Below, piece after piece: positions 1 through 64,000 of a stretch of 64,000 bases of DNA. Under the pieces are notes generated by a model. That model ran no database searches. It was not told the DNA's origin and was given only the letters and a program-made list of their open reading frames with translations. Positions within the stretch are counted from its first letter, which is position 1; each line of letters begins with the position of its first letter. The position numbers and the translations under genes were made by a program. Source of the DNA: Chryseobacterium shigense (GTDB lineage Bacteria; Bacteroidota; Bacteroidia; Flavobacteriales; Weeksellaceae); NCBI RefSeq assembly GCF_014207845.1, contig NZ_JACHLC010000005.1:62001-126000 (forward strand), given 5' to 3'.

Positions 1-867
1 ATCTGCATAATGCTGATTGTTGATATCCTCCAGATTTGCCCCGGAAGAACTTCTCAAAATGTTGATCACACTTGAAACAACCGGAACAGGAATCTTACTT
101 TTCAATGGATAAAGATGTGATTTTGCAGAATTAAATCCGGCATGTGTTCCGCTGCTGATTATAGGATGATGCAAGGCGACAATAATCTTTTTATCCTGAT
201 TTTTGGTAATAAGATCTTTAAACTCCGTGAAAAAATCTTCACGGGTTTTGATACTACAGTTTTTATTGATACCGGGATACCGGTCCCAGTTGACAAGAGC
301 CCATTCCGTATCAATGACAATAAGTTTGATATCTTTAGACAGGTTAATATCATCAATTCCGCAGGAATTTTTAGGAAGAAAAGCTTTTTTATCGTTGAAG
401 TAAGTCTTTACAAGGTCTTCCTGTGCTTTTAAACCATCCAGACCGCTATTCCAGTCGTGATTTCCCGGAATAACAAGAGTTTTTCCTTTGAAATTTTTGG
501 TAATGGCAAGCTGATTTTCCAGTTTCTGCTTTGCCGCTACATAATCTTTGCTTGATTCTTTAGGTAATCCGTTGGGATAGATATTATCACCAAGAAAGAT
601 CAGCATCGAATTGCTGTCTGCGGAATCCAGTTTACTTTTGAGTAAATTTAAAGTGTTCTGTGCCTGGGGTTCATCTGAATTTCCGGCATCTCCGATCAGG
701 AAAACTTTAAAGTCATTTTCAGATTTTACATCAGAATTTTTTACTTCAAATAAGTTTTTACCCTTTTTTACGTTATATGTTGCGCAGGAATAGAGAACGC
801 CTGCAGATAATACAGCTCTAAAGGCAATAGAAGTATTTTTTAAATGAGTTTTAAAGGATAAATTCAT
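1..867 (-). CDS. Metallophosphoesterase, partial (3' end off window)
   Basis: Reading from the ATG at 867 down to base 1 gives an open frame of 289 codons with no stop, so the C-terminus lies outside the window. The calcineurin-like phosphoesterase motifs appear in order: GDAGN, then GDNIYPNG, then GNHDW, and later an HHP box. These are the metal-binding segments of the family, which uses two metal ions to hydrolyse phosphoesters. The N-terminus has a hydrophobic stretch ending in LYSCA, which looks like a lipoprotein signal (inference), so the enzyme would sit in the periplasm or at the membrane. It is divergent from the HD-domain gene, with only 26 bases between the two starts. The substrate cannot be told from sequence. 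Confidence 0.85.
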   Translation of the reverse strand, partial: MNLSFKTHLKNTSIAFRAVLSAGVLYSCATYNVKKGKNLFEVKNSDVKSENDFKVFLIGDAGNSDEPQAQNTLNLLKSKLDSADSNSMLIFLGDNIYPNGLPKESSKDYVAAKQKLENQLAITKNFKGKTLVIPGNHDWNSGLDGLKAQEDLVKTYFNDKKAFLPKNSCGIDDINLSKDIKLIVIDTEWALVNWDRYPGINKNCSIKTREDFFTEFKDLITKNQDKKIIVALHHPIISSGTHAGFNSAKSHLYPLKSKIPVPVVSSVINILRSSSGANLEDINNQHYAD

Positions 868-893
868 AAATTTACATTAACAAAAATTCAGGA

Positions 894-2063
894 ATGAATA
901 TTTTACACAAAGCTAAAGATTATGTAGAAATCTTATTCAAAGATAAGTTATCTTCTGTATACTTTTACCATAATTTTATTCACACGACCTATACCGTAAA
1001 TAAGGCCGAAGAGATCATGCGAAATACACCTGTTTCGAAAGAAGATCAGGAAAAGGTGCTTCTGGCACTGTGGTTTCACGATACAGGATATGTGGAATGT
1101 GCGCAGAATCATGAAGAAAAAGGTGTTACAATTCTTACAGATTTTCTGAAACAGGAAAATTATCCCGAAAATTATATTGAAGATGTTTCCAAACTGATTA
1201 TTGCGACTAAAATCACCTATGAGCCGCAGAATCTTCTGGAAAAGATTGTAAAAGATGCGGACTGCAGCCACTTTGCCAGTCACGATTATAATGATATTTC
1301 CGATGCCCTCAGAAAAGAATGGGAGCTTACCAACGTAAGATGTTTTTCCAATGACGAATGGAATGCCGGAAATCTTGAAATGCTCAAAAACAAGCATCAT
1401 TATTATACGGAATATGCACAGGAAAACTGGGAGCCTCTGAAAAAGAAAAACATCAAAAAAATAGAAAAAAAATTGGAAAAAGAAGAGGATAAAAAGGATA
1501 ATTCAGACAATAAGAAAGAGCCTAAAGAACCGAAATCCGACCGTAGTGTAGATACATTGTTCAGGGTGACCCTGAATAATCATACAAGGCTGAGTGATAT
1601 TGCGGACAGTAAAGCGAATATCCTTCTTTCGGTAAATGCCATCATTATTTCAGTCTGCCTTTCTGTTCTGGTTCCCAAACTGGATACCCCTAAAAATGCA
1701 CATCTTATCATTCCGAGTTTTGTACTGCTTATTTCAAGTGTTCTGACCATTATATTTGCAATCCTGTCTACAAAACCGAATGTAACAAAGACCCATTTTA
1801 CGGCTCAGGATATCGCAGACAGAAAAGTAAATCTTCTGTTCTTCGGAAATTTCCACCAAATGATTTTCAATGATTATCATAATGCCATGAAAGACCTGAT
1901 CAAAGACAGGGATTATATCTATGACTCTATGGTGAAAGATCTTTATTTCCTGGGAAAAGTTCTTGACAGAAAGTATAAGCTATTGTCCATTACCTATAAG
2001 ATTTTTATGGCAGGAATTATTATTTCCGTGCTTTCTTTCGGATATGCTTTTCTTTCCCTTTAA
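894..2063 (+). CDS. HD-domain phosphohydrolase fused to Pycsar-effector-like membrane domain
   Basis: The 389-residue protein has two parts. Residues about 20-190 form an HD-type metal-dependent phosphohydrolase, with H26/H30, the HD pair at 62-63, H73 and a DAD at 121-123. A charged, lysine/glutamate-rich linker (about 183-215) leads to a C-terminal domain of about 175 residues with three predicted membrane helices (about 236-258, 270-292 and 362-387) and a conserved start (LFRVTLNNHTRLSDIADSKA). That domain matches the Pycsar effector family (formerly DUF5706) as I know it. Stand-alone members of this family are activated by cyclic pyrimidine nucleotides during phage infection. No nucleotide cyclase is present in the window, so a role in defence is unproven; a chromosomal housekeeping role is equally possible. 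The bestrophin gene follows 15 bases later and is probably co-transcribed. Confidence 0.85.
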   Translation: MNILHKAKDYVEILFKDKLSSVYFYHNFIHTTYTVNKAEEIMRNTPVSKEDQEKVLLALWFHDTGYVECAQNHEEKGVTILTDFLKQENYPENYIEDVSKLIIATKITYEPQNLLEKIVKDADCSHFASHDYNDISDALRKEWELTNVRCFSNDEWNAGNLEMLKNKHHYYTEYAQENWEPLKKKNIKKIEKKLEKEEDKKDNSDNKKEPKEPKSDRSVDTLFRVTLNNHTRLSDIADSKANILLSVNAIIISVCLSVLVPKLDTPKNAHLIIPSFVLLISSVLTIIFAILSTKPNVTKTHFTAQDIADRKVNLLFFGNFHQMIFNDYHNAMKDLIKDRDYIYDSMVKDLYFLGKVLDRKYKLLSITYKIFMAGIIISVLSFGYAFLSL

Positions 2064-2078
2064 TTAAAAATAAATGCG

Positions 2079-2999
2079 ATGATTGTAAGACAGCGCACCA
2101 ACTGGCTGAAAATGTTGTTTATATGGAGGGGTTCCGTATTAAAGAAAATTGTAGTACAGCTGGTTGTTATTTTGGTTTTCTCACTGTTAATTTATTTTTT
2201 TAAAGGCAAGATCTTCGATTATAAGGTACATCTTAATCCTACTATTTTTACGCTGATTGGTCTTGCGTTGGCTATTTTCATGGGATTCTGCAATTCCGCA
2301 AGCTATGACCGTTTCTGGGAAGGTCGTAAGCTTTGGGGGCTGCTGGTGATAGAAACAAGATCCCTGACCAGACAAATACTCTCATTAGTAAATGATCCAT
2401 CGGATGCTAAGGAAGAGAAAGAAAGGATCATCAGAATGATATCAGCTTTCTGCTGGTCCCTGAACTATCAGTTGAGGGACAAATCCGGGACGGAACATTT
2501 AACAAGGCTTCTTTCACCGGAACAGGCAGAGCAACTGAAAGATAAGAAATTCATTCCCGGCATTATTCTCGGTTTTATTGCAGACTGGCTGAATGAGCAG
2601 CAGAAGAAGGGAAATATTGATACCATCGTTATGACTTCTATGGATCATCAGCTGAACCAGTTTTCCAATATTTCAGGAGGATGCGAGAGAATTCACAACA
2701 CACCGCTGCCTTTTGCTTACAGCGTGCTTCTTCACCGTACGGTTTACCTGTATTGCTTCTGGCTTCCTTTCGGGTTGGTGGATACGCTTGACTGGATGAT
2801 GCCTTTGATCGTTTTGCTGATAAGCTATACATTTATCGCGCTGGATGCTATCATTCAGGAAATAGGAGAGCCTTTTGGAGAGGAAGAAAATGATCTGGCC
2901 CTGAACAGCATATGCCGAACTATTGAATATTCTATTTTTGAGCAGGCGGGAATATCGCAGGGAGAACTGAAAAAGCCGGATACTTATTTTATAGATTAA
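2079..2999 (+). CDS. Bestrophin-like ion channel family protein (UPF0187)
   Basis: This 306-residue membrane protein has the bestrophin-family layout: a basic N-terminus (WLKMLFIWRGSV), a first membrane helix at about 22-42, a second at about 52-72 containing the FCNSASYDRFWEGRKLW signature, a long cytoplasmic helical part, and two further helices near 222-262 (LYCFWLPFGLVDTLDWMMP and the following segment). The family ends with a conserved acidic PFGEEENDL segment, seen here at about 270-278. Bacterial homologues form pentameric ion channels. The gene lies just downstream of the HD/Pycsar-like gene. It converges with the GAF gene, leaving only 11 bases between the two stops. Full length for the family. 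Confidence 0.9.
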   Translation: MIVRQRTNWLKMLFIWRGSVLKKIVVQLVVILVFSLLIYFFKGKIFDYKVHLNPTIFTLIGLALAIFMGFCNSASYDRFWEGRKLWGLLVIETRSLTRQILSLVNDPSDAKEEKERIIRMISAFCWSLNYQLRDKSGTEHLTRLLSPEQAEQLKDKKFIPGIILGFIADWLNEQQKKGNIDTIVMTSMDHQLNQFSNISGGCERIHNTPLPFAYSVLLHRTVYLYCFWLPFGLVDTLDWMMPLIVLLISYTFIALDAIIQEIGEPFGEEENDLALNSICRTIEYSIFEQAGISQGELKKPDTYFID

Positions 3000-3010
3000 T
3001 CTGAACTGTT

Positions 3011-5314
3011 TTACTTCGCCAAAGAAACCCTCAGCGCCAGCAACCCCGTAATTCCCTGTAAATCCTCTACTTTTAAGAATTCCACATCGTTCTGTAGAAT
3101 TTCTTTTTTCTGAAGCTTATTGATGTATTCCAGGTATTCTTTCTGGTTTTCCATCCCGAAATAGACGATGGTAATTTTTCCCGGGCAGGTTATTCTTTCC
3201 GGAGAATCTTTGACATGGGCTTTGTCCAGACGTTTTTTTATAATTTCATAATAGGAATTATAGGCGCCGTCTACATCGAAACGTTTTTCATCCATTCTGA
3301 AACGGATGTCTATTTTTTCGTTATAAACAAAAAGCAGTGAGGCAATATCCAGCTGGATTGGCAGATTGTTTTTAAACGTCTGGAATTCGCGTTCCATATT
3401 GCAGATGGTCTTCAGTTGCCAGTACCTTAATTTGTGAACTACTTTTGAGGTGTAACTAAGATCCGGGGCAATATTATGGCCAATATACAGGTTGTGCTCC
3501 ACACCATCGGATTTGAATCTTTCATAGTAATGGGGAAAGATCTGTTGGGCTTTGACCTGGCTTTCATCCAGCATATCTGCAAGCTTTCTGTTGACCAGCG
3601 TTATAGAATCATCTAAATTTTTCCTGTTGGCATAAAAAAGATCGGTTTGGGTAAAAACCTGTACAAAATAATCTTTGATCTTATTTTTTATCTCCTTGTC
3701 GGTTCTGAGCTCCAGTTTTCCCTGAAGGTAAGGATGAATTTCTTCTCTCAGAAATCTCTGGAAACGCTGTTCCGTATCGGCTTTGATCTCGTTATTCAGT
3801 TCATTTTCAAAGACGTCAAGAGCCAGAAGGTATTTCTCTGAATCTGAATTAATCATCGTGAAAATATCATGTAGACTTTCAAGCTGTTGGTTGAGGTCTT
3901 CAAGCATAAGATTAAAACGCTTGTCTGAGGAGGAACGGATATCTGAGAAACCAAAAAGCGGAGTTAGATTTTTAAAAGAGATCTGTTTCAGCGTATATAT
4001 TTTTTTTGCCAGTGAAGCATTGAAATATTTCTCGGCTTCATTTCTGAATTTCCATACCACACTATCGTGGATGGAGGTATATTCGCGCTGAATGATGGCT
4101 TCTATCTGATAGTTCTTCTCAAAGCTGAACCTGTTCAGGGAGAAAAGGATCATATCTGTTAAAAATTCCAGTTTTTTAAGCTTTAACCCGTTAAAACTGT
4201 TCGCTTGCGGAGACGTGAACTCCATAATGGCCAGAAGTTCACTGTCTTTCATGATGGGAATCACCATGAAGCTATTGATATTGTTATCCCTTAAAATGCT
4301 GAAAGAGGGAAGGCTTTTAACATTCTCATCCATATTGTTGACGTTGGAGATAACAATAGGTTTGGAATTATGATTTAAATTATTAAATGTACTCTTCCGG
4401 GTTTCTTCATCAAATGCATTGATCCAGAAATCCAGAACATGATTGGTGAACAGGTTTTCATAAATGGGGAGCCTGCCGAGTTTCTGATCTTTCTTATCGA
4501 ACAGCATTAAACCGAAGTTAAGTTCCGGTACATCAAAATAAGACTTGAAAATTTCTACAAGATTCTCATTCGGGCTCAGATCTTCAGGATCAATCTCTAT
4601 CATGCTTGATTTCAGGTCGGACAATGCCACTTCTGAAGTACAGTCTACGAGAGAAATAATAGCAAAACCCTTTAAGACCCATGATTTTGATGGGAAATAC
4701 TTTTTCCACAGCTTGAAATCATCCAGGTTTTCCAGCAGCATATCAATAATATCATCAGACGGGATTTTGGCATTTTCAGTAGGGTAAACTTCTGTAAAAT
4801 CAGCATTTACCGTAATCTTATAATGCTTCATGATTCCCAGCCTGTTCGGAATATCATAATAAAAAGGAATAGTACTTCTTACATCCCTCTTAAAATAAGT
4901 TTGGAGAATAAGACAGCAGCAGAAGACATAAAATTCGTTATCATCAATATTTCTGAGTTCTATTTCAAAATCTTTTCCTGCATCTTTCAGTATATTTTTA
5001 AATCTCTCGGTATAATTGAAAGTAATATTGGAAAGGGGAATACTTGCGGCCTTGATCTCGTTGTTGGTAAGCCCTGTCGGGAAGAGGTCTGCAAGAAGCA
5101 GTTTGATGAGGTCTTCATGTTTTTTCAACAGTGAGACATCCTGAAACCCGTCTTTTAATTCCTGGAAATTTTTAGTTCTTTCAATAAGTGATTCTGCATA
5201 ATTGACCCGGTATTCCAAGCGGTCGTTATAGCGGATATGTTCCAGCACATCCAAATATTTTTTGAATGATATAAGAACCTGAAATGGAGCGTCTTTTTTG
5301 TAAAGATTGGCCAA
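3011..5314 (-). CDS. GAF-domain protein of unknown function
   Basis: The protein is 767 residues long. The only domain I can place is a GAF-like segment at about 285-400, which contains the phrases INSFMVIPIMKDSELLAIMEF and LEFLTDMILFSLNRF typical of GAF sensor folds. The regions before and after are helical and charged, with likely coiled coil near 455-500. There are no transmembrane segments, no signal peptide and no histidine-kinase or diguanylate-cyclase motifs, so it is probably a cytoplasmic protein without a recognisable output domain. It is transcribed alone, away from the repeat element at 5.5 kb. Similar long GAF proteins are common single genes in flavobacteria. Function unknown. 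Confidence 0.75.
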   Translation of the reverse strand: MANLYKKDAPFQVLISFKKYLDVLEHIRYNDRLEYRVNYAESLIERTKNFQELKDGFQDVSLLKKHEDLIKLLLADLFPTGLTNNEIKAASIPLSNITFNYTERFKNILKDAGKDFEIELRNIDDNEFYVFCCCLILQTYFKRDVRSTIPFYYDIPNRLGIMKHYKITVNADFTEVYPTENAKIPSDDIIDMLLENLDDFKLWKKYFPSKSWVLKGFAIISLVDCTSEVALSDLKSSMIEIDPEDLSPNENLVEIFKSYFDVPELNFGLMLFDKKDQKLGRLPIYENLFTNHVLDFWINAFDEETRKSTFNNLNHNSKPIVISNVNNMDENVKSLPSFSILRDNNINSFMVIPIMKDSELLAIMEFTSPQANSFNGLKLKKLEFLTDMILFSLNRFSFEKNYQIEAIIQREYTSIHDSVVWKFRNEAEKYFNASLAKKIYTLKQISFKNLTPLFGFSDIRSSSDKRFNLMLEDLNQQLESLHDIFTMINSDSEKYLLALDVFENELNNEIKADTEQRFQRFLREEIHPYLQGKLELRTDKEIKNKIKDYFVQVFTQTDLFYANRKNLDDSITLVNRKLADMLDESQVKAQQIFPHYYERFKSDGVEHNLYIGHNIAPDLSYTSKVVHKLRYWQLKTICNMEREFQTFKNNLPIQLDIASLLFVYNEKIDIRFRMDEKRFDVDGAYNSYYEIIKKRLDKAHVKDSPERITCPGKITIVYFGMENQKEYLEYINKLQKKEILQNDVEFLKVEDLQGITGLLALRVSLAK

Positions 5315-5505
5315 GAGCTGAAATTTAGGGTAAAGTTATGAAAAAAACACAACTTCCAAGTGTATGCAAATTCGTAAAAAGAATGATTATAAAAGCTCTA
5401 TTTGTTCTTTATTAAACAATATCGGGATATTGATAAAGTATTATTTATCGTGGCAAGTATACTTTATTAAAAAATATGTTTCTGATTATGCTGTTACTTT
5501 ATGAG

Positions 5506-5686
5506 TTTTTTAACGCAAAGTTTATTATTTATAGTGTATATATTAAGGCTGCAAAGAAGGAATCAACCAAAGGTTGATTTAATTAAGCGGACTTTTTATT
5601 CTTTCGCTTAATCAGCAATAGGGTTGCCTATCTTTGCCCTACTTAAATGAAACGGTTTTTAAGTGAAAACTTTGCGTTTAAAAAAA
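5506..5686. repeat. MITE-like non-coding repeat with terminal inverted repeats
   Basis: The gap between the GAF gene and nuoN (5315-5756) contains a segment bounded by inverted repeats: TTTTTTAACGCAAAGTTT at 5506-5523 and its near-exact reverse complement at 5667-5686 (one extra T). Inside are two further perfect hairpins: AATCAACC/GGTTGATT (5561-5579) and ATTAAGCG/CGCTTAAT (5582-5612). There is no reading frame of note. The shape fits a miniature inverted-repeat element or a dispersed intergenic repeat. The remainder of the gap is AT-rich with nothing else I can call. Confidence 0.55.
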
Positions 5687-5705
5687 TAATGATCCCAATT
5701 ATTAC

Positions 5706-5736
5706 AAAAAAAGCACAACTGAAAAGTTGTGCTTTT
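5706..5736 (-). terminator. Rho-independent terminator of the nuo operon
   Basis: A perfect 11-bp stem (AAAGCACAACT at 5710-5720 with AGTTGTGCTTT at 5725-5735) and a GAAA-type loop lie about 20 bases past the nuoN stop. On the minus strand the stem is followed by a run of T, as expected for an intrinsic terminator ending the complex I transcript. Confidence 0.85.
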
Positions 5737-5756
5737 ATATATTTTATATCAGGATT

Positions 5757-7136
5757 CTATAATCCGAACTGTTTTGCAAACAGATCCGGGTAGACACCCA
5801 AAATAATAATTGATGCAATAACAAATACCGCTATGATATTGTAAGTAAGTGTTACTTTTTCTGAAGATTTGAATGTAGTTTCTTTAAAGAAGAACATCGC
5901 AATAATCAGTCTTAAGTAATAGGCGATGGAAAGGGCAGAACCTAAAACAGCTATTAATACAAGGAAAGCTGCACCGTTCATTGCCTGGGAAAATAAAGCA
6001 AATTTACCCATGAAACCAGCAGTTAACGGAACTCCTGCCATTGAAAGCATGGAGATTGTAGCAACAGTAGCCAACAGAGGTTCAGTTTTAGCCAATCCTT
6101 TGAAAGCTCCGAAAGAAGTTTCTCTCTTCAGCTTTTCTACCCAGATCAGGCACATGAAAACTCCTACTGTAGACAATGAATAAGCGAATAAATAAAAGGC
6201 AAGATTATAAGTAGACAGGTTTGTCATTCCGAAGAAAACCAGTCCGATGTATCCTGCATGAGATACTGAAGAATAGGCAAGCATTCTTTTCGCATTGGTT
6301 TGGGCAAGACCCATAACGTTTGCCAAAAGTAAAGTAATGATCAGGAATACTCCCAAAACATTAATCCATTCATGGGTAACTCCTGTAAAACCTATGGTCA
6401 TCAGCCTGAATAAAGCAAAGAATCCTGAGATCTTTACTACACTCGCCATAAATGCTGTGATTAATGAAGGTGAACCTGCATATACATCAGGGCTCCACAT
6501 ATGGAAAGGGGCTAAAGCTACTTTAAATGCCAATGCGCAAAGGATCAGTAGAACCCCCAGGATGAACATTACATCTGTAGTATTGGCCAATCCGAAATCG
6601 TGGATTTTATAGAGATCAAAGCTTCCGGCACTTCCGTAAATAAATGCAATACCGAAAAGTAAAAAACCTGTCGCAAAAGCACCCATTAAGAAATATTTGA
6701 TTGAAGCTTCGTTTGATCTTAAATCAGTTTTGTTGGCACCGGCCATTACATATAATGGGATGGAAAGGATTTCTACCCCTAAGAAAAGGGTTACCAGATT
6801 CTGGAATCCGAAAAGAATAATTCCTCCGCATAATGCAAAAAGCATCAGTGCATATAATTCCGACTGGTGGCTTCTGTGGTTGCTGAATGCAAAACCTCCC
6901 AGAAAGAATAACAATAATGTCGTTACAATTGATATTTTGGTGAATAACGCAGTATTTAACGTATACTCATACATATGTCTGTACTTTTCGAAGAAAGAAC
7001 ATTCCGGTAAGAAGCTTACGTATAATGCTACGATTAATCCTAAAATCCCAATGTATCTTGCGAATTTTCCGCGTTCAAAAACTCCTGAAAATAACGCAAT
7101 AACTGCCGTTAGGAAAACAATAATTAAAACACTCAT
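5757..7136 (-). CDS. nuoN: NADH-quinone oxidoreductase subunit N
   Basis: The 459-residue protein has about 14 hydrophobic segments and the antiporter-like proton-translocation module shared by NuoL, NuoM and NuoN, with the conserved phrase VALAPFHMWSPDVYAGSP (loop and lysine-bearing helix) and AKRMLAYSSVSHAGYIG. NuoN is one of the three antiporter-like subunits in the membrane arm of complex I, which pumps protons as NADH reduces quinone. It is the last gene of the operon, 16 bases after nuoM, and is followed by a strong terminator. Length is normal for the family. Confidence 0.97.
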   Translation of the reverse strand: MSVLIIVFLTAVIALFSGVFERGKFARYIGILGLIVALYVSFLPECSFFEKYRHMYEYTLNTALFTKISIVTTLLLFFLGGFAFSNHRSHQSELYALMLFALCGGIILFGFQNLVTLFLGVEILSIPLYVMAGANKTDLRSNEASIKYFLMGAFATGFLLFGIAFIYGSAGSFDLYKIHDFGLANTTDVMFILGVLLILCALAFKVALAPFHMWSPDVYAGSPSLITAFMASVVKISGFFALFRLMTIGFTGVTHEWINVLGVFLIITLLLANVMGLAQTNAKRMLAYSSVSHAGYIGLVFFGMTNLSTYNLAFYLFAYSLSTVGVFMCLIWVEKLKRETSFGAFKGLAKTEPLLATVATISMLSMAGVPLTAGFMGKFALFSQAMNGAAFLVLIAVLGSALSIAYYLRLIIAMFFFKETTFKSSEKVTLTYNIIAVFVIASIIILGVYPDLFAKQFGL

Positions 7137-7152
7137 TTTTTAAAATATCAAA

Positions 7153-8646
7153 TTAGCTTACCATTGATTGGTAGATAAACTTCAACGAACTATTCACCAT
7201 ATCGATTATCGGTTGTGGGAAGATACCAAATACAATCACAAAAACCGCTAAACTTGCCAATACAGAGAATTCTACACTGGAAAGGTCTTTTGCTGTACTT
7301 AAAACAGCTTCGTCTCCTTCTCCGAACATTGCTTTTCCGTAAAATCTCAATAAATAGACAGCACAAAGGATTACCGTAAGACCTGCAATTATTGCTGCCA
7401 GTCCGTTAAAATCATATACAGATTTCAACAGGATGAATTCCCCGATGAATCCATTCGTCAATGGAACTCCCATTGAACCTAAGATAATGATCAGGAATAA
7501 TACGGCAAATTTAGGAGCTACTTTTGCTAAACCTCCCATCTGTCTGATATCTCTTGATTTAAATCTCTTGTATAAAATATCACAGCAGTAGAATAATCCA
7601 ACTACGTTGATACCGTGGGCAAAAGTCTGTACCATTACACCTTCAGCACCTTCAATATTGAATGGGCCTCTTAAAGAGATTACTGCGGAAGAGAAGATCC
7701 CGGCAACCATCAATCCTACGTGAGAGAAAGATGAATAGGCAATAATTCTCTTCATATCTGTCTGGATAATTGCGATTAATGCACCGTGAACAATTCCTAC
7801 AATAGCAAGGATAATAACGATCTGTCCTGAAATTCCTGCAATAGGAAGCGGGGTGATCGGTAATAAATAACGCATAACACCATACACTGCCATTTTCAGC
7901 ATGATCCCTGATAAAAGCATGGATCCCTGAGTAGGAGAGTAGGTATAGGTGTCCGGCTGCCATGTATGGAAAGGGAATACCGGTAATTTCACTGCAAATG
8001 CAAAGAAAATAAACCAGAATACCACAGTCTGCTGCACTTCGTTAAGATCGGCATTGTAAAGATCTGTTAAAGCGAATGATGCAGAGTGGTTGTACACATA
8101 GATCAATCCGGCTAACATAAATAACGATCCAACGAATGTATATACGAAGAATTTTGTAGTGAATTCAAATCTTTTGTTTTCCTGGCCCCAAAGTCCGGCA
8201 ATGAACCAGATCGGGATAAGAGTTACTTCCCAGAAAATGTAGAATAGCAATCCGTCAAGCGATGTGAAAACGCCTATAAGACCGAACTGCATCAGCAGGA
8301 TCAGACCGTAGAATGTATTTCTGTAGCTTACATTTTCGTTGAAAGAAGATAAAATAATGATCGGCGTAAGAATGTTGGTCAGCAATAAAAGCAGAAGGCT
8401 CATTCCGTCAATTCCGAAATGAAGTGAGCTTTTAATGAATTGTGACCAAGGATAATTGATCTCGTGCTGTAATACACTGTCTACCGTCGGATTAAAATTG
8501 AAATCCGAAGCAATATAGAAGGTAATAAGCATCTGGACCAATGCAATTCCCAGCGCCAAATATTTGCTGGATTTATCTTTCCATGCAAAAACTAATCCCG
8601 AACCTACTAGAGGTAATAGTAATAATGTTAATAATAAACCAGACAT
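7153..8646 (-). CDS. nuoM: NADH-quinone oxidoreductase subunit M
   Basis: The 497-residue polytopic membrane protein carries the NuoM signature FHTWQPDTYTYSPTQGSMLL with the preceding AVKLPVFPF helix, and the TDMKRIIAYSSFSHVG segment. It is the middle antiporter-like subunit of the membrane arm of complex I. Its ATG overlaps the last base of the nuoL stop region (8646), which indicates translational coupling. Full length. Confidence 0.97.
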   Translation of the reverse strand: MSGLLLTLLLLPLVGSGLVFAWKDKSSKYLALGIALVQMLITFYIASDFNFNPTVDSVLQHEINYPWSQFIKSSLHFGIDGMSLLLLLLTNILTPIIILSSFNENVSYRNTFYGLILLMQFGLIGVFTSLDGLLFYIFWEVTLIPIWFIAGLWGQENKRFEFTTKFFVYTFVGSLFMLAGLIYVYNHSASFALTDLYNADLNEVQQTVVFWFIFFAFAVKLPVFPFHTWQPDTYTYSPTQGSMLLSGIMLKMAVYGVMRYLLPITPLPIAGISGQIVIILAIVGIVHGALIAIIQTDMKRIIAYSSFSHVGLMVAGIFSSAVISLRGPFNIEGAEGVMVQTFAHGINVVGLFYCCDILYKRFKSRDIRQMGGLAKVAPKFAVLFLIIILGSMGVPLTNGFIGEFILLKSVYDFNGLAAIIAGLTVILCAVYLLRFYGKAMFGEGDEAVLSTAKDLSSVEFSVLASLAVFVIVFGIFPQPIIDMVNSSLKFIYQSMVS

Positions 8647-10559
8647 TATTGTAATATAAAGTTAACAATCAGTATAATTCCCACTGCTAAAGACATGATA
8701 AGAATATAAGTCTCCACATTTCCGTTCTGGATACGCTTCATGGCTTTTCCGCTGTCTTCAGCACCTTCGCCTACGAAGTCCACAAAACGGTCTAAGATCC
8801 CCTTATCGAACATCTTTCCTCCGCGTCCTAATCCTTCAACAGTTTTTACAATCAATGCATTGTAAAGTTCGTCTACATATAGTTTTTTAGCAGAAAGCTT
8901 TTCCCATCCGGTATAGCTTTCTTCCGCAAGCGCCATTTTTTTCTTCTTCACGTAAGTATTTTTTACGATGAACCAAACAGTGAAGAACATCAATACAGTA
9001 GCTCCTAATAATATCATTTCAGTACCAAACGGAACTCCTGAAAGAGTAGCTTCCATTTGGCTGAAGCTTTGCTCAGTAAGAACAGGCTTAAGCCATTCCA
9101 TTAATTTGGCATAATGACCGTGTCCGATGAAGTGAGGAAGGTTGATAAGACCTCCAAGCACTGAAAGGATGGCCAGTACGATCAACGGAAGTGTCATATT
9201 AGACGGGCTTTCGTGTAAATGGTGCTTCTGGTCTTCAGTACCTCTGAATTCTCCGTGGAAAGTCAGATAATACAGTCTGAACATATAGGTTGCAGTCATT
9301 GCCGCTAAAACAAATAAGATTACCCAGTAAATTGGGTTTTTAGCGAATGCTGCTACTAAAATTTCGTCTTTTGAGATCATCCCTGACAATAAAGGGAAAC
9401 CTGAGATGGCCAATGTTCCGATAAGGAAAGTAGCGTGTGTGATTGGAATGTATTTTTTAAGACCTCCCATGAAACGCATATCCTGCTCGTTGCTCATAGC
9501 GTGGATTACAGAACCTGCTCCCAGGAACAATAATGCCTTGAAGAATGCATGCGTCATTACGTGGAACATCGCTGTTGTATAAGCTCCCAATCCTAAAGCA
9601 ATGAACATGAATCCAAGTTGTGAAACGGTAGAGTAAGCCAATACTTTTTTGATGTCGTTCTGGCGAAGCGCATAGAATCCGGCCAAAGCAGCCGTTAAAA
9701 ATCCGATGAATAAAATTCCTCCCTGAACTGTTGGTGCTAAAGTAAATAAGAAGTTTGACCTTACTACTAAATAGATACCTGCTGTTACCATCGTTGCCGC
9801 GTGGATCAACGCTGAAACAGGAGTTGGCCCGGCCATCGCATCCGGTAACCATGTATATAAAGGAACCTGAGCTGATTTACCGGTTGCCCCGATGAATAAA
9901 CTCGCTGTAATAAAGATAATTACCGTTCCGTCCAATTCAAATTTTGAAGAGTTCTGTGCTACTGTAAGGTAGTCTACAGCATTGGTTTGAGAAGCGATCA
10001 TGAAAATACCGATCAGTAACGCAAGGTCACCGATTCTGTTCATAATGAAAGCTTTTCTTGCGGCTTTACCATATTCTTCGTTGGTATACCAGAATCCGAT
10101 CAACAGGTAAGAGCAAAGACCTACACCTTCCCATCCGATGAACAGGATCAGGTAGTTGCTTCCCATTACCAGAAGCAGCATGGAGAAGATGAAAAGATTC
10201 AGATAAGTAAAGAACTTATAGAAACCTTTGTCGTGGCTCATATATCCGATAGAGTACAGGTGAATCAAAGATCCAATCCCTGTAATGATCATTACCATCA
10301 TTAATGAAAGCTGATCAATCTGGAATCCTACATTGATCTGAACTCCGTTTACCGTAAACCATTCAAATGCTTTTACAATAATTGGCTGACTTTCAGAATC
10401 AAATTTCATGAAAAGGCTTACCGCAATACAGAATGACCCGAAAACCATTGCCGTAGCGAGAGAGCCTACGAATATTTTTGGAAGATTTTTCCCGAATAAA
10501 CCGTTAATAAGAAACCCTAAAAGTGGTAAAAGTACTATTGCATACACTAAATTTTCCAT
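8646..10559 (-). CDS. nuoL: NADH-quinone oxidoreductase subunit L
   Basis: At 637 residues this is the largest antiporter-like subunit. It has the GWEGVGLCSYLLIGFW motif, the KSAQVPLYTWLPDAMAGPTP signature near residues 230-250, and HAATMVTAGIYL with the conserved histidines. The C-terminal extension, from about 540, corresponds to the long amphipathic helix that runs along the membrane arm, ending in a final membrane helix. Located between nuoK (3-base gap) and nuoM (1-base overlap). Full length for a bacterial NuoL. Confidence 0.97.
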   Translation of the reverse strand: MENLVYAIVLLPLLGFLINGLFGKNLPKIFVGSLATAMVFGSFCIAVSLFMKFDSESQPIIVKAFEWFTVNGVQINVGFQIDQLSLMMVMIITGIGSLIHLYSIGYMSHDKGFYKFFTYLNLFIFSMLLLVMGSNYLILFIGWEGVGLCSYLLIGFWYTNEEYGKAARKAFIMNRIGDLALLIGIFMIASQTNAVDYLTVAQNSSKFELDGTVIIFITASLFIGATGKSAQVPLYTWLPDAMAGPTPVSALIHAATMVTAGIYLVVRSNFLFTLAPTVQGGILFIGFLTAALAGFYALRQNDIKKVLAYSTVSQLGFMFIALGLGAYTTAMFHVMTHAFFKALLFLGAGSVIHAMSNEQDMRFMGGLKKYIPITHATFLIGTLAISGFPLLSGMISKDEILVAAFAKNPIYWVILFVLAAMTATYMFRLYYLTFHGEFRGTEDQKHHLHESPSNMTLPLIVLAILSVLGGLINLPHFIGHGHYAKLMEWLKPVLTEQSFSQMEATLSGVPFGTEMILLGATVLMFFTVWFIVKNTYVKKKKMALAEESYTGWEKLSAKKLYVDELYNALIVKTVEGLGRGGKMFDKGILDRFVDFVGEGAEDSGKAMKRIQNGNVETYILIMSLAVGIILIVNFILQ

Positions 10560-10562
10560 TCC

Positions 10563-10892
10563 TTATCCTCTTAATTTATTAAATATACTTACATCTACAG
10601 AACGGGTATTTCTATACAGCATCGCAATAATTGCCAGACCTACCGCTACTTCAGCGGCGGCTACCACCATAATGAAGAAAACTAAAAGCTGTCCGTCTCC
10701 GTTTCCTTTGTACGCTGAAAAAGCAGCTAATAAAAGGTTTACAGAATTCAGCATAAGCTCTACACAGCCCAAAATAACAATAGCGTTTTTTCTCAGCAAT
10801 ACTCCCAACACTCCCAGACAGAACAATACTGAAGAAAGAATGATGAAGTAGTTAAGAGGAACACTTTGTATAAATGTATTTACTTCTCCCAT
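10563..10892 (-). CDS. nuoK: NADH-quinone oxidoreductase subunit K
   Basis: The 109-residue protein has three membrane helices and the NuoK signature: ILGCVELMLNSVNLLL with the conserved membrane glutamate, and FFIMVVAAAEVAVGLAI with the second glutamate. Both glutamates belong to the proton path of complex I. It follows nuoJ by 4 bases and precedes nuoL by 3. Length normal. Confidence 0.97.
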   Translation of the reverse strand: MGEVNTFIQSVPLNYFIILSSVLFCLGVLGVLLRKNAIVILGCVELMLNSVNLLLAAFSAYKGNGDGQLLVFFIMVVAAAEVAVGLAIIAMLYRNTRSVDVSIFNKLRG

Positions 10893-10896
10893 AATT

Positions 10897-11394
10897 TTAT
10901 AAATCTTTTTTACCGATTAATACCGCACCTACGATACCAGCCAAAATCAGGATGGAGGCAAGCTCAAACGGTAAAACATATTCATTAAACAAAAGTCTGC
11001 CCAGATTTTTCGTAAGACCAACCCCTCTGTCTACATTTTCAACAACAATGTGATTGTCCTGAACGCCTCTGAATACACCTAAAACTCCAATTAATAAAAG
11101 ACCGGCTGTAAAAACTCCGACAAATTTTAAAGTATTGCCCTTCTTACTTTCGTCTTCTTTATTAAGGTTAAGCATCATCAGGATATAAAGGAATAATACC
11201 ATGATGGCTCCGGCGTACACTATAATCTGAATGATTGCAAGGAACTGTGCATTCAGAAGAATGTACATGCCCGCAATGGAAAACATCGTAACAATTAATG
11301 ACAAAATAGCATAGAGAGGATTTCTTGCAAATACGAAGTAAACCGCACTTGCCACTGCTAAAAACGCCACCAAGAAAAATAAAATCTGATCCAT
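10897..11394 (-). CDS. nuoJ: NADH-quinone oxidoreductase subunit J
   Basis: The 165-residue, five-helix membrane protein has the NuoJ core AIIQIIVYAGAIMVLFLYILMMLN, which includes the pi-bulge helix of the third segment. It contributes to the E-channel region next to NuoK and NuoA. The start codon overlaps the end of nuoI at 11394, so the two are translationally coupled. Length normal. Confidence 0.96.
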   Translation of the reverse strand: MDQILFFLVAFLAVASAVYFVFARNPLYAILSLIVTMFSIAGMYILLNAQFLAIIQIIVYAGAIMVLFLYILMMLNLNKEDESKKGNTLKFVGVFTAGLLLIGVLGVFRGVQDNHIVVENVDRGVGLTKNLGRLLFNEYVLPFELASILILAGIVGAVLIGKKDL

Positions 11395-11951
11395 TATTTT
11401 ACCGCATTTTTTTGTTTCTCGGATTGTCTTGTCGTAATATCAATCCTTTCATTTATTTTTTCAACCAACTTATCTTTTCCGTAGATGAAAGAACCTCTGT
11501 TGGTTTCTACGTCTACCAGTCTGTCTGTAAGGTAAATGGCAGATTTCGGACAGGCTTCTTCACACATTCCGCAGAAGATACATCTCAGCATATTAATTTC
11601 ATATACTGATGCGTATTTTTCTTCTCTGTAAAGGCCTTTTTCCTCTTTGGTTCTTTCAGCAGCCGTCATGGTAATGGCTTCTGCAGGACAGGCTACCGCA
11701 CAAAGTCCGCAAGCCGTACATCTTTCTCTGCCTTCTTCGTCTCTTTTCAGAACGTGCTGACCTCTCCAGATGGTAGTTCTCGGCTTCTGTACTTCCGGAT
11801 ACGAATATACTGCGGGAGCACCTTTTATCACGGTTCTTACAGCATGCTTGAATGTAATCCCCATCCCTGTAAAAATAGCAGGAAGGTAGATTTTTTCAGC
11901 AAGGGTCATTTCTTTATTGGAAACAACTTTTGATCTGTTCGTAAGTTTCAT
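11394..11951 (-). CDS. nuoI: NADH-quinone oxidoreductase subunit I (2x[4Fe-4S])
   Basis: The 185-residue peripheral-arm protein has two classic ferredoxin cluster motifs: CTACGLCAVACPAEAI and CIFCGMCEEACPKSAI. They bind the N6a and N6b clusters, which carry electrons towards NuoB. The N-terminus is slightly hydrophobic and anchors the subunit to the membrane arm. A 141-base gap with tandem repeats separates it from nuoH upstream, while downstream it overlaps nuoJ. Confidence 0.97.
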   Translation of the reverse strand: MKLTNRSKVVSNKEMTLAEKIYLPAIFTGMGITFKHAVRTVIKGAPAVYSYPEVQKPRTTIWRGQHVLKRDEEGRERCTACGLCAVACPAEAITMTAAERTKEEKGLYREEKYASVYEINMLRCIFCGMCEEACPKSAIYLTDRLVDVETNRGSFIYGKDKLVEKINERIDITTRQSEKQKNAVK

Positions 11952-12092
11952 TTAATTATAGATGTTAGATGTTAGACGTTAGATTTTAGACTAATCCTGT
12001 CTGTATCTTAATTTTTAATATTTATGAAGCTAATGATAATTTTATTGTTATTAAATTTTCAAATTAGCTTTTTCTCAAATTTTCAAATTGCC
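11952..12092. repeat. AT-rich TTAGA repeat gap between nuoH and nuoI
   Basis: This within-operon gap holds tandem copies of GATGTTAGA/GACGTTAGATTTTAGA at about 11957-11990, then AT-rich sequence with repeats of TTTCAAATT. There is no reading frame and no clear terminator. It belongs to the same loose repeat family as the gaps at 13158-13234 and 18582-18719. Confidence 0.5.
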
Positions 12093-13157
12093 TTAGTTTG
12101 CAAATGCTAAAATTACAGCTCCTGTAACCAGCAGGTTTACTAATGCCATAGGAATTAAAGTTTTCCATCCTAAGTGCATCAATTGGTCATATCTGAATCT
12201 CGGAAGTGTCCATCTGATCCACATAAAGATCAGAATTCCGATTACCGTTTTCGTTAAAAATGCTACGATACTTAAAATTCCAGCTGCATTTTCACCCCAA
12301 TTCTGAGTTACCCATTCAATTCCAGGGTAGTTGTAACCACCGAAGAAAAGAACAACCATGAACGCATTGGAAATAAACATGTTCACATATTCACCGAACA
12401 TATATAAACCTAACTTCATGGATGAATATTCTGTAGAATATCCTGTTACCAATTCGGATTCACATTCAGGTAAATCGAAAGGGTGTCTGTTGGTTTCTGC
12501 TAAAGCGGCAGTAAAGAATACAAGGAAAGCAATCGGCTGATAGAAAATATTCCAGTTCATACCGGAAATCCAGGGAATAACTCCCCATAATTTTCCACCT
12601 GTCTGGCTTTCTGTGATTTCTTTAAGATCTAAGCTTCCTGTCATCATAATGATAGAAAGTAGCGCTAATCCCATTGCCAATTCATAAGAAATCATCTGGG
12701 AAGAAGCTCTGATAGCACCTAATAATGAGTATTTGTTATTCGAAGCCCAACCTCCGATCATGATTCCGTAAACCCCAATTGAAGCCATTCCGATGATGAA
12801 AAGTACTCCAACATCGATGTTGGCAACCTGTAAATCAAAAGAAGTACCTGCAATATTTAAACTTTTACCCCAGGGAATAACTGCTCCCGTAATTAATGAA
12901 ATAAACATTACCAAAGCCGGACCCAATACGAAAAGGAATTTTTCAGCATTGGCCGGTGTGAAGTCTTCTTTAAAGAAAAATTTTCCACCGTCAGCAAGGG
13001 GCTGCAGTAATCCGAAAGGTCCTGCTCTGTTGGGACCAATTCTGTCCTGCATGATGGATGCAACTTTTCTTTCTGCCCAGGTAGAGTAGGCCGCAATCGT
13101 TAACGAAAGCAGGAAAAGTGCCAGTACAAGTATAAGTTTAAATGTTAGTAAATCCAT
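12093..13157 (-). CDS. nuoH: NADH-quinone oxidoreductase subunit H
   Basis: The 354-residue, eight-helix subunit contains the quinone-binding signatures of the ND1 family: WAERKVASIMQDRIGPNRAGPFG near the N-terminus and AETNRHPFDLPECESELVTGY in the middle, with the acidic residues of the E-channel. It forms the interface between the peripheral and membrane arms. It is preceded by a 77-base gap containing a hairpin after nuoG. Full length. Confidence 0.97.
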   Translation of the reverse strand: MDLLTFKLILVLALFLLSLTIAAYSTWAERKVASIMQDRIGPNRAGPFGLLQPLADGGKFFFKEDFTPANAEKFLFVLGPALVMFISLITGAVIPWGKSLNIAGTSFDLQVANIDVGVLFIIGMASIGVYGIMIGGWASNNKYSLLGAIRASSQMISYELAMGLALLSIIMMTGSLDLKEITESQTGGKLWGVIPWISGMNWNIFYQPIAFLVFFTAALAETNRHPFDLPECESELVTGYSTEYSSMKLGLYMFGEYVNMFISNAFMVVLFFGGYNYPGIEWVTQNWGENAAGILSIVAFLTKTVIGILIFMWIRWTLPRFRYDQLMHLGWKTLIPMALVNLLVTGAVILAFAN

Positions 13158-13234
13158 TCTGAATTTTAGATTTTAGATTTTAAATTATAGATTATGAATT
13201 CATTTAAAATCTATAATTTAAAATTTATAATTTA
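13158..13234. repeat. Hairpin and TTTTAGA repeats between nuoG and nuoH
   Basis: TTTTAGATTTTAGATTTT tandem units are followed by a perfect 16-bp inverted repeat: TTTTAAATTATAGATT at 13178-13193 pairs with 13208-13223. The stem is pure AT except for one G:C pair, so it would make a weak terminator. A processing site or a dispersed repeat seems more likely. Confidence 0.6.
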
Positions 13235-14236
13235 TTATAATTTTTCGTCTTTTTCACTGATTTCTTTAGCCATCGGATTGTCTAAAACTCTCAGTTCATC
13301 CTTAGGTTTTTCGTAGTGGTTCAATGAAATTACTGAGTGCCTGTCGATATGTCTAGGACCTTCAATATTCCAGTCAGCAAGTTCTTTTCTTTCGAAACGG
13401 CAGGTATCGCAGATGAATTTTTCAACTTCACCCCACTGATCTTTTCTTGCAGTTACTCTTACGATTTCGTCACCTTTCATCCAAACTACGGCTTTTCCTG
13501 AACATTTGTCACATTTGCAAGTTGCATTCATTGGCTTGGTAAACCAAACTCTGCTTGCAAAACGTGATGTTCTGTCTGTTAATGCTCCTACCGGACAAAC
13601 GTCGATTACATTTCCGATGAAGTCATTATCCAAAGCTTTATTTAAATAGGTTGAAATTTCTGCATGATCTCCTCTGAAAAGAATTCCATGTTCTCTTTCA
13701 CCTGTTAACTGGTTGGCAGCCAATACACATCTTGCACAAAGAATACAACGGTTCATGTTTAGCTTAATGTGAGGTCCAAGATCGTCTGCTTCGTAAGTAT
13801 TTCTTTCGAATTCTGTTCTTGTCTGAAGGTTTCCGTGCTCATAACCAAGATCCTGAAGGTGGCATTCACCAGCCTGGTCACAAACCGGACAGTCAAGAGG
13901 GTGATTCACCAATAAGAATTCGGTAACGGCTTTTCTACCTTCCTGAGCTTTTTCAGAAGTAAGATTTTTTACTTCCATACCATCCATTACATTGGTTCTG
14001 CAGCTTGCAACCAGTTTCGGCATAGGACGGGGATCTGCTTCAGATCCTTTGGAAACTTCCACCAAGCAAGTTCTACATCTCCCTCCGCTGGTTTCCAATT
14101 TGCTGTAGTAGCACATTGCAGGAGGTACAGATTTTCCGCCGATCTGTCTTGCCGCTTCCAAAATAGAAGTTCCAGGCAAAACTTCAGTAGTCTGTCCGTC
14201 TATAGTTATTTTGAATTTTTTAACCTCTTCGCTCAT
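13235..14236 (-). CDS. nuoG: NADH-quinone oxidoreductase subunit G, short form
   Basis: The 333-residue iron-sulfur protein has an N-terminal [2Fe-2S] ferredoxin fold (CYYSKLETSGGRCRTCLVEV), the His-Cys [4Fe-4S] motif (HPLDCPVCDQAGECHLQD), a further cluster motif (CILCARCV with CPVGALT) and CKCDKCSG at about 240. The large C-terminal molybdopterin-oxidoreductase-like domain of the roughly 900-residue E. coli protein is absent. The frame ends cleanly with a charged tail, so this is a natural short form as seen in related flavobacteria, not a truncation. It carries electrons from NuoF to NuoI. Its start is 30 bases downstream of the TOPRIM-like gene. Confidence 0.93.
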   Translation of the reverse strand: MSEEVKKFKITIDGQTTEVLPGTSILEAARQIGGKSVPPAMCYYSKLETSGGRCRTCLVEVSKGSEADPRPMPKLVASCRTNVMDGMEVKNLTSEKAQEGRKAVTEFLLVNHPLDCPVCDQAGECHLQDLGYEHGNLQTRTEFERNTYEADDLGPHIKLNMNRCILCARCVLAANQLTGEREHGILFRGDHAEISTYLNKALDNDFIGNVIDVCPVGALTDRTSRFASRVWFTKPMNATCKCDKCSGKAVVWMKGDEIVRVTARKDQWGEVEKFICDTCRFERKELADWNIEGPRHIDRHSVISLNHYEKPKDELRVLDNPMAKEISEKDEKL

Positions 14237-14266
14237 ATTCTATGCTTTTCGCTTAATAATTAAGCT

Positions 14267-14809
14267 CTATAAATTTTTAAATCTCTCTAAATTAAAATTA
14301 TAAGTTTCTATAAGAAGATAATCAATATGAATTTTGAATTCTTTAATATGATTATCAAAATTTGGATATGTTTGAATAATGTATTTAACCAAATTTCTGT
14401 ACTTACTTTCCTTATCTATTTGTTCACTTTTAGTTTCTTTTTTGAATGATTCAAAATCACTATAATTAAATTCAATTAAATCTTTGTTTTGACTTTTTAA
14501 AAACTGGCAAATCCAATCTTCAAAGGCCTTAGGACAAAGTGCAAAAATAAACTGATATTTTGTTTTCTCCTTATAAATTTTGAAACTGTTTCCTTCTTTG
14601 ATTTTCTCGAAGTTTTTCAAATTAGGATTAAGTAATAAATCTTTCCTGTCTTGATCTACAATGCCGATAAGAAATTCTCCTCTTACTCTCTCAAAAGCTT
14701 TAATAACCTCATTTTTATTTTTTTCTTTTCGGATACATTTTTCATTTTGTAATAGCCTTCCAAAAAAATATTTATCTGCAAAACACTCAACTGCAACAAC
14801 CCTTTCCAT
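14267..14809 (-). CDS. Small TOPRIM-like protein, partner of the upstream ATPase
   Basis: I do not recognise this 180-residue protein by name. Its N-terminus fits the TOPRIM nuclease fold: a hydrophobic strand ending in glutamate and followed by an aspartate (VVAVECFADKYFFGRLL, E8 and D12), then a second strand ending in DxD (FLIGIVDQDRKD, D52 and D54). E and DxD are the metal-binding residues of TOPRIM domains in OLD nucleases, and DUF4435 proteins (AriB of PARIS) have the same order. The C-terminal half (ALCPKAFEDWICQFL and onward) is helical. It starts 2 bases after the ATPase stop, so the two form a pair. Base composition is much richer in A+T than the nuo genes on either side, which suggests transfer. 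The domain call is motif reading only. Confidence 0.6.
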   Translation of the reverse strand: MERVVAVECFADKYFFGRLLQNEKCIRKEKNKNEVIKAFERVRGEFLIGIVDQDRKDLLLNPNLKNFEKIKEGNSFKIYKEKTKYQFIFALCPKAFEDWICQFLKSQNKDLIEFNYSDFESFKKETKSEQIDKESKYRNLVKYIIQTYPNFDNHIKEFKIHIDYLLIETYNFNLERFKNL

Positions 14810-14811
14810 AA

Positions 14812-15810
14812 TTAATTATTGTTCCAAAGGCTATCAAAATTGAAAAATACATTCATGCCGTACTCATAAACATCATCATTGTTTTCTCGCTGTAATTTTT
14901 TTACTTCCGTTTTGCCATCAACATTATTCACTAAGTAAATCTGTAAATTATTTTTACTTTCTTCGTCTCTCAAAAATTCCTGTATAATAAAATCACTGTG
15001 AGTAACCATGAAAAACTGATTGTTGTTCTCATTAAATTTAACCTCATTTGTAAATTCTAAAATATAAGGTTCAAAACAATGTGCTTCCGGTTCTTCAAAT
15101 AATAAAACAGAATCTTGATTACTCATAATTGCAGTTTTATAAAATATTAACCTCTGCAGAGTGTCAGCAATCATATTATATGGTAATGTGAAAACAGTTC
15201 CATCTTCATATTCTTTGAAGATTTTGAGTTCGTTAGTGTTTTTCTCTATTAATAATTTAAGCTTGTTAAATGCCAAAAACTTATTTACAAAACTTCTTAT
15301 TTCAGTATATTGAGAAATTATATTACCTATATTTTCTCCAAATGGGTAATTTAAATATTTTAAATAATTATTTTTATTATCATCCGATAATTTAAACTTG
15401 TAGTACTTTATATGTTCGGATTCTTTAATATGAGTAATAAGTTCTTCTCCTTTTTTTTCAATTTGAGAATTTATACTTATTTCATAGAGATCAGTTTCTG
15501 AAAAGTCATTATAATCAAAATTTAAATCAATTTGATTAATTCCTATTGAAATTTCTTCACTTATATTACTCTCATAGAATATATCTTGTAGTGCTTCAAA
15601 TCTAATATATTCATTTAAAGTTTTTATATCTATTGCTCTTCTATGACTTTGATTTTTTAAAAATTGATATCCCCCTAAAGCCTCCAATATGTTACTCTTT
15701 CCTGCATTTGGCTTTCCTGCAAAAATATTTATTTTTTTACAACCATCAATTTTCAAATCTTTTATAGACTTGAAATTGGAAATAGCAATATTTTGGATAT
15801 GTTGATTCAC
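14812..15810 (-). CDS. AAA/ABC-type ATPase (AAA_15/OLD-like), probable defence protein
   Basis: The 332-residue protein starts with the SMC/OLD-like opening IQNIAISNFKSIKDLKI, then a Walker A motif (GKPNAGKSN, 32-40), a Walker B (VLLFEEPEAH, 235-244, with both glutamates) and a switch histidine (MVTHSDF, H271). No coiled-coil arm of Rad50 length is present. This ABC-type arrangement is shared by the ATPases of OLD, Gabija, Septu and PARIS systems. The start is a GTG three bases after the stop of the outer-membrane gene; I see no better in-frame ATG. It is paired with the TOPRIM-like gene and sits inside the complex I operon in the same direction. AT content is much higher than in neighbouring nuo genes. 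Confidence 0.8.
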   Translation of the reverse strand: MNQHIQNIAISNFKSIKDLKIDGCKKINIFAGKPNAGKSNILEALGGYQFLKNQSHRRAIDIKTLNEYIRFEALQDIFYESNISEEISIGINQIDLNFDYNDFSETDLYEISINSQIEKKGEELITHIKESEHIKYYKFKLSDDNKNNYLKYLNYPFGENIGNIISQYTEIRSFVNKFLAFNKLKLLIEKNTNELKIFKEYEDGTVFTLPYNMIADTLQRLIFYKTAIMSNQDSVLLFEEPEAHCFEPYILEFTNEVKFNENNNQFFMVTHSDFIIQEFLRDEESKNNLQIYLVNNVDGKTEVKKLQRENNDDVYEYGMNVFFNFDSLWNNN

Positions 15811-15813
15811 TTT

Positions 15814-16692
15814 CTAATTATATTTCTTTGTATTAAATGTATATCCGATTCCTACTAGGACCTGTCCGAAAATGAAATCCTGACGGGCTTTATCCGGCTT
15901 ATTGTTTAATGTGGTTTTAATGTCCCACATATTGATATATCCGGCTTTCGCTTCTGCTCTTATCATCCAGTTTTTCCAGAAAACCATGTTAAGGCTGGTT
16001 CTAAGATCGGTTCCCATACCTGCAACGTGAAAACGGTCGCTTCTTTCATTTCCAAAGAGTTTAATATTACTTTTTGGAAACATTATCCCGATTCCTGCTC
16101 CATAAGACCATACTAAATCTATATTTTTCTTATGAATAAGATTTTTGTATTTCTCAAGACCTAAGTTTTCATAATTAAGTCCGTCTGTATGCTCGAAAGT
16201 CAGGAACTGGGTATCAGCTAAATTAACCTGCCCGTTCTGTACCATTCCTGCATATTTGGGATCTGAAATTGTGCCTGAAAAATCAACCGTCTGGTCCTGT
16301 TTCATCACATATTTCATATGGTCTATCCCTAAAACAAGGGCTAAATTATCTTTTATAAAATATCCCAGTCTGAAATTGTACTGCGTTACGGTAAACCAGC
16401 TTGGATCGATATAAACGATTCCGAATTTTGTAGGTTTATCTCTTGCCTGTACATTATTCAGCTGAAAATCATAACCGTTTCCTGTAAAGTGGATATCAGA
16501 ATTGCTGAAAGCTCCTCTGTTCCATCCGTAAAAAACAAATACCTGACCTTTTTTGCTCAAAGGATTGGGTTTTTGCTTCTTCTCTTTTTTTGGAGCTACC
16601 TCCAGTTTGTATTCTTTGTCTAATGTATCCTGTTTTATCTGCCCGAAAGCAAACCCCGACATCATTAAGCCGACAACCAATAACTTCTTCAT
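15814..16692 (-). CDS. Outer-membrane beta-barrel protein of unknown function
   Basis: The 292-residue protein has a signal peptide (MKKLLVVGLMMSGFAFG, cleavage before QIKQD), a short lysine-rich segment, and then alternating hydrophobic strands ending in an aromatic C-terminal strand (VLVGIGYTFNTKKYN), which is typical of porin-like barrels. It lies 8 bases downstream of nuoF in the same direction. It has no known role in complex I and is probably carried along in the operon; I cannot name its substrate. Base composition matches the nuo genes, unlike the following ATPase pair, so it probably predates that insertion. Confidence 0.75.
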   Translation of the reverse strand: MKKLLVVGLMMSGFAFGQIKQDTLDKEYKLEVAPKKEKKQKPNPLSKKGQVFVFYGWNRGAFSNSDIHFTGNGYDFQLNNVQARDKPTKFGIVYIDPSWFTVTQYNFRLGYFIKDNLALVLGIDHMKYVMKQDQTVDFSGTISDPKYAGMVQNGQVNLADTQFLTFEHTDGLNYENLGLEKYKNLIHKKNIDLVWSYGAGIGIMFPKSNIKLFGNERSDRFHVAGMGTDLRTSLNMVFWKNWMIRAEAKAGYINMWDIKTTLNNKPDKARQDFIFGQVLVGIGYTFNTKKYN

Positions 16693-16700
16693 CTTTTTAG

Positions 16701-18059
16701 CTATGCATTTTTTTCAACAGCCGGAATGGGATCTGCATAATTTGCCAATCCATAGTTTTGTGTCTGAGATAATTCAGGGTTTTTAATATGCCACTCGAAT
16801 TCATCTCTGAAATGACGGATCGCAGCTGCAACCGGCCAGGCTGCTGCATCTCCCAACGGACAGATCGTATTTCCTTCGATCTTTCTCTGTATATCCCAAA
16901 GAAGGTCAATGTCTTCCATTTTTCCTTCTCCTTTTTCAATTTTCTTTAAAATCTTGTACATCCATCCTGTACCTTCACGGCAAGGTGTACATTGTCCGCA
17001 GCTTTCGTGGTTGTAGAATCTTGCCAAAGTCATGGTATGATCCACGATGCACTGGTCTTCATCCAAAACAATGAAACCTCCTGAACCCATCATGGTTCCG
17101 GTAGCAAAACCACCGTCTGCCAGTGATTCGTAGTTCATGTATCTTGGTTCTCCATTTACGGTTCTCAACAATAGGTTAGCTGGAACAATCGGAACAGAGC
17201 TACCTCCAGGAATACAAGCTTTTAATCTTTTCCCATCTTTAATACCACCACAATATTCATCAGAATAAATGAATTCTTCAACTGTAATAGTCATATCAAT
17301 TTCGTAAACTCCTGGTTTGTTGATGTTTCCACAAGCGGAAATTAATTTTGTACCTGTAGATCTTCCAACTCCTATTTTAGCGTATTCAGCTCCGGTAATG
17401 TCAATGATAGGAACAATGGCTGCGATAGATTCAACATTGTTAACAACGGTTGGTCTTTCCCAAAGCCCTTTTACAGCCGGGAATGGTGGTTTTAATCTTG
17501 GATTTCCTCTTTTACCTTCAAGAGATTCAAGCAATGCAGTTTCTTCACCGCAAATATAAGCTCCTCCACCTCTCTGAACATAAATTTCGCAATCGAAACC
17601 GGTTCCTAAGATATTTTTACCTAAAAATCCTGCTGCTTTGGCCTCTTCAATAGCTTCTTCCAGAATATCGGGAATCCATGAGTATTCTCCACGGATATAG
17701 ATATAGGAAACATTGGAACCTAAACAGTAAGATGAAATCAGCATTCCTTCGATCAGTAAATGAGGAAGGAACTCCATCAGATATCTGTCTTTGAAAGTTC
17801 CCGGTTCAGATTCATCGGCATTTACAACAAGGTGTCTTGGAACGCCTTCCGGTTTTGCCAGAAAGCTCCATTTCATCCCTGTCGGAAATCCTGCTCCACC
17901 ACGTCCGCGAAGTCCTGAAGCTTTTACTTCTTCAAGGATTTCATCAGGTGTCATTTTCAAGGCTTTTTCTGCTGCGGTGTAACCTCCCTGTTTACGGTAG
18001 GTTTCAAAGTAGCGGATGCCTTCTATATGTGCGTCTTTAAGTAAAAGTTTTTTACTCAT
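16701..18059 (-). CDS. nuoF: NADH-quinone oxidoreductase subunit F
   Basis: The 452-residue protein is the NADH-oxidising subunit. Visible signatures are GLRGRGGAGFPTGMKWSF (NADH site), GAYICGEETALLESLEGKRG (FMN site) and ESCGQCTPCREG followed by a distant C in NTICPLGDAA (the N3 [4Fe-4S] cluster). It passes electrons from NADH through FMN to NuoE and NuoG. It follows nuoE by 12 bases. Full length. Confidence 0.97.
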   Translation of the reverse strand: MSKKLLLKDAHIEGIRYFETYRKQGGYTAAEKALKMTPDEILEEVKASGLRGRGGAGFPTGMKWSFLAKPEGVPRHLVVNADESEPGTFKDRYLMEFLPHLLIEGMLISSYCLGSNVSYIYIRGEYSWIPDILEEAIEEAKAAGFLGKNILGTGFDCEIYVQRGGGAYICGEETALLESLEGKRGNPRLKPPFPAVKGLWERPTVVNNVESIAAIVPIIDITGAEYAKIGVGRSTGTKLISACGNINKPGVYEIDMTITVEEFIYSDEYCGGIKDGKRLKACIPGGSSVPIVPANLLLRTVNGEPRYMNYESLADGGFATGTMMGSGGFIVLDEDQCIVDHTMTLARFYNHESCGQCTPCREGTGWMYKILKKIEKGEGKMEDIDLLWDIQRKIEGNTICPLGDAAAWPVAAAIRHFRDEFEWHIKNPELSQTQNYGLANYADPIPAVEKNA

Positions 18060-18071
18060 CGTATATTTTAA

Positions 18072-18581
18072 TTAATCTAAAGCAACTTGTCCCTGTCTGC
18101 AAAGATCAAGGATTTCGTCTACTTTTTCTATCGTTAAATTTTCATGAAAGAATTTCCCTAGCTGCATCATGGGTGCGTATCCGCAGGCTCCAAGACATTC
18201 AGCCGGTTTCAGGGTGAACATACCATCTTCGGTAGTTTCTCCGTCTTTAATGTTCAGTTTGGTTCTGATATGGTTAAGGATTTTTTCGCTTCCGCAAACC
18301 ATACAAGGGCCTGTTCTGCATACTTCCAAAACATATTTACCAACCGGCTTCATATTGAACATGGTATAAAAAGTAGCTACTTCATATACTTCAATTGGCT
18401 TGATACTTAATAATTCAGCAACATAATCCATCACAGGAACGTCTAACCATCCTCCGAATTCTTTCTGCGCTAAGTGAAGTACAGGAAGAAGGGCAGATTT
18501 TTGTCTTCCCTCAGGATATCTTGCGATGATTTTGTGTACCTGTGCTAAACTTTCCGGTTTAAAAGCTATTGTTTCGCTCAT
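18072..18581 (-). CDS. nuoE: NADH-quinone oxidoreductase subunit E
   Basis: The 169-residue thioredoxin-like [2Fe-2S] protein has the four cluster cysteines in CRTGPCMVCGS (two used) and CLGACGYAP. It binds the N1a cluster beside NuoF. A 138-base repeat-rich gap separates it from nuoD; downstream it is 12 bases from nuoF. Length normal. Confidence 0.96.
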   Translation of the reverse strand: MSETIAFKPESLAQVHKIIARYPEGRQKSALLPVLHLAQKEFGGWLDVPVMDYVAELLSIKPIEVYEVATFYTMFNMKPVGKYVLEVCRTGPCMVCGSEKILNHIRTKLNIKDGETTEDGMFTLKPAECLGACGYAPMMQLGKFFHENLTIEKVDEILDLCRQGQVALD

Positions 18582-18719
18582 ATTTAAAGATTTTAGATTT
18601 TAGATTCTAGATTTTAGATGAAAAACCATACTCTAAAAATCTTATCATTTTTTATTATTTATCTTGAATACTTATTTTAGATTAATTTAAAATTCATAAT
18701 CTAAAATTTATAATTTCAA
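18582..18719. repeat. TTTTAGA repeat gap between nuoD and nuoE
   Basis: Tandem TTTTAGATTTTAGATTCTAGA units lie at about 18590-18618, and a 10-bp inverted repeat TTTTAGATTA (18675-18684) / TAATCTAAAA (18697-18706) lies nearer nuoD. The sequence closely resembles the gap at 13158-13234, so this is a recurring within-operon repeat type. No gene. Confidence 0.55.
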
Positions 18720-19943
18720 TTATGCGTCTAATTCTCCCGCAATGATATTCATACTGCACATCGTTACAATGGCATCTGAAATTACAGATCCGGTGATCAT
18801 TTCAGGGTATGCCTGGTAATAGATGAAGCATGGTCTTCTGAAGTGAAGTCTGTAAGGGCTTCTTCCTCCGTCACTTACAAGATAGAATCCTAATTCTCCG
18901 TTTCCGCCTTCTACTGCATGGTAAACTTCTCCTTTCGGCACGTCTGTTTCTCCCATTACAATTTTGAAATGGTAGATCAGCGCTTCCATTTTCTGATAAA
19001 CATCTGCTTTTTCAGGTAGGTAGAAATCGGGAACATCCGCATGGAATGGCCCTTCAGGAAGGTTTTCGTATGCTTGTTTGATGATTTTGATAGATTCCCA
19101 GATTTCCTGCTGACGAACCATGAAACGGTCGTAAGTATCTCCTGATGTTCCCACAGGGATAATAAAGTCGAAATCCTGGTATGAAGAATAAGGCTGTGCA
19201 ACTCTTACATCGTAATCTACTCCTGCTGCACGTAAATTTGGACCGGTAAACCCATAGCTTAATGCTCTTTCTGCAGAAATGGCTCCTGCTCCGATGGTTC
19301 TGTCCATGAAAATTCTGTTTCTTTCCAATAGGGTACAGAATTCTTTAAATCTTGGCGGGAATGTTTTTAAGAAGTCTTTTAACAGTTCATGGAATCTTGG
19401 AGTGAAATCTCTTTCAAAACCTCCGATTCTTCCCATGTTGGTCGTCATTCTCGCACCGCAGATCTGCTCATACATATCATAAATACGTTCTCTTTCGATG
19501 AACATATAGGTAAGTCCTGTAATTGCTCCTGAATCCATTCCGGTTACTCCGTTACAGATCAGGTGGTCACCGATTCTGGCTAATTCCATTAGAATAACGC
19601 GCATATAATCTACACGCTTGGGAACTTCAACACCGATCAGTTTTTCTACGGTCATGTGCCAACCCAAGTTATTGATTGGTGCGGAACAGTAGTTCATACG
19701 GTCTGTAAGGGTAGTGATCTGGGAATAATTTCTTCTTTCAGAAATTTTCTCAAATGCTCTGTGGATGTATCCTACGGTCTGCTCTGCATGAAGAATTCTT
19801 TCTCCGTCCATCGTTAAGATATTCTGGAAGATCCCGTGAGTGGCAGGGTGGGTAGGTCCCAGGTTGAGGGTGTAAAGCTGCCCGTCAATCTGTTCCTTAC
19901 TTTCGTACTGGTTAAGTATATTAGATAATGAGTTATCTTTCAT
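18720..19943 (-). CDS. nuoD: NADH-quinone oxidoreductase subunit D
   Basis: The 407-residue protein is the 49-kDa-type subunit, related to nickel hydrogenase large subunits but without nickel ligands. Seen: LNLGPTHPATHGIFQ at the N-terminus, GYIHRAFEK, and the C-terminal FRRPCFIYYQAYPEM region. With NuoB it forms the quinone-binding pocket. It follows nuoC after a 75-base gap made of tandem repeats. Full length for a separate NuoD (NuoC is not fused here). Confidence 0.97.
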   Translation of the reverse strand: MKDNSLSNILNQYESKEQIDGQLYTLNLGPTHPATHGIFQNILTMDGERILHAEQTVGYIHRAFEKISERRNYSQITTLTDRMNYCSAPINNLGWHMTVEKLIGVEVPKRVDYMRVILMELARIGDHLICNGVTGMDSGAITGLTYMFIERERIYDMYEQICGARMTTNMGRIGGFERDFTPRFHELLKDFLKTFPPRFKEFCTLLERNRIFMDRTIGAGAISAERALSYGFTGPNLRAAGVDYDVRVAQPYSSYQDFDFIIPVGTSGDTYDRFMVRQQEIWESIKIIKQAYENLPEGPFHADVPDFYLPEKADVYQKMEALIYHFKIVMGETDVPKGEVYHAVEGGNGELGFYLVSDGGRSPYRLHFRRPCFIYYQAYPEMITGSVISDAIVTMCSMNIIAGELDA

Positions 19944-19944
19944 A

Positions 19945-20012
19945 ATTTAAATGCTTTAGGCTATAGGCTTTAGGCTTTAAGCTTACTGCTTACTGCTTAC
20001 TGCTTATTGCAT
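19945..20012. repeat. Tandem microrepeats between nuoC and nuoD
   Basis: The gap contains GGCTATAGGCTTTAGGCTTTA-type units (about 19950-19980), followed by three to four copies of TTACTGC (about 19982-20010). They are perfect or near-perfect tandem units with no coding potential, and copy number could vary between strains. Confidence 0.65.
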
Positions 20013-20018
20013 TGTTTT

Positions 20019-20513
20019 TTATCTTCCGAACATATTATCGTCCTTATCTGTTCTTGTACCGTCTTCCAAACGATATTCCTTCAGCATTGGGTGGTATCCC
20101 AGATCTTCCATATTTAAAATAGGTCTCAGATCAGGATGTCCTTTAAATTTGATTCCGTAAAAATCATAAGTTTCTCTTTCCATCCAGTTAGCTCCTGCAA
20201 ATAATTCTACAAGAGAATCCACTTCAATATTTTCTCTGGACATAAAGATCTTCAGTCGTAATCTGAAATTCTCCATCATATTGTGCAGATGATATACTAC
20301 ACCAATTTCCTTGTCGGGAAATTCAGGATAATGAATTCCGCAGATATCGGTAAGGAAATTGAATCCCAATGATGAATCTCTCAGATAGTGAATGATCTTT
20401 TTGATATCTTCTTTCTTCACTTCAACCGTCAGCATTCCATAAGGTTCTGAACTTGAAATAACGGATTCCGGAAATTCTCTGGTAACAGCTTCTAATACAA
20501 ATTCGTTTGTCAT
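20019..20513 (-). CDS. nuoC: NADH-quinone oxidoreductase subunit C
   Basis: The 164-residue 30-kDa-type subunit contains the family signature ERETYDFYGIKFKGHPDLRPIL near the C-terminus. It helps dock NuoD in the peripheral arm. It is a separate gene, 7 bases after nuoB, not the NuoCD fusion of enterobacteria. Confidence 0.96.
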   Translation of the reverse strand: MTNEFVLEAVTREFPESVISSSEPYGMLTVEVKKEDIKKIIHYLRDSSLGFNFLTDICGIHYPEFPDKEIGVVYHLHNMMENFRLRLKIFMSRENIEVDSLVELFAGANWMERETYDFYGIKFKGHPDLRPILNMEDLGYHPMLKEYRLEDGTRTDKDDNMFGR

Positions 20514-20520
20514 TTTTCCC

Positions 20521-21081
20521 TTAGTTGCTTATGTTGTAAGAATCTAATAATTTCTGATATTCCGGCATATCTCTTCTTCTGATGCTTTCGCTTTCTGCCA
20601 ATGCCTGAACCTGCATTACGCCTTCAATAATCTGCTCCGGTCTTGGAGGGCACCCTGGAACGTAAACGTCAACCGGGATAATTTTATCAATTCCCTGTAA
20701 TACAGAGTATGTGTCAAAAATACCACCGCTGGAAGCACAGGCTCCAACAGCAACCACCCATTTTGGCTCGGCCATCTGAGTGTAAACTTCTTTCAGGACT
20801 GGTCCTAATTTCTTAGATATAGTTCCACAAACCATCAGCATATCTGCCTGTCTTGGAGAGAAAGAGTTTCTTTCCATACCAAATCTTGAAGCATCATATG
20901 TAGGGTTCAGGGTAGCCATAAACTCGATACCACAACAAGAGGTTGCAAAAGGTAACGGCCAAAGAGAGAATTTTCTTGCCATCCCGATTACACTGCTCAG
21001 TTTCGTTGCGAAAAACCCTTCTCCTTCAAATCCTTCCGGAGCAGGTGCATCTGTTCTTATTACTGGTTTTTTATCTGACAT
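20521..21081 (-). CDS. nuoB: NADH-quinone oxidoreductase subunit B
   Basis: The 186-residue protein carries the ligands of cluster N2: the tandem cysteines in ATSCCGIEFMA, then GACASSGG and VPGCPPRPEQ. N2 is the last cluster before quinone. A 106-base AT-rich gap separates it from nuoA; nuoC follows after 7 bases. Full length. Confidence 0.97.
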   Translation of the reverse strand: MSDKKPVIRTDAPAPEGFEGEGFFATKLSSVIGMARKFSLWPLPFATSCCGIEFMATLNPTYDASRFGMERNSFSPRQADMLMVCGTISKKLGPVLKEVYTQMAEPKWVVAVGACASSGGIFDTYSVLQGIDKIIPVDVYVPGCPPRPEQIIEGVMQVQALAESESIRRRDMPEYQKLLDSYNISN

Positions 21082-21187
21082 TTTGTTTATAAATGTTTAA
21101 AGATTGAAGTACTTAGAAGATTCAAAAATTGAAAAAACTGCCCATTTTTAAATTATTTAAATACATTAAATCTTTTAATGTTAAAAT

Positions 21188-21559
21188 TTATTTATCCCAA
21201 TCTAAAGCACCGCGTTTCCAGACATAGAAAAACGCCATGAAGAAGATTGCGACGAAGGTAAGTACGGCAATGAAGCCTTCCATTCCGAATTCTCTGAAAT
21301 TAACCGCATACGGGTAAAAAAATACGATTTCAATATCGAATAGTACGAATAATACCGCAGTCAGGAAGTATTTGATAGAGAATGGCGTTCTTGCATTTCC
21401 TTCTACAGGAACCCCACATTCCCAGCTTTGATTTTTTACAGAATTCCCTTTCTTCTGTTTCGGTCCCAGAAAATGGGCTCCAAGCAAAGAAACGGCTACA
21501 AATCCCACCGCTACACCTGCTTGAATCAGGATTGGAATATAACTTTCAGGTAAATTCAT
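21188..21559 (-). CDS. nuoA: NADH-quinone oxidoreductase subunit A
   Basis: The 123-residue, three-helix membrane protein has the NuoA signature WECGVPVEGNARTPFSIKYFL and the acidic helix FDIEIVFFYPYAVNF. It is the first gene of the complex I operon, and a -7 promoter box lies about 25 bases upstream. The 106 bases to nuoB are AT-rich and carry no gene. Confidence 0.96.
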   Translation of the reverse strand: MNLPESYIPILIQAGVAVGFVAVSLLGAHFLGPKQKKGNSVKNQSWECGVPVEGNARTPFSIKYFLTAVLFVLFDIEIVFFYPYAVNFREFGMEGFIAVLTFVAIFFMAFFYVWKRGALDWDK

Positions 21560-21582
21560 TTTTGCATTATTATCTCAATTTG

Positions 21583-21590
21583 CAAATTTA
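21583..21590 (-). promoter_or_regulatory. -7 box upstream of nuoA (TAAATTTG)
   Basis: On the minus strand TAAATTTG matches the Bacteroidota -7 consensus TAnnTTTG. It would give a start point about 10-20 bases before the nuoA ATG. A matching -33 TTG at the usual 19-21 base spacing is not seen, so this is a weak call based on one box and position. Confidence 0.45.
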
Positions 21591-21726
21591 ACGAATAAAC
21601 AAGAAAGCATGAAATTAATCGGCTTAAATGTGGACTGAAAATAAGGAAAACCGGTAATTTAGAATGAATAAAAATTAGCTTTTGCGGATTATTTTTTGAG
21701 CAAACATTCCCCGTTTTTTGCAGCAG

Positions 21727-21903
21727 CTATTTTTTCATCTTTTTCAGAAGGGAATAGGCCATGAATGATATATATCCAAAAAGAATACTGGCCAATATTA
21801 TATTAACAACCGTATTCATCCTGTCATCTTCAATACGGAAAAAGAGATTGTAGGTAATAAATGCTGCAATCAGGATGGCAAAAATTATGAGGTGTGGCTT
21901 CAT
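21727..21903 (-). CDS. Small two-helix membrane protein
   Basis: A 58-codon frame runs from ATG at 21903 to TAG at 21727. It encodes two hydrophobic helices (LIIFAILIAAFITYNLFF and VVNIILASILFGYISFMAY) separated by a charged turn (RIEDDRMN), and ends in a lysine-rich tail (LLKKMKK). This is a sensible membrane topology with the positive tail inside. It lies between the GNAT gene and nuoA on the same strand. No function can be given. Codon use and topology make it likely to be real. Confidence 0.65.
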   Translation of the reverse strand: MKPHLIIFAILIAAFITYNLFFRIEDDRMNTVVNIILASILFGYISFMAYSLLKKMKK

Positions 21904-22007
21904 GGGCAGGATTTATAAGATTCGGGTTGCGGGATTCGTGATACGAGGTTTAAAATTTGAGTTTAAAAGTATGAGTTATTCTTATGGAATATGTAATAAG
22001 TCACTAA

Positions 22008-23141
22008 TTACTTATCATTTATATTCAATGAATAGGTTCTTCTTCTCTTATGGTTTACGGGATTATAATCCTGCCAAAGAACCTGTACACTTTTGTTTTC
22101 TTCCAGTTCAGGATTCGTTTCGGCAAAATCAATTCCCATACTGGTAAACCGGACAAAAATTTCTTTAAATATAATAGCCGTAACGCCACGTCTCTGATAT
22201 TCGGGATGAATTCCGATCAGATAAAAATTCGCGCGGTCATTTTTCTTTCCTGCCTGCAAAAAGTGCCACCATCCGAAAGGAAACAGTTTTCCTTTTGACT
22301 TCTGTAAAGCTTTTGAATAGGAAGGCATAGTGATGGCAAATGAAACCAACTCGTTATTTTCGTCTACTACACAGATTACATAGTTTTTGTCTATAAAAGG
22401 GAAGTATTTTTCTTTGTAAGTTTTTATCTGCTCATCCGAAATAGGAGTGTAGGTTGAAAGATGCTTATAGGTTTCATCCAGGAGTTTAAACATCGGTTCT
22501 ACGAATGGAAGTATTTCCTGTTTTGATTTGAAGTTAAGAACTTTAAGCTTATATTTCTGCGCTATCAGACCACTGAATTTTTCTACTTTTTCAGGTAGCA
22601 CTTTTGGAAAGTTCATCTCATATTCCACCCATTCTTTTTCTTTGGTGAGTCCCAGTTCTTCCAGGTGCTTAGGGTAGTATGCATGGTTATAGATGCCGAT
22701 CATCGTTGCTAGCTTATCGAAGCCCATAGTCAGCATTCCTGCTTTATCCAGATTGGTAAAGCCCATTGGCCCTTCGATTTTGTCTATGCTATTTTCTCTG
22801 GCGTAATCAATTGCCTTTTGAACCAAAGCTTCGGAAACTTCTTTATCATCAATAAAATCTATCCATCCGAAACGTACTTTTCTGATGCCCAGTTCCTGTT
22901 CTTCTTTATGATTGATAATCACAGCGATTCTTCCAACTACCTTATTGTCTTTCAGGGCAATATATTGCCTGGCTTTTGAGTATTGTAAAGCCGGATTTTC
23001 TTTTTTGTCCCAAATTTTAAATTCATCTTTAATAAAGGAAGGAACATAATAGGGGTTGTTTTTATAAAGATCCATTGGAAACCTTACAAACTGCTTAAGC
23101 TGCGCTGCTGTTTTTACTTCAAGAATTGAAACTTTAGACAT
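22008..23141 (-). CDS. GNAT-superfamily acyltransferase-like protein
   Basis: The 377-residue cytoplasmic protein ends with a GNAT-type CoA-binding segment (FYLIGIHPEYQRRGVTAIIF, about 315-335) where the Q-R-R-G motif grips the pyrophosphate. An earlier part (about 60-150) also looks GNAT-like (VVGRIAVIINHKEE and KIEGPMGFTNLDKAGMLT), which suggests two tandem acyltransferase folds. Homologues are widespread single genes in flavobacteria. The acyl acceptor is unknown. A TATATTTG -7 box lies on its strand at 23167-23174. Confidence 0.75.
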   Translation of the reverse strand: MSKVSILEVKTAAQLKQFVRFPMDLYKNNPYYVPSFIKDEFKIWDKKENPALQYSKARQYIALKDNKVVGRIAVIINHKEEQELGIRKVRFGWIDFIDDKEVSEALVQKAIDYARENSIDKIEGPMGFTNLDKAGMLTMGFDKLATMIGIYNHAYYPKHLEELGLTKEKEWVEYEMNFPKVLPEKVEKFSGLIAQKYKLKVLNFKSKQEILPFVEPMFKLLDETYKHLSTYTPISDEQIKTYKEKYFPFIDKNYVICVVDENNELVSFAITMPSYSKALQKSKGKLFPFGWWHFLQAGKKNDRANFYLIGIHPEYQRRGVTAIIFKEIFVRFTSMGIDFAETNPELEENKSVQVLWQDYNPVNHKRRRTYSLNINDK

Positions 23142-23250
23142 AGTGTTTTGAGGCGTAATTAAAGAACAAATATAGATAATAAAATGTAATACTTTGGCAC
23201 AGTTTTTACATCATTATGATTAAAATTGAAACACAAAAAATCTAAATAAA

Positions 23251-23961
23251 ATGATAGGTTATTATATCATTATCGGTATTTCAATGCTGGTGAGCTGGTG
23301 GGTTTCGTCCAGATTGAAATCGAAATTTGAATACTATTCCAATGTACATCTCAGAAACGGTCTTTCAGGGAAAGAAGTGGCGGAAAAAATGTTGAGAGAT
23401 AACGGTATTACTGATGTACAGGTAATTTCTGTTCCCGGGCAACTGACGGATCACTATAATCCGGCAGATAAAACAGTCAATCTTTCCGAAGGTGTCTATA
23501 TGCAGAGAAATGCGGCTGCGGCTGCAGTTGCGGCACACGAATGCGGACATGCGGTACAGCATGCTGTAGGATACTCAATGCTGAATCTGCGCTCAAAACT
23601 GGTTCCGGTTGTTAACTTAAGCTCTAATTTAATGCAGTTTGTCCTTATCGCAGGTATTGGGATTATGGCAGCAACAAGATCCATTGAAGATCCGAACGGG
23701 AATACTACAGTTCTGGCGATTGGGGTGGCCATGTTTGCCATGACTACACTTTTTGCTTTTGTAACACTTCCTGTAGAATATGATGCCAGTAACAGGGCTA
23801 TGAAATGGCTTAAAGATACAGGAACAGTAACGCAGGAGGAGTTTGTAGGGGTACAGGACAGCCTGAAATGGGCGGCAAGAACTTATGTTGTTGCGGCTAT
23901 CGGATCACTGGCACAACTTCTTTACTGGGGCTCTTTACTGCTCGGCGGAAGAAGGGATTAA
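23251..23961 (+). CDS. YugP-family zinc metallopeptidase (membrane)
   Basis: The 236-residue protein has an N-terminal membrane helix (YYIIIGISMLVSWWVS), a zincin motif HECGH at about 91-95 within VAAHECGHAVQHA, and two or three later membrane helices (about 125-145, 150-175 and 215-230). This is the layout of the neutral zinc metallopeptidase family that includes YugP. HExxH supplies two zinc ligands and the catalytic glutamate; a third ligand is probably in the VEYDASNRAMKWL segment. Its stop overlaps the convergent YigZ gene by 4 bases. Confidence 0.88.
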   Translation: MIGYYIIIGISMLVSWWVSSRLKSKFEYYSNVHLRNGLSGKEVAEKMLRDNGITDVQVISVPGQLTDHYNPADKTVNLSEGVYMQRNAAAAAVAAHECGHAVQHAVGYSMLNLRSKLVPVVNLSSNLMQFVLIAGIGIMAATRSIEDPNGNTTVLAIGVAMFAMTTLFAFVTLPVEYDASNRAMKWLKDTGTVTQEEFVGVQDSLKWAARTYVVAAIGSLAQLLYWGSLLLGGRRD

Positions 23962-24560
23962 TCTTTAAATTCAAATGAAACATACTGCATCTCGGACAAT
24001 TTGTCTGAGATGTTTTCTTTTTGGGCCAGTTTTAAAGAGGCTGTGAGAATACAGTTTTCGTTAGCATCAAAATTCAAAACTTTTGCGTCAAATTTGGAAA
24101 GCAGGGTGAAAATAGTATTTTGCTGATTGAAATTAAACCGGATTTCAAGTTCTGTTTCAAGTTCTTTTATAATGATATTGGCTTCTTCCAACGTGATCTT
24201 TGCACATTCTTTATAAGCTTTCACCAAGCCTGAAACTCCGAGCTTTGTTCCTCCATAATAACGTACTGATATCACCAGAACATTAGTAATTTCATGGGCT
24301 AAAAGCTGATTATATATGGGAAGTCCTGCACTTCCGGATGGTTCTCCGTCATCATTGGCGCGGTAGTTTTCACCTTCCAGGCCTATTCTGAAGGCATAGC
24401 AATGATGCGTTGCTTTAGGATGTTCTTCCCTTATTTTTTCCAGCGCTTCCTTCAGCTCTCTCTCATTGTTTACGGGAAAGGCAAATCCAATGAACTTGCT
24501 GCCTTTTTCTTTCAGTAAAGTGTTTTCTACGGGTTTTTCTATAGTTTTGTACTCAAACAT
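23958..24560 (-). CDS. YigZ/IMPACT-family protein
   Basis: The 200-residue protein has the UPF0029/IMPACT N-terminal domain with the signature KGSKFIGFAFPVNNE, AYRIG-like CYAFRIG, NDDGEPSGSAGLPI and VLVISVRYYGGTKLG. A second alpha-beta domain (about 130-200) is the usual C-terminal partner. Bacterial members are of uncertain function; the eukaryotic relative IMPACT affects translation control. It follows the lipoprotein gene at 24573 by 12 bases. Confidence 0.9.
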   Translation of the reverse strand: MFEYKTIEKPVENTLLKEKGSKFIGFAFPVNNERELKEALEKIREEHPKATHHCYAFRIGLEGENYRANDDGEPSGSAGLPIYNQLLAHEITNVLVISVRYYGGTKLGVSGLVKAYKECAKITLEEANIIIKELETELEIRFNFNQQNTIFTLLSKFDAKVLNFDANENCILTASLKLAQKENISDKLSEMQYVSFEFKD

Positions 24561-24572
24561 TTTTCAGTTGCA

Positions 24573-25496
24573 TTAATTGTTGCCCTGTTTCATTAGGTTG
24601 TCTTTCCATTCTTCATATTCCAGGGAGGGAAGTCCTATTTTGTTTCTTCTTATGCTGAATGTGTCTTTTGGATAATTTGTTGTAATTCCTCTTGCATGTT
24701 TAATATCCCTTGTAGTCTGGCTGAAATACTTCTGCTCATAAACCAGATTATATTTTCCCATCATTAGCTGTCTCATTTCCGCAGGACCAGCTTTTCCTTT
24801 TTTAATATTTTCAAGCAATAATGCTTTGAATTCTTTATATTCATCTGCTCTGGCAAAATGATGGTACATCACGGGAAGCATGATTCCTTCATCGGCTATT
24901 TTTCCTGCGGTTGGAATATCGGGATACCCCTTCGTTTTGATAAGGTGTATCATTTTTTTCATATTGTCTTCATCTACCTGCGGTTCATTTTGATCTCCTC
25001 TGCTATTTTGATCTGCTATAACCATTTCTTTTAGTATTTTCCGGTATTCCCAGTCGATATTATCTTTGTGCTGCTTTTCGAGAGAGAGAAGTTCTGCATC
25101 TGAGAAACTGTCTTTTAAAAGATTAGTTAATGTCTTTTCTTTTTTAAGCTCTTTTACTGTTATACCCCAATCTCTGATCAGACTTTCAATATACTTTTTT
25201 GAATCAATATTTTTACCGAGCTTCTGAGAAAGAATTATATAGTTCAACATTTCAGAATAACCCAGCTGATTTAAGGGAGCATAAATTTTGAACAGGCTAT
25301 CCAGTTTCTGAAAGGCTTCCAGATCTTTTTTCATGGTTAATAAACTGTCTGCCTTATAGATCTCCAGATAATAGGGGAGGTAATTGATCTCACTGGAGAC
25401 AGTAGCTTCATAGTTTTCAGATGATATATTTCTTTTTGAACCGCAGGAGAACAAAAATATAATGGTTACTATTGATGACAGAAAGAAATTTTTCAT
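24573..25496 (-). CDS. Predicted lipoprotein of unknown function
   Basis: The 307-residue protein begins with a lipoprotein signal (FLSSIVTIIFLFSCGSK, the cysteine being the likely lipidation site). The rest is charged and helical, without transmembrane segments or a family motif I recognise; a region at about 175-260 (KMIHLIKTKGYPD onward) has the look of a small periplasmic helical domain. It is probably co-transcribed with yigZ. Function unknown. Confidence 0.75.
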   Translation of the reverse strand: MKNFFLSSIVTIIFLFSCGSKRNISSENYEATVSSEINYLPYYLEIYKADSLLTMKKDLEAFQKLDSLFKIYAPLNQLGYSEMLNYIILSQKLGKNIDSKKYIESLIRDWGITVKELKKEKTLTNLLKDSFSDAELLSLEKQHKDNIDWEYRKILKEMVIADQNSRGDQNEPQVDEDNMKKMIHLIKTKGYPDIPTAGKIADEGIMLPVMYHHFARADEYKEFKALLLENIKKGKAGPAEMRQLMMGKYNLVYEQKYFSQTTRDIKHARGITTNYPKDTFSIRRNKIGLPSLEYEEWKDNLMKQGNN

Positions 25497-25580
25497 AATT
25501 AATAGATTGTTGTTACGAAATAACGCACTATTAAATGCAAAAGTATAAAATGCTTTTTAAGTTGCATCATAAACAAATGA

Positions 25581-25608
25581 AGAAGCCGCCAAATTCCTGA
25601 CGGCTTCC
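25581..25608 (-). terminator. Hairpin downstream of the GG-leader peptide gene
   Basis: A GC-rich stem (GAAGCCG pairing with CGGCTTC across an 11-base interior on the minus strand) lies about 30 bases past the stop of the gene at 25635. The T-tract after it is poor, so a terminator role is plausible but not firm. Confidence 0.45.
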
Positions 25609-25634
25609 TGTATCTTTAAGCTTTATGATAGTTT

Positions 25635-25817
25635 TTATATTCCTCCTCCGCACAGATCCATTGGGATCAGGCACATATAGCTTGTAGGTCCGCAAAAATC
25701 CTGAGGACACTTATCTCTGCATCGGGTAGGTTCTCCATTGGGAAGAGTGCAGGTCACAAACACTCCGCCGGTAATGCTTTTTAAACCGGCTCTTGAAATT
25801 TTCTTTAGATTTTTCAT
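25635..25817 (-). CDS. Cysteine-rich peptide with double-glycine leader (bacteriocin-like)
   Basis: The 60-residue product starts with a leader (MKNLKKISRAGLKSITGG) ending in Gly-Gly, as used by C39-peptidase transporters to cut and export peptides. Flavobacteria encode many such leaders with the KKI/LSR-x-x-LKSI-x-GG pattern. The 42-residue remainder contains six cysteines (in CTLP, RCRDKC, DFC, YMC and LCGGGI), which suggests disulfide bonds or modification. No transporter, maturase or immunity gene lies nearby, so it is an orphan precursor in this window. Whether it is a bacteriocin, signal or other secreted peptide is inference. Confidence 0.7.
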   Translation of the reverse strand: MKNLKKISRAGLKSITGGVFVTCTLPNGEPTRCRDKCPQDFCGPTSYMCLIPMDLCGGGI

Positions 25818-25956
25818 TTTAATTATAATTTGGATTCAAAGTTTTAATTCACCATGAAGTTAATTATTTAATTTAAACTAAAATGATTTCCGGATAATTT
25901 TATTATGTTAAGTATGTTGTTGCGATGTGAAAATTGATAGTATTCAATATTTTAAC

Positions 25957-26985
25957 CTAATGATTTAACAGGTAAAATGAAACAGTATTATCCCTGAATG
26001 TTTTAACATTATGCGGTTTTGAATTTAGACTTGGTGCTTTAGTTCCGTTTCTTAAAATCAGGGTTTCGTTTCTGATTACAATTGCTTCGTCCCAAAGTCC
26101 TGCATTAATAAACTGGAGTAGAGTATAGCTGCCTCCTTCTATGATAACGGACTGTATCTGTTCTTTATAAAGGATATCCATCAGATTATGCAGGAAATTT
26201 TCTTTTTCTGCTTTAATGAATTTAATGTTCTTTTCTATTCCTTCTTTTTTGCCGTTTATAATGAGGGTTGGTGCTTCATCATTATAAATGTTAAAATTTT
26301 CAGTGACTTTCAGATCAAAATCAATGAGAATTCTTACGGGATTTATTCCTTCTGTATTTCTTACGGTCAGGCTTGGATTATCATTTAAAGCAGTTTGTGT
26401 ACCTACTAAAATAGCATGTTCATCGGCTCTTAACTGATGTACAAACTGGTTGGCCAAAGTATTTGAAATAGCAGCAGGCTTATAATCTTTATCTAAAAAA
26501 CCGTCTCCGGATTGTGCCCATTTAAGGATAATGTAAGGTCTTTTCTTTTCGTGATAGGTGAAAAATCTTTTGTTCAGTTCAATACATTCTTTTTCCAGTA
26601 TTCCTGAAACAGCTTCAATACCGGCCTCCTGAATGATCTTTTTTCCTTTACCATTTACTTTGTCGTGGGAGTCCATAGCGCCAATCACTACTTTTTTAAA
26701 GCCAAGTTCCTTGATCTTTAAAGCGCACGGCGGAGTTTTCCCGTAATGGGCGCATGGTTCCAGGGAAACATAGATGGTAGATTCCGGGATAAGGTCTTTA
26801 TTTTCTACAGAATTGATTGCATTGATCTCCGCGTGATTTTCTCCGGCTTTGTGGTGGTAACCTTCCCCGATAATTTTTCCGTTGTGAACAATTACACTGC
26901 CCACAAGTGGATTGGGGTAGGTTTTGCCTAAAGCTTTTTGGGCCAGTTCAATGCATCTTTTTATGTATAATTCGTCGTTATTCAT
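25957..26985 (-). CDS. ribD: Riboflavin biosynthesis bifunctional deaminase/reductase RibD
   Basis: The protein carries out two steps of riboflavin synthesis: deamination of the pyrimidine from GTP and reduction of its ribosyl group. The N-terminal deaminase (about 1-145) shows the zinc motif HAEINAIN and the PC..C motif SLEPCAHYGKTPPC. The C-terminal reductase (about 150-340) begins PYIILKWAQSGDGF and has the ILVGTQTALNDNPSLTVR segment. The frame is open to an ATG at 27012, but I place the start at the ATG at 26985 (protein MNNDELYIKRC, about 342 residues) because the family begins there and the extra nine residues (MSSLFSFHF) look non-conserved. It follows the DUF349 gene. Confidence 0.93.
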   Translation of the reverse strand: MNNDELYIKRCIELAQKALGKTYPNPLVGSVIVHNGKIIGEGYHHKAGENHAEINAINSVENKDLIPESTIYVSLEPCAHYGKTPPCALKIKELGFKKVVIGAMDSHDKVNGKGKKIIQEAGIEAVSGILEKECIELNKRFFTYHEKKRPYIILKWAQSGDGFLDKDYKPAAISNTLANQFVHQLRADEHAILVGTQTALNDNPSLTVRNTEGINPVRILIDFDLKVTENFNIYNDEAPTLIINGKKEGIEKNIKFIKAEKENFLHNLMDILYKEQIQSVIIEGGSYTLLQFINAGLWDEAIVIRNETLILRNGTKAPSLNSKPHNVKTFRDNTVSFYLLNH

Positions 26986-27048
26986 AAAGTGAAAAGAAAA
27001 AAGCGAAGACAAATTTCTTTGCTCCGCCTTTTTATATTGTTTAATAGA

Positions 27049-28851
27049 TTAATCTCCGGTAATAATATTGTGAAGATTTTGTTTTAAAGTTTCCAGATGG
27101 GCCTTCTTCTCGTCGATTGTGTTGAAAGTGTCTCTAAGAAGAGGGTTTTCTCTTGACGGTTTGTTGAAGAATGCCAGGTTGTTTTCCAGTTTTACAATTT
27201 CAGCTTCAAGGTCAGAAATCTGGCTCTTGATTTTTCTTGCTTTGTCTGTAAGCTGGTTCTCCGTTAATCCTTCCTCTTTCAGTTCAAGTTCGTTGATCTT
27301 GTTCAGTTTCAGCTTTTCTCTTAAGGTTCTGTTGAATTCGGTATTGATCGATATTTTGTCTCTCGGTACCTTTCCGATGTTATTCCAGGCTGTTTTTATG
27401 GCTTCAATTCTTTCGATGCTGCCTTCATCATTGGAAACGGTTTTCAGATCTTCAAGGATTTCTTTTTTCTGTTTGTAGTTCTCTTTCCAGTTATCGTTGG
27501 AAGCATTGTTCTTCTCCCTGTAATTGTTGAAGAATGTATTACATGCATCACGGAACTCGTCCCAGATCTTATTGGTCATGCTTTTGGGAACATGGCCTAT
27601 CTTTTTCCAGTCTTCCTGAAGCTTTTTGAATAAAGGAACGGCAATATCCCATTCTTCATTGTTCATGTTATCCTGAGCGGTCTGGATTAATTTTAGTTTT
27701 TCTTCCAGATTGGCCTGCTGGGAACCTTTCAGAGATTTGTAATAATTGTTTTTTGTGGTATTAAAGCCTCTGAGGATGGTTTTAAAATCATTCCAGTTCT
27801 GGTTGGAGAGTTTTCTCGGCACACTTCCTGTTTTTAAGAATTCTGTGCGGAGATCTTCCACTCTTTTGATAGAGTTCTGCCAGTAGCTGTGGTTAGGAGT
27901 TTCAGAAGGTTCAGACAGTTTTTTAATTTCTGCGATGATCTGGTTCTTCTTTTCCAGGTTGCTGTTCTGCTCTCCTTCAATAGCCGCAGATAGTTCAGAT
28001 TTTCTTTCATGGATTTTGTTGGAAATCTCTTTGAACTCTTCCCATGTTTTTTCACGGAATTCTTCAGCTACAGGTTCTGCTTCTTCTTTCCAGAGTTTGT
28101 GAAGATACTGAAGTTCATTCAGGGCTTTCTGGATAACAGGTTCATTTTCCAGCTCTTTGGCGCGGGCAATGATATGCTGTCTTTTTTCTAAATTATGGCT
28201 GAATTCCTGCTCAAGAAATTCTTTATTCAGATCCAGCATCTGATAAAACTGGTTCAGATGGTGGAAATAGTTATTGTTAAGGATTTTGAACTCAGATTTT
28301 GCGACCTGTCCGGCTTTTGACCATTCTTCCTTAATCTCACGGATGGATTTGAAAAGATTGGTTCCCGGCTCAGAATTGGTGTAAAGGTTTTTAAGTCTTT
28401 CTATGATATTCTGACGATGTTCAAGGTTTTTCTTCTGCTCTTCGTCCTGGGATTTCTGATAACTGTCGTGCTTTTCTCTGAAAATATTGATTAATGCAGA
28501 GAATTTGGACTGTAAAGGATGCTCGTAGCTGAAATTTTCGGGAGGATTTCCGCCTTCTACATATTCATGCTTCTTGTCTTCCACTTCATCGTGAATGTAA
28601 TGACTTGCTTTTTCTTTTAACTGATTGAATCTTTTGAAGTTTTCACCTGCATTGGCCGAATTGATAATGGTTTCCATTTCTTTCAAAGCATCAGCCAGAG
28701 AGATGTCATCAGCATGGTCTTCCTCTAAATGCTCCGCATCTTCATGAGTATTTTCATCATGAGGCAGGGATATTTCTGAGGTTTCTTCTTGAGATACTTC
28801 GTTAGAATTTTTGTTTTCTTCGTTTTCAGAAAGATTGTTTTCTGTAATCAT
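27049..28851 (-). CDS. DUF349-repeat coiled-coil protein
   Basis: The 600-residue protein is acidic at the N-terminus (about 1-60). It then consists of several DUF349 repeats, each about 70 residues with a W-x-x-A/G-x-V-P-x-x-x-x-x-x-x-W pattern, for example EEWSKAGQVAKSEF, LHKLWKEEAEPVAEEF, LRTEFLKTGSVPRKLS, LQEDWKKIGHVPKSMT and IKTAWNNIGKVPRDK. The C-terminus (about 540-600) is a coiled coil. It has no signal peptide and no membrane helix. The DUF349 family is widespread and of unclear function. It lies between aroE and ribD on the same strand and is probably co-transcribed. Confidence 0.9.
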   Translation of the reverse strand: MITENNLSENEENKNSNEVSQEETSEISLPHDENTHEDAEHLEEDHADDISLADALKEMETIINSANAGENFKRFNQLKEKASHYIHDEVEDKKHEYVEGGNPPENFSYEHPLQSKFSALINIFREKHDSYQKSQDEEQKKNLEHRQNIIERLKNLYTNSEPGTNLFKSIREIKEEWSKAGQVAKSEFKILNNNYFHHLNQFYQMLDLNKEFLEQEFSHNLEKRQHIIARAKELENEPVIQKALNELQYLHKLWKEEAEPVAEEFREKTWEEFKEISNKIHERKSELSAAIEGEQNSNLEKKNQIIAEIKKLSEPSETPNHSYWQNSIKRVEDLRTEFLKTGSVPRKLSNQNWNDFKTILRGFNTTKNNYYKSLKGSQQANLEEKLKLIQTAQDNMNNEEWDIAVPLFKKLQEDWKKIGHVPKSMTNKIWDEFRDACNTFFNNYREKNNASNDNWKENYKQKKEILEDLKTVSNDEGSIERIEAIKTAWNNIGKVPRDKISINTEFNRTLREKLKLNKINELELKEEGLTENQLTDKARKIKSQISDLEAEIVKLENNLAFFNKPSRENPLLRDTFNTIDEKKAHLETLKQNLHNIITGD

Positions 28852-28929
28852 AGCAAATCTTTTATGTGAGTGGCGTTAATATCCTTTTGCATAATATAGC
28901 TGCAAAGCCAATTAAGGTACTAATTTAGG

Positions 28930-29667
28930 TTATTTTTTTTGAAAATTCCAAATTTCCCAAGCTTTTTCTGCTTGCTGTTCAAGCATATAATAACCGTTCA
29001 CTGTTTTTGCTCCTTTTTCAGATGCTTTAATAATGAACTGGGTATAATTAGGGTTGTAGATAAGATCAATGATCAGGTGTTCAGAAGTGATTCCTTCGAA
29101 GGGAAATTCCAGGCAGTCTTCAACATTGGGAAAGGTACCTACGGGCGTACACTGGATAATGATCTGGTGACCGCGCACAGTTTCGCTGTCGAGATTTTTA
29201 AAATTAATTTCGGAATTTCTGGAAATGGTGATTGATGGTATTCCATGTTTATCCATAACATATTTCACTGCTTTTGCGGCGCCTCCGTTTCCAAGGATAA
29301 GAGCTTTATTCTGATGTGGTTTTTTGTGAAGAAGGAATGTTTTTTCAAAACCGAAAGCATCAGTATTATAACCTGTTTTTTTACCGTCTCTGATCAGAAC
29401 ACAGTTTACGGCGCCAATTTTTTCCGCTTCATCACTAAGGCCGTCAAGATAATCCATAATCTTTTCTTTGTAGGGAATGGTGACATTGAATCCTAAAAGT
29501 TCCGGATCGTTAAGGAGACTTTCTACTTCATTAATTTCATTCAGGTCAAAAATATCGTAAGTGAAGTCTTTCAGCATCAGCTTTTGAAACTTGTCTTCGA
29601 AGAATTTTTTAGAAAAGGAATAGGAGATGTTTTTTCCTATCAGTCCTAATTTTTTATTGGAATCCAT
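28930..29667 (-). CDS. aroE: Shikimate dehydrogenase
   Basis: The 245-residue enzyme catalyses NADPH-dependent reduction of 3-dehydroshikimate in aromatic amino-acid synthesis. Seen: the substrate-binding start GKNISYSFSKKFF, NVTIPYKEKIMDYLD with the catalytic lysine, the nucleotide-binding turn LGNGGAAKAVKYV, and the C-terminal NGYYMLEQQAEKAWEIW. It is shorter than the E. coli enzyme but typical for Bacteroidota. It is the first gene of the aroE/DUF349/ribD group, downstream of a terminator that closes the nuclease gene. Confidence 0.95.
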   Translation of the reverse strand: MDSNKKLGLIGKNISYSFSKKFFEDKFQKLMLKDFTYDIFDLNEINEVESLLNDPELLGFNVTIPYKEKIMDYLDGLSDEAEKIGAVNCVLIRDGKKTGYNTDAFGFEKTFLLHKKPHQNKALILGNGGAAKAVKYVMDKHGIPSITISRNSEINFKNLDSETVRGHQIIIQCTPVGTFPNVEDCLEFPFEGITSEHLIIDLIYNPNYTQFIIKASEKGAKTVNGYYMLEQQAEKAWEIWNFQKK

Positions 29668-29677
29668 AGATCAAAAA

Positions 29678-29706
29678 TAAAAAAAAGACCGAATAAATCG
29701 GTCTTT
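29678..29706 (-). terminator. Intrinsic terminator after the secreted endonuclease gene
   Basis: The 9-bp stem AAAGACCGA (29684-29692) with TCGGTCTTT (29698-29706) is followed on the minus strand by T8. It closes the transcript of the gene ending at 29729 before aroE begins at 29667. Confidence 0.8.
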
Positions 29707-29728
29707 GTTCTCAAATATTTTTTACAGA

Positions 29729-31531
29729 TTATTCTACCACGAACTTTGTAGAGAAGCTGTCTGTTTTTAGGATATAATTTCCTTTGGCAAGTCCTTTAAG
29801 GTTAATTTTATTGGAGTTTTTGAAAGGATTTGCAATCACTTCAATCAGTTTTCCTGAAAGGTCATAAATCTCTGCTTTTGAAATTTTGCCCAGGTTTTCA
29901 CCTTTAACAAATAATTCATTGTTTTTAACAGGGTTAGGGTAGATGGTGAATTCAGATTTGTCTTTTTTCACTTCTGAAGTTCCTAATGTGTTGAAACATG
30001 TCCATGTAAGATCATCCAAGGCAACTCTGTTTCCACTGGCAGAGACAGGGTTAACGATTTTAATTACAACATTTCCGCTTACATTAATATTATTGATGTT
30101 TATTGTAGACACTGTTTTTTCTGCTGTATAAGATATGGTACCTACTTGTACATCATTGATCAGTACGTTCATAGTTCCTGCTGTACTTCCATATTTCAGC
30201 TGGGTTTTTATTTCTAAATTCTGAATACCTCCTGAAATTGCGGAACTTGTTAAATTTCCATTTCTGATGGTGATCGCTTTACCATTAACAGTTTCGTCAG
30301 TTCTTGCAGCGGTAGCAGTCCAGGAAATATTATTACTGGTCCATGTTCTTGTTAAATATTGGGAATCTGAGGCTGGAATATTACTGAAATTTTCTGTTCC
30401 ACAGCTTGTTCCGCTTGGCTGTCCTGCAAGTGTTGTTCCGTTTGCATCATTACTTTGCGGAGAAGAATTTCCGGCAGCATCTTTAGCAATTACATAGAAT
30501 GTATAAGCTGTTGATGGTGTTAAGCCCTGAACTGTTGCCGTAGTTCCTGAAACTGTTGCTTTTAATACTCCGTTAGCATATACGTTATAGGCTACCACAC
30601 CAATATTATCCGTAGCAGCTGTCCAGCTCAGAGACATCGTACTTGAAGTAGGATTTTGAGCAACTAAATTGGTAGCCGCTGTAGGAGATTGTGTATCTGC
30701 CACGGCTGATCCCCAAATCAGCTCAACAAACTCAGGATGATCTATGAAAGGGTTTTTATTTTGCTGGTATTCATAGGTTGCATTGTTTCTGGCAATTTCA
30801 GCGGATGATACAGGATCTGATATATGCCAGGCTCTAAGCTGGTCCAGTTCCCAGGTTTGTAATCCGGGAAATGCTGTTGTTCCAAGCATGTCTCCTGTTC
30901 CGTTTGCACTTGTAAAACTTCCCAGTTGAGACTGGTATCTTGTTACAAAGTAGAAGATCATTCTGGCGACATCACCTTTGAATGCATCAATTGGTTCAAA
31001 TACAGTTCCGCCATAGCCTGGAGATGCAGAGCTTCCAAGTTTTGATCCGTTTAGTGAAGTAAAGGATGCGTTTTGTACTTTTCCGAATGGATAGTTCGAT
31101 CTCATACCATTTACTTTTCCGTCGGTTGCTCTTATGAAATTTACGTCAGCTACCATTGGGGAAGCCTCATCAAAGAGACTTTGAGGAACAATATGCTCTC
31201 TGTTGTAACAATCACTTTCGCTGTTATACTGTCCGCATTGGTTAGTAATGATTGTATAGTTATACGGATCCTGTCCTGTTGGATTTTCAGAATAAATATC
31301 CAAAACAGTTCCGTCATTTTCATAGAAATAATCACGATCGGTGGTCTGGTAAGCAGTCCATAAACCATTATAGGTTTTAGCCTGGTGACCATCCGTAATA
31401 ATCTGGCTTAACTTATTTTTTAAAGCTATACCGGTTAAACCTGCTGTTCCGTCATAATACGTGACAGGTGCCTGTGCTGATGCAAGAAAAATTGCAGAAC
31501 TCAGAAGAAAAAAGGATAAAATTCGTTTCAT
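29729..31531 (-). CDS. Secreted endonuclease I with fibronectin III and T9SS sorting domain
   Basis: The 600-residue exported protein has a signal peptide (about 1-19, cleavage after LASA). An endonuclease I domain (about 25-270) holds the active-site motif NREHIVPQS with H113. A fibronectin type III domain (about 283-370, PTAATNLVAQNPTSSTMSLSW onward) follows, then a jelly-roll-like segment (about 375-515), and a C-terminal sorting domain (about 528-600, IYPNPVKNNELFVKG and GKLIEVIANPF) recognised by the type IX secretion system. It would degrade extracellular DNA or RNA, either for nutrients or to clear DNA from biofilm (inference). All domains look complete. Confidence 0.93.
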   Translation of the reverse strand: MKRILSFFLLSSAIFLASAQAPVTYYDGTAGLTGIALKNKLSQIITDGHQAKTYNGLWTAYQTTDRDYFYENDGTVLDIYSENPTGQDPYNYTIITNQCGQYNSESDCYNREHIVPQSLFDEASPMVADVNFIRATDGKVNGMRSNYPFGKVQNASFTSLNGSKLGSSASPGYGGTVFEPIDAFKGDVARMIFYFVTRYQSQLGSFTSANGTGDMLGTTAFPGLQTWELDQLRAWHISDPVSSAEIARNNATYEYQQNKNPFIDHPEFVELIWGSAVADTQSPTAATNLVAQNPTSSTMSLSWTAATDNIGVVAYNVYANGVLKATVSGTTATVQGLTPSTAYTFYVIAKDAAGNSSPQSNDANGTTLAGQPSGTSCGTENFSNIPASDSQYLTRTWTSNNISWTATAARTDETVNGKAITIRNGNLTSSAISGGIQNLEIKTQLKYGSTAGTMNVLINDVQVGTISYTAEKTVSTININNINVSGNVVIKIVNPVSASGNRVALDDLTWTCFNTLGTSEVKKDKSEFTIYPNPVKNNELFVKGENLGKISKAEIYDLSGKLIEVIANPFKNSNKINLKGLAKGNYILKTDSFSTKFVVE

Positions 31532-31601
31532 TTCAAAAAAATTGGGCCGTAAAGGTACAAAAAATTGAAAATGAAGTTGATTTTATTTTAAATAATGTAT
31601 A

Positions 31602-32807
31602 TTAACTTTTGGTAATATAGTCTTTGCTGATTTTGGAAAAGAACCAGGAAATAATAATTCCGAATAGGGAAGCGGTAAATGCTACGATAAGGTAATTTTT
31701 TCCGACGATTTTTACAGGAAAAGGAAGTATTTCATTGGCTCTGAAGAATTCGGTATAAAGCTGGAAATAGCAAAGCAGGGTTCCTACGATCAGTCCTGAA
31801 ATCACTCCGGAAATTACAATAAGAAGTCCGGTATAGAAATACGTCATTCTTAAGTGACTGATTGGAAATCCTAATGAAATAAGGGACCTTGCCTGTTCTT
31901 TTTTATCAAGCTGAAGAATGATAATAGCCCCAGCCAGGTTAAAGGTTGTGATGAAGATAACCAGTGCGAAGATCAGATAGATAAACATTTTTTCTGTATT
32001 GATCATCTTCCAGAAGGCTGCATTTTCTTCTTCTTTGGTTTTTATTTCAATATTTTTCCCCAGCGAGGTAAGAAGATTTTGTTTCACAGCATCTGCATTG
32101 TCCGGATTTTTTAATTTAATTACAATCTGGTATGCGGATTTCTTAGGAAGGCTAAGCAATTCTTCTGTAAGTTCTATAGGGGCAATGATATAACTGTCAA
32201 GCTGTTCTTTTCCCGGAAAAACTCCTGTTACAAGAAAATCTCTTTTATTATATATATCTTCTTCTTTATTGATAATACCGGTCCCGGGCTTAGGCATAAA
32301 AACTGTAGCATAATTGCTGGTGGAATCTATAGGAATTGAAAGCCTGTTGTGAAGGTTGGTTTCCATTAATACTTCATTGGAGTACTTGAAACTTGGATAA
32401 GTTCCGTAGAAAACGTCCTTATCAATAGGGTTGACTTTTATGTAAGCGGAATCAACTCCTCTTAAATAAGCAATATCACCTTTACCTTTATAATTAACGT
32501 ATACTTTTTCTTCAATAATACGGGAAAAGCTGCTGATCGCTTTGTCATTTTCTAAAACTTTTGTGACCTTATCGAGGTTTTTCACTGTTTTTCCTGAAGT
32601 ACTTTCCAGGGTAAGGTCCGCGTGAAGATTGGAGATAAGGTCTTTATTCAGGGTTTCAAGGCCTGAAAAAACTGAGATAATTACGAACATTGCAGTTACA
32701 GCAACAGTCATTGCGCCTACCGAAAGCCATGTAATAAAGGTCACGGCGGTACTCCCTTTTTTAGCCAAAAGGTATCTGGATGCTATGTAAAATGCAATAT
32801 TCTTCAA
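31602..32807 (-). CDS. LolC/LolE-like lipoprotein-release ABC permease
   Basis: The 401-residue FtsX-type permease has an N-terminal membrane helix (about 18-48, TFITWLSVGAMTVAVTAMFVI), a large periplasmic domain (about 50-265) and three C-terminal helices (about 273-300, 325-355 and 370-395). This is the topology of LolC/E and MacB-family permeases. The helix-loop segment DKKEQARSLISLGFPISHLRM is the typical coupling loop to the ATPase. The matching ATPase gene is not next to it. It starts 3 bases after rbfA. Confidence 0.88.
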   Translation of the reverse strand: MKNIAFYIASRYLLAKKGSTAVTFITWLSVGAMTVAVTAMFVIISVFSGLETLNKDLISNLHADLTLESTSGKTVKNLDKVTKVLENDKAISSFSRIIEEKVYVNYKGKGDIAYLRGVDSAYIKVNPIDKDVFYGTYPSFKYSNEVLMETNLHNRLSIPIDSTSNYATVFMPKPGTGIINKEEDIYNKRDFLVTGVFPGKEQLDSYIIAPIELTEELLSLPKKSAYQIVIKLKNPDNADAVKQNLLTSLGKNIEIKTKEEENAAFWKMINTEKMFIYLIFALVIFITTFNLAGAIIILQLDKKEQARSLISLGFPISHLRMTYFYTGLLIVISGVISGLIVGTLLCYFQLYTEFFRANEILPFPVKIVGKNYLIVAFTASLFGIIISWFFSKISKDYITKS

Positions 32808-32810
32808 GAT

Positions 32811-33170
32811 TTATAAAACCGGATTGTCGCCTTCACCTCTTAATTCTCTTTCCAGCTTTTCAACATCATCAAGAGCTGTGTCCAGATAAAAGTTAAGCTG
32901 AGGAATAATACGTACCTGTTTTGCCATTTTCTGGCCGATGAAATTTCTGTACTGAGGTTTGTTTTCTTCAATCTCCTTCATCACCGCGGAACGGAATTCC
33001 TGCGGGAAAATACTTAAATAAATTTTAGCAATACCCAGATCTGCAGATACTTTTACATCTGAAACGGATACCAATATACTTTGCTTGCTTTCCGAAGATT
33101 GTTTACGGAAAAGCTCTGCGAAGTCTTCCTGAATGATCTGTGCTACTTTTCTTTGTCTGTTACTTTCCAT
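32811..33170 (-). CDS. rbfA: Ribosome-binding factor A
   Basis: The 119-residue KH-like protein begins SNRQRKVAQIIQEDFAELF and has the VSVSDVKVSADLGIAKIYLSIF strand pair and VRIIPQLNFYLDTALD segment of RbfA. It assists late maturation of the 30S subunit, binding near the 5' end of 16S rRNA. It is co-transcribed with the downstream permease (3-base gap) and divergent from mce, sharing an 88-base promoter region. Confidence 0.95.
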   Translation of the reverse strand: MESNRQRKVAQIIQEDFAELFRKQSSESKQSILVSVSDVKVSADLGIAKIYLSIFPQEFRSAVMKEIEENKPQYRNFIGQKMAKQVRIIPQLNFYLDTALDDVEKLERELRGEGDNPVL

Positions 33171-33264
33171 AAGTTATGCAAATTTAGTACTTTTGTTTGA
33201 ATTGATACCTTTGAAATTCAGCTCAGGTATCAAATTTACGATTTAATTATATTTATTAGTGTTT

Positions 33265-33663
33265 ATGAAGCTAGAACATATTGGTATCGCCGTAAAATCT
33301 TTGGGAATTTCTGATGAACTTTTTACCAGATTATTAGGAAAAGAGTCTTATAAAAAAGAAACGGTGGAAAGGGAAGGGGTAATGACTTCTTTTTATGAAA
33401 CCGGGGAAAGTAAAATTGAGCTGCTGGAAGCGAGTAATCCCGAAAGCCCAATCTCAAAATTTATAGATAAAAAAGGTGAAGGGATCCATCATTTGGCATT
33501 TGGCGTAGAAAATATCCTTACAGAAATTGAAAGATTAAAAAAAGAAGGATTCCAGTTTATCTCCGATGAACCGAAAGAAGGTGCTGATAACAAATTAGTT
33601 GTATTCCTACACCCAAAATCTACGAATGGTGTACTGGTAGAACTTTGTCAAGAAAAGCAATAA
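33265..33663 (+). CDS. mce: Methylmalonyl-CoA epimerase
   Basis: The 132-residue glyoxalase-fold enzyme interconverts R- and S-methylmalonyl-CoA in the propionate/succinyl-CoA route. Family signatures are KLEHIGIAVKSL, IELLEA, KGEGIHHLAFGVENI and FLHPKSTNGVLVELCQE; they supply the metal-binding histidine and glutamate residues. I start at the ATG at 33265 (MKLEHIG), which is where the family begins; a GTG two codons upstream is the alternative. Confidence 0.95.
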   Translation: MKLEHIGIAVKSLGISDELFTRLLGKESYKKETVEREGVMTSFYETGESKIELLEASNPESPISKFIDKKGEGIHHLAFGVENILTEIERLKKEGFQFISDEPKEGADNKLVVFLHPKSTNGVLVELCQEKQ

Positions 33664-33668
33664 AAAGT

Positions 33669-33698
33669 TTTGTAGTGAAAGAAATTTTGCTATTTTTG
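33669..33698 (+). promoter_or_regulatory. tRNA promoter (TTTG-N18-TATTTTTG)
   Basis: TTTG at 33669-33672 and TATTTTTG at 33691-33698 match the Bacteroidota -33/-7 boxes with an 18-base spacer, close to the usual 19-21. The tRNA begins 28 bases after the -7 box. Confidence 0.7.
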
Positions 33699-33725
33699 CA
33701 ATCACAAAATTTAACCAAGTTTTGA

Positions 33726-33799
33726 GGTCCTATAGCTCAGTTGGTTAGAGCACCTGACTCATAATCAGGTGGTCCCTGGTTCGAGCCCAGGTGGGACCA
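33726..33799 (+). tRNA. tRNA(CAT), elongator Met (or Ile2)
   Basis: A complete cloverleaf can be drawn: acceptor GGTCCTA with TGGGACC (one T:G wobble), D stem GCTC/GAGC, anticodon stem CCTGA/TCAGG around loop CTCATAA, and T stem CCTGG/CCAGG around TTCGAGC. The anticodon CAT is used by both elongator methionine and lysidine-modified isoleucine tRNA. I favour Met but cannot decide from sequence alone. CCA is not encoded in full. The last 16-20 bases are the insertion site of the island that follows. Confidence 0.92.
33780..33795 (+). repeat. attL core of the integrated element (within tRNA 3' end)
   Basis: TTCGAGCCCAGGTGGG in the T arm and acceptor of the tRNA is repeated exactly at 47566-47581 in the same orientation; the following CCAC also matches after one changed base. 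This is the pattern left by a tyrosine recombinase that inserts at a tRNA 3' end and restores the gene on one side. Confidence 0.85.
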
Positions 33800-33830
33800 C
33801 GAAAGTGAAGAATGAAATTTCTTCAAAATT

Positions 33831-33861
33831 AAAAAAGCCCCTGTTTATGGGGTTTTTTTGT
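33831..33861 (+). terminator. Terminator after the tRNA
   Basis: A CCCC/GGGG hairpin with flanking A- and T-runs (AAAAAAGCCCC, loop TGTTTAT, GGGGTTTTTTT) lies just past the tRNA within the element's left end. It would end tRNA transcription before the cargo genes. Confidence 0.7.
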
Positions 33862-33869
33862 TGATTTAT

Positions 33870-33926
33870 TTCGTCATCATTCGTCATGGTTCGTCACAAT
33901 AACGTCCCCCGATCCGCCCCCCCCCC
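33870..33926 (+). repeat. Three TTCGTCA repeats, arm-type motif and a C10 tract
   Basis: Three TTCGTCA units lie at about 33870-33898. They are followed by GTCCCCnnnnnCGCCCCC at 33904-33921 and a run of ten C (33917-33926). The latter motif recurs at 47494-47511 near the other end of the element, so the motif set may bind the recombinase or its accessory factor (inference). The C10 run lies about 70 bases before the DUF262 start. Confidence 0.5.
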
Positions 33927-33994
33927 TCGTATATTCAGAATTGATGATTGTGTTAGTTTGTTTCGATATATTTGAAAAAAAACTAACGTAAATC

Positions 33995-36034
33995 ATGACT
34001 GTATCAAAAAACCAATTTTATTCTTTAGAAAATATTGCCAATTGGCAATTAAAAGGTGATGAGAAGATTAAGTTGCCAATTTTACAAAGATCTTTTGTAT
34101 GGAAGCCAAATCAAATAGAAACTGTTTGGGATTCGATTTTGAGAGGTTATCCTATTGGAGCATTTCTTTTGGCAGAAACTACGGATAGTACCTTTGAATT
34201 ATTAGACGGTCAGCAACGTTCCACTTCAATTTCTTTAGGATTTTTTAATCCTTGGGAAGAAGGTTCTGCAACATTTTTTGATAGTAAAAATAAAAATTAC
34301 TATCATATTCCTACGGTTTGGATTGATCTGAATCCTGAAAAAGTTAGTAATACTAATAGATATTTAATCAGAGTTCTCACAAGATCTCATCCTTGGGGTT
34401 ATCAAGCAAAAAACAATAGTTCTACTCTAAGTATCTCTGATCGAAAAAGAGCATTAGATATTTTTAGGAATGCTGGAAGAAATGTAAAATATACTGAGCT
34501 GAAAAATATCGATGTTTTTCCTTTTGATGCAAATCTTCCCATTCCATTAGTTTTTCTATTAAAATATATTTATGGAAAGCAAGATGCTACATCTTCAAAA
34601 GAAAAATTAATTAATCAGATTGCTGATATAAAAATGAATAATCAAAAAGAGAGCTTATATGAAGAGTTCATTTCTTCAAATGCTTTCGATGATTTTATTG
34701 ACGAAATAAGCAAGAATTTGACGAGTTACTCAATTCCAGCAATAGTATTGAGTAATTCATTAATAAAAGTAGCTAATAGCCAAGAAAAAGAGGATCCTAC
34801 ACTATTTGTAAGATTAAATTCACAAGGAACTCCTCTTAATGGAGAAGAGTTAATTTATTCGATCTATAAGGCTGAATTTCCAAAAAGTAAAGAATTAGTA
34901 GAATCAATCAGTGCTGATTTTATTCAACCTTCAAGATTGTTATCATTTGTTAATAGGTTGGTTTGGTCTGACTTAAGTCAAAATAATTATCCAAATTCGT
35001 TCAGTGTAAATCAATTTAGAGATAGATTAAATAATTTAGATTTTTTAAAAAGGTTGGAAGACTTTATTGGTAGTGATAATGAAAGTATGGCAAATAAAGT
35101 TTTTAAAAGATCATTTGATATTTTATTGTCTGAAAATAAAATCAAATTACCAATAATCTTAGTGAAAAGTTTAATAAATGATTACCCAGAAATCTTTCTT
35201 TTTTATCTAAATTGGATTTATATTCATTATTACAACATCAAACCAGAGAGTTTCTCAGAAATAAAAAAAGGCTTTTTCTATTTAACATTATTTACTTTGG
35301 ATAAAAATAAATTACCAAAAGAAATATGGGGTGAGTCGTCAAAATTATCTTTCTGGACTTATCAAAGCTTACAAAAACTTGCTTACAGCAATTATCTATT
35401 TATTACAATGCCTAAAATATCCGATCTGCAAGTAGTTTATAAAATGGTGATTGAAAAGAAAGTCAGATGGAATGAGTTTTATCCTTCAAAGGAGGAATAT
35501 TTAAAACTTTTTGATAATGCTTTGGATGAAAAAGGTTTTGATGAAGGTGAAAAATCTGAGATTTATAAAAACCAATGGAACCATCTTGCAAATCAATTAG
35601 CTTGGAATCGTAACGTATTGATTTATTGTCAGAGAGATTATTTTAATAAAAACTTTCGGGAATTCAATAGTCTGGAAGTTTTAAGTGATACAAATAGACC
35701 ATGGGATTATGATCACATATATCCAAGTAGTTGGGTATATCAACAACAAAATGTTAATCCTCAAATTAGAGATTGGCATAATATGAATGCTAATTTGAGA
35801 GCTATTTCGTTAGAAGAGAATCGAAGTCATGGTAATCGTGAAAACCCTAAACTGAAAGCCGAAGATCTAGAAGCATCAGAATTCTTTATAACTGATGATA
35901 AGGAATATTGGACAAAAATTGAAAATCGAATATATGATGACCAAAAAGCAATGTATTTAATGAGTGCTTTTGTAACTAGAACTATCAATTTTTATAAAGA
36001 AATATACTTTTTTATTGTTGAAAAATCCCTTTAA
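33995..36034 (+). CDS. DUF262/DUF1524 single-chain GmrSD-like protein
   Basis: The 679-residue protein has an N-terminal DUF262 domain with LPILQRSFVW (27-36), GYPIGAFLL (51-59) and LLDGQQRST (69-77), the ParB-like nucleotide-binding core. Towards the C-terminus it has an HNH-type DUF1524 motif, WDYDHIYPSSW (about 570-580, H574), followed by NMNANLRAISLEENRSHGN. GmrS and GmrD supply these two parts in the type IV enzyme GmrSD, which cuts modified phage DNA, and single-chain forms are known in the family. The middle is helical. It is the first gene in the island and is followed by a hairpin. The exact target is unknown. AT-rich composition fits transfer. Confidence 0.85.
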   Translation: MTVSKNQFYSLENIANWQLKGDEKIKLPILQRSFVWKPNQIETVWDSILRGYPIGAFLLAETTDSTFELLDGQQRSTSISLGFFNPWEEGSATFFDSKNKNYYHIPTVWIDLNPEKVSNTNRYLIRVLTRSHPWGYQAKNNSSTLSISDRKRALDIFRNAGRNVKYTELKNIDVFPFDANLPIPLVFLLKYIYGKQDATSSKEKLINQIADIKMNNQKESLYEEFISSNAFDDFIDEISKNLTSYSIPAIVLSNSLIKVANSQEKEDPTLFVRLNSQGTPLNGEELIYSIYKAEFPKSKELVESISADFIQPSRLLSFVNRLVWSDLSQNNYPNSFSVNQFRDRLNNLDFLKRLEDFIGSDNESMANKVFKRSFDILLSENKIKLPIILVKSLINDYPEIFLFYLNWIYIHYYNIKPESFSEIKKGFFYLTLFTLDKNKLPKEIWGESSKLSFWTYQSLQKLAYSNYLFITMPKISDLQVVYKMVIEKKVRWNEFYPSKEEYLKLFDNALDEKGFDEGEKSEIYKNQWNHLANQLAWNRNVLIYCQRDYFNKNFREFNSLEVLSDTNRPWDYDHIYPSSWVYQQQNVNPQIRDWHNMNANLRAISLEENRSHGNRENPKLKAEDLEASEFFITDDKEYWTKIENRIYDDQKAMYLMSAFVTRTINFYKEIYFFIVEKSL

Positions 36035-36075
36035 CGAGAAGTTAATAAACTTTAACATGATTGTAATTGATTGAT

Positions 36076-36170
36076 TATCAAATTATTAATTTGATATTTT
36101 AATCTTTTTATCTATCTTAGCTGATTTTTTAATTGTTACCGATGTATGAATAAGAAAGTAACAATTAAAA
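36076..36170. promoter_or_regulatory. Two inverted repeats between DUF262 and integrase genes
   Basis: A perfect 8-bp hairpin, TATCAAAT-TATTA-ATTTGATA (36076-36096), followed by T-rich sequence may be a weak terminator. A 13-bp perfect inverted repeat, TTTTAATTGTTAC (36127-36139) with its complement at 36158-36170, is separated by 18 bases and ends 10 bases before the integrase ATG. It could be an operator or a translation-blocking structure (inference). Confidence 0.5.
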
Positions 36171-36180
36171 TATTATAAAA

Positions 36181-37334
36181 TGAGAAAACCAATCATTAAA
36201 GCAATCATCAGAACTGATAAGACTGATAAAAAAACAGGCGAATGTCCTATATGTATTCAAATCAGAATGAATGGAGATAAAAAAAGAATTTCAATCGGAG
36301 AAAAAATACATCCTTCGCATTGGGATACGGATGCAGGTCGTGCAATAGGCAAAGGATATGGAAATCTGAACAAGATGATTGATAAGCGAAAAAGCGATTT
36401 AGAGGAATTTTGCACAGATAGCATTATTGCAGGGTATCAATTATCATTTTCTGATATAGATAAATTTTTAAATGGGACAAAGAACAGCAATTTTTATGAT
36501 GTTTTCGATTCAGTCATGGAAATAAAGAAACCAAAAATTTGTGATGATACTAAATATAAGTATGCTACTTTACGTAGCAGATTAAAAGCATTTCAACCGA
36601 GAATATCTACTTCAAATATTGATGTTGCTTTTATCACAAGATTTGATAATTATTTAAAAGGCTTGAATATTGGAGATGGGGGTATTTACAATCATCATAA
36701 GTGCTTGAAATGTATTATAAATGAAGCTAATAGATATAAAAAAGCAAAAATTGAGCAGCCGTACGGTAAAGATATGTTTACAATTAAGACTCCAAAGCAT
36801 AAAACTGTTTTTTTAGATGAAGATGAAGTAGTTAAGTTTAAAGGTTTTAAAAGCGATAGTATTTTAGCTAATACAGTAAGGGATATGTTTTTGCTTTCCT
36901 GTTATTCAGGTTTAAGGTATTCTGACCTGTTTTCATTGAAAGTATCAGATATAGACTTTAACAAAGGAATTATATCAAAGAAGATGTTAAAAACTAAGCA
37001 TAATATTGATATTCCAATGAATAGTCAAATAAAAACATTACTCTTGAAATATATGGTAAGTCAAAAGTCCAATACAAAAATCTTTAGAGAGGTCAGTAAT
37101 CAAGTAGGAAATTCTATTCTGAAAGAAATAGCAAAAGAGTGTAAGATCAATAAAAATATAACATTTCATGTTGGACGTCATACTTTTGCTTCTTATTTGG
37201 TGAACAATTGTAATATCTCCCTTCCTATTGTAAGTAAGCTACTAGGACATGTAAATATTGCCAATACTTTGATTTATACAAATTCAAATATTAATAATCT
37301 TAAAAGCGTAATGAGTAATGTTCGTTTCGGATAA
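36181..37334 (+). CDS. Tyrosine recombinase (integrase) of the element
   Basis: The 384-residue protein starts with the N-terminal arm-binding domain common in Bacteroidota integrases (about 1-90), then a SAM-like core-binding domain (about 105-195) and the catalytic domain. The catalytic residues are visible: R246 in SGLRYSDL, a lysine near 271-273, H330 and R333 in HVGRHTFASYL, H357 in LLGHVNI and the nucleophile Y366 in TLIYTN. All are present, so it should be active. It lies about 2.4 kb from the attL core. It would catalyse integration and excision at the 16-bp tRNA repeat. Confidence 0.93.
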
Positions 37335-37395
37335 ATTAATAAATTTGTAAAAGATAAAAATATAATTAAAATAAAAGCGTAAGCTGTTTATTCTC

Positions 37396-37503
37396 GTTAC
37401 CGAAAACTGCCAATTTTCTAACGCACTGAGACTAAATAGTGAATCGCCCCGTCATGCGTGGGCTTTTCCTATTATGTGCGTTGGGTATGGCAGTACCTCG
37501 GTT
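37396..37503. repeat. Long imperfect inverted repeat downstream of integrase
   Basis: Paired arms occur in nested order: GTTACCGA/TCGGTTAC (7 of 8; 37396-37403 with 37498-37505), CTGCCA/TGGCAG (37407-37412 with 37488-37493), AACGCAC/GTGCGTT (37420-37426 with 37476-37482) and an inner GCCC/GGGC. The right arm contains GTTGGGT, which fits the GTTRRRY core of integron attC sites, but the left arm does not fit the complementary core fully. It may be a folded DNA recombination site, an RNA or an origin. GGTTACTAATA is also repeated at about 37500 and 37564. Confidence 0.5.
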
Positions 37504-37578
37504 ACTAATACGGTTTAAGTTCCACGCTTTTTCTATGTATTAAATTGCCGTTTTGGAACTGAATGGTTACTAATAATC

Positions 37579-38514
37579 ATGGGAAACTTTTCTTATCTGA
37601 TTCAGAAAAAATTTCGAGACCTGAACTCAGAACAACAACGAATCTTCATTAGTGAATTTGAAAGACGAAAAAAATCTGTAGGAATATCTTACCTGCTTTG
37701 GTTTCTTTTAGGATGGCATTACGCCTACCTTAAAAAATGGGGTTGGCTGATACTGTATATTTTTACCGTGGGAGGTTTTTTTATCTGGGCAATTATTGAA
37801 CTCTTCAGGATTCCTAAAATCGTTGAACAATATAATAATGATCTTGCTTTAGAAATACTACGGGATATTTCGATCATGTTTCCTGATGAGGTTCAGGATT
37901 CAGGTGATAAAGATGTTAATAAAAAGGCTGTAAATGACCTTTACATCACTCAAAAAATGCAGTCAGGAGAAAGTTATTCTTTTTATATCATAGTTGGTAT
38001 AATCATCTTGTTTAGCGTTTCTGCTTTCTTCTTAAAGCCTGATCGGGCTAAAATACAGAATAAGATTGTTGATGATATGATGATTTCACAACCTCAACTC
38101 ATAAAAACGTTTAAAAATATTTTTATTGGTGAAGAGCTCAGTGAGAAAAGTTCTGAAAATTTTATTGTGAATAGTATTTCAAAAAAAGGATACAAAAATA
38201 TCGGTATTTATGAGGAGGACTTAGTGATTCTAAGAAAATTGGTATTCAGAGATGAAAATTTACAAGAAAACCTCATTACAGCTTACGGAATATTGGGATT
38301 AACAAAGGTTGTATTTGAAGATGAAAGCCTAAAACATGAGGAAATTTTTAAAGAAAGAAAACAATCATACAAAATTAATGAATCCTATCCGCCTGCTTAT
38401 GAAAATACCTACAACTATTCTGCGGATAAATATAAATCGAGCGAAATCTATCAGGATGAATTCAACAATAGGAAAAATGAAAAATTGGAAGAAGACTCAA
38501 TACAAATCAATTAA
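37579..38514 (+). CDS. TM2-domain membrane protein, unknown role
   Basis: The 311-residue protein has a TM2-type pair of membrane helices (about 35-48 and 53-75, around SYLLWFLLGWHYAYLKKWGWL), a cytosolic stretch and a third helix (about 135-153, YIIVGIIILFSVSAFFL). The remaining 150 residues are hydrophilic and charged and carry no motif I recognise. It is followed after 2 bases by the exported protein gene, forming a pair that is probably island cargo. Function unknown. Confidence 0.7.
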   Translation: MGNFSYLIQKKFRDLNSEQQRIFISEFERRKKSVGISYLLWFLLGWHYAYLKKWGWLILYIFTVGGFFIWAIIELFRIPKIVEQYNNDLALEILRDISIMFPDEVQDSGDKDVNKKAVNDLYITQKMQSGESYSFYIIVGIIILFSVSAFFLKPDRAKIQNKIVDDMMISQPQLIKTFKNIFIGEELSEKSSENFIVNSISKKGYKNIGIYEEDLVILRKLVFRDENLQENLITAYGILGLTKVVFEDESLKHEEIFKERKQSYKINESYPPAYENTYNYSADKYKSSEIYQDEFNNRKNEKLEEDSIQIN

Positions 38515-38516
38515 TC

Positions 38517-39533
38517 ATGAAAAAAATAATCGTACTTATCACTCTGAGTCTTTTCTCAGTTTTTTATTCCCAAGATTCTTATGAAAACGAATTGAAGCAG
38601 ACTAAGCTGTTTGTAAAAGAAGTTTTGAAAAATCAGCCTTCAAAAGTTATTGAGTATGTTAAACTGACTGACGGTGGAATAAAACAAAGTAAAACCGATA
38701 ATCCAGTGGAAGAATTTGAACTTCAATGGGATTTATTCTATAAAATCATTAGAAAAAATAATAAAATTGTCTATATCAGTAAATCTGATGATTTATGGGG
38801 GCATATCGGAGATAGTAAAACATCCTATAACTACTACTTCAATGAAGAAGGAATCTTGGTTGGAGCTGAAAAAAGCTTAGATTTCTTTTTGCTAGATACC
38901 ACGTGTGCTAACCAGGTCAGATATTATGCTTCCTATACGAATGTAAAAGCTGAAAAGCTGGAAAAAGCCGAAATGTACAAAGATGATAACGGGAATATTA
39001 TTGATTTTACTTCCAGAAAATGTAAAAATAGTAAGGCGTATATTCAGGGTATTACCAATAGCTTAGATAAGATAACTTTTCGTGATGTTGAAGGATTTAT
39101 GATGGCAGAAAAAATTAAATATTATCGAACTGATAAAAATGAAAAATATATTGAGAATGAAAAAGAAAATCCTGTCTTTGGGAATCTTATAAAAGGAAGA
39201 GGAAAAGAAGTAATCCAAAATGAAAATACAGGAGATCCTTTAGGCGGTGATGGAAACGGTAATAGCAAAGTGGGAATTGATCGAAAATTAATAGGTTATA
39301 TTCCTGGAACAATGGGAAGAGGAGGAGAACAACCTTCTCATAGTTGCACGGCAAGAGGTTCTGTTACGATTGCCTATACCGTAGACAAGGCAGGGAATGT
39401 AGTTTCTGCCAGAAGATCGGGAGGGGGTTCAGATTCTTGCATTGTATCAACGTCAATTGGTTGGATCAAGAAATATGTAAAGGCTGAAAAAGCCGATGTA
39501 AGTTCAATGGGAACTTATAAGATTACATTTTAA
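38517..39533 (+). CDS. Exported protein with TonB-C-like C-terminal domain
   Basis: The 338-residue protein has a signal peptide (MKKIIVLITLSLFSVFYS). The long middle part has no clear family. The C-terminal about 80 residues (ARGSVTIAYTVDKAGNVVSARRSGG onward) resemble the TonB C-terminal fold, in which the G-x-V-x-x-x-x-x-V-D-x-x-G-x-V pattern is typical. It is probably periplasmic. It pairs with the TM2 gene upstream. The role is unknown; other possibilities are surface or stress proteins that borrow the TonB-C fold. Confidence 0.65.
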   Translation: MKKIIVLITLSLFSVFYSQDSYENELKQTKLFVKEVLKNQPSKVIEYVKLTDGGIKQSKTDNPVEEFELQWDLFYKIIRKNNKIVYISKSDDLWGHIGDSKTSYNYYFNEEGILVGAEKSLDFFLLDTTCANQVRYYASYTNVKAEKLEKAEMYKDDNGNIIDFTSRKCKNSKAYIQGITNSLDKITFRDVEGFMMAEKIKYYRTDKNEKYIENEKENPVFGNLIKGRGKEVIQNENTGDPLGGDGNGNSKVGIDRKLIGYIPGTMGRGGEQPSHSCTARGSVTIAYTVDKAGNVVSARRSGGGSDSCIVSTSIGWIKKYVKAEKADVSSMGTYKITF

Positions 39534-39921
39534 TGCTCTCTAAAGGGTGTATATTTAGAATATCAAGATTTTAAAGGAAAATAAAAACAAGAGGAAAGCA
39601 AGTAAAAGCATGATATGTTTTACTAAAATAATAAGTAAAAAATGCAAGTCATAATATAAGAAGAAACAAGTACGGGTAATCTGATCGGCTTCAGTGGAAC
39701 CGAAAGTAAAAACTTACTATTTAGAATGAATTTTATCTTTTAAAACTATACTTCACTGAGTAATACAAGTGAAAAGTTTCAAATATATTCGATGTGTGAT
39801 CTTCATAGGCGGCTTTTAGTCGTCTATTTTCGTGTTTTTTAACTTTTGTAAGAAAACTTTAACAAAAAATTAACGCAATTTTCAGGATTTTACTTTTGTT
39901 TCCCTGCTATTATATAAGAAA
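39534..39921. other. AT-rich gap upstream of the Rep-like gene
   Basis: 388 bases without a convincing gene. It contains a TACTTTTG -7-like box at 39891-39898, close upstream of the gene starting at 39934, but no clear -33 partner. An imperfect hairpin (GGCGGCTTTTAGTCGTC) lies at about 39809-39825. If the next gene is a replication initiator, its origin could lie here; I see no iterons. Confidence 0.35.
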
Positions 39922-39933
39922 GTGTTATATAAA

Positions 39934-41328
39934 ATGAGAAAATTAAAAGAAAGACGGTTTCTGTTCTTACTGAACCGCACTAACAAACTTAAAAAAAGAA
40001 TAGCAGTATTAGAATCTTTAGCATTAGAAAACATAAAATCCAAAGAAATTTTGACTGTAGAAGAAACGTTGGAGTTATTCAATATGAGCCGATCAACATT
40101 TGATAGATTAAGAAAAAAGGTTTTGATGCTCCTCAGCCCAATAGGAACGGGAAGATTTATGTTAATAGAGCAGAACTGGAAAAATTTTTACAAAAAAAGT
40201 AGTATGGTAGATTTAATTAAATTTTATCTTGAAAATGTATCGCTAAGCGATTATATCTTAGCGACAAAATTTATAAAAATAAGAGAGGAAGGTGGATTTG
40301 AAATTTTTAAAGCTGACCCTGATGTGATTTCTTTTTTGTCACAAAAGGTAAAAGCTGAAGATTGTAATTTACCAAAATCTGAAATTGTAGTTCAACAAGA
40401 ACATATTATCAAAAAGCTGTCATACCAGAATAAGTTCATCAGTTTTAAAAGAAAATTGAACGCAAAAGAAGGTAGATTGTCGGTTTGTCAAAACATAAGA
40501 AAAGACTTTATCCGCATCAAAAATTTAAATCCTTTTACTGATCTAAATTATTTGAATTTTGTTGAAATAATCGAACTGTATGCGCACGAGTTCGGGATTG
40601 AAAAAGAAAAATTTTGGAAGGCAAAAATTACTCAGGTCGAATTGGGGGTAAATATCAGGTTTAATATGAATATAGCTTCTATTATGAGTAGTGTTTCAAG
40701 AATGAAAGGTATGGAAAATACGCTACGAATTGGAAATACTGTTAATTTTAAAAATCAAAAATATGAAGTCTCTGTATATAATAAATTAGAAAGAGAATCT
40801 CAACAAAATGAAGTTTTCAAAAATGCAAGCAAGGTAAGAAGGAAGCATTTGGTAAAAAAAGTCTCAAAGAATAATAGCTTTATTAGGATTGAGCTGAGAG
40901 TGAAGCGAGTGAGTCAATTTAATCGGTTTTCCATAAAAAGTAAAATACGGACTCTGGAATCTATCAGAAAGAATTTTCATTCGTTGGGTAACGAATTATA
41001 CAAACTTTTTGTTAATATCTCATTTGTAAATGAAATTTCGCCAGATATTACTCAGGGTCTTGTGAAGTCTCAGTTAAATAGCAAGAGCGCAAAAGCTTTT
41101 GATGAATATTTGAAATTTCTAGGATTGAAATATTTTGGAGTTAAAAAGTTTATTGAGTTCGCATCTCCGATCTTGAATACAAATAATAGGAATAAATATC
41201 TTGCAAATTTGGAAGATATTTACAATCAATATAAAGGAGATGATGATTTTGTGAAAAAAGAGTTTCATCGGAAATTGTCAGCAAGGATCAATAAACTCGT
41301 CGTGCCTGCTATTTCAAGTAGTAACTAA
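39934..41328 (+). CDS. HTH protein resembling phage/plasmid replication initiators
   Basis: The 464-residue protein has a helix-turn-helix at about 40-70 (LTVEETLELFNMSRSTFDRLRKK) and later the phrases KITQVELGVNIRF, VSVYNKLERES and SFIRIELRVKRVSQF. These recall the beta strands of filamentous-phage gene II/X-type and related rolling-circle replication proteins, where such IELR and YNKL segments are conserved. I cannot point to a clear HUH motif, so this is a family guess. The start is an ATG at 39934 (MRKLKERR); an in-frame ATG four codons upstream is possible. It would allow the excised element to replicate. Confidence 0.5.
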   Translation: MRKLKERRFLFLLNRTNKLKKRIAVLESLALENIKSKEILTVEETLELFNMSRSTFDRLRKKVLMLLSPIGTGRFMLIEQNWKNFYKKSSMVDLIKFYLENVSLSDYILATKFIKIREEGGFEIFKADPDVISFLSQKVKAEDCNLPKSEIVVQQEHIIKKLSYQNKFISFKRKLNAKEGRLSVCQNIRKDFIRIKNLNPFTDLNYLNFVEIIELYAHEFGIEKEKFWKAKITQVELGVNIRFNMNIASIMSSVSRMKGMENTLRIGNTVNFKNQKYEVSVYNKLERESQQNEVFKNASKVRRKHLVKKVSKNNSFIRIELRVKRVSQFNRFSIKSKIRTLESIRKNFHSLGNELYKLFVNISFVNEISPDITQGLVKSQLNSKSAKAFDEYLKFLGLKYFGVKKFIEFASPILNTNNRNKYLANLEDIYNQYKGDDDFVKKEFHRKLSARINKLVVPAISSSN

Positions 41329-41340
41329 GGTTAATATATC

Positions 41341-41520
41341 TCTAAAACTATTATTACTAATATAGAAGATATAGTAAAGGGCAGAGGTGGATCAGACAAT
41401 TATAAAGCATCCGATGGACCAATATATATTCCTCTCAAAACTTTAGTGATGGGAGTTTCTAAATGAAGATACATTGAAAAAAGTAAGTCAATCTTAGAAA
41501 TGTACCTATTTAAGCTTTAA
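41341..41520 (+). pseudogene. Decayed gene fragment with in-frame stop
   Basis: A frame without a start codon encodes VKGRGGSDNYKASDGPIYIP and LKTLVMGVSK, stops at TGA (41464-41466), and continues in the same frame with RYIEKSKSILEMYLFKL to a TAA at 41518. The reading looks like protein on both sides of the stop, as expected for a dying small gene. I do not recognise the family. Confidence 0.45.
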
Positions 41521-41736
41521 AAATTTCTCACTAGGAAATCTGTTCGCTAAGTAATTTGAAATAAAATAATAATGGTTAAAACTAATACAAGCAAAGTCTA
41601 ATATAAAAATGTTGCAAGGATAAAATCGGAATTTTAAAATTTGTTTTTTATGTATTGCTAACTGTAATATTGCATGTTTGGAGAAATTTTTATAAAATAG
41701 GTTATTGCTGTAATTTTGCAATGTATTTGTTTAGAA

Positions 41737-41768
41737 AACAACGAGATTAATATCTCGTTGTTTTTTAT
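41737..41768 (+). terminator. Terminator before the GHKL operon
   Basis: An 11-bp perfect stem (AACAACGAGAT at 41737-41747 and ATCTCGTTGTT at 41752-41762) with loop TAAT is followed by T6. It insulates the next operon from upstream transcription. Confidence 0.8.
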
Positions 41769-41801
41769 TTTCAAACAATATTTTAAATTATTATTTTAGG
41801 C

Positions 41802-41809
41802 TATTTTTG
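41802..41809 (+). promoter_or_regulatory. -7 box TATTTTTG for the GHKL operon
   Basis: TATTTTTG matches TAnnTTTG and lies 30 bases past the terminator and about 90 bases before the first gene. No TTG at the usual -33 distance is visible, so support is partial. Confidence 0.4.
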
Positions 41810-41900
41810 TAGATTAGTTATTAGATATTTACAGCAACTATATTAGCCAGATACATATGCCTAAATATTAAAACCAATAATCCACCTTAATAAGATATTA

Positions 41901-44381
41901 ATGAGTAATAATACATTAAAAGTACCATTTAAAGTTTCTGCAAGAACCGCAAAACTTATAGGCTTGGAAAATTTCTCAACAGAGGAAGGAGCAATTATAG
42001 AGTTAGTCAAAAATACATATGATGCTGATGCTACCAATTGTATACTGATCTTTGACCTTAAATATCACAATGAAAAAATAATATCTTCTGAAGGAGTAGT
42101 AATTGAAAATAGAAAAATTGATAAATCAATTAGTACAATTTACATAATTGATAATGGTGTTGGAATGTGTGGCAATATTATTCAAAATCAATGGATGACT
42201 ATTGGGACGGATAATAAGCTTTATGAATATACAACTGAGAATGGAAGAATAAAAACGGGTGCAAAAGGTATTGGTAGATTTGCTCTTAATAGGTTGGGTA
42301 TGCTAACAAATATGCTATCTATTCCTCAACTTATTGTAAAAGAAGAGGATGATGATATATCAACAATTGATAATAGCGAAAATTTAGGTTTTGAATGGAC
42401 GGTAGATTGGAAAGATTTTGATGTAAAAGGTGCTGTGGTATCTGATATAGAGGCATTATTAACAGAACGTGAAAATATAAATTTAAAAGAAGAATTAATA
42501 ACTAAGTATTCTTCATTTACTCGCATCCAGCAATTAATAAATAAAACTGATTTTACCTCTGGTACAATTATAGAAATTAGTGAACTCAATGATGAGTGGG
42601 ATGAAGATAAACTTAATAAATTATTTTCCAACTTAGAAATGCTTTTGCCTCCAGAAGAACAAAAAGACTTTAATATTGATTTTTTTCTTCTTAATAATTT
42701 AGAAGAGTATGGTCAAGTAAAAAGAGCCTTTTATGATGATTTTGATTACAAAATTAATGCATCTTATGAAAATGAAATATTAAATGTAGAAATACTGCGG
42801 AATGAGCTAGATATAGAAGTTCTCGAAAATAGATATTCAGGTATTTTCGATTTTGATATAATGAAAAAATATCCTTATAGATTGGAAGATTTCAAAAAAG
42901 ATACGATTAAATTTACTTTACCAACCTCTGAACTTTTATCAGATAAAATTGATAAGGATATGCTCAAAAGAATTGGAAAGTTTGATTTTACATTTTATTT
43001 TTTAAAAAATACGATTTCTGATGATCAAGATGATGTGAAAAAATATCCTTATAAAAATATAAATAGTGCAAATAGAAGGGCGTGGTTAAGAAAGTTTGGA
43101 GGAATTAAAATATTTAGAGATGATTTCAGAATACGACCGTATGGTGAAAATGGAGATGATTGGTTACGACTTGGAGAGCGGCAAGCCCAAAGTCCTGGTG
43201 GAGCAGGGCAAAGGTTAGGAGGATATAGAATTAGACCAAATCAAATAGCTGGAACAGTAAAAATTTCAAGACTAAATAATACAAGCTTTCAAGATAAATC
43301 AGGTCGAGAAGGTTTAATAGAAAATGACGAATTTGAATTATTTAAAAATATCTTACTTGAAATAATATCACTCTTTGAAAAGGATAGAAATGTTGTAATG
43401 AATAGTCTATTTAGGTTGAATTCGATTAGGAATCTTGATGTGGAAATGTTAAGAATTGGTCTTAAAGAAGCTGAGAGAATACGTAAACAAAAGCAAGAAA
43501 GAGCTGAAAAACCTAAAAATGATGATGAGCCAAATTCTGAAGAATCAACAGACTATTCCGATAGTGAAGAGCAGATGGCTGATACAATATTTATCTTAGA
43601 GAAATCTAATGAAAAAAAGGATGAAGAACTGCGATTATTGCGAGGGTTGGCTAGTGTTGGTCTGATTATATCATCCTTTGCTCATGAAGTAAGAAGTTTG
43701 CGTGCTAGGCTTGTACCAAGAACAAAATTTTTGTTAAGTGAGTTGAAAAAGCATTTGGATGAAGTAAAGCTTTCAGAAGAACTAGATCAGGATGATAATC
43801 CTTTTTATATGATTAATTTAATGAGAGATGAAGACATAAAATTAAAACATTGGTTAGATTATTCTTTAAGCACTCTAAAAATAGATAAACGAGAAAGAAA
43901 AAATTTAGATTTTTCAAAATATTTCGAGAATTTCAAGGCTAATTGGAGCAAAGCTTTAGAGCAAAGGAATATTAGTTTGGAACTAAAAAAGGAGGATGAT
44001 GAAGAACATACTGTAAGAGCCTTTGAGGTAAACATGGATTCGATTTTTAATAATCTTCTTTCAAATTCTATAAATGCACATTATGGTTATAATAAAGAAG
44101 GAAAAAAAATCGAAATTAGCTGGAAGAAAAATGAAAATAATATCGAAATAATTTTTTCGGACAATGGTAAAGGTCTAGATGGAAAATATAAAGATATGCC
44201 TGAGGAAATTTTTAATTTGAATGAATCATCAAAAACAGATAATAAGGGTAATAAAATTGGGACTGGTTTAGGTCTTTATATAGTAAAATCTATCATTGAA
44301 GAATATAATAACTCATCTATTTCAATTCTAAAAATAGATGAAGGTTTAACATTTAAGATTAGTTTTAAAATTAGAAAATGA
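41901..44381 (+). CDS. Dual-GHKL ATPase (MORC/Hsp90-like plus histidine-kinase-like)
   Basis: The 826-residue protein carries two GHKL ATP-binding modules. The N-terminal one (about 1-200) has the E-x-x-x-N motif (E34, N38), DNGVGM (84-89) and the G-rich lid GAKGIGRFALNRLG (120-133), as in Hsp90, MutL and MORC. A middle region (about 200-560) is probably an S5-like transducer plus coiled coil. The C-terminal one (about 580-826) has a histidine-kinase layout: H-box FAHEVRS (H595), N-box FNNLLSNSINA (716-726), G1 box DNGKGLDG (754-761) and G2 box GTGLGL (787-792). No membrane helix is present. The family is known from paraMORC-type proteins in restriction-modification operons. The start codon of the next gene overlaps its stop (ATGA). 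Confidence 0.88.
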   Translation: MSNNTLKVPFKVSARTAKLIGLENFSTEEGAIIELVKNTYDADATNCILIFDLKYHNEKIISSEGVVIENRKIDKSISTIYIIDNGVGMCGNIIQNQWMTIGTDNKLYEYTTENGRIKTGAKGIGRFALNRLGMLTNMLSIPQLIVKEEDDDISTIDNSENLGFEWTVDWKDFDVKGAVVSDIEALLTERENINLKEELITKYSSFTRIQQLINKTDFTSGTIIEISELNDEWDEDKLNKLFSNLEMLLPPEEQKDFNIDFFLLNNLEEYGQVKRAFYDDFDYKINASYENEILNVEILRNELDIEVLENRYSGIFDFDIMKKYPYRLEDFKKDTIKFTLPTSELLSDKIDKDMLKRIGKFDFTFYFLKNTISDDQDDVKKYPYKNINSANRRAWLRKFGGIKIFRDDFRIRPYGENGDDWLRLGERQAQSPGGAGQRLGGYRIRPNQIAGTVKISRLNNTSFQDKSGREGLIENDEFELFKNILLEIISLFEKDRNVVMNSLFRLNSIRNLDVEMLRIGLKEAERIRKQKQERAEKPKNDDEPNSEESTDYSDSEEQMADTIFILEKSNEKKDEELRLLRGLASVGLIISSFAHEVRSLRARLVPRTKFLLSELKKHLDEVKLSEELDQDDNPFYMINLMRDEDIKLKHWLDYSLSTLKIDKRERKNLDFSKYFENFKANWSKALEQRNISLELKKEDDEEHTVRAFEVNMDSIFNNLLSNSINAHYGYNKEGKKIEISWKKNENNIEIIFSDNGKGLDGKYKDMPEEIFNLNESSKTDNKGNKIGTGLGLYIVKSIIEEYNNSSISILKIDEGLTFKISFKIRK

Positions 44382-45037
44382 AATATAAGATCGCATACAT
44401 AGACGAAGATAAAGGTTGGATAAATACCTTTTATCATACATTTAAAGATGATTTTGATATTGAGAGAATAGAAGTTAATTCAGAATCTTCAATTCAAGCA
44501 ATCACTAAATTATTAATTGATAGTGATGTTGATGCTATAGTAACAGATTATTTATTAGAAGAAAATGCTGAAGTTCCTTTTAATGGAAATAAAATAGTTG
44601 AGGAAATGAAGTATTTAAGACCATATTTTCCAATTGTCATGTTAACTTCTTATCCTAATCAGGCTATTAGTCATACTGATGATGTGCATATAATCTACAG
44701 TAAAGATATTCTTACTATAGAAGATGATAAAGATGAGGAAGAATTGGAATTTTTCAAGAAAAAAATCCTATCTAATATCACAAATTATTATAAAAAAATT
44801 GACGATACCAACCTGAAAATTGAGAACCTAGTAGAAAAGCGAAATACTCAGGGATTAAATGTTAGTGAGGAAGAAGAGCTAACGAAACTTTATATATTAT
44901 TTGATGAACTAAATCCAAATGGTAAGGATTTACCAGCAAGTTTAATCGAAAGAAATTCAATATCAAAACTAAATGATTTCGTTAATGAAACTAAAGAAAT
45001 TTTGGAGGAACTTAAAAAATTAAATCAGAAAAATTAA
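44378..45037 (+). CDS. Receiver-domain protein partnered with the GHKL ATPase
   Basis: The 219-residue protein has a CheY-like receiver domain at about 1-120 with a full phosphorylation pocket: acidic D9 and D11 (YIDEDKGW), phosphoacceptor D57 (IVTDYLLE), T90 (VMLTSYP) and K109 (YSKD). The remaining 100 residues are helical, charged and probably coiled coil, with no DNA-binding motif. It is therefore a response-regulator-like protein without a usual transcription output. Overlap with the ATPase gene by 4 bases supports tight coupling. Phosphotransfer from H595 of the ATPase is an inference. Confidence 0.85.
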   Translation: MKYKIAYIDEDKGWINTFYHTFKDDFDIERIEVNSESSIQAITKLLIDSDVDAIVTDYLLEENAEVPFNGNKIVEEMKYLRPYFPIVMLTSYPNQAISHTDDVHIIYSKDILTIEDDKDEEELEFFKKKILSNITNYYKKIDDTNLKIENLVEKRNTQGLNVSEEEELTKLYILFDELNPNGKDLPASLIERNSISKLNDFVNETKEILEELKKLNQKN

Positions 45038-45616
45038 ATGGATAGATTTAGAAAAGCAACTCCAAAAAGAAGAAAAATAATCGCTTCTGTTGCAAAATAT
45101 AATGATCACAGGAACGATCTAATTATAGATTTTGATAACCGTTGTGGCTATTGTAATGATATTGATGTCTGGCGAACAGTTTGGTTTGAATTAGATCATT
45201 TTGTTCCCAAAAAGTATTTAAAAACTATTAAAGATACTGATTATTCTAATTTAGTCTACGCTTGTAGATCTTGTAATAATTCCAAAAGAGCTCATTGGCC
45301 TACAGGTAATGAATTTATTCATAATCAAAATAATGAAGGTTTTATTGATCCATGTGAAGATAATTATGATGATCAATTTTATAGATGCCCAGATGGAAAA
45401 ATAATGTATCATACAGAATTAGGAAAATGGATGTATTATAAGTTAAAATTCCACAAACCTCAACATGAAATTATCTACCGTATAGAGCAATTAGATAGTT
45501 TAATAGAAGATTGTGAAAATCTTTTATCTGTTATAGATAGTCAAATATTAAAAGATAGAATGTTAATTTTATATCGAGAGTATAGAAATTATACTAAACA
45601 ATTAAGTAGTATTTAA
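45038..45616 (+). CDS. HNH endonuclease
   Basis: The 192-residue protein has a zinc-finger HNH nuclease at about 30-85: CGYC (36-39), ELDHFVPK (D53, H54), N71 in SNLVYACRSC (CxxC at 76-79), and N80/N81/K83. The catalytic histidine, asparagine and zinc cysteines are all present. The C-terminal part (about 100-192) is helical. It resembles the PtuB-type HNH nucleases. It begins directly after the receiver stop (TAAATG) and the next gene begins directly after its stop, so all four genes form one transcript. It is probably the cutting subunit. Confidence 0.9.
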   Translation: MDRFRKATPKRRKIIASVAKYNDHRNDLIIDFDNRCGYCNDIDVWRTVWFELDHFVPKKYLKTIKDTDYSNLVYACRSCNNSKRAHWPTGNEFIHNQNNEGFIDPCEDNYDDQFYRCPDGKIMYHTELGKWMYYKLKFHKPQHEIIYRIEQLDSLIEDCENLLSVIDSQILKDRMLILYREYRNYTKQLSSI

Positions 45617-47479
45617 ATGAAAAACGCAACAAAATATTTAAGTCAAGAGTGTCAATCAAACCCTTGGTTTGTAGACCGACTTATTATTTCTGCATTTTTA
45701 TATATTAATAAGATAGATGTGCTTCATAATCAATTTGTAATTGATTACTTAATAACCGAAAATGATGAGGATTATTTTACTTTAGAGGAGTTTATTAAAT
45801 TAATAAAAAAAGAGAAAGATTATTTAGACATTGAAGATGTTATCGAGCTATTTGAGTTTGTAATTTCTCCTTCCGATAGAATTGTAAATGGTGCTATTTA
45901 CACCCCATCAGAAATTAGAGAATATATTATAAGTGAAACTTTTAATAAAAATATTAATGTCCTTCAACAAGTTAAAATTGCTGATATATCATGCGGTTGT
46001 TCGGGCTTTTTATATACTGCTGCTGTTGAATTAAACAGATTAACTGGAAATAATTACCAATCTATTTTTCAAAATCAGATTTTTGGATTAGATATTCAAG
46101 AGTATTCAGTTACTAGAAGCAAATTATTACTTAGTTTGCTTGCTCTAAAAGAAGGTGAAGATATTGAAGAGTTTTATTTTAATATTCATCAAGGTGACGC
46201 TTTAACTTTTAGATGGGATCAATATTATGATGATTTTGAGGGATTTCAAATTATAGTTGGAAACCCACCGTACGTTTGTGCTAGAAATTTAGATGATGCA
46301 GTAAAAGAAAATCTTCAAAATTGGATTGTATGTAACTCAGGTAATCCAGACTTATATATACCTTTTTTTCAAATAGGTTTTGAAAATCTTTCAATTAATG
46401 GTGTTTTGGGCTATATTACTATGAATACTTTCTTTAAAAGTTTAAACGGTAGATCTTTACGAAGGTATTTTGAAGATAATATGATTGGAGTTAAAATTAT
46501 TGATTTTGGAACCCAACAAATTTTCAAATCAAAGAGTACGTATACATGTATTTGTTTCTTAGAAAATACCCAGAAAAATCATGTCCAATACTATAGATCT
46601 GTAAAGAAAGAATTACCTGAAGATGCCAATGATTTTAAAACAATTTACTATGGAGATTTAAATGCTAAGAAAGGATGGAATTTACATAATAATAAAATTA
46701 TATCTAGAATAGAAGCTGTAGGTAAATCTTTTGGAGAGATTTATAGTACTAGACATGGTATTGCAACATTAAAAAATGATATTTATATTTTTAAACCCGT
46801 AGCTGAAGACAATGATTTTTATTATTTACAGAACGGCGATTTGTACCCTATAGAAAAGGGAATATGTAAAGATATTCTTAATTCAAACAAGCTTAGTAGA
46901 AGTATAAATTTTGAAGAGGTAAAAGAAAAGGTTTTATTTCCATATGATAATAAAATTAAACCCAAAGCTCTTGATGAAGATTTTTTGAAGGAAATGTATC
47001 CTAACGCTTATGAATATTTTAAACGAAAGAAAAAAATATTAGCGATGAGAGATAAAGGTAAGGGTGAATATGAGAAATGGTTTGCTTTTGGAAGAACTCA
47101 ATCATTAGAGCAGATTGGTAATAAAATATTTTTCCCTAAATTTTCAGACAAAATACCAACTTACTTAATAAGTAGTGATGTCGATTTACTATTTTATAAT
47201 GGTCAAGCTATTGTAGGACATACAGTAGAAGAAATGATCGTAATAAAAAAGATTTTACAATCAAGATTATTTTGGTTTTATATAAAATCAACGAGTAAGC
47301 CATATTCCTCTGAATATTATTCACTAAATGGAAATTATATGAAAAATTTTGGAATTCCAAATTTTAATGAAGAAGAAATTAATTTCTTAATGTCAGAGGA
47401 AAATCAGGAAATTATAGATGTGTTTTTGGAAGACTATTATGGAGTTCATTTAAATGCAGATTTAGTTTTAAATCAGTAA
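45617..47479 (+). CDS. N6-adenine DNA methyltransferase (Eco57I/TaqI class)
   Basis: The 620-residue enzyme has the adenine methyltransferase motifs in gamma-class order: motif X GAIYTP (92-97), SAM-binding motif I ADISCGCSG (122-130), GLDI (157-160), GDAL (193-196) and the catalytic NPPY (216-219). The C-terminal half (about 390-600) should hold the target-recognition domain, with phrases such as EKWFAFGRTQSLEQIGNKIF and TSKPYSSEYYSLNGNYM seen in Eco57I/TaqI-like enzymes. No nuclease or helicase motif is in the chain. It is the last gene of the operon, and would modify host DNA at the site that the partner HNH nuclease cuts (inference). Confidence 0.92.
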   Translation: MKNATKYLSQECQSNPWFVDRLIISAFLYINKIDVLHNQFVIDYLITENDEDYFTLEEFIKLIKKEKDYLDIEDVIELFEFVISPSDRIVNGAIYTPSEIREYIISETFNKNINVLQQVKIADISCGCSGFLYTAAVELNRLTGNNYQSIFQNQIFGLDIQEYSVTRSKLLLSLLALKEGEDIEEFYFNIHQGDALTFRWDQYYDDFEGFQIIVGNPPYVCARNLDDAVKENLQNWIVCNSGNPDLYIPFFQIGFENLSINGVLGYITMNTFFKSLNGRSLRRYFEDNMIGVKIIDFGTQQIFKSKSTYTCICFLENTQKNHVQYYRSVKKELPEDANDFKTIYYGDLNAKKGWNLHNNKIISRIEAVGKSFGEIYSTRHGIATLKNDIYIFKPVAEDNDFYYLQNGDLYPIEKGICKDILNSNKLSRSINFEEVKEKVLFPYDNKIKPKALDEDFLKEMYPNAYEYFKRKKKILAMRDKGKGEYEKWFAFGRTQSLEQIGNKIFFPKFSDKIPTYLISSDVDLLFYNGQAIVGHTVEEMIVIKKILQSRLFWFYIKSTSKPYSSEYYSLNGNYMKNFGIPNFNEEEINFLMSEENQEIIDVFLEDYYGVHLNADLVLNQ

Positions 47480-47493
47480 ATCTTCTGAAAATA

Positions 47494-47511
47494 GTCCCCT
47501 AAAACGCCCCC
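47494..47511 (+). repeat. Right-end arm-type motif GTCCCCnnnnnCGCCCCC
   Basis: The motif has the same spacing and orientation as the one at 33904-33921 near attL. It sits 54 bases before the right core repeat. Such GC-rich blocks stand out in this AT-rich island and probably bind the recombinase or a directionality factor. Confidence 0.5.
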
Positions 47512-47565
47512 TTTGAAAATTGAAATGCTTGAAAGTCCCATAAATAAAGGAAAAAATAAAAAATA

Positions 47566-47586
47566 TTCGAGCCCAGGTGGGTCCAC
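47566..47586 (+). repeat. attR core: 3' tRNA fragment
   Basis: TTCGAGCCCAGGTGGG at 47566-47581 repeats the T arm/acceptor segment of the tRNA at 33780, and is followed by TCCAC where the intact tRNA has ACCAC. It marks the right boundary of the element; the sequence after it should be the original chromosomal tRNA downstream region. Confidence 0.85.
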
Positions 47587-47587
47587 A

Positions 47588-47622
47588 AAAAAAACACTTA
47601 CCCTCTTGTAAGTGTTTTTTTA
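47588..47622 (+). terminator. Terminator right of attR
   Basis: AAAACACTTAC (47591-47601) pairs with GTAAGTGTTTT (47608-47618), followed by T-rich sequence. It was probably the original terminator of the tRNA gene before the insertion. Confidence 0.8.
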
Positions 47623-47850
47623 TGCTCTTGCAGGAAAATTGAAAGGATCGTTGGCATTTCTGATAATTTCATTATTTCAAATAGGGAAGATATTGATATA
47701 GAAAATTGTATTGATAAGATTCATAATAACAGACACCCGAAAATTAAATATTTAAACAGGAAAATTTTTAGTAATATTATTTATTTCAGTAATTTCACAA
47801 AGGTTTTGTTTTATATTTTCAAAAAGCTTTTAGTGAAATATAATTATTAA
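47623..47850 (+). pseudogene. C-terminal gene fragment
   Basis: An open frame of 75 codons without a start reads KIERIVGISDNFIISN, REDIDIENCIDKIHNNRH and KIKYLNRKIFSNIIYF and ends at TAA 47848-47850. It looks like the tail of a larger protein cut off at the attR/terminator junction. The composition and pattern suggest a real protein remnant, but I do not recognise the family. Confidence 0.4.
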
Positions 47851-47855
47851 TTTAA

Positions 47856-49320
47856 ATGAATATGAAGTATTATTTTACTATATTCTTTCTCTTTTATTTT
47901 TTGTTTTCCACAAAAACAATTGACTGTTAGGGAAATAGATAGTATTAATCTTTCGGTTAAAAAGGTTTTGTTTGATAATGAAGACAAAAACTATACTGCT
48001 TTATGTGCAGAAGTATACTATCAATCCAAAAACATTGGTTATAAAAAAGGACAGATAGAAGCATTATTAAAGCTGGAGGTATTCCGGATAAATGCTCGAA
48101 AAGAATACAGTAAGGTAATTGCCAGTACAGAAGAAGTTGAAAAATTGGCACTTGCAATAGATGATTACTATAGTATATGTATGGCAAAAGTACATAGAGG
48201 TTATGTCTATTTGTATTTGGGATTATTTGAAGAATCAAAAAATACGGTATTATCTGCTTCCAAATATATTTCTCTTGTAAAAGATACTGCTCAGAGACAA
48301 AATATCAATGTAAATTCTTACTTTATTCTGGGTAGTATTTATGATGAATTCGAAGACATGAAGAATTGTATATATTACAATAAAAAAATGTTTGAGGAAG
48401 CCAATAAGATGGATGACAGCAATCCGGGCAAATTGAATTGGATGCTTAACGGAAGTAGATGTCTGGTTGTTGCATATATCAATAACGGACAATATAAAGA
48501 GGCCGGCTATTATCTCAAAATACAAGAAAAATATATCACAAAAAACAGCAATATATTTGATTTAGCCGTCTACCATAAAAGTAAGGCACAGTTTGAATCT
48601 AAAAACAAAGAAAATAACAGGTATTATCTCGATAGCGCAATCCATCACTTTAAAGAAGCTGAAGTTTATGCAAAGAAAAGTAACAATGAAGCTTTGCTTA
48701 AATACATCTATAATGATTTGGCAGATGTTTATGCCGAGAAAAAAGATGTAAATAACCGGGTTAAGTATCTTGAAAAAACGAACAGTCTAAAAGACAGTCT
48801 CGATATCGTAAGAAAACGAAACTTACAAGAGGTTAGTCTTAAAGTGGATGAGAAACAAAAAAGTCCGGAAACTTTCAGCAAGAGCAATTACCCAATCATT
48901 ATTCTACTTATAGCACTTGCAATCATCTCTTTTTGGGTATTTAAGAAATATGAACTTTCAAGAAATAAAAGTTCAATTTCTGATATTAAAATAACAGATA
49001 ATTTTTCAGAAATAAAACAAGAGGATGCACTTTCAATAAGCCAGCTTTTTGAACTTGCAATGAGTAACGACCCCTCTTTTTATCATCTTTTTTTAAAAAC
49101 TTTTTCCGGGTTTGATAAAAAATTACTTGAAATCAATCCTACGATGAAAGTTTCCGATATAGAAATTTGTGCATTTATAAAACTCAACATCGATACTAAA
49201 CAAATTGCAACCATCAAAAAAATGACTGTTGGGGCGGTTGAGGCAAAAAAATACAGAATCCGGAGAAAACTCAATATTTCTTCTGATGAAAATATGTATA
49301 TCTGGATCTCAAGAATTTAA
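47856..49320 (+). pseudogene. TPR-HTH signalling protein with frameshifted signal peptide
   Basis: A signal peptide frame begins at ATG 47856 (MNMKYYFTIFFLFYFLFSTK) but hits a stop at 47928. The main frame, 466 codons from about 47920, continues with LTVREIDSINLS and holds TPR-like helices (about 20-300), one membrane helix (YPIIILLIALAIISFWVF, about 325-342) and a C-terminal LuxR-type helix-turn-helix (IKLNIDTKQIATIKKMTV GAVEAKKYRIRRKL, about 410-445). The two parts are one base out of register at an A5 run (47912-47916). Removing one A rejoins them into the usual exported-TPR, membrane and HTH regulator of flavobacteria. It is either broken, a sequencing error or phase variable. Confidence 0.7.
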
Positions 49321-49601
49321 TTTGTAAAAACATTCGTTCCGGTTATTAAAAACGATTTCCATTACACTTATTCAAAACAGTACATTTAAAAATAATGATA
49401 ATCAGACAGTTATTTAAGGCGTGTGAAATCGTATGATGCACTGTGAGATATCGTTAGTTGTTTTCTTTTCCCCAAAATATTGAGGCTTCTAATTTTGCAT
49501 TTATAAATCATGGTTTATAAAAAATAAGCAAAAAGACTTAAGAAATTAGTAACCCCCTTAGTTCATAGAGAAAATGAAAATAATTAATAAATCAATTCAT
49601 A

Positions 49602-50045
49602 GTGGCTTCAATTAATATAAAAGATATTCATATCGGACTCTTAATACATCAAAAGGTATTGGAATGTAATGTAGATCTATCACGGATCTGTAATTTTCTT
49701 AATTGTTCGGAATATGATGTGGATGAAATATATCAATCAAAAAGCCTCGATGCTGAAATCCTGTTAAGATGGAGTAAACTTCTGAAATATGATTTTTTTA
49801 GATTATACTCTCAACACTTGATTTTATATGCTCCGGCCAGTGAGATGTATCATAAGCAGAATGAAAAATCAGAGTTGCCGAAATTCAGAAAAAACATCTA
49901 CACAAAAGAAGTTATAGAGTTTATTCTTGAGCTTATTGAAAATAATGAAAAAACAAAGCAGCAGATTATAACCGAATATAGGATCCCTAAAACCACACTG
50001 TATAAATGGATAGCCAAATATAAAAATAATGAAACGAAGAAATAA
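49602..50045 (+). CDS. Helix-turn-helix protein, unknown role
   Basis: The 147-residue protein starts at GTG (49602) since no ATG is in frame after the upstream stop. The N-terminal part (about 1-70) is HTH-like (LIHQKVLECNVDLSRICNFLNCSEYDV), and the C-terminal part ends in a second HTH of the transposase/Hin type (TKQQIITEYRIPKTTLYKWIAKYKN). It lies six bases before the next HTH gene. The pair is typical of flavobacterial regulators of unknown function, and I see no DDE domain, so a transposase call is not supported. Confidence 0.55.
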   Translation: MASINIKDIHIGLLIHQKVLECNVDLSRICNFLNCSEYDVDEIYQSKSLDAEILLRWSKLLKYDFFRLYSQHLILYAPASEMYHKQNEKSELPKFRKNIYTKEVIEFILELIENNEKTKQQIITEYRIPKTTLYKWIAKYKNNETKK

Positions 50046-50069
50046 ACAGGAGTGCCTTCAAAAAATTAT

Positions 50070-50423
50070 ATGGAAAAACTACAACCTGATTACAAGAGAA
50101 TTTATAATGACATTATTATAAAAAGATGCCCTGAAAATAAAGAAAAATGTCTGTCTATTTTAAGAAAAAAAGACTTATCCTTTCTTGATGTAATTAAATT
50201 GAACTCATTAATATTTGGATCTCAGAATAGAGAAAATAATGTTCTTAACCAGCGGCACAGATCTTATGATCAATCAGCTATCATAGAAATTCTTAATTAT
50301 CAGAAAAAAAACAATCTAAACAATATCGAGACTGCTCGTTATTTTAAATTAAGCAGAAATACAGTAGCCAAATGGCGTAAACTAAGCCAGAATATGCTTA
50401 TTACTAATAATTATAAACCGTAA
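50070..50423 (+). CDS. Small helix-turn-helix protein
   Basis: The 117-residue protein from ATG 50070 (MEKLQPDYKR) ends with an HTH (IIEILNYQKKNNLNNIETARYFKLSRNTVAKWRK), the type found in transposase orfA and HTH_28 regulators. A GTG six codons upstream (50052) is the alternative start. It follows the 147-residue HTH gene and ends before a tRNA remnant. Function unknown. Confidence 0.6.
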   Translation: MEKLQPDYKRIYNDIIIKRCPENKEKCLSILRKKDLSFLDVIKLNSLIFGSQNRENNVLNQRHRSYDQSAIIEILNYQKKNNLNNIETARYFKLSRNTVAKWRKLSQNMLITNNYKP

Positions 50424-50471
50424 TCTAAAATTCCGGACTCTTTGTACCTTCAAAATGTAACCAGATTCTGG

Positions 50472-50522
50472 GGTTCTACAGCTCGGTTGGTGAGAGCACC
50501 TGACTTATAATCAGGTGGCCAC
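50472..50522 (+). pseudogene. 5' tRNA remnant with TAT anticodon
   Basis: Fifty bases align to the start of the tRNA at 33726 with 43 matches, covering acceptor 5' strand, D arm and anticodon arm, and then stop before the T arm. The anticodon loop reads CTTATAA, so CAT has become TAT. No 3' acceptor strand follows. This is a decayed tRNA half, probably a scar of another insertion or deletion. Confidence 0.7.
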
Positions 50523-50573
50523 CAACGGTTTCAGTATTTGCTGTTAATGAAAGTATTATTTCTGGATATTGTT

Positions 50574-51485
50574 TTACTGCTCAACTATCGTAAGTGCATT
50601 GTAAGCTCCGCTTCCTGAAACATCAAACTGGCTGGTTGTGCCATCAAATGCTACGGTTATCCAGGTAAAAGGCCTTAATTTGTCCCCTTTATTCAGATAT
50701 ACACTTACAGTACAGGCCGAACCTACGGGTACTGCATTAGGACTTGCCCCGGTATCAGAAGCATATCCGTTATTCGTTTTTATTCTTTGGGTAATGGTGC
50801 CGGCTGAATTTCTAACCTCCCAGATTGCCTCTGTCTGATTATTGGAACCCGTATTTACCTGGCTGGATTGTAATGCAAAAGTAAAAGTCGCAAAGTATAC
50901 ACCATCACGCGGTGCAATAAACTCACCTGTAGCCGGAGTAAAATTTGAAGTTGGTACACCCGAATCAGAGTCTAATTTTTCAGTCCAGTTAGTTAAATAA
51001 GAAGACCTTCTTTGAACAACACCGGATTTGGTTCCTATTTCTGAAGGAGTAGCGCTTTCAAATACATAAGTATCCTGGGTTGTTTTACTTGCCATTACTA
51101 CAATACGCGGTTTTCCTTTTGGGAAAAAACTCACCCAGTTTGAACCGTCTGAAAATTCTAAATAACCTTTTACACCAATGGCAGGGCTTGCCACATACCG
51201 TAATGCACCTGCACCGGCCTGCGCCGCTGTTTTTGTAGTATTCCCGATCGCTATGGTACCATTTGTGCTTCCACGCAGATCAAGAGCTACTTTGGGGCTG
51301 GCTGTTATTACACCTATTCTCCCGGAATTATTTATGATAATATTACCTGCATCTGTTTTAACTTCGACAGGATTTGTAGGATTGGGTATTCCTATTCCTA
51401 TTTGTGCGTTTGTGTGTGTTGTTGCAAGTGACAAAACAATGAAAGCACTCATCAACCTTTTTATTTTATTTTTTGGTCCCATCAT
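50574..51485 (-). CDS. C1q-like surface protein 3 of a tandem trio
   Basis: The 303-residue exported protein has a signal peptide (about 1-27, cleavage near TNAQ), then a short beta-rich region opening IGIGIPNPTNPVEV. The C-terminal half has the C1q/TNF-like phrase FIAPRDGVYFATFTFALQ (about 185-202) and ends LTIVEQ. It is the last of three tandem paralogues (gap 9 bases). Such proteins are common cell-surface or secreted products in flavobacteria; ligands are unknown. The N-terminal regions are similar among the three, while the C-termini differ, as expected for diversifying surface proteins. Confidence 0.7.
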   Translation of the reverse strand: MMGPKNKIKRLMSAFIVLSLATTHTNAQIGIGIPNPTNPVEVKTDAGNIIINNSGRIGVITASPKVALDLRGSTNGTIAIGNTTKTAAQAGAGALRYVASPAIGVKGYLEFSDGSNWVSFFPKGKPRIVVMASKTTQDTYVFESATPSEIGTKSGVVQRRSSYLTNWTEKLDSDSGVPTSNFTPATGEFIAPRDGVYFATFTFALQSSQVNTGSNNQTEAIWEVRNSAGTITQRIKTNNGYASDTGASPNAVPVGSACTVSVYLNKGDKLRPFTWITVAFDGTTSQFDVSGSGAYNALTIVEQ

Positions 51486-51494
51486 GATTTATTT

Positions 51495-52343
51495 TTACAG
51501 TTCGCTGATGCTTAAATTATTTAACTTGCTGTCATTTAAAGTGTTTCGGGCACTGCCTATATTATGCCTTACGCTAAATTTTATAGTATCATCTTTTTTA
51601 AGATTGAAAATAGCATTGCAGTTACCACTTATGAAATTACTTACGGCACCGGCCTGAAACGCAGGATAAGAATTTATTGTTTTAAATACAGGAATGTTAT
51701 CCGTGTTTTGATTGCTTTCTATTGCAGCTTCTATGAATGTATTTTTAGGAATATTTCCGTTAGCCAGGGTAATGTTGAAAGAAACCAGGTAAAAACCATC
51801 ACGCGGAGCTTTAAAAATTCCGTTAGTAGGATCGAAATCACCTCCGGCACCTGCACCCAGATCAACTGTTTCTGTCCAGCCGGTAATAACTGTAGAAGTT
51901 GCACTTGGAATACTTTGTGCTGAACCTTTACTGGCATTTACCAGCGCTTTGGTTGGGGCCGTAAGCGGTAATGCTATCCATTGCTCACCATCGGAATACT
52001 CCAGAAATCCGCCGGTATTGTAGCGCAGTGCACCTCCGCCTGCTGCGGATGGGCTTTGTGTAGCACTGCCTAAACCAATAATTCTCTGGTCGCTGGATGA
52101 TCTGAGATCTACCTTAGTAACCGGATTTAAAAGTCCGACACCAACTTGGCCCTCCGATGTAATAACAACATCATTGGATATTTTTGTTGCATCAGGAGCA
52201 GAGCCGTTATCTTTTCCGGCATCTATATGCAAAGGCTGTGCAGGGGTTGTTGTATAAAATCCAACTTGTGCATTTGTCTTCATTGCAGAAAAAATTAAGA
52301 TGCAAGTAAATAGTCTATAAATTACACTGATTTTCTTTTTCAT
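51495..52343 (-). CDS. C1q-like surface protein 2 of a tandem trio
   Basis: The 282-residue protein has a signal peptide (MKKKISVIYRLFTCILIFSA), a repeat-like N-terminus (VGFYTTTPAQPLHIDAG and KISNDVVITSEGQVGVGLLN), and a C-terminal C1q-like domain (FKAPRDGFYLVSFNITLANG, about 168-187). It lies between paralogues 1 and 3 with gaps of 10 and 9 bases, so all three are probably one transcript. Function unknown. Confidence 0.7.
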   Translation of the reverse strand: MKKKISVIYRLFTCILIFSAMKTNAQVGFYTTTPAQPLHIDAGKDNGSAPDATKISNDVVITSEGQVGVGLLNPVTKVDLRSSSDQRIIGLGSATQSPSAAGGGALRYNTGGFLEYSDGEQWIALPLTAPTKALVNASKGSAQSIPSATSTVITGWTETVDLGAGAGGDFDPTNGIFKAPRDGFYLVSFNITLANGNIPKNTFIEAAIESNQNTDNIPVFKTINSYPAFQAGAVSNFISGNCNAIFNLKKDDTIKFSVRHNIGSARNTLNDSKLNNLSISEL

Positions 52344-52353
52344 AATCTGTATC

Positions 52354-53250
52354 TTAATGTTCTATTATAGTTAAATTATTAAATCCGTCATCTGGATTCG
52401 CCGGATCCGAAGCATTACTGGTAACCCTTAGTGGGATGGAACCTGTGGTAAGGTTTTGATACAATCTGACACTTACTTTCGTTCCTGCAGTTAACGTAAG
52501 GGTAACCGTACTTGATCCTCCGGCTTGTGTTGAACGCGTAGAGTTGGCATCATCGGATGTACCTGTCATAGACTGGCCAAAAGTTTTATATACACTGGCA
52601 AGAACAGTACTTGTAGCAGGGTTGTAAAATTGTGATTCAACCCTGGATCCGTCACTGATAACAGCACCGCTAAAATTAAATGTTAATAAAAAAGTATAGG
52701 TTCCGTCTCGCGGAGCTGTAAATTCACCGGAACTGGGATCAAAGCTGTTGCTCATGTCACGTACCTCGTTCCAGTTGATAATGGTAGTTGCAGAAGCTGA
52801 TGGTATTGACTGGCTTGAAATTTTTCGGATAACAACTACCGCCTTTTGAGGGGCAATATAAGCTTTGTTCCATGCCACACCATCAGAAACTTCAATTTTA
52901 GCTCCTACAGGGGTACTGGTTACATCATATCGTGTGGCACCTGCTCCTGCTGTGACGGCAGACATGGTTGTTGTACCCAAACCGAGAGAATTCTCACTTC
53001 CTGCTGATCTCATATCCAGCTGAACCTGGGGATTTAGAACTCCTGCACCAATAAATCCGGTTGTTTTATTCACAATAACATCATTGGAAATTTGTGCCGG
53101 TGTTATTGTTCCCGAAGCCGGATTGTCTTTAGCTCCGTCTATATGTAAGGCTCCTTGTGGATTGTTTGTTCCAATTCCAACTTGTGCGTTAAATATGTTG
53201 ATAAGGAAACAAAAGGGAAGTATTAATGTTTTGCGTGTTTCTTTTCTCAT
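52354..53250 (-). CDS. C1q-like surface protein 1 of a tandem trio
   Basis: The 298-residue protein has a signal peptide (about 1-22, ending NAQ), the shared N-terminal signature VGIGTNNPQGALHIDGAK and the C1q-like domain (FTAPRDGTYTFLLTFNFSG, about 187-205), ending NNLTIIEH. It is the first gene of the trio. Upstream is a roughly 760-base gap (53251-54010) that should hold its promoter, although I find no convincing boxes. Confidence 0.7.
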   Translation of the reverse strand: MRKETRKTLILPFCFLINIFNAQVGIGTNNPQGALHIDGAKDNPASGTITPAQISNDVIVNKTTGFIGAGVLNPQVQLDMRSAGSENSLGLGTTTMSAVTAGAGATRYDVTSTPVGAKIEVSDGVAWNKAYIAPQKAVVVIRKISSQSIPSASATTIINWNEVRDMSNSFDPSSGEFTAPRDGTYTFLLTFNFSGAVISDGSRVESQFYNPATSTVLASVYKTFGQSMTGTSDDANSTRSTQAGGSSTVTLTLTAGTKVSVRLYQNLTTGSIPLRVTSNASDPANPDDGFNNLTIIEH

Positions 53251-54010
53251 ATTCTTAGTTTAAAATTTGAAGTAATAATTAATTTTAATAGTCCGTTGAT
53301 CCTCACTTATAACTAAAGAAATGGCATTTCATACATCATTTTCATAATCGATGAACCGGATTTCAAAATCAAAATAATAGTCTCAACAAAATTTATATTA
53401 ATTTATGAACAGTTCGGCAAGAAATTTAAAACAGTATGTTTGAGGGATTAACGATATTTTTAACTTCTGACCTTCTGTACAAATAATTAATAATGCACTA
53501 TATTTTTTAAAAAAAAATTACAGTAATGCAGTTAACTTCTTTTAATTAATGTGTTTTTAGAATCTTAGTTTTATTAATCTAAACAGTAAATTCTAACTAT
53601 TTTATAATAAATTTCTTGCAAAATTGTTAATTTTTTCCAATCAATCAAAAGATAGTGTATCGATATATTTCTATGTGTGTGTAGATTTTTGCTGCGTTTA
53701 AAGTTTTTAAAAGTATTGGGACCGGTATCAATTGAGATATTCCTGAATACAGGAGCCTATATAAAATCGAGAATTTCATGCGTGTGTTTTTGTAAATTTA
53801 TACATTTTATCCAAAATAATGACATTATTCTACATGAATAATGTCATTATTAATTATAATTTAATAATTAATTGTTTTAAAAATTATATTTTAATTATCG
53901 GAATTCCCGGAAAATGTTAAAAGTGAAGTTTGTTTCGTTGCTTTCAGTAAGTAAAATTTTTATTTTTATAGAAGCCAATTCCAGCAATTATAATACATCT
54001 TTTAAAGGAT
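53251..54010. other. Long intergenic region with a 16-bp hairpin
   Basis: No reading frame of interest. The notable item is a perfect 16-bp hairpin: AATAATGACATTATTC (53815-53830), loop TACAT, and its complement (53836-53851). The stem is nearly all A/T. It may be a terminator-like or regulator-binding site. The rest is AT-rich without a promoter I would defend. Confidence 0.45.
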
Positions 54011-55507
54011 TCAGTTCGTTTCAATATCAATCAGTTTCTTCCCGTTTTCCCCTAAATAATGAATAAGAAGCTTATCGTAAATTTTATAACCTGCATCGGA
54101 ATTGGTGAAAATTAAAATCCCCTGTTTGGTTTTTGGGAGCAGAAAAGTTATACACTGCGTTCCGAAATCCGAACCGCCGTGAGAAACTGCCAAATTTCCT
54201 TTGCCCAAATCATAGAGCTCGAAGCCCAGTCCAAAGTATTTATTTTCTTTGGTTTTAACCTGGCTTTTCAGCATTTCCTGATAAACATTCTCTGTTAAGC
54301 CACCGCCATTCAGAATATTCACAAGGAAATTCCCATAATCTTCTATCGTAGTATGCAGATCATCAGCAGCATTGGCTGTTTTATTTTTAACCGTTTCGTA
54401 AGGTTTTCCGTCTTTATCATAGCCAATTGCAAATCTGGATTCATCAGTATTTTTATCCCAGATAAAATCTGTATTATTCATTTTTAACGCATGGAAAACC
54501 AGTTCTGCGGCTAATTGTTCCAATGGCTTTTTAAATTTATTTTCAAGTGCTTTTCGCAAATATTCAAATCCTTCCCCGGAATACTGATATTTTGTACCGG
54601 GATCAAACTCAAATTGTAATTTATTATTTTCAGTCTGCCATCTCCAGTTCGGAAGACCCGTTTGGTGGCTCAGAATAAGCCTCGTTGTCAGTTTTCTGTT
54701 TCTTGGATCATTGATCAGGTCCGGATCTGTCCAGTACTTATACACAGGTTCATCAAGGCTCCATTTCCCGGAACTGACCAATTTCAGAGCAACCATCGCT
54801 GTGATTGGTTTTGTGAGTGAAGCCACATTGAAAATAGTATTGTAAGGGGCAGAAACTCCATTTTTGATTTCCCCGAAAACCTTCACCTGCTTTAATTTTC
54901 CTTCTTCAATAATTCCAAGACCAAGTGTTTTAATATGGTTTTCCTTCAGCCAGCTTTCGATAGCAGCATCATCATCCAAAACTGAATTTCCGTTTTGTGG
55001 TGACGAATAAGCCTGGTGGTTAAAGCTCAAAGACGTTGTCAGCTTCCATTCTCCGTTTTCAAGCTCCCAGACATTGGAAAACTTCGCAACCCCCGGTTCG
55101 CTTGAAGGGTTTTCATAAAACATATGGGTTCCGTTTTGAACGGCTCCGTAAAGATTTCCATTTTTGTAAAGAGGAAAGACTTCAGTGCTGTTCTTCATCA
55201 AAACTCTTTTTACCTGACGGGTTTCTGGGTTTTTGCAAAGTCCGTTTTTCAGATCGTTCAGGAATTTGGTTTTACTGGAAATTCCATCTTTATCATGATA
55301 GAATTTTAGGTTTTCACTTAATAAATTTTCGTATTGTTTGATGTTACAGGTATTAAAACCAACATCAAAAAGCAAGCTGTCTTTAGCTAAAATAGTTTTG
55401 TAAAGAGCATCCGGTTTGTCTGTTTGCGCTTCAGCTTTTTGAGATAAAAACAGGAAAATAATAAGCAGTAAAAAATGAATTCTAGTCATTGTAGTAATTT
55501 TTTGCAA
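54011..55507 (-). CDS. Serine beta-lactamase-like hydrolase with SnoaL-like N-domain
   Basis: The 498-residue exported enzyme has a signal peptide (about 1-28). An N-terminal DUF4440/SnoaL-like domain (about 35-165, with NVWELENGEWKLTTSLSF) is followed by a class C beta-lactamase/penicillin-binding-like domain from about 175. The nucleophile motif is SLTK (S230, K233), a Y-S-G motif follows at about 309, and HGG in SHGGSDFG takes the place of KTG. Members act as peptidases or esterases rather than true beta-lactamases in most cases. It stands alone; the upstream neighbour is an XRE membrane regulator. Confidence 0.85.
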   Translation of the reverse strand: MQKITTMTRIHFLLLIIFLFLSQKAEAQTDKPDALYKTILAKDSLLFDVGFNTCNIKQYENLLSENLKFYHDKDGISSKTKFLNDLKNGLCKNPETRQVKRVLMKNSTEVFPLYKNGNLYGAVQNGTHMFYENPSSEPGVAKFSNVWELENGEWKLTTSLSFNHQAYSSPQNGNSVLDDDAAIESWLKENHIKTLGLGIIEEGKLKQVKVFGEIKNGVSAPYNTIFNVASLTKPITAMVALKLVSSGKWSLDEPVYKYWTDPDLINDPRNRKLTTRLILSHQTGLPNWRWQTENNKLQFEFDPGTKYQYSGEGFEYLRKALENKFKKPLEQLAAELVFHALKMNNTDFIWDKNTDESRFAIGYDKDGKPYETVKNKTANAADDLHTTIEDYGNFLVNILNGGGLTENVYQEMLKSQVKTKENKYFGLGFELYDLGKGNLAVSHGGSDFGTQCITFLLPKTKQGILIFTNSDAGYKIYDKLLIHYLGENGKKLIDIETN

Positions 55508-55576
55508 AGATTAAAATGATAACCTTTCCATGGCAAAAAATCAACCCGACAAAAACCCGACAATCGCCTGACAGAA

Positions 55577-56152
55577 TTATAATATGTTGAAATTCAATTT
55601 ATAACGGAGCTTTTGCTTTCTGTCGATTTCGGCGGTATTACGGAGAATTAAAAAGATATTGGACAACACAATGAGAGCCAATAGTACAATAGTGAATGAA
55701 CGCCCGAGCTTTAAAAAGATTCCCAACATAAAAAGAACAGGAGCCAGAACGGTCCAAAAAATCTGGAGTGTAATGATTTGCTTTGTTATCGGATTTTTCT
55801 GCTTTAATGTATAGGAAAGAATAAACGGCGCGAGAATATTAAGAGGAGGAAGAACAACAAACAAGATGGAAGACATATTAATAAGCTTGATTTTTGAATA
55901 ATCTGTTGTAGAATTATCTTCAGAAATTATGGCTGGTTCCTCAACTTTTATTTCGTTTTCGGTCTTTGTCTGTTCGTCTAATAATTCGTTTTCCTGTATG
56001 CCTAAAGTTTTGGACAGCGTTTTAAGCGTATGTCCTTTAGGTTGAATCCCGGACTCAATCCTCTGAATTGTTCTTACGGAAATTCCTGATTTTTCAGAGA
56101 GTTCTTCCTGGGTTAAATTTTGCTGTTCCCTTATTTGTTTTAGCCTGGACAT
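55577..56152 (-). CDS. XRE-family regulator with C-terminal membrane domain
   Basis: The 191-residue protein has an N-terminal helix-turn-helix of the XRE type (about 5-55, IREQQNLTQEELSEKSGISV and RTIQRIESGIQ), an acidic linker and three membrane helices (about 92-112, 123-143 and 150-170) resembling the DUF4870 family. Membrane-tethered XRE proteins of this kind may respond to envelope state (inference). It is transcribed towards the serine hydrolase. Confidence 0.85.
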   Translation of the reverse strand: MSRLKQIREQQNLTQEELSEKSGISVRTIQRIESGIQPKGHTLKTLSKTLGIQENELLDEQTKTENEIKVEEPAIISEDNSTTDYSKIKLINMSSILFVVLPPLNILAPFILSYTLKQKNPITKQIITLQIFWTVLAPVLFMLGIFLKLGRSFTIVLLALIVLSNIFLILRNTAEIDRKQKLRYKLNFNIL

Positions 56153-56285
56153 CCGGTTTTCAATAACTAATAATGTCCAAATTTACACATTGTGTGAATA
56201 TAATGCATCAGTTTTGCCTGTATCAAATAAAAAAACAGGTTCAATAGCCCAATTATTACTGATCCTGACTGCCGGAATCTGCCCA

Positions 56286-56312
56286 TAAAAAAGCCCCTGA
56301 TTGTTCAGAGGC
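56286..56312. terminator. Hairpin between XRE gene and map
   Basis: The AGCCCCTGA/TCAGAGGCT stem (one mismatch) has an A-run on one side, which reads as a T-run on the minus strand. It lies upstream of both divergent genes, so its role is unclear; it may be a leftover terminator or a small RNA end. Confidence 0.4.
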
Positions 56313-56410
56313 TGTATTGATATTAGCTAAAAAATGATATTTTAAATTCTTAACTTTGTAGTTATCAGTAGTATTCAATACCTGTAAAATAATAATCAAA
56401 AGAAATAGCA

Positions 56411-57175
56411 ATGTCCATAACAAATGAACATGAACTGGCAGGAATGCAAAAAATAAGTGAAGCGGTTGCCTATACTTTAAAAGAGATGATGAATTATGCC
56501 CAGCCTGGTATGACTACAAAAGAGGTTGATGAATATGGAGCCAAGATACTTTCCGGTTACGGTGCGAAATCAGCACCCTATTTGACGTATGGTTTTCCCG
56601 GTTGGACCTGCATAAGCGTAGATAATGAATTTTGTCACGGCATTCCGACTGATAAAAGAATTTTAAAAGAAGGCGATCTTATTAATATTGATGTTTCTGC
56701 GGAGCTTAACGGATATTGGTCTGATAACGGAGGTTCTTTTGTCATCGGAGAAGATGTCAATTCCCACCAGAAGCTGGTAAATGCTTCCAAAGATATTTTA
56801 CAGAAAGCAATTGATCACATAAAAGGAGGCGTACGAATAGCCGATATTGGATTTCTGATGGAAACGGAAGCCAAAAAGAGAGGCTTTAAAGTTATTAAAA
56901 ACCTTGCCGGTCATGGGATCGGGAAAAGTCTTCACGAGCAGCCGGATGAACTGCTTAATTATAAAAACCGTTTCGATTTAAGGCGTTTTAAAAAGAATTC
57001 CGTGGTTGCCATCGAAACATTTATTTCAACATCTTCAAACCTTGCCGTAGAGCTCAATGATGGCTGGACGATGGTAGGAAATAAAGGCGGTTATATGGCA
57101 CAGCACGAACATACTATTGTGGTAACCGATGGAAAGCCCATTATTTTAACTCAAATGAATGATATACTGAATTAA
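56411..57175 (+). CDS. map: Type I methionine aminopeptidase
   Basis: The 254-residue enzyme removes N-terminal methionine from new proteins. Metal-binding and catalytic parts are visible: the substrate histidine in FCHGIP (77-82), the metal aspartates in NIDVSAELNGYWSDNGGSF, the histidine in AGHGIGKSLHEQP, and the glutamates in VAIETFIST and AQHEHTIVV. A TAACTTTG -7-like box lies at 56351-56358. Length is normal for type I. Another chromosomal copy may exist elsewhere, as is usual in this group. Confidence 0.94.
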   Translation: MSITNEHELAGMQKISEAVAYTLKEMMNYAQPGMTTKEVDEYGAKILSGYGAKSAPYLTYGFPGWTCISVDNEFCHGIPTDKRILKEGDLINIDVSAELNGYWSDNGGSFVIGEDVNSHQKLVNASKDILQKAIDHIKGGVRIADIGFLMETEAKKRGFKVIKNLAGHGIGKSLHEQPDELLNYKNRFDLRRFKKNSVVAIETFISTSSNLAVELNDGWTMVGNKGGYMAQHEHTIVVTDGKPIILTQMNDILN

Positions 57176-57195
57176 AGGCCTTCCTTATTATAAAC

Positions 57196-57230
57196 AAAAA
57201 GACACTTCCCTTGATGCAAGTGTCTTTTTT
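57196..57230. terminator. Bidirectional terminator between map and the TonB receptor
   Basis: A stem AAAGACACTT / AAGTGTCTTT with A-run before and T-run after can end transcripts from both convergent genes (map on plus, receptor on minus). Confidence 0.8.
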
Positions 57231-57260
57231 TATTGTCATTTACAGTGTACAGAATACTTT

Positions 57261-59402
57261 TTATTTCCCTCCGCCGCTGTTTTTTTCTACATCTGTCTTC
57301 GTATTTCCTTTTACCTTCTGGTTTCCGAAACGTTTCACGAATGAAAGAGAGAATCCGTACCAGTCTGATCTCATAGCAGACCTGAAGGTTCCGTCCGGAC
57401 TATAGGTAGTAGCATCAAAATTAGGCCTGCTGAAAATATTCATCAGCTGTAAGCTCACTTCCATTTCTGTTTTAGGGAATATCTTCGTTGCAGAAATATT
57501 GTGGAAAACATTCGTTCTGTTTGCATAAGAATTCCCGTTATTCTGGTTCGAAAGCTCTATCCAGGCACTCAGGTTGATATTTTTATTAAACAGATTCGTA
57601 TAGGAAAGATTCGCCGAAGCTCCTATGTAGCTGATGTAATTTTTGCCCTTCAGGTCATTAACCTCATTGAAATCATGATTGTCAATATAATACCATCCGG
57701 CTCCAATATTCACATTAAGCTTATTTTTCAGGAAAGTCTGATTGGTATTGGCAAAAATATAATACTTCTGTACCTTTCCGTTCAGGTTGTCCGGAAGAGT
57801 AACTGTTCTGCCGTCCTCCTCGGCAAAAGTAGTCCAGTAATCCTTGTCTGTGTACATATACCTTGCGGAAAGGAAATACTTCTTCAATATCCCTAATTTC
57901 ATATAAAGTCTGTGGCTGGGGTTAGGCTCCAGATTCATATTTCCACGGGAGAATGTTCCGTCATTGGTAGGAACCAGAAAAGGATTGAATTCCGAATACC
58001 ACGGGCGCCAGAGATTACGGTTATAGGTTAAACTCAGATCATACTTATCCGAAAAAGAATATTTCAGCAACAAATTGGGAAGCAGAGTGCCGTAAGAATC
58101 CTTCCTTTCCGTTCCTGCTACATCCTGTCTCATTTTATAATCAATATGTTCATAGCGTACCCCGATTCTTGTTTCCAGCTTTTTGAAGAACGTTTTGCTG
58201 TAGTTCACATACAGGGAATTGATGTTGTCTTCATAATGGAAAATATCATGGGTACGGAGATTATCCGCATTATTTCCGGACAAATTAGTAGGGATCACAT
58301 TATTGTTAAAATCCATTTTCCCGCCAACTTCAAAATTGCCTCCTTTTCCCAGAGGCTGGGTATAATCTACTTTAATGTAATAATTCCGCGTCTGTTCATG
58401 GGAACTTATTCCAAGCAGGTTGGTAACCGGTGAAGCGGCGAATGTTTTTAAAAATTCATTTGTATTTTTCTGGGAATTGTAATTGGTTCCCAGGTTGATA
58501 TCCAGAATCCTGTTTTTTTCCTTATCATAATACTTGTAAAACATATTGGTTCCCAGCGTCCGGTAGCGTCCCGTCACATTCTGGTCCTGGTGATAAGAGT
58601 CAAATAATATATCGTTTTTGGTTCTGATAAGGTCTGCATCGGAAGCAGAAGAATTCTGGCTTTGGTAATATTCCAGGATAAGACCTATGTTGTTTTTTTC
58701 ATTAAGCTCATATTCGGAAGTAGAGGATATCGAAGGACTTTTGCTCCTGCCCAAGGTTTCATTACTGATCTGGGTAACATCATTATCCTTATACAAACTG
58801 TTCACACTGTTATTTCTCTGGAAGTACGTATTGTCACTGTAACTTCCAATCAGGGTCTGGGTAAAATTTTTCTTATGATAGTTAAGGTTAAGGTTTGTAT
58901 ACTGTGAATTTTTGGCATTCTGTCTGTTATTAAAAGTTACACTTCCTTTCATTCCTTCATCATCCCTTTTTTTCAATACGATATTGATGACAGATCCGGC
59001 TGTTTCATAGCGGGATGATGGACTTGTAATTACTTCAATCTTCATCAGGTTATCCGCAGGAATCGTTTTCAGGTATTCTTTTAATTCTTTGCCTGTAAAA
59101 ACAGATTTCCTGTCGTTAATGTAAACCGTCACCGATTCTCCTTCCGCTTTTACGGCATCATTATTATCAATACTTACCAAAGGCGTCATTCTAAGGACAT
59201 CCCAGGTGGTATTTCCCGCCAGGATAGAGCTGTTCGATACATTAAACACCGTTCTGTCTACTTTAGATTCTACAGTAGGTTTTCTCGCGGTTAAGGTAAC
59301 TTCTTCAATCTTATTTTCCTTCTGCCTGATAGTATCGCTTTTTTCCTGGGCAAAAACCAGTGATGCCATTAATAATGCTATTGAAGATATAATTATTTTC
59401 AT
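57261..59402 (-). CDS. TonB-dependent outer-membrane receptor (beta-barrel family)
   Basis: The 713-residue protein has a signal peptide (MKIIISSIALLMASLVFAQE), a plug domain (about 30-150, KIEEVTLTARKPTVESKVDR onward with the VITSPSSRYETAGSVINIVL motif) and a long beta-barrel with many aromatic, asparagine-rich strands to an aromatic C-terminal strand. It lacks the N-terminal carboxypeptidase-like domain of SusC. This corresponds to the outer membrane beta-barrel family (PF14905 as I recall). Substrate unknown. It is transcribed alone. Confidence 0.85.
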   Translation of the reverse strand: MKIIISSIALLMASLVFAQEKSDTIRQKENKIEEVTLTARKPTVESKVDRTVFNVSNSSILAGNTTWDVLRMTPLVSIDNNDAVKAEGESVTVYINDRKSVFTGKELKEYLKTIPADNLMKIEVITSPSSRYETAGSVINIVLKKRDDEGMKGSVTFNNRQNAKNSQYTNLNLNYHKKNFTQTLIGSYSDNTYFQRNNSVNSLYKDNDVTQISNETLGRSKSPSISSTSEYELNEKNNIGLILEYYQSQNSSASDADLIRTKNDILFDSYHQDQNVTGRYRTLGTNMFYKYYDKEKNRILDINLGTNYNSQKNTNEFLKTFAASPVTNLLGISSHEQTRNYYIKVDYTQPLGKGGNFEVGGKMDFNNNVIPTNLSGNNADNLRTHDIFHYEDNINSLYVNYSKTFFKKLETRIGVRYEHIDYKMRQDVAGTERKDSYGTLLPNLLLKYSFSDKYDLSLTYNRNLWRPWYSEFNPFLVPTNDGTFSRGNMNLEPNPSHRLYMKLGILKKYFLSARYMYTDKDYWTTFAEEDGRTVTLPDNLNGKVQKYYIFANTNQTFLKNKLNVNIGAGWYYIDNHDFNEVNDLKGKNYISYIGASANLSYTNLFNKNINLSAWIELSNQNNGNSYANRTNVFHNISATKIFPKTEMEVSLQLMNIFSRPNFDATTYSPDGTFRSAMRSDWYGFSLSFVKRFGNQKVKGNTKTDVEKNSGGGK

Positions 59403-59666
59403 TCAAAGTGATATTTCACCAAATAAGACAGTTATTGAAGAAACTTTGTTACATCAGATTAAAAAATAAATAAAAAATTAACAGATATGAGAGTTTCTGT
59501 TAAAAAGAGGCATTTCATCATTTCTTTCGTATGATCAACTATATAAAAAATATCAGCAATAAAGTAAAATACCTCCTTTATTCGTTGATTGGTGTAAATA
59601 AGAAATCTATTCTTATATTTATTCTTCTGATGAATCTTAAGAATCGGAATATAAAAAAACAACGGA

Positions 59667-60713
59667 ATGAATTTAAAGAAACAAATGGGGCAGTTTCCCA
59701 ATGAAAAAAGAAAAACATATTTCAGTACACTATCCAACTATACCAATGGGAAATTCCAGAATATACTTCCCACACCCGCATTACTGGAAGGAGAAAGCAT
59801 GACCAAATTATTGTTTCAGACTTTATGTAAAATAGAAAATGTAACACCCAAATTACCCATTCCGTTTGTGATAACCGATCTGAAAAATCTCAAACCTGAT
59901 GAGAATGTTCTTGTATGGTTCGGGCACAGCTCTTATTTCATTCAGGTAGATGGCAAAAAATTCCTGATAGATCCGGTATTTAGTGGTAATGCTTCTCCTA
60001 TGCCCGGTTCTATAAAGGCTTTTCCCGGATCAGATCATTACAAACCTGAAGATATGCCGGAAATAGATTTTCTCGTGATCTCCCATGATCATTGGGATCA
60101 TCTGGATTATTCAACCGTTCAGATTCTGAAAGATAAAGTAGGCAAAGTAATCTGCGGATTGGGAACGGGGCAGCATTTCGAGTACTGGGGCTGGGAAACC
60201 GATAAAGTTATTGAGAAAAACTGGTGGGAAAGTATTGATCTGGCTGACGGATTCACAATCACCCTGACTCCGGCAAGGCATTTTTCAGGAAGACTCCTGA
60301 ACCGGAATATCTCACTGTGGACATCTTTTGTATTACAGACACCTTCTGAAAAACTGTTCTTAGGCGGTGACAGCGGCTATGGAAACCATTTTTCAGAAAT
60401 TGGGGAAAAGTACGGGCCATTCGATCTTGCTGTGATGGAATGCGGTCAGTACAACGAAAAATGGCCCTACATTCACAGTCTGCCGGAGCAGATCATAAAA
60501 GAAGTACAGGAACTTAAGGCTAAAAATTTTATTCCGGTTCATAATTCGAAATTCAAACTGGCTCAGCATCCGTGGTTTGAACCTTTGGAGCTTGTTTCAA
60601 AATATGCGGAAGAACATAATATTCCCGTTACCCTTCCAAAAATTGGGGAAAAAGCAGATCTTGATCATTTAGGAGAAGTAACCTGGAAAAAATGGTGGCA
60701 GGAATTTATGTAA
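59667..60713 (+). CDS. Metallo-beta-lactamase-fold hydrolase (NAPE-PLD/UlaG-like)
   Basis: The 348-residue cytoplasmic enzyme has the HxHxDH zinc motif in VISHDHWDHLDY (H140, H142, D144, H145), the strand WFGHSSYFIQVDGKKFLIDP, LTPARHFSGRLL (further histidine), and GGDSGYG with the bridging aspartate. This layout resembles N-acylphosphatidylethanolamine phospholipase D and UlaG-type lactonases. No signal peptide is seen. A perfect 30-bp palindrome follows 43 bases downstream. Confidence 0.9.
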   Translation: MNLKKQMGQFPNEKRKTYFSTLSNYTNGKFQNILPTPALLEGESMTKLLFQTLCKIENVTPKLPIPFVITDLKNLKPDENVLVWFGHSSYFIQVDGKKFLIDPVFSGNASPMPGSIKAFPGSDHYKPEDMPEIDFLVISHDHWDHLDYSTVQILKDKVGKVICGLGTGQHFEYWGWETDKVIEKNWWESIDLADGFTITLTPARHFSGRLLNRNISLWTSFVLQTPSEKLFLGGDSGYGNHFSEIGEKYGPFDLAVMECGQYNEKWPYIHSLPEQIIKEVQELKAKNFIPVHNSKFKLAQHPWFEPLELVSKYAEEHNIPVTLPKIGEKADLDHLGEVTWKKWWQEFM

Positions 60714-60755
60714 ATCCGGAATTTTAGAATCAGATTCAAACCAAATTGAAAAAAT

Positions 60756-60785
60756 AAGCTCCGGCCCAAATTTGGGCCGGAGCTT
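60756..60785. terminator. Perfect 30-bp GC-rich palindrome
   Basis: The segment AAGCTCCGGCCCAAA (60756-60770) is exactly reverse-complemented in 60771-60785. It is far more GC-rich than its surroundings. On the minus strand it is followed by ATTTTTT, and on the plus strand by a weak T-tract, so a terminator is possible but does not fully fit the two plus-strand genes around it. Confidence 0.5.
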
Positions 60786-60852
60786 CCATTTATAAGCAGT
60801 TAACTAAAAAACAGATTGCTAAATATATCCGCTTAAAAAACTATTTTTGAGC

Positions 60853-61566
60853 ATGAATAACAGAAACCGCGGAAAAAATACAGGTGATGATATCTTATTC
60901 GGTTCAGACAAACAGATGGAGAAGCTGAAAATGGCAGCTCAGGATATGCTGTATTTATTAAGCCGGGATTATTCTGAAAAAGCATCTTCAGAATTGGTAG
61001 GCAACCGTTATAAACTGAAAACCCGTCAGATTCAGGCACTACGGGGCGCTTCGGCATCTGAAAAGCAAATAGGGAACAGAAAATCCAACCGGCTGGAAAT
61101 ATCAGATCTGAAAGGCCGGGTCCTTTATCTGGATGGGTTCAATGTATTGATCGTTATGGAAAGTCTGCTTTCCGGGGCTTATATATTTGAAGGGCTGGAT
61201 GGATGTTTTCGTGACCTTTCCGGTGTTCACGGAACTTATAAACGGGTAAACCAGACTTTAAGAGCCGTAGAATTGGTGGCTTCATTTTTCCATAAAGCAG
61301 GAATCCGGAAATTGGTCTGGATCTTTGATAAGCCCGTTTCCAATAGCGGGAGAATCAAACAAATTATCCTTGATTTCGCTGTGGAAAATAACCTGAACTG
61401 GGAAGCCGGGCTGGAGTACAATCCGGATAAATTTCTGGCGGAAAATTCAGAAATAGCAGTGTCTTCAGATGCATGGATCTTAGATAACTGTAAAAACTGG
61501 TTCAATCTCATCCAATATTTGATTACAGAAGAAAAACTGGATGTTAATCTGGTAAGAATGTTTTAA
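60853..61566 (+). CDS. DUF434-domain protein with PIN/NYN-like core
   Basis: The 237-residue protein carries the DUF434 N-terminal segment (MAAQDMLYLLSRDYSEKASSELVGNRYKL) followed by a DUF5616-like domain with a PIN/NYN-type opening, RVLYLDGFNVLIV. The D-G-x-N pattern and the later IFDKPVSNSGRI acidic segment recall RNase folds of the NYN group, so an RNA-related role is possible (inference). I start at ATG 60853; a TTG two codons earlier is the alternative. The next gene begins 3 bases after its stop. Confidence 0.7.
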   Translation: MNNRNRGKNTGDDILFGSDKQMEKLKMAAQDMLYLLSRDYSEKASSELVGNRYKLKTRQIQALRGASASEKQIGNRKSNRLEISDLKGRVLYLDGFNVLIVMESLLSGAYIFEGLDGCFRDLSGVHGTYKRVNQTLRAVELVASFFHKAGIRKLVWIFDKPVSNSGRIKQIILDFAVENNLNWEAGLEYNPDKFLAENSEIAVSSDAWILDNCKNWFNLIQYLITEEKLDVNLVRMF

Positions 61567-61568
61567 AA

Positions 61569-62219
61569 ATGAATGTATTTACTCCTTATATTCCATTAAT
61601 TTCTGATGCCTGGAAAGAAAAATACCATGCTGTTCTTGCTGAAGAGCATTTGCAGTCTATGGAAAATAATATTTTTAAGTTTCAGGAAAATACATTGGAT
61701 TGGAAACTTCCGTATTTTAATGAAGAAATTAAAACAGACAGGAAAGAAAGTTTTAATCTGTTCATCCGGGTATTTCACAACAATGATCCGGATGAGGTGA
61801 AAGCTTCTAAGCTTGAAGAAATCCCTTTTGAACATTGGCTGATCATTCTGGGACAAAGACTTACTTCCGCCAGCATACGCGATGAAAATGCAGTTCCGCC
61901 TGTAAAAGAAACGCTAATTGAAGCCTGTACAAAACCTTTCAACAGTGAAATTACCATTGCACAAAGAGCCTGGGAAAAACATATTGGAAGAATGGATGAC
62001 CGGTTTTGGGGTGAGATCAAAGGAAACAATCAGCAAAAACAGGAAAAAGTAATGGAAAAGATCAATTATATTCTGGATCACAGAACATGGTGGAATGTTT
62101 TTTATCATTATAAACATGAGCTTGTTTTTGAGGTCAGGGAAAAGGAAGGACACGGAATCCGGTGGAGTCATGGCGGCAAGCAGCTGATTGGTTTTCTGGA
62201 AAAATTTATCAACGGATAA
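61569..62219 (+). CDS. Protein of unknown function downstream of DUF434 gene
   Basis: The 216-residue protein is soluble and helical, rich in tryptophan and aromatic residues (EHWLIILGQRLTSASIRDEN and EKINYILDHRTWWNVFYHYK). No signal peptide or membrane helix. I do not recognise the family. The short gap to the DUF434 gene (3 bases) suggests joint transcription; whether the two products interact is unknown. Confidence 0.7.
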   Translation: MNVFTPYIPLISDAWKEKYHAVLAEEHLQSMENNIFKFQENTLDWKLPYFNEEIKTDRKESFNLFIRVFHNNDPDEVKASKLEEIPFEHWLIILGQRLTSASIRDENAVPPVKETLIEACTKPFNSEITIAQRAWEKHIGRMDDRFWGEIKGNNQQKQEKVMEKINYILDHRTWWNVFYHYKHELVFEVREKEGHGIRWSHGGKQLIGFLEKFING

Positions 62220-62305
62220 AATATAAATTTCACTGCGTAAAAAGATTGCGCATTGAGTTGATAATTTTGCAGGTATAAACTGAGGTCTACCACTAAAAAA
62301 TAAAT

Positions 62306-62734
62306 ATGATGCTGAAGAAAATATTTGACTTTTTTAGAAACAGCAGTCCTGCTGTAGAAATAAGCGTTTTCCCTGTAACAGAAGAAAAAAAACTTTCTTT
62401 TACAGAAAACCCGGACATTCCTGAACTGCCTGAAAATATTTCTTACAGAAGTACGGAGACAAAAATAAAGAAAAGGATTGATGACCTTCAGCAGTATACC
62501 GAAGACTATAAAGAATACTGCCTGGAAAAAACAGGCAACCAACATATATTGAAAGCAAAAGGATATAAAGTTATTGATAAAGATACCGCTGCGGAAACCA
62601 TTAAAATCTCCGGAGATGCCTTTATTTTTCATAACGAGCATAAAATACTGCGTATTGAAAGTGAGTATTTTGTAAAATATATCCAGCAGGAATACAATCC
62701 CATAACAAAACTGATAGAAAATGCATACGACTGA
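62306..62734 (+). CDS. Hypothetical 142-residue protein
   Basis: This short, charged protein begins MMLKKIFDFFRNSSPAVEIS and contains likely coiled-coil helix (TKIKKRIDDLQQYTEDYKEY). It has no known motif. Its stop lies inside the start of the next gene (14-base overlap), which supports a real pair in one transcript. Confidence 0.6.
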   Translation: MMLKKIFDFFRNSSPAVEISVFPVTEEKKLSFTENPDIPELPENISYRSTETKIKKRIDDLQQYTEDYKEYCLEKTGNQHILKAKGYKVIDKDTAAETIKISGDAFIFHNEHKILRIESEYFVKYIQQEYNPITKLIENAYD

Positions 62735-64000
62735 TCCTGTAAACAGATACAAAGTATTTTCCGCAGAAGACCTGCCGGAAATAATTTCTGACGAGCATTT
62801 GACAGTAGAGATTTATGGCAGAAATATCACATGGGAAATCCTGGAACTGAACGGAAATCTGCTGATTCGCGGAGAAGGCTGTCATTTCCCGAATCTTGTA
62901 AAGGTCAGCGGCTCTTTATCTGTAGATGCCGGAAATTGCTCCCTTCCGAGCCTCAGAACGGTAGAAGAAAATTTTACCCTTCACTGCCCGGCAGAATTAG
63001 ACAAACTGAGAACCGTAAAAGGACATTTTAAGTGTATTGTTGATTATAATTTCAAACACCTGGAAACCATCGGAGGAAGCATTTCCCTTAAAAAAGCCAA
63101 TGTTATAGCAAGAGGTAAGAAACTGACCCTGATAAAAAATGTGATATCGGTAAGATTCCAGTATGAGGTTGAATTTCTTCCTGAAACCGGCATTTTTAAT
63201 GTAGATATTTTCGGGGATAATATTATGATCCCTCATCATATAATTTATGGGAAGATCAATGTTTATGGTAAAAATGTATCTTTTCCTCACCTTGAATCTC
63301 TTCAGGGGATGATCAATATGGAGTGCCGCGACAAAAACGGGCACTATTTTACCCACGATTTTCCGAATCTGAAAAAAATTAAGGGACATCTGAGGTTTGA
63401 AAGGACAAAGGCTTCTTTTCCTGTACTACAGGAAATAACTGGAAATATTACTCTTGGAAAAGGCTGTTATGCAGATTTCCCGCTGCTGGAAACCTCCGGA
63501 AGCATTTCTGTTAACTATGATTCTGGAGTAAGATTCCCTGTGTTGAAGAATGTTGAAGGAAATATTGTAAACCAGGGTGAAACCTGTAATTTCATTTCCC
63601 TTGAAAAGGTAAAAGGAACTTATCGGACCTATAATACAATTGCTCCAAGGCTTCAGGAAGTTGGGAATCTCCTTATGCATACCTCCATTGAATTTGAGCA
63701 TCTTAAAAGAATCAATGGAAAGCTGGAAAATGCTTTTAAGGTCAATTTTAAATCTCTGGAATATGTAAATTACCTCGGGGACGAAAAACTTCGCGGATCC
63801 CGTTTCCCTTCATTAAAAGAAATCAATTTTTATCTGTATAATGAAGAGGATCATTTTGAACATCTGGCAAAAAATGTTTATTTTAGAGTCAATGGCAGGA
63901 TGTATCTTTCAAAAGATAAGCTGATTATTTCCAGAGTACCTTTCAAATATGTGGTTCATCAGCAGAATTACAGCATCAGGAAACTGGTGTCCATACTTAA
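62721..64000 (+). CDS. Leucine-rich-repeat-like protein, partial (3' end off window)
   Basis: The frame from ATG 62721 stays open for 426 codons to the end of the window, so the C-terminus is missing. From about residue 40 it consists of 20-24-residue units with a recurring F-P-x-L-x-x-V-x-G-x-L/I-x-V pattern, for example FPNLVKVSGSLSV, LPSLRTVEENFTL, FKHLETIGGSISL, FPVLQEITGNITL and FPLLETSGSISV. This is like the beta-strand-per-turn leucine-rich repeats of bacterial receptor-L-type proteins. No signal peptide is visible. It overlaps the preceding gene by 14 bases. Role unknown; a scaffolding or toxin/immunity part is possible. Confidence 0.7.
   Translation, partial: MHTTDPVNRYKVFSAEDLPEIISDEHLTVEIYGRNITWEILELNGNLLIRGEGCHFPNLVKVSGSLSVDAGNCSLPSLRTVEENFTLHCPAELDKLRTVKGHFKCIVDYNFKHLETIGGSISLKKANVIARGKKLTLIKNVISVRFQYEVEFLPETGIFNVDIFGDNIMIPHHIIYGKINVYGKNVSFPHLESLQGMINMECRDKNGHYFTHDFPNLKKIKGHLRFERTKASFPVLQEITGNITLGKGCYADFPLLETSGSISVNYDSGVRFPVLKNVEGNIVNQGETCNFISLEKVKGTYRTYNTIAPRLQEVGNLLMHTSIEFEHLKRINGKLENAFKVNFKSLEYVNYLGDEKLRGSRFPSLKEINFYLYNEEDHFEHLAKNVYFRVNGRMYLSKDKLIISRVPFKYVVHQQNYSIRKLVSIL

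Follow-up and report, generated by a model that had tools for sequence, protein, structure and literature searches.

We identify a tight four-gene operon at positions 41,901–47,479 of the window (the whole 64,000-nucleotide stretch of Chryseobacterium shigense DNA analyzed here) which, with a probability that we put at roughly 55%, constitutes a mobile restriction-type defence unit in which a phosphorelay is set between detection and cutting. The operon encodes a MORC-like ATPase joined to a histidine kinase, a stand-alone receiver, an HNH nuclease and an N6-adenine methyltransferase, and it lies within a low-GC island at tRNA-Met (Table 1). The kinase–receiver pair probably controls DNA cutting by the HNH nuclease while the methyltransferase labels the cell's own DNA. 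Both the arrangement as a single operon and its link to restriction-modification, put forward in an original prediction made from the sequence, hold.

Table 1. Features of the operon and of the island that carries it (window positions).
Feature	Position	Strand	Basis
Gene 1, dual-GHKL protein	41901..44381	+	Pfam, PDB profile, AlphaFold/Foldseek
Gene 2, stand-alone receiver	44378..45037	+	Pocket residues, helical tail
Gene 3, PtuB-like HNH nuclease	45038..45616	+	Pfam, PADLOC, PDB profile
Gene 4, N6-adenine DNA methyltransferase	45617..47479	+	Pfam, PADLOC, PDB
tRNA-Met, integration site and left junction of the island	33726..33800	+	
Repeated tRNA-Met 3' end marking the island's right junction	47566..47590	+	23/25 identical to 33780-33804
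Tyrosine integrase of the island	36180..37334	+	Pfam Phage_integrase, E 5e-25
GmrSD-like gene, second restriction-type gene of the island	33995..36034	+	Pfam GmrSD_N, E 3.5e-26

The tRNA-Met repeat, the integrase and the presence of relatives on plasmids and viral contigs bear out the proposal that the operon belongs to a tRNA-integrated mobile element. The right junction rests on the 25-base repeat comparison and not on a 25-base word scan (up to 3 mismatches), which does not list the tRNA-end copy at 47566, the scanned word beginning 4 bases before the repeat. Within the genus, the tRNA-Met region is present in all 98 genomes searched and the four-gene unit is carried by 5 of 173 (our own genome counted in each case).

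The N-terminal part of gene 1 (residues ~1–500) is a MORC/MutL-like ATPase cassette, followed by a long helical linker bearing H595-E596 and by a C-terminal kinase ATP domain (residues 713–824), in agreement with the dual-GHKL assignment made originally. Pfam detects HATPase_c_3 and HATPase_c, and PDB profiles match MORC3 and MutL for the N-terminal ATPase and ZraS and HK853 for the C-terminal third, the alignment of the kinase half with solved kinases covering both His helix and ATP domain. The AlphaFold model (pLDDT 82, pTM 0.59) retrieves ZraS/HK853 and MORC2/MORC3 with Foldseek; the comparison of the whole model with the MORC2/MORC3 cassettes extends over 527–592 columns (TM 0.42–0.55 by target, 8–19 Å r.m.s.d.), and the S5-type domain after GHKL was considered within this whole model rather than as a separate query. 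We aligned 54 sequences (the window protein, 33 of 40 locus kinases and 20 chosen among the best 120 of 3028 matches), in which the phospho-histidine position H595 is invariant (54/54), as are the kinase motifs N718, N722, G756, G787-T788-G789 and G791 and the GHKL motifs of the N-terminal ATPase (E34, N38, D84, G86, G88, G120, K122, G123, G125, G221 and T222), with E596, D754 and G758 conserved at 90% or more. PADLOC, the sole defence library applied, returns no match for gene 1 (E cutoff 1), but all five gene 1 relatives tested are matched over their ATPase part by PDLC03419, a PADLOC model named 'type II restriction enzyme' (E 0.002 to 5e-17).

Gene 2 encodes a 219-residue receiver with a complete phosphorylation pocket (D9/E10-D57-T90-K109) and a helical tail and, as had been proposed, no DNA-binding domain detectable by Pfam or in the structure model; we therefore rejected its reading as a plain transcriptional regulator. 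The phospho-aspartate position D57 is invariant in 50 of 50 aligned receivers (the window protein, 33 of 40 locus receivers and 16 chosen among the best 120 of 391 matches), D9, T90 and K109 are conserved in at least 90%, and E10 is present in the window protein; identities drop as low as 17% despite the kept pocket residues. The receiver has no PADLOC match, and its top Foldseek match, PorX, was set aside (TM 0.42 by query, 9 Å r.m.s.d.).

The invariance of H595 and D57 favours a predicted phosphotransfer over a purely ATP-driven switch. The latter would have ATP alone drive restriction, gene 1 acting as a MORC/MutL-like clamp while its kinase half and the receiver serve as scaffolds between clamp and HNH nuclease. 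MORC/paraMORC proteins do occur in restriction operons, according to Iyer et al. 2008 (PMC2292703), and defence by a GHKL-containing Shedu protein is reported to rely on ATPase and nuclease activities only (PMC12137116). We nevertheless regard this explanation as unlikely, since two invariant phospho-acceptors, the similarly maintained T90 and K109 and the match of the kinase half to solved kinases along His helix and ATP domain all argue against it.

The identities of genes 3 and 4 as an HNH nuclease and an N6-adenine methyltransferase, already proposed, are supported concordantly by Pfam, PADLOC and the PDB. Gene 3 matches Pfam HNH, PADLOC PtuB (E 2e-14) and the profiles of retron and Septu PtuB-type HNH proteins, and contains C36/C39/C76/C79, presumed to be metal cysteines, together with D53-H54, N71, N80 and K83. 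Across 29 HNH sequences (the window protein and 28 of 35 locus proteins), C36, H54, N71, C76, N80 and K83 are invariant (29/29) and C39, D53 and C79 reach at least 90%. In Septu and retron systems, PtuB-type nucleases are held by their partners, and the PtuB type of the window nuclease thus lends some weight to a guard arrangement in which the kinase keeps the receiver phosphorylated and the nuclease inhibited in healthy methylated cells, until methylation is lost or the kinase is damaged and the nuclease is freed. This arrangement accounts for the same parts, and we judge it rather improbable.

Gene 4 matches Pfam Eco57I and N6_Mtase, PADLOC MTase_II (E 1e-99) and the adenine-specific methyltransferases 8cxz, 7lni and M.BseCI (7qw5), and carries its NPPY motif at residues 216–219; locus L005 has GKPPY instead of NPPY, which counts against the preferred reading. 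Among the six closest loci, no single hypervariable recognition block was marked in the methyltransferase (mean identity 0.27 to 0.76 in windows from residue 331 on, with minima at the C-terminal end), which does not favour fast switching of specificity.

The original prediction had named a lack of conserved co-occurrence as a refuting result; when run, this comparison did not refute it, since none of the 47 assessable loci has lost any of the four genes, and a chance neighbourhood is thereby rejected. A window-type receiver is present in 48 of 144 mapped loci of gene 1 relatives, all 48 found via gene 1, with an HNH gene in 48/48 and an N6-methyltransferase in 47/47 assessable, the N6 label being backed by Pfam in the window, L006 and L045, taken from annotation in some plasmid loci and assigned by clustering in the rest. 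In L189, the receiver is placed by a match that lies between the HNH and kinase genes. C5-methyltransferase and Vsr labels of gene clusters were assigned from motifs rather than Pfam. The 144 loci contain near-copies (e.g. L012/L013/L016 and L097/L098/L099) and five loci found via Response_reg_2 rather than gene 1 (L051-L055, none among the 48); neighbourhoods are partly visible in L060-L085 (flank only ~1.5 kb), L011 and L104 terminate within or just after gene 1, and L046, with a split gene 1 and an uncalled receiver, falls outside the 48. Twenty loci were omitted before counting: L023-L030, L031-L035 and L056-L059 are short pieces of places represented otherwise, and L036-L038 match only weakly (E about 1e-11) and lie in other kinases. 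The four-gene set occurs in Bacteroidota, Alphaproteobacteria, Deinococcota, a Klebsiella plasmid and viral contigs. In 23 of the 25 loci inspected, adjacent genes overlap by no more than 32 bases or are separated by no more than 10.

Small helix-turn-helix-like genes, which resemble restriction control proteins, lie upstream in 9 of 47 window-type loci (read by eye) and could suggest that the pair governs whether or when an ordinary type II restriction system is expressed rather than acting on the nuclease itself, but we consider this very improbable given a receiver without a DNA-binding domain by Pfam or model and a window without such an upstream gene among ORFs of at least 20 aa at 41,328–41,960.

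Over 41 loci, thinned for the near-copy sets named above, the kinase co-diverges with the receiver (r 0.92) and the HNH nuclease (r 0.93), as do receiver and HNH nuclease with each other (r 0.84), with 0 of 2000 permutations as high. The methyltransferase–kinase correlation is 0.56 over 38 loci, and the methyltransferases fall into three families with eight family changes along a 45-row kinase tree. A separate clade with full support has an MBL-fold protein where the HNH nuclease would otherwise be (7/7 loci); the two such proteins that were tested match LmuA and RTasMBL, both from known defence systems. We tentatively propose, at somewhat less than even odds, that a fixed kinase–receiver–HNH core takes interchangeable methyltransferases as recognition subunits, so that self and foreign would be told apart at the methyltransferase and the decision executed via the His-Asp relay, not by a site-reading nuclease, the related clade using an MBL-fold effector.

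Kinase and receiver parts also serve defence in Detocs, a phosphorelay system whose effector cleaves nucleotides and which is not known to include a DNA methyltransferase. Septu and retron PtuB effectors are related to the window nuclease; unlike in Septu, its partner is a GHKL kinase with a receiver and not the PtuA ABC ATPase, gene 1 being a GHKL protein that PADLOC does not match, and a methyltransferase is added. The operon is not wholly new, given that a related two-component-like pair, HEF_HK/Response_reg_2, was predicted in 2021 beside mostly C5-methyltransferase systems (Bellieny-Rabelo et al., PMC8011034). Both pairs have an N-terminal HATPase_c_3, a DHp-like region and a C-terminal HATPase_c, an adjoining receiver with a conserved Asp and restriction-modification genes nearby. 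Profile comparison of window-type kinases with HEF_HK aligns 701 columns (E 7e-56), by which the window kinase is a distant full-length homologue. PF19191 (HEF_HK) matches neither gene 1 (E cutoff 1) nor nine relatives (E cutoff 0.1), while the positive controls L053 and L055 match (E 3e-17 and 2e-28); PF19192 (Response_reg_2) has no match in gene 2 (E cutoff 1), with L053 matching at E 3.5e-23. For the receivers, the profile comparison covers 12 columns only (probability 0.2%), by which a common origin is neither shown nor excluded. HEF_HK neighbourhoods hold mostly C5-methyltransferases and Vsr, with HNH_2 and N6/N4-methylase domains occurring too (PMC8011034), whereas the window type always has an N6-methyltransferase and the same HNH nuclease, and the receiver-position protein measures about 530–600 aa in HEF_HK systems versus 219 aa here. 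ParaMORC families resemble gene 1 as GHKL ATPases of restriction operons, and for paraMORC1 a possible co-occurrence with HNH nucleases and a C-terminal extension are reported (PMC2292703); that paper mentions no receiver (the word occurs 0 times). Among the matches listed, these two papers are the close precedents, and the literature searched, to which subscription papers and preprints did not belong, yielded no named system with exactly these four genes. The original remark that no named system with just this set was known thus stands as far as these searches reach, without a claim of absence from print, and is qualified by the related pair of 2021. As judged from sequence, the operon is best read as the N6/HNH form of a restriction class that is linked to phosphotransfer.

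Under the preferred phosphorelay reading, the N6-methyltransferase would mark host DNA and probably supply sequence specificity, and the MORC-like half of gene 1 would clamp DNA or a DNA-bound partner and sense unmarked or invading DNA; this trigger is a guess, made because the MORC-like cassette is the only candidate sensor. Closing of the clamp would lead the kinase half to autophosphorylate H595, the phosphate would move to D57 of the receiver, and the phospho-receiver may, via its helical tail, activate or release the HNH nuclease, which would cut the invader. We infer both the gating of the nuclease by the receiver and phage defence by the unit; no receiver–HNH fusion was seen across the mapped loci.

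Counting against this reading, the first ATPase motif is absent from the annotated frame of the Salipiger kinase (L040), and the gene 1 copies of Klebsiella and Rhizobium are split.

Two-component signaling is known above all for changing which genes are expressed. In this operon it appears to be wired directly to DNA-cutting and DNA-methylating enzymes, within a mobile unit that spans several phyla. Both Pfam models from the 2021 work miss this unit, and the PADLOC models tested miss the window's kinase and receiver. If correct, our model would describe a new way of making restriction conditional, in which a phospho-switch is combined with recognition and effector parts that can be exchanged, and the 2021 prediction (PMC8011034) would gain a concrete nuclease output.

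The four genes form a tight operon, as the original prediction had claimed, joined by one ATGA and two TAAATG junctions. Both ATPase domains claimed for gene 1 lie in one chain with the residues of both ATP sites kept, and Pfam likewise recognizes the predicted HNH nuclease and N6-adenine methyltransferase (table).

Coordinates of the operon genes and of associated features (window positions unless a locus is named)
Feature	Position	Strand	Description
Gene 1 (kinase)	41901-44381	+	HATPase_c_3 near start, HATPase_c at end (Pfam)
Gene 2 (receiver)	44378-45037	+	Response_reg below threshold, E 0.01 (Pfam)
Gene 3 (nuclease)	45038-45616	+	HNH domain (Pfam)
Gene 4 (methyltransferase)	45617-47479	+	Eco57I/N6_Mtase (Pfam)
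Copy of tRNA-Met end	47566-47590		Island boundary
GmrSD-like restriction gene	33995-36034		Directly after the tRNA
Degenerate tRNA-Met region copy	50428-50518		77%; not called as tRNA
Methyltransferase of locus L005	4920-6647		GKPPY, not NPPY
Locus L190, congener genome G808	898-16973		Diverged four-gene copy
Locus L193, own genome (G000:C7)	~2810-8387		Second relative, another type

Profile and model comparisons suggest that gene 1 encodes two machines in a single chain. Using a 54-row profile against solved structures, its N-terminal ATPase resembles MORC3 and MutL, and its last third, His helix included, resembles the histidine kinases ZraS and HK853. The AlphaFold model (pLDDT 82) matches both ZraS/HK853 and the ATPase cassettes of MORC2/MORC3; with a pTM of 0.59, its domain arrangement is unreliable. 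H595 is invariant (54/54 rows) and E596 is kept in at least 90%. His-Asp transfer between the kinase and the receiver is probably real, and we lean slightly toward the full chain, at the end of which the receiver would switch on the HNH nuclease. Among 25 aligned relatives, five (P0111, P0115, P0118, P0119 and P0120) have a kinase half 53-58% similar to that of the window, versus 77-87% in the other 20, and an ATPase half level with the rest (72-73%), as if the kinase half had been swapped as a cassette. One receiver (P0233) has a similar break, judged by eye.

The gene 3 nuclease is kin to the PtuB proteins of Septu and retrons, as shown by PADLOC (E 2e-14) and a PDB profile; C36, H54, N71, C76, N80 and K83 are invariant in 29/29 rows, and C39, D53 and C79 are kept in at least 90% of them. 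The gene 4 protein carries an NPPY motif and matches adenine methyltransferases with known structure. Of 45 relatives beside the core, 33 have NPPY, 11 have NPPF and one, the L005 enzyme, has GKPPY and may be inactive.

Co-occurrence of the receiver and ATPase genes with the methyltransferase is conserved in other genomes. One scan of named genomes, order- and phylum-level searches, plasmids and viral contigs together placed gene-1 relatives at 144 mapped loci, a figure that counts near-copies and includes five loci reached via Response_reg_2. A short receiver of the gene-2 kind is present in 48 of the 144, and since gene 1 alone found all 48, the other genes provide an independent test. The HNH gene is present in 48/48: a simple gene caller finds it in 46, and in L091 and L092 it takes the form of an overlapping frame. 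In 45 loci the trio adjoins an N6-methyltransferase gene, all from a single homology cluster (33 downstream, 12 upstream); L044 has one annotated as an Eco57I-type enzyme, the short stretch L060 has one once extended (L192), and L086 ends too early to be assessed, so that the methyltransferase accompanies 47/47 assessable loci. No member of the C5-methyltransferase cluster lies beside any of the 48. At the order level, five of 296 genomes match a close-kin gene-1 profile at E 1e-30, and all five carry the four genes. At the genus level, 40 of 173 genomes, own included, have a receiver-profile match at E 1e-5; in five the match is full-length and lies in a short frame, and the whole set, scored at those loci, is present in 5/5, the L189 receiver resting on its profile match. 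The remaining matches, a few of which span most of the profile, fall within frames 353-567 aa long. Hosts include Bacteroidota, the alphaproteobacteria Salipiger (annotated kinase frame without the first ATPase motif) and Ensifer, Deinococcus, and a Klebsiella plasmid, in which gene 1 is split. Helix-turn-helix-like genes of 65-84 aa lie upstream of gene 1 in L001, L005-L009, L011-L013 and L048; no such small gene was found in the window among ORFs of at least 20 aa at 41328-41960.

The kinase, receiver and HNH nuclease appear to form a fixed core with an exchangeable methyltransferase. Across 41 loci, distance correlations reach 0.92 for kinase-receiver, 0.93 for kinase-HNH and 0.84 for receiver-HNH (0/2000 permutations equally high); that for methyltransferase-kinase is 0.56 (38 loci). 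The methyltransferase falls into three families, with 8 changes mapped onto a kinase tree of 45 rows. The kinases of L049 and L189 share 62% identity, but their methyltransferases belong to different families; the L189 enzyme shares 76% identity with its L002 counterpart. As a conventional type II nuclease reading its own site would seldom survive such an exchange, we infer that recognition sits in the methyltransferase, or else that the nuclease lacks site specificity. No hypervariable recognition block stands out in the methyltransferase among the six closest loci, which disfavours fast specificity switching.

Bellieny-Rabelo et al. 2021 (PMC8011034) describe a pair, HEF_HK (PF19191) and Response_reg_2 (PF19192), 91.6% linked across 644 regions. 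The pair features HATPase_c_3 and HATPase_c and is found mainly close to type II systems (C5-methyltransferases, Vsr, HNH_2); the authors propose a two-component-like role in restriction control. PF19191 is matched by both published kinases tested but not by gene 1 or nine relatives, and Response_reg_2 and the gene-2 receivers are not alignable by profile; PF19192 scores above cut-off in 5/197 genomes of the window's family. The two kinase groups nevertheless align over 701 columns (profile comparison, E 7e-56) and share a GG-I-RD-F-R-PYG and DKS-REG middle region. Iyer et al. 2008 (PMC2292703) had placed paraMORC ATPases in restriction operons and linked paraMORC1 to HNH nucleases; the word receiver does not occur in the available text. 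Given the kinase homology, the failing Pfam models and the paraMORC precedent, the four-gene set is a distinct, widespread N6/HNH variant of the predicted class, not a new class. We put the probability that it is a restriction-type defence unit at about 0.85.

The predicted location in a tRNA-integrated mobile element also held: the island extends between tRNA-Met and a second copy of the tRNA end, has a GC content of 29% versus 37% outside and holds an integrase. The tRNA region is present in 98/98 genus genomes searched, own included, and in roughly nine-tenths of the best rows, counted by eye, similarity ends no more than a dozen bases from the tRNA end. G808 carries its copy of the set in another island at the same tRNA-Met, with an exact copy of the tRNA end on either side. 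Judged from sequence, this is how a mobile defence unit would look. The same island contains the GmrSD-like gene; the degenerate tRNA-Met region copy lies outside.

Other relatives of gene 1 have other partners. A separate clade of seven loci on one fully supported branch has a different short receiver, followed by an MBL-fold protein in 7/7 and accompanied by an N6-methyltransferase in 6/7; the two of these MBL-fold proteins that were tested are similar to LmuA and RTasMBL, which belong to known defence systems. In further clades the receiver-position protein is longer and is accompanied by C5-methyltransferases or by ~245-aa partners. The combination of short receiver and HNH requires two changes on a 134-row FastTree tree, or one counting well-supported branches only. 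L117, L123, L134, L140 and L158 pair a receiver-position protein of 380-400 aa with a conserved partner of ~245-252 aa; the members scanned of this type gave no Pfam match above cut-off. At L193, a C5-methyltransferase-like gene lies together with genes for a dual-GHKL kinase of 820 aa and for proteins of 232 and 213 aa, plus a member of the Vsr-like cluster.
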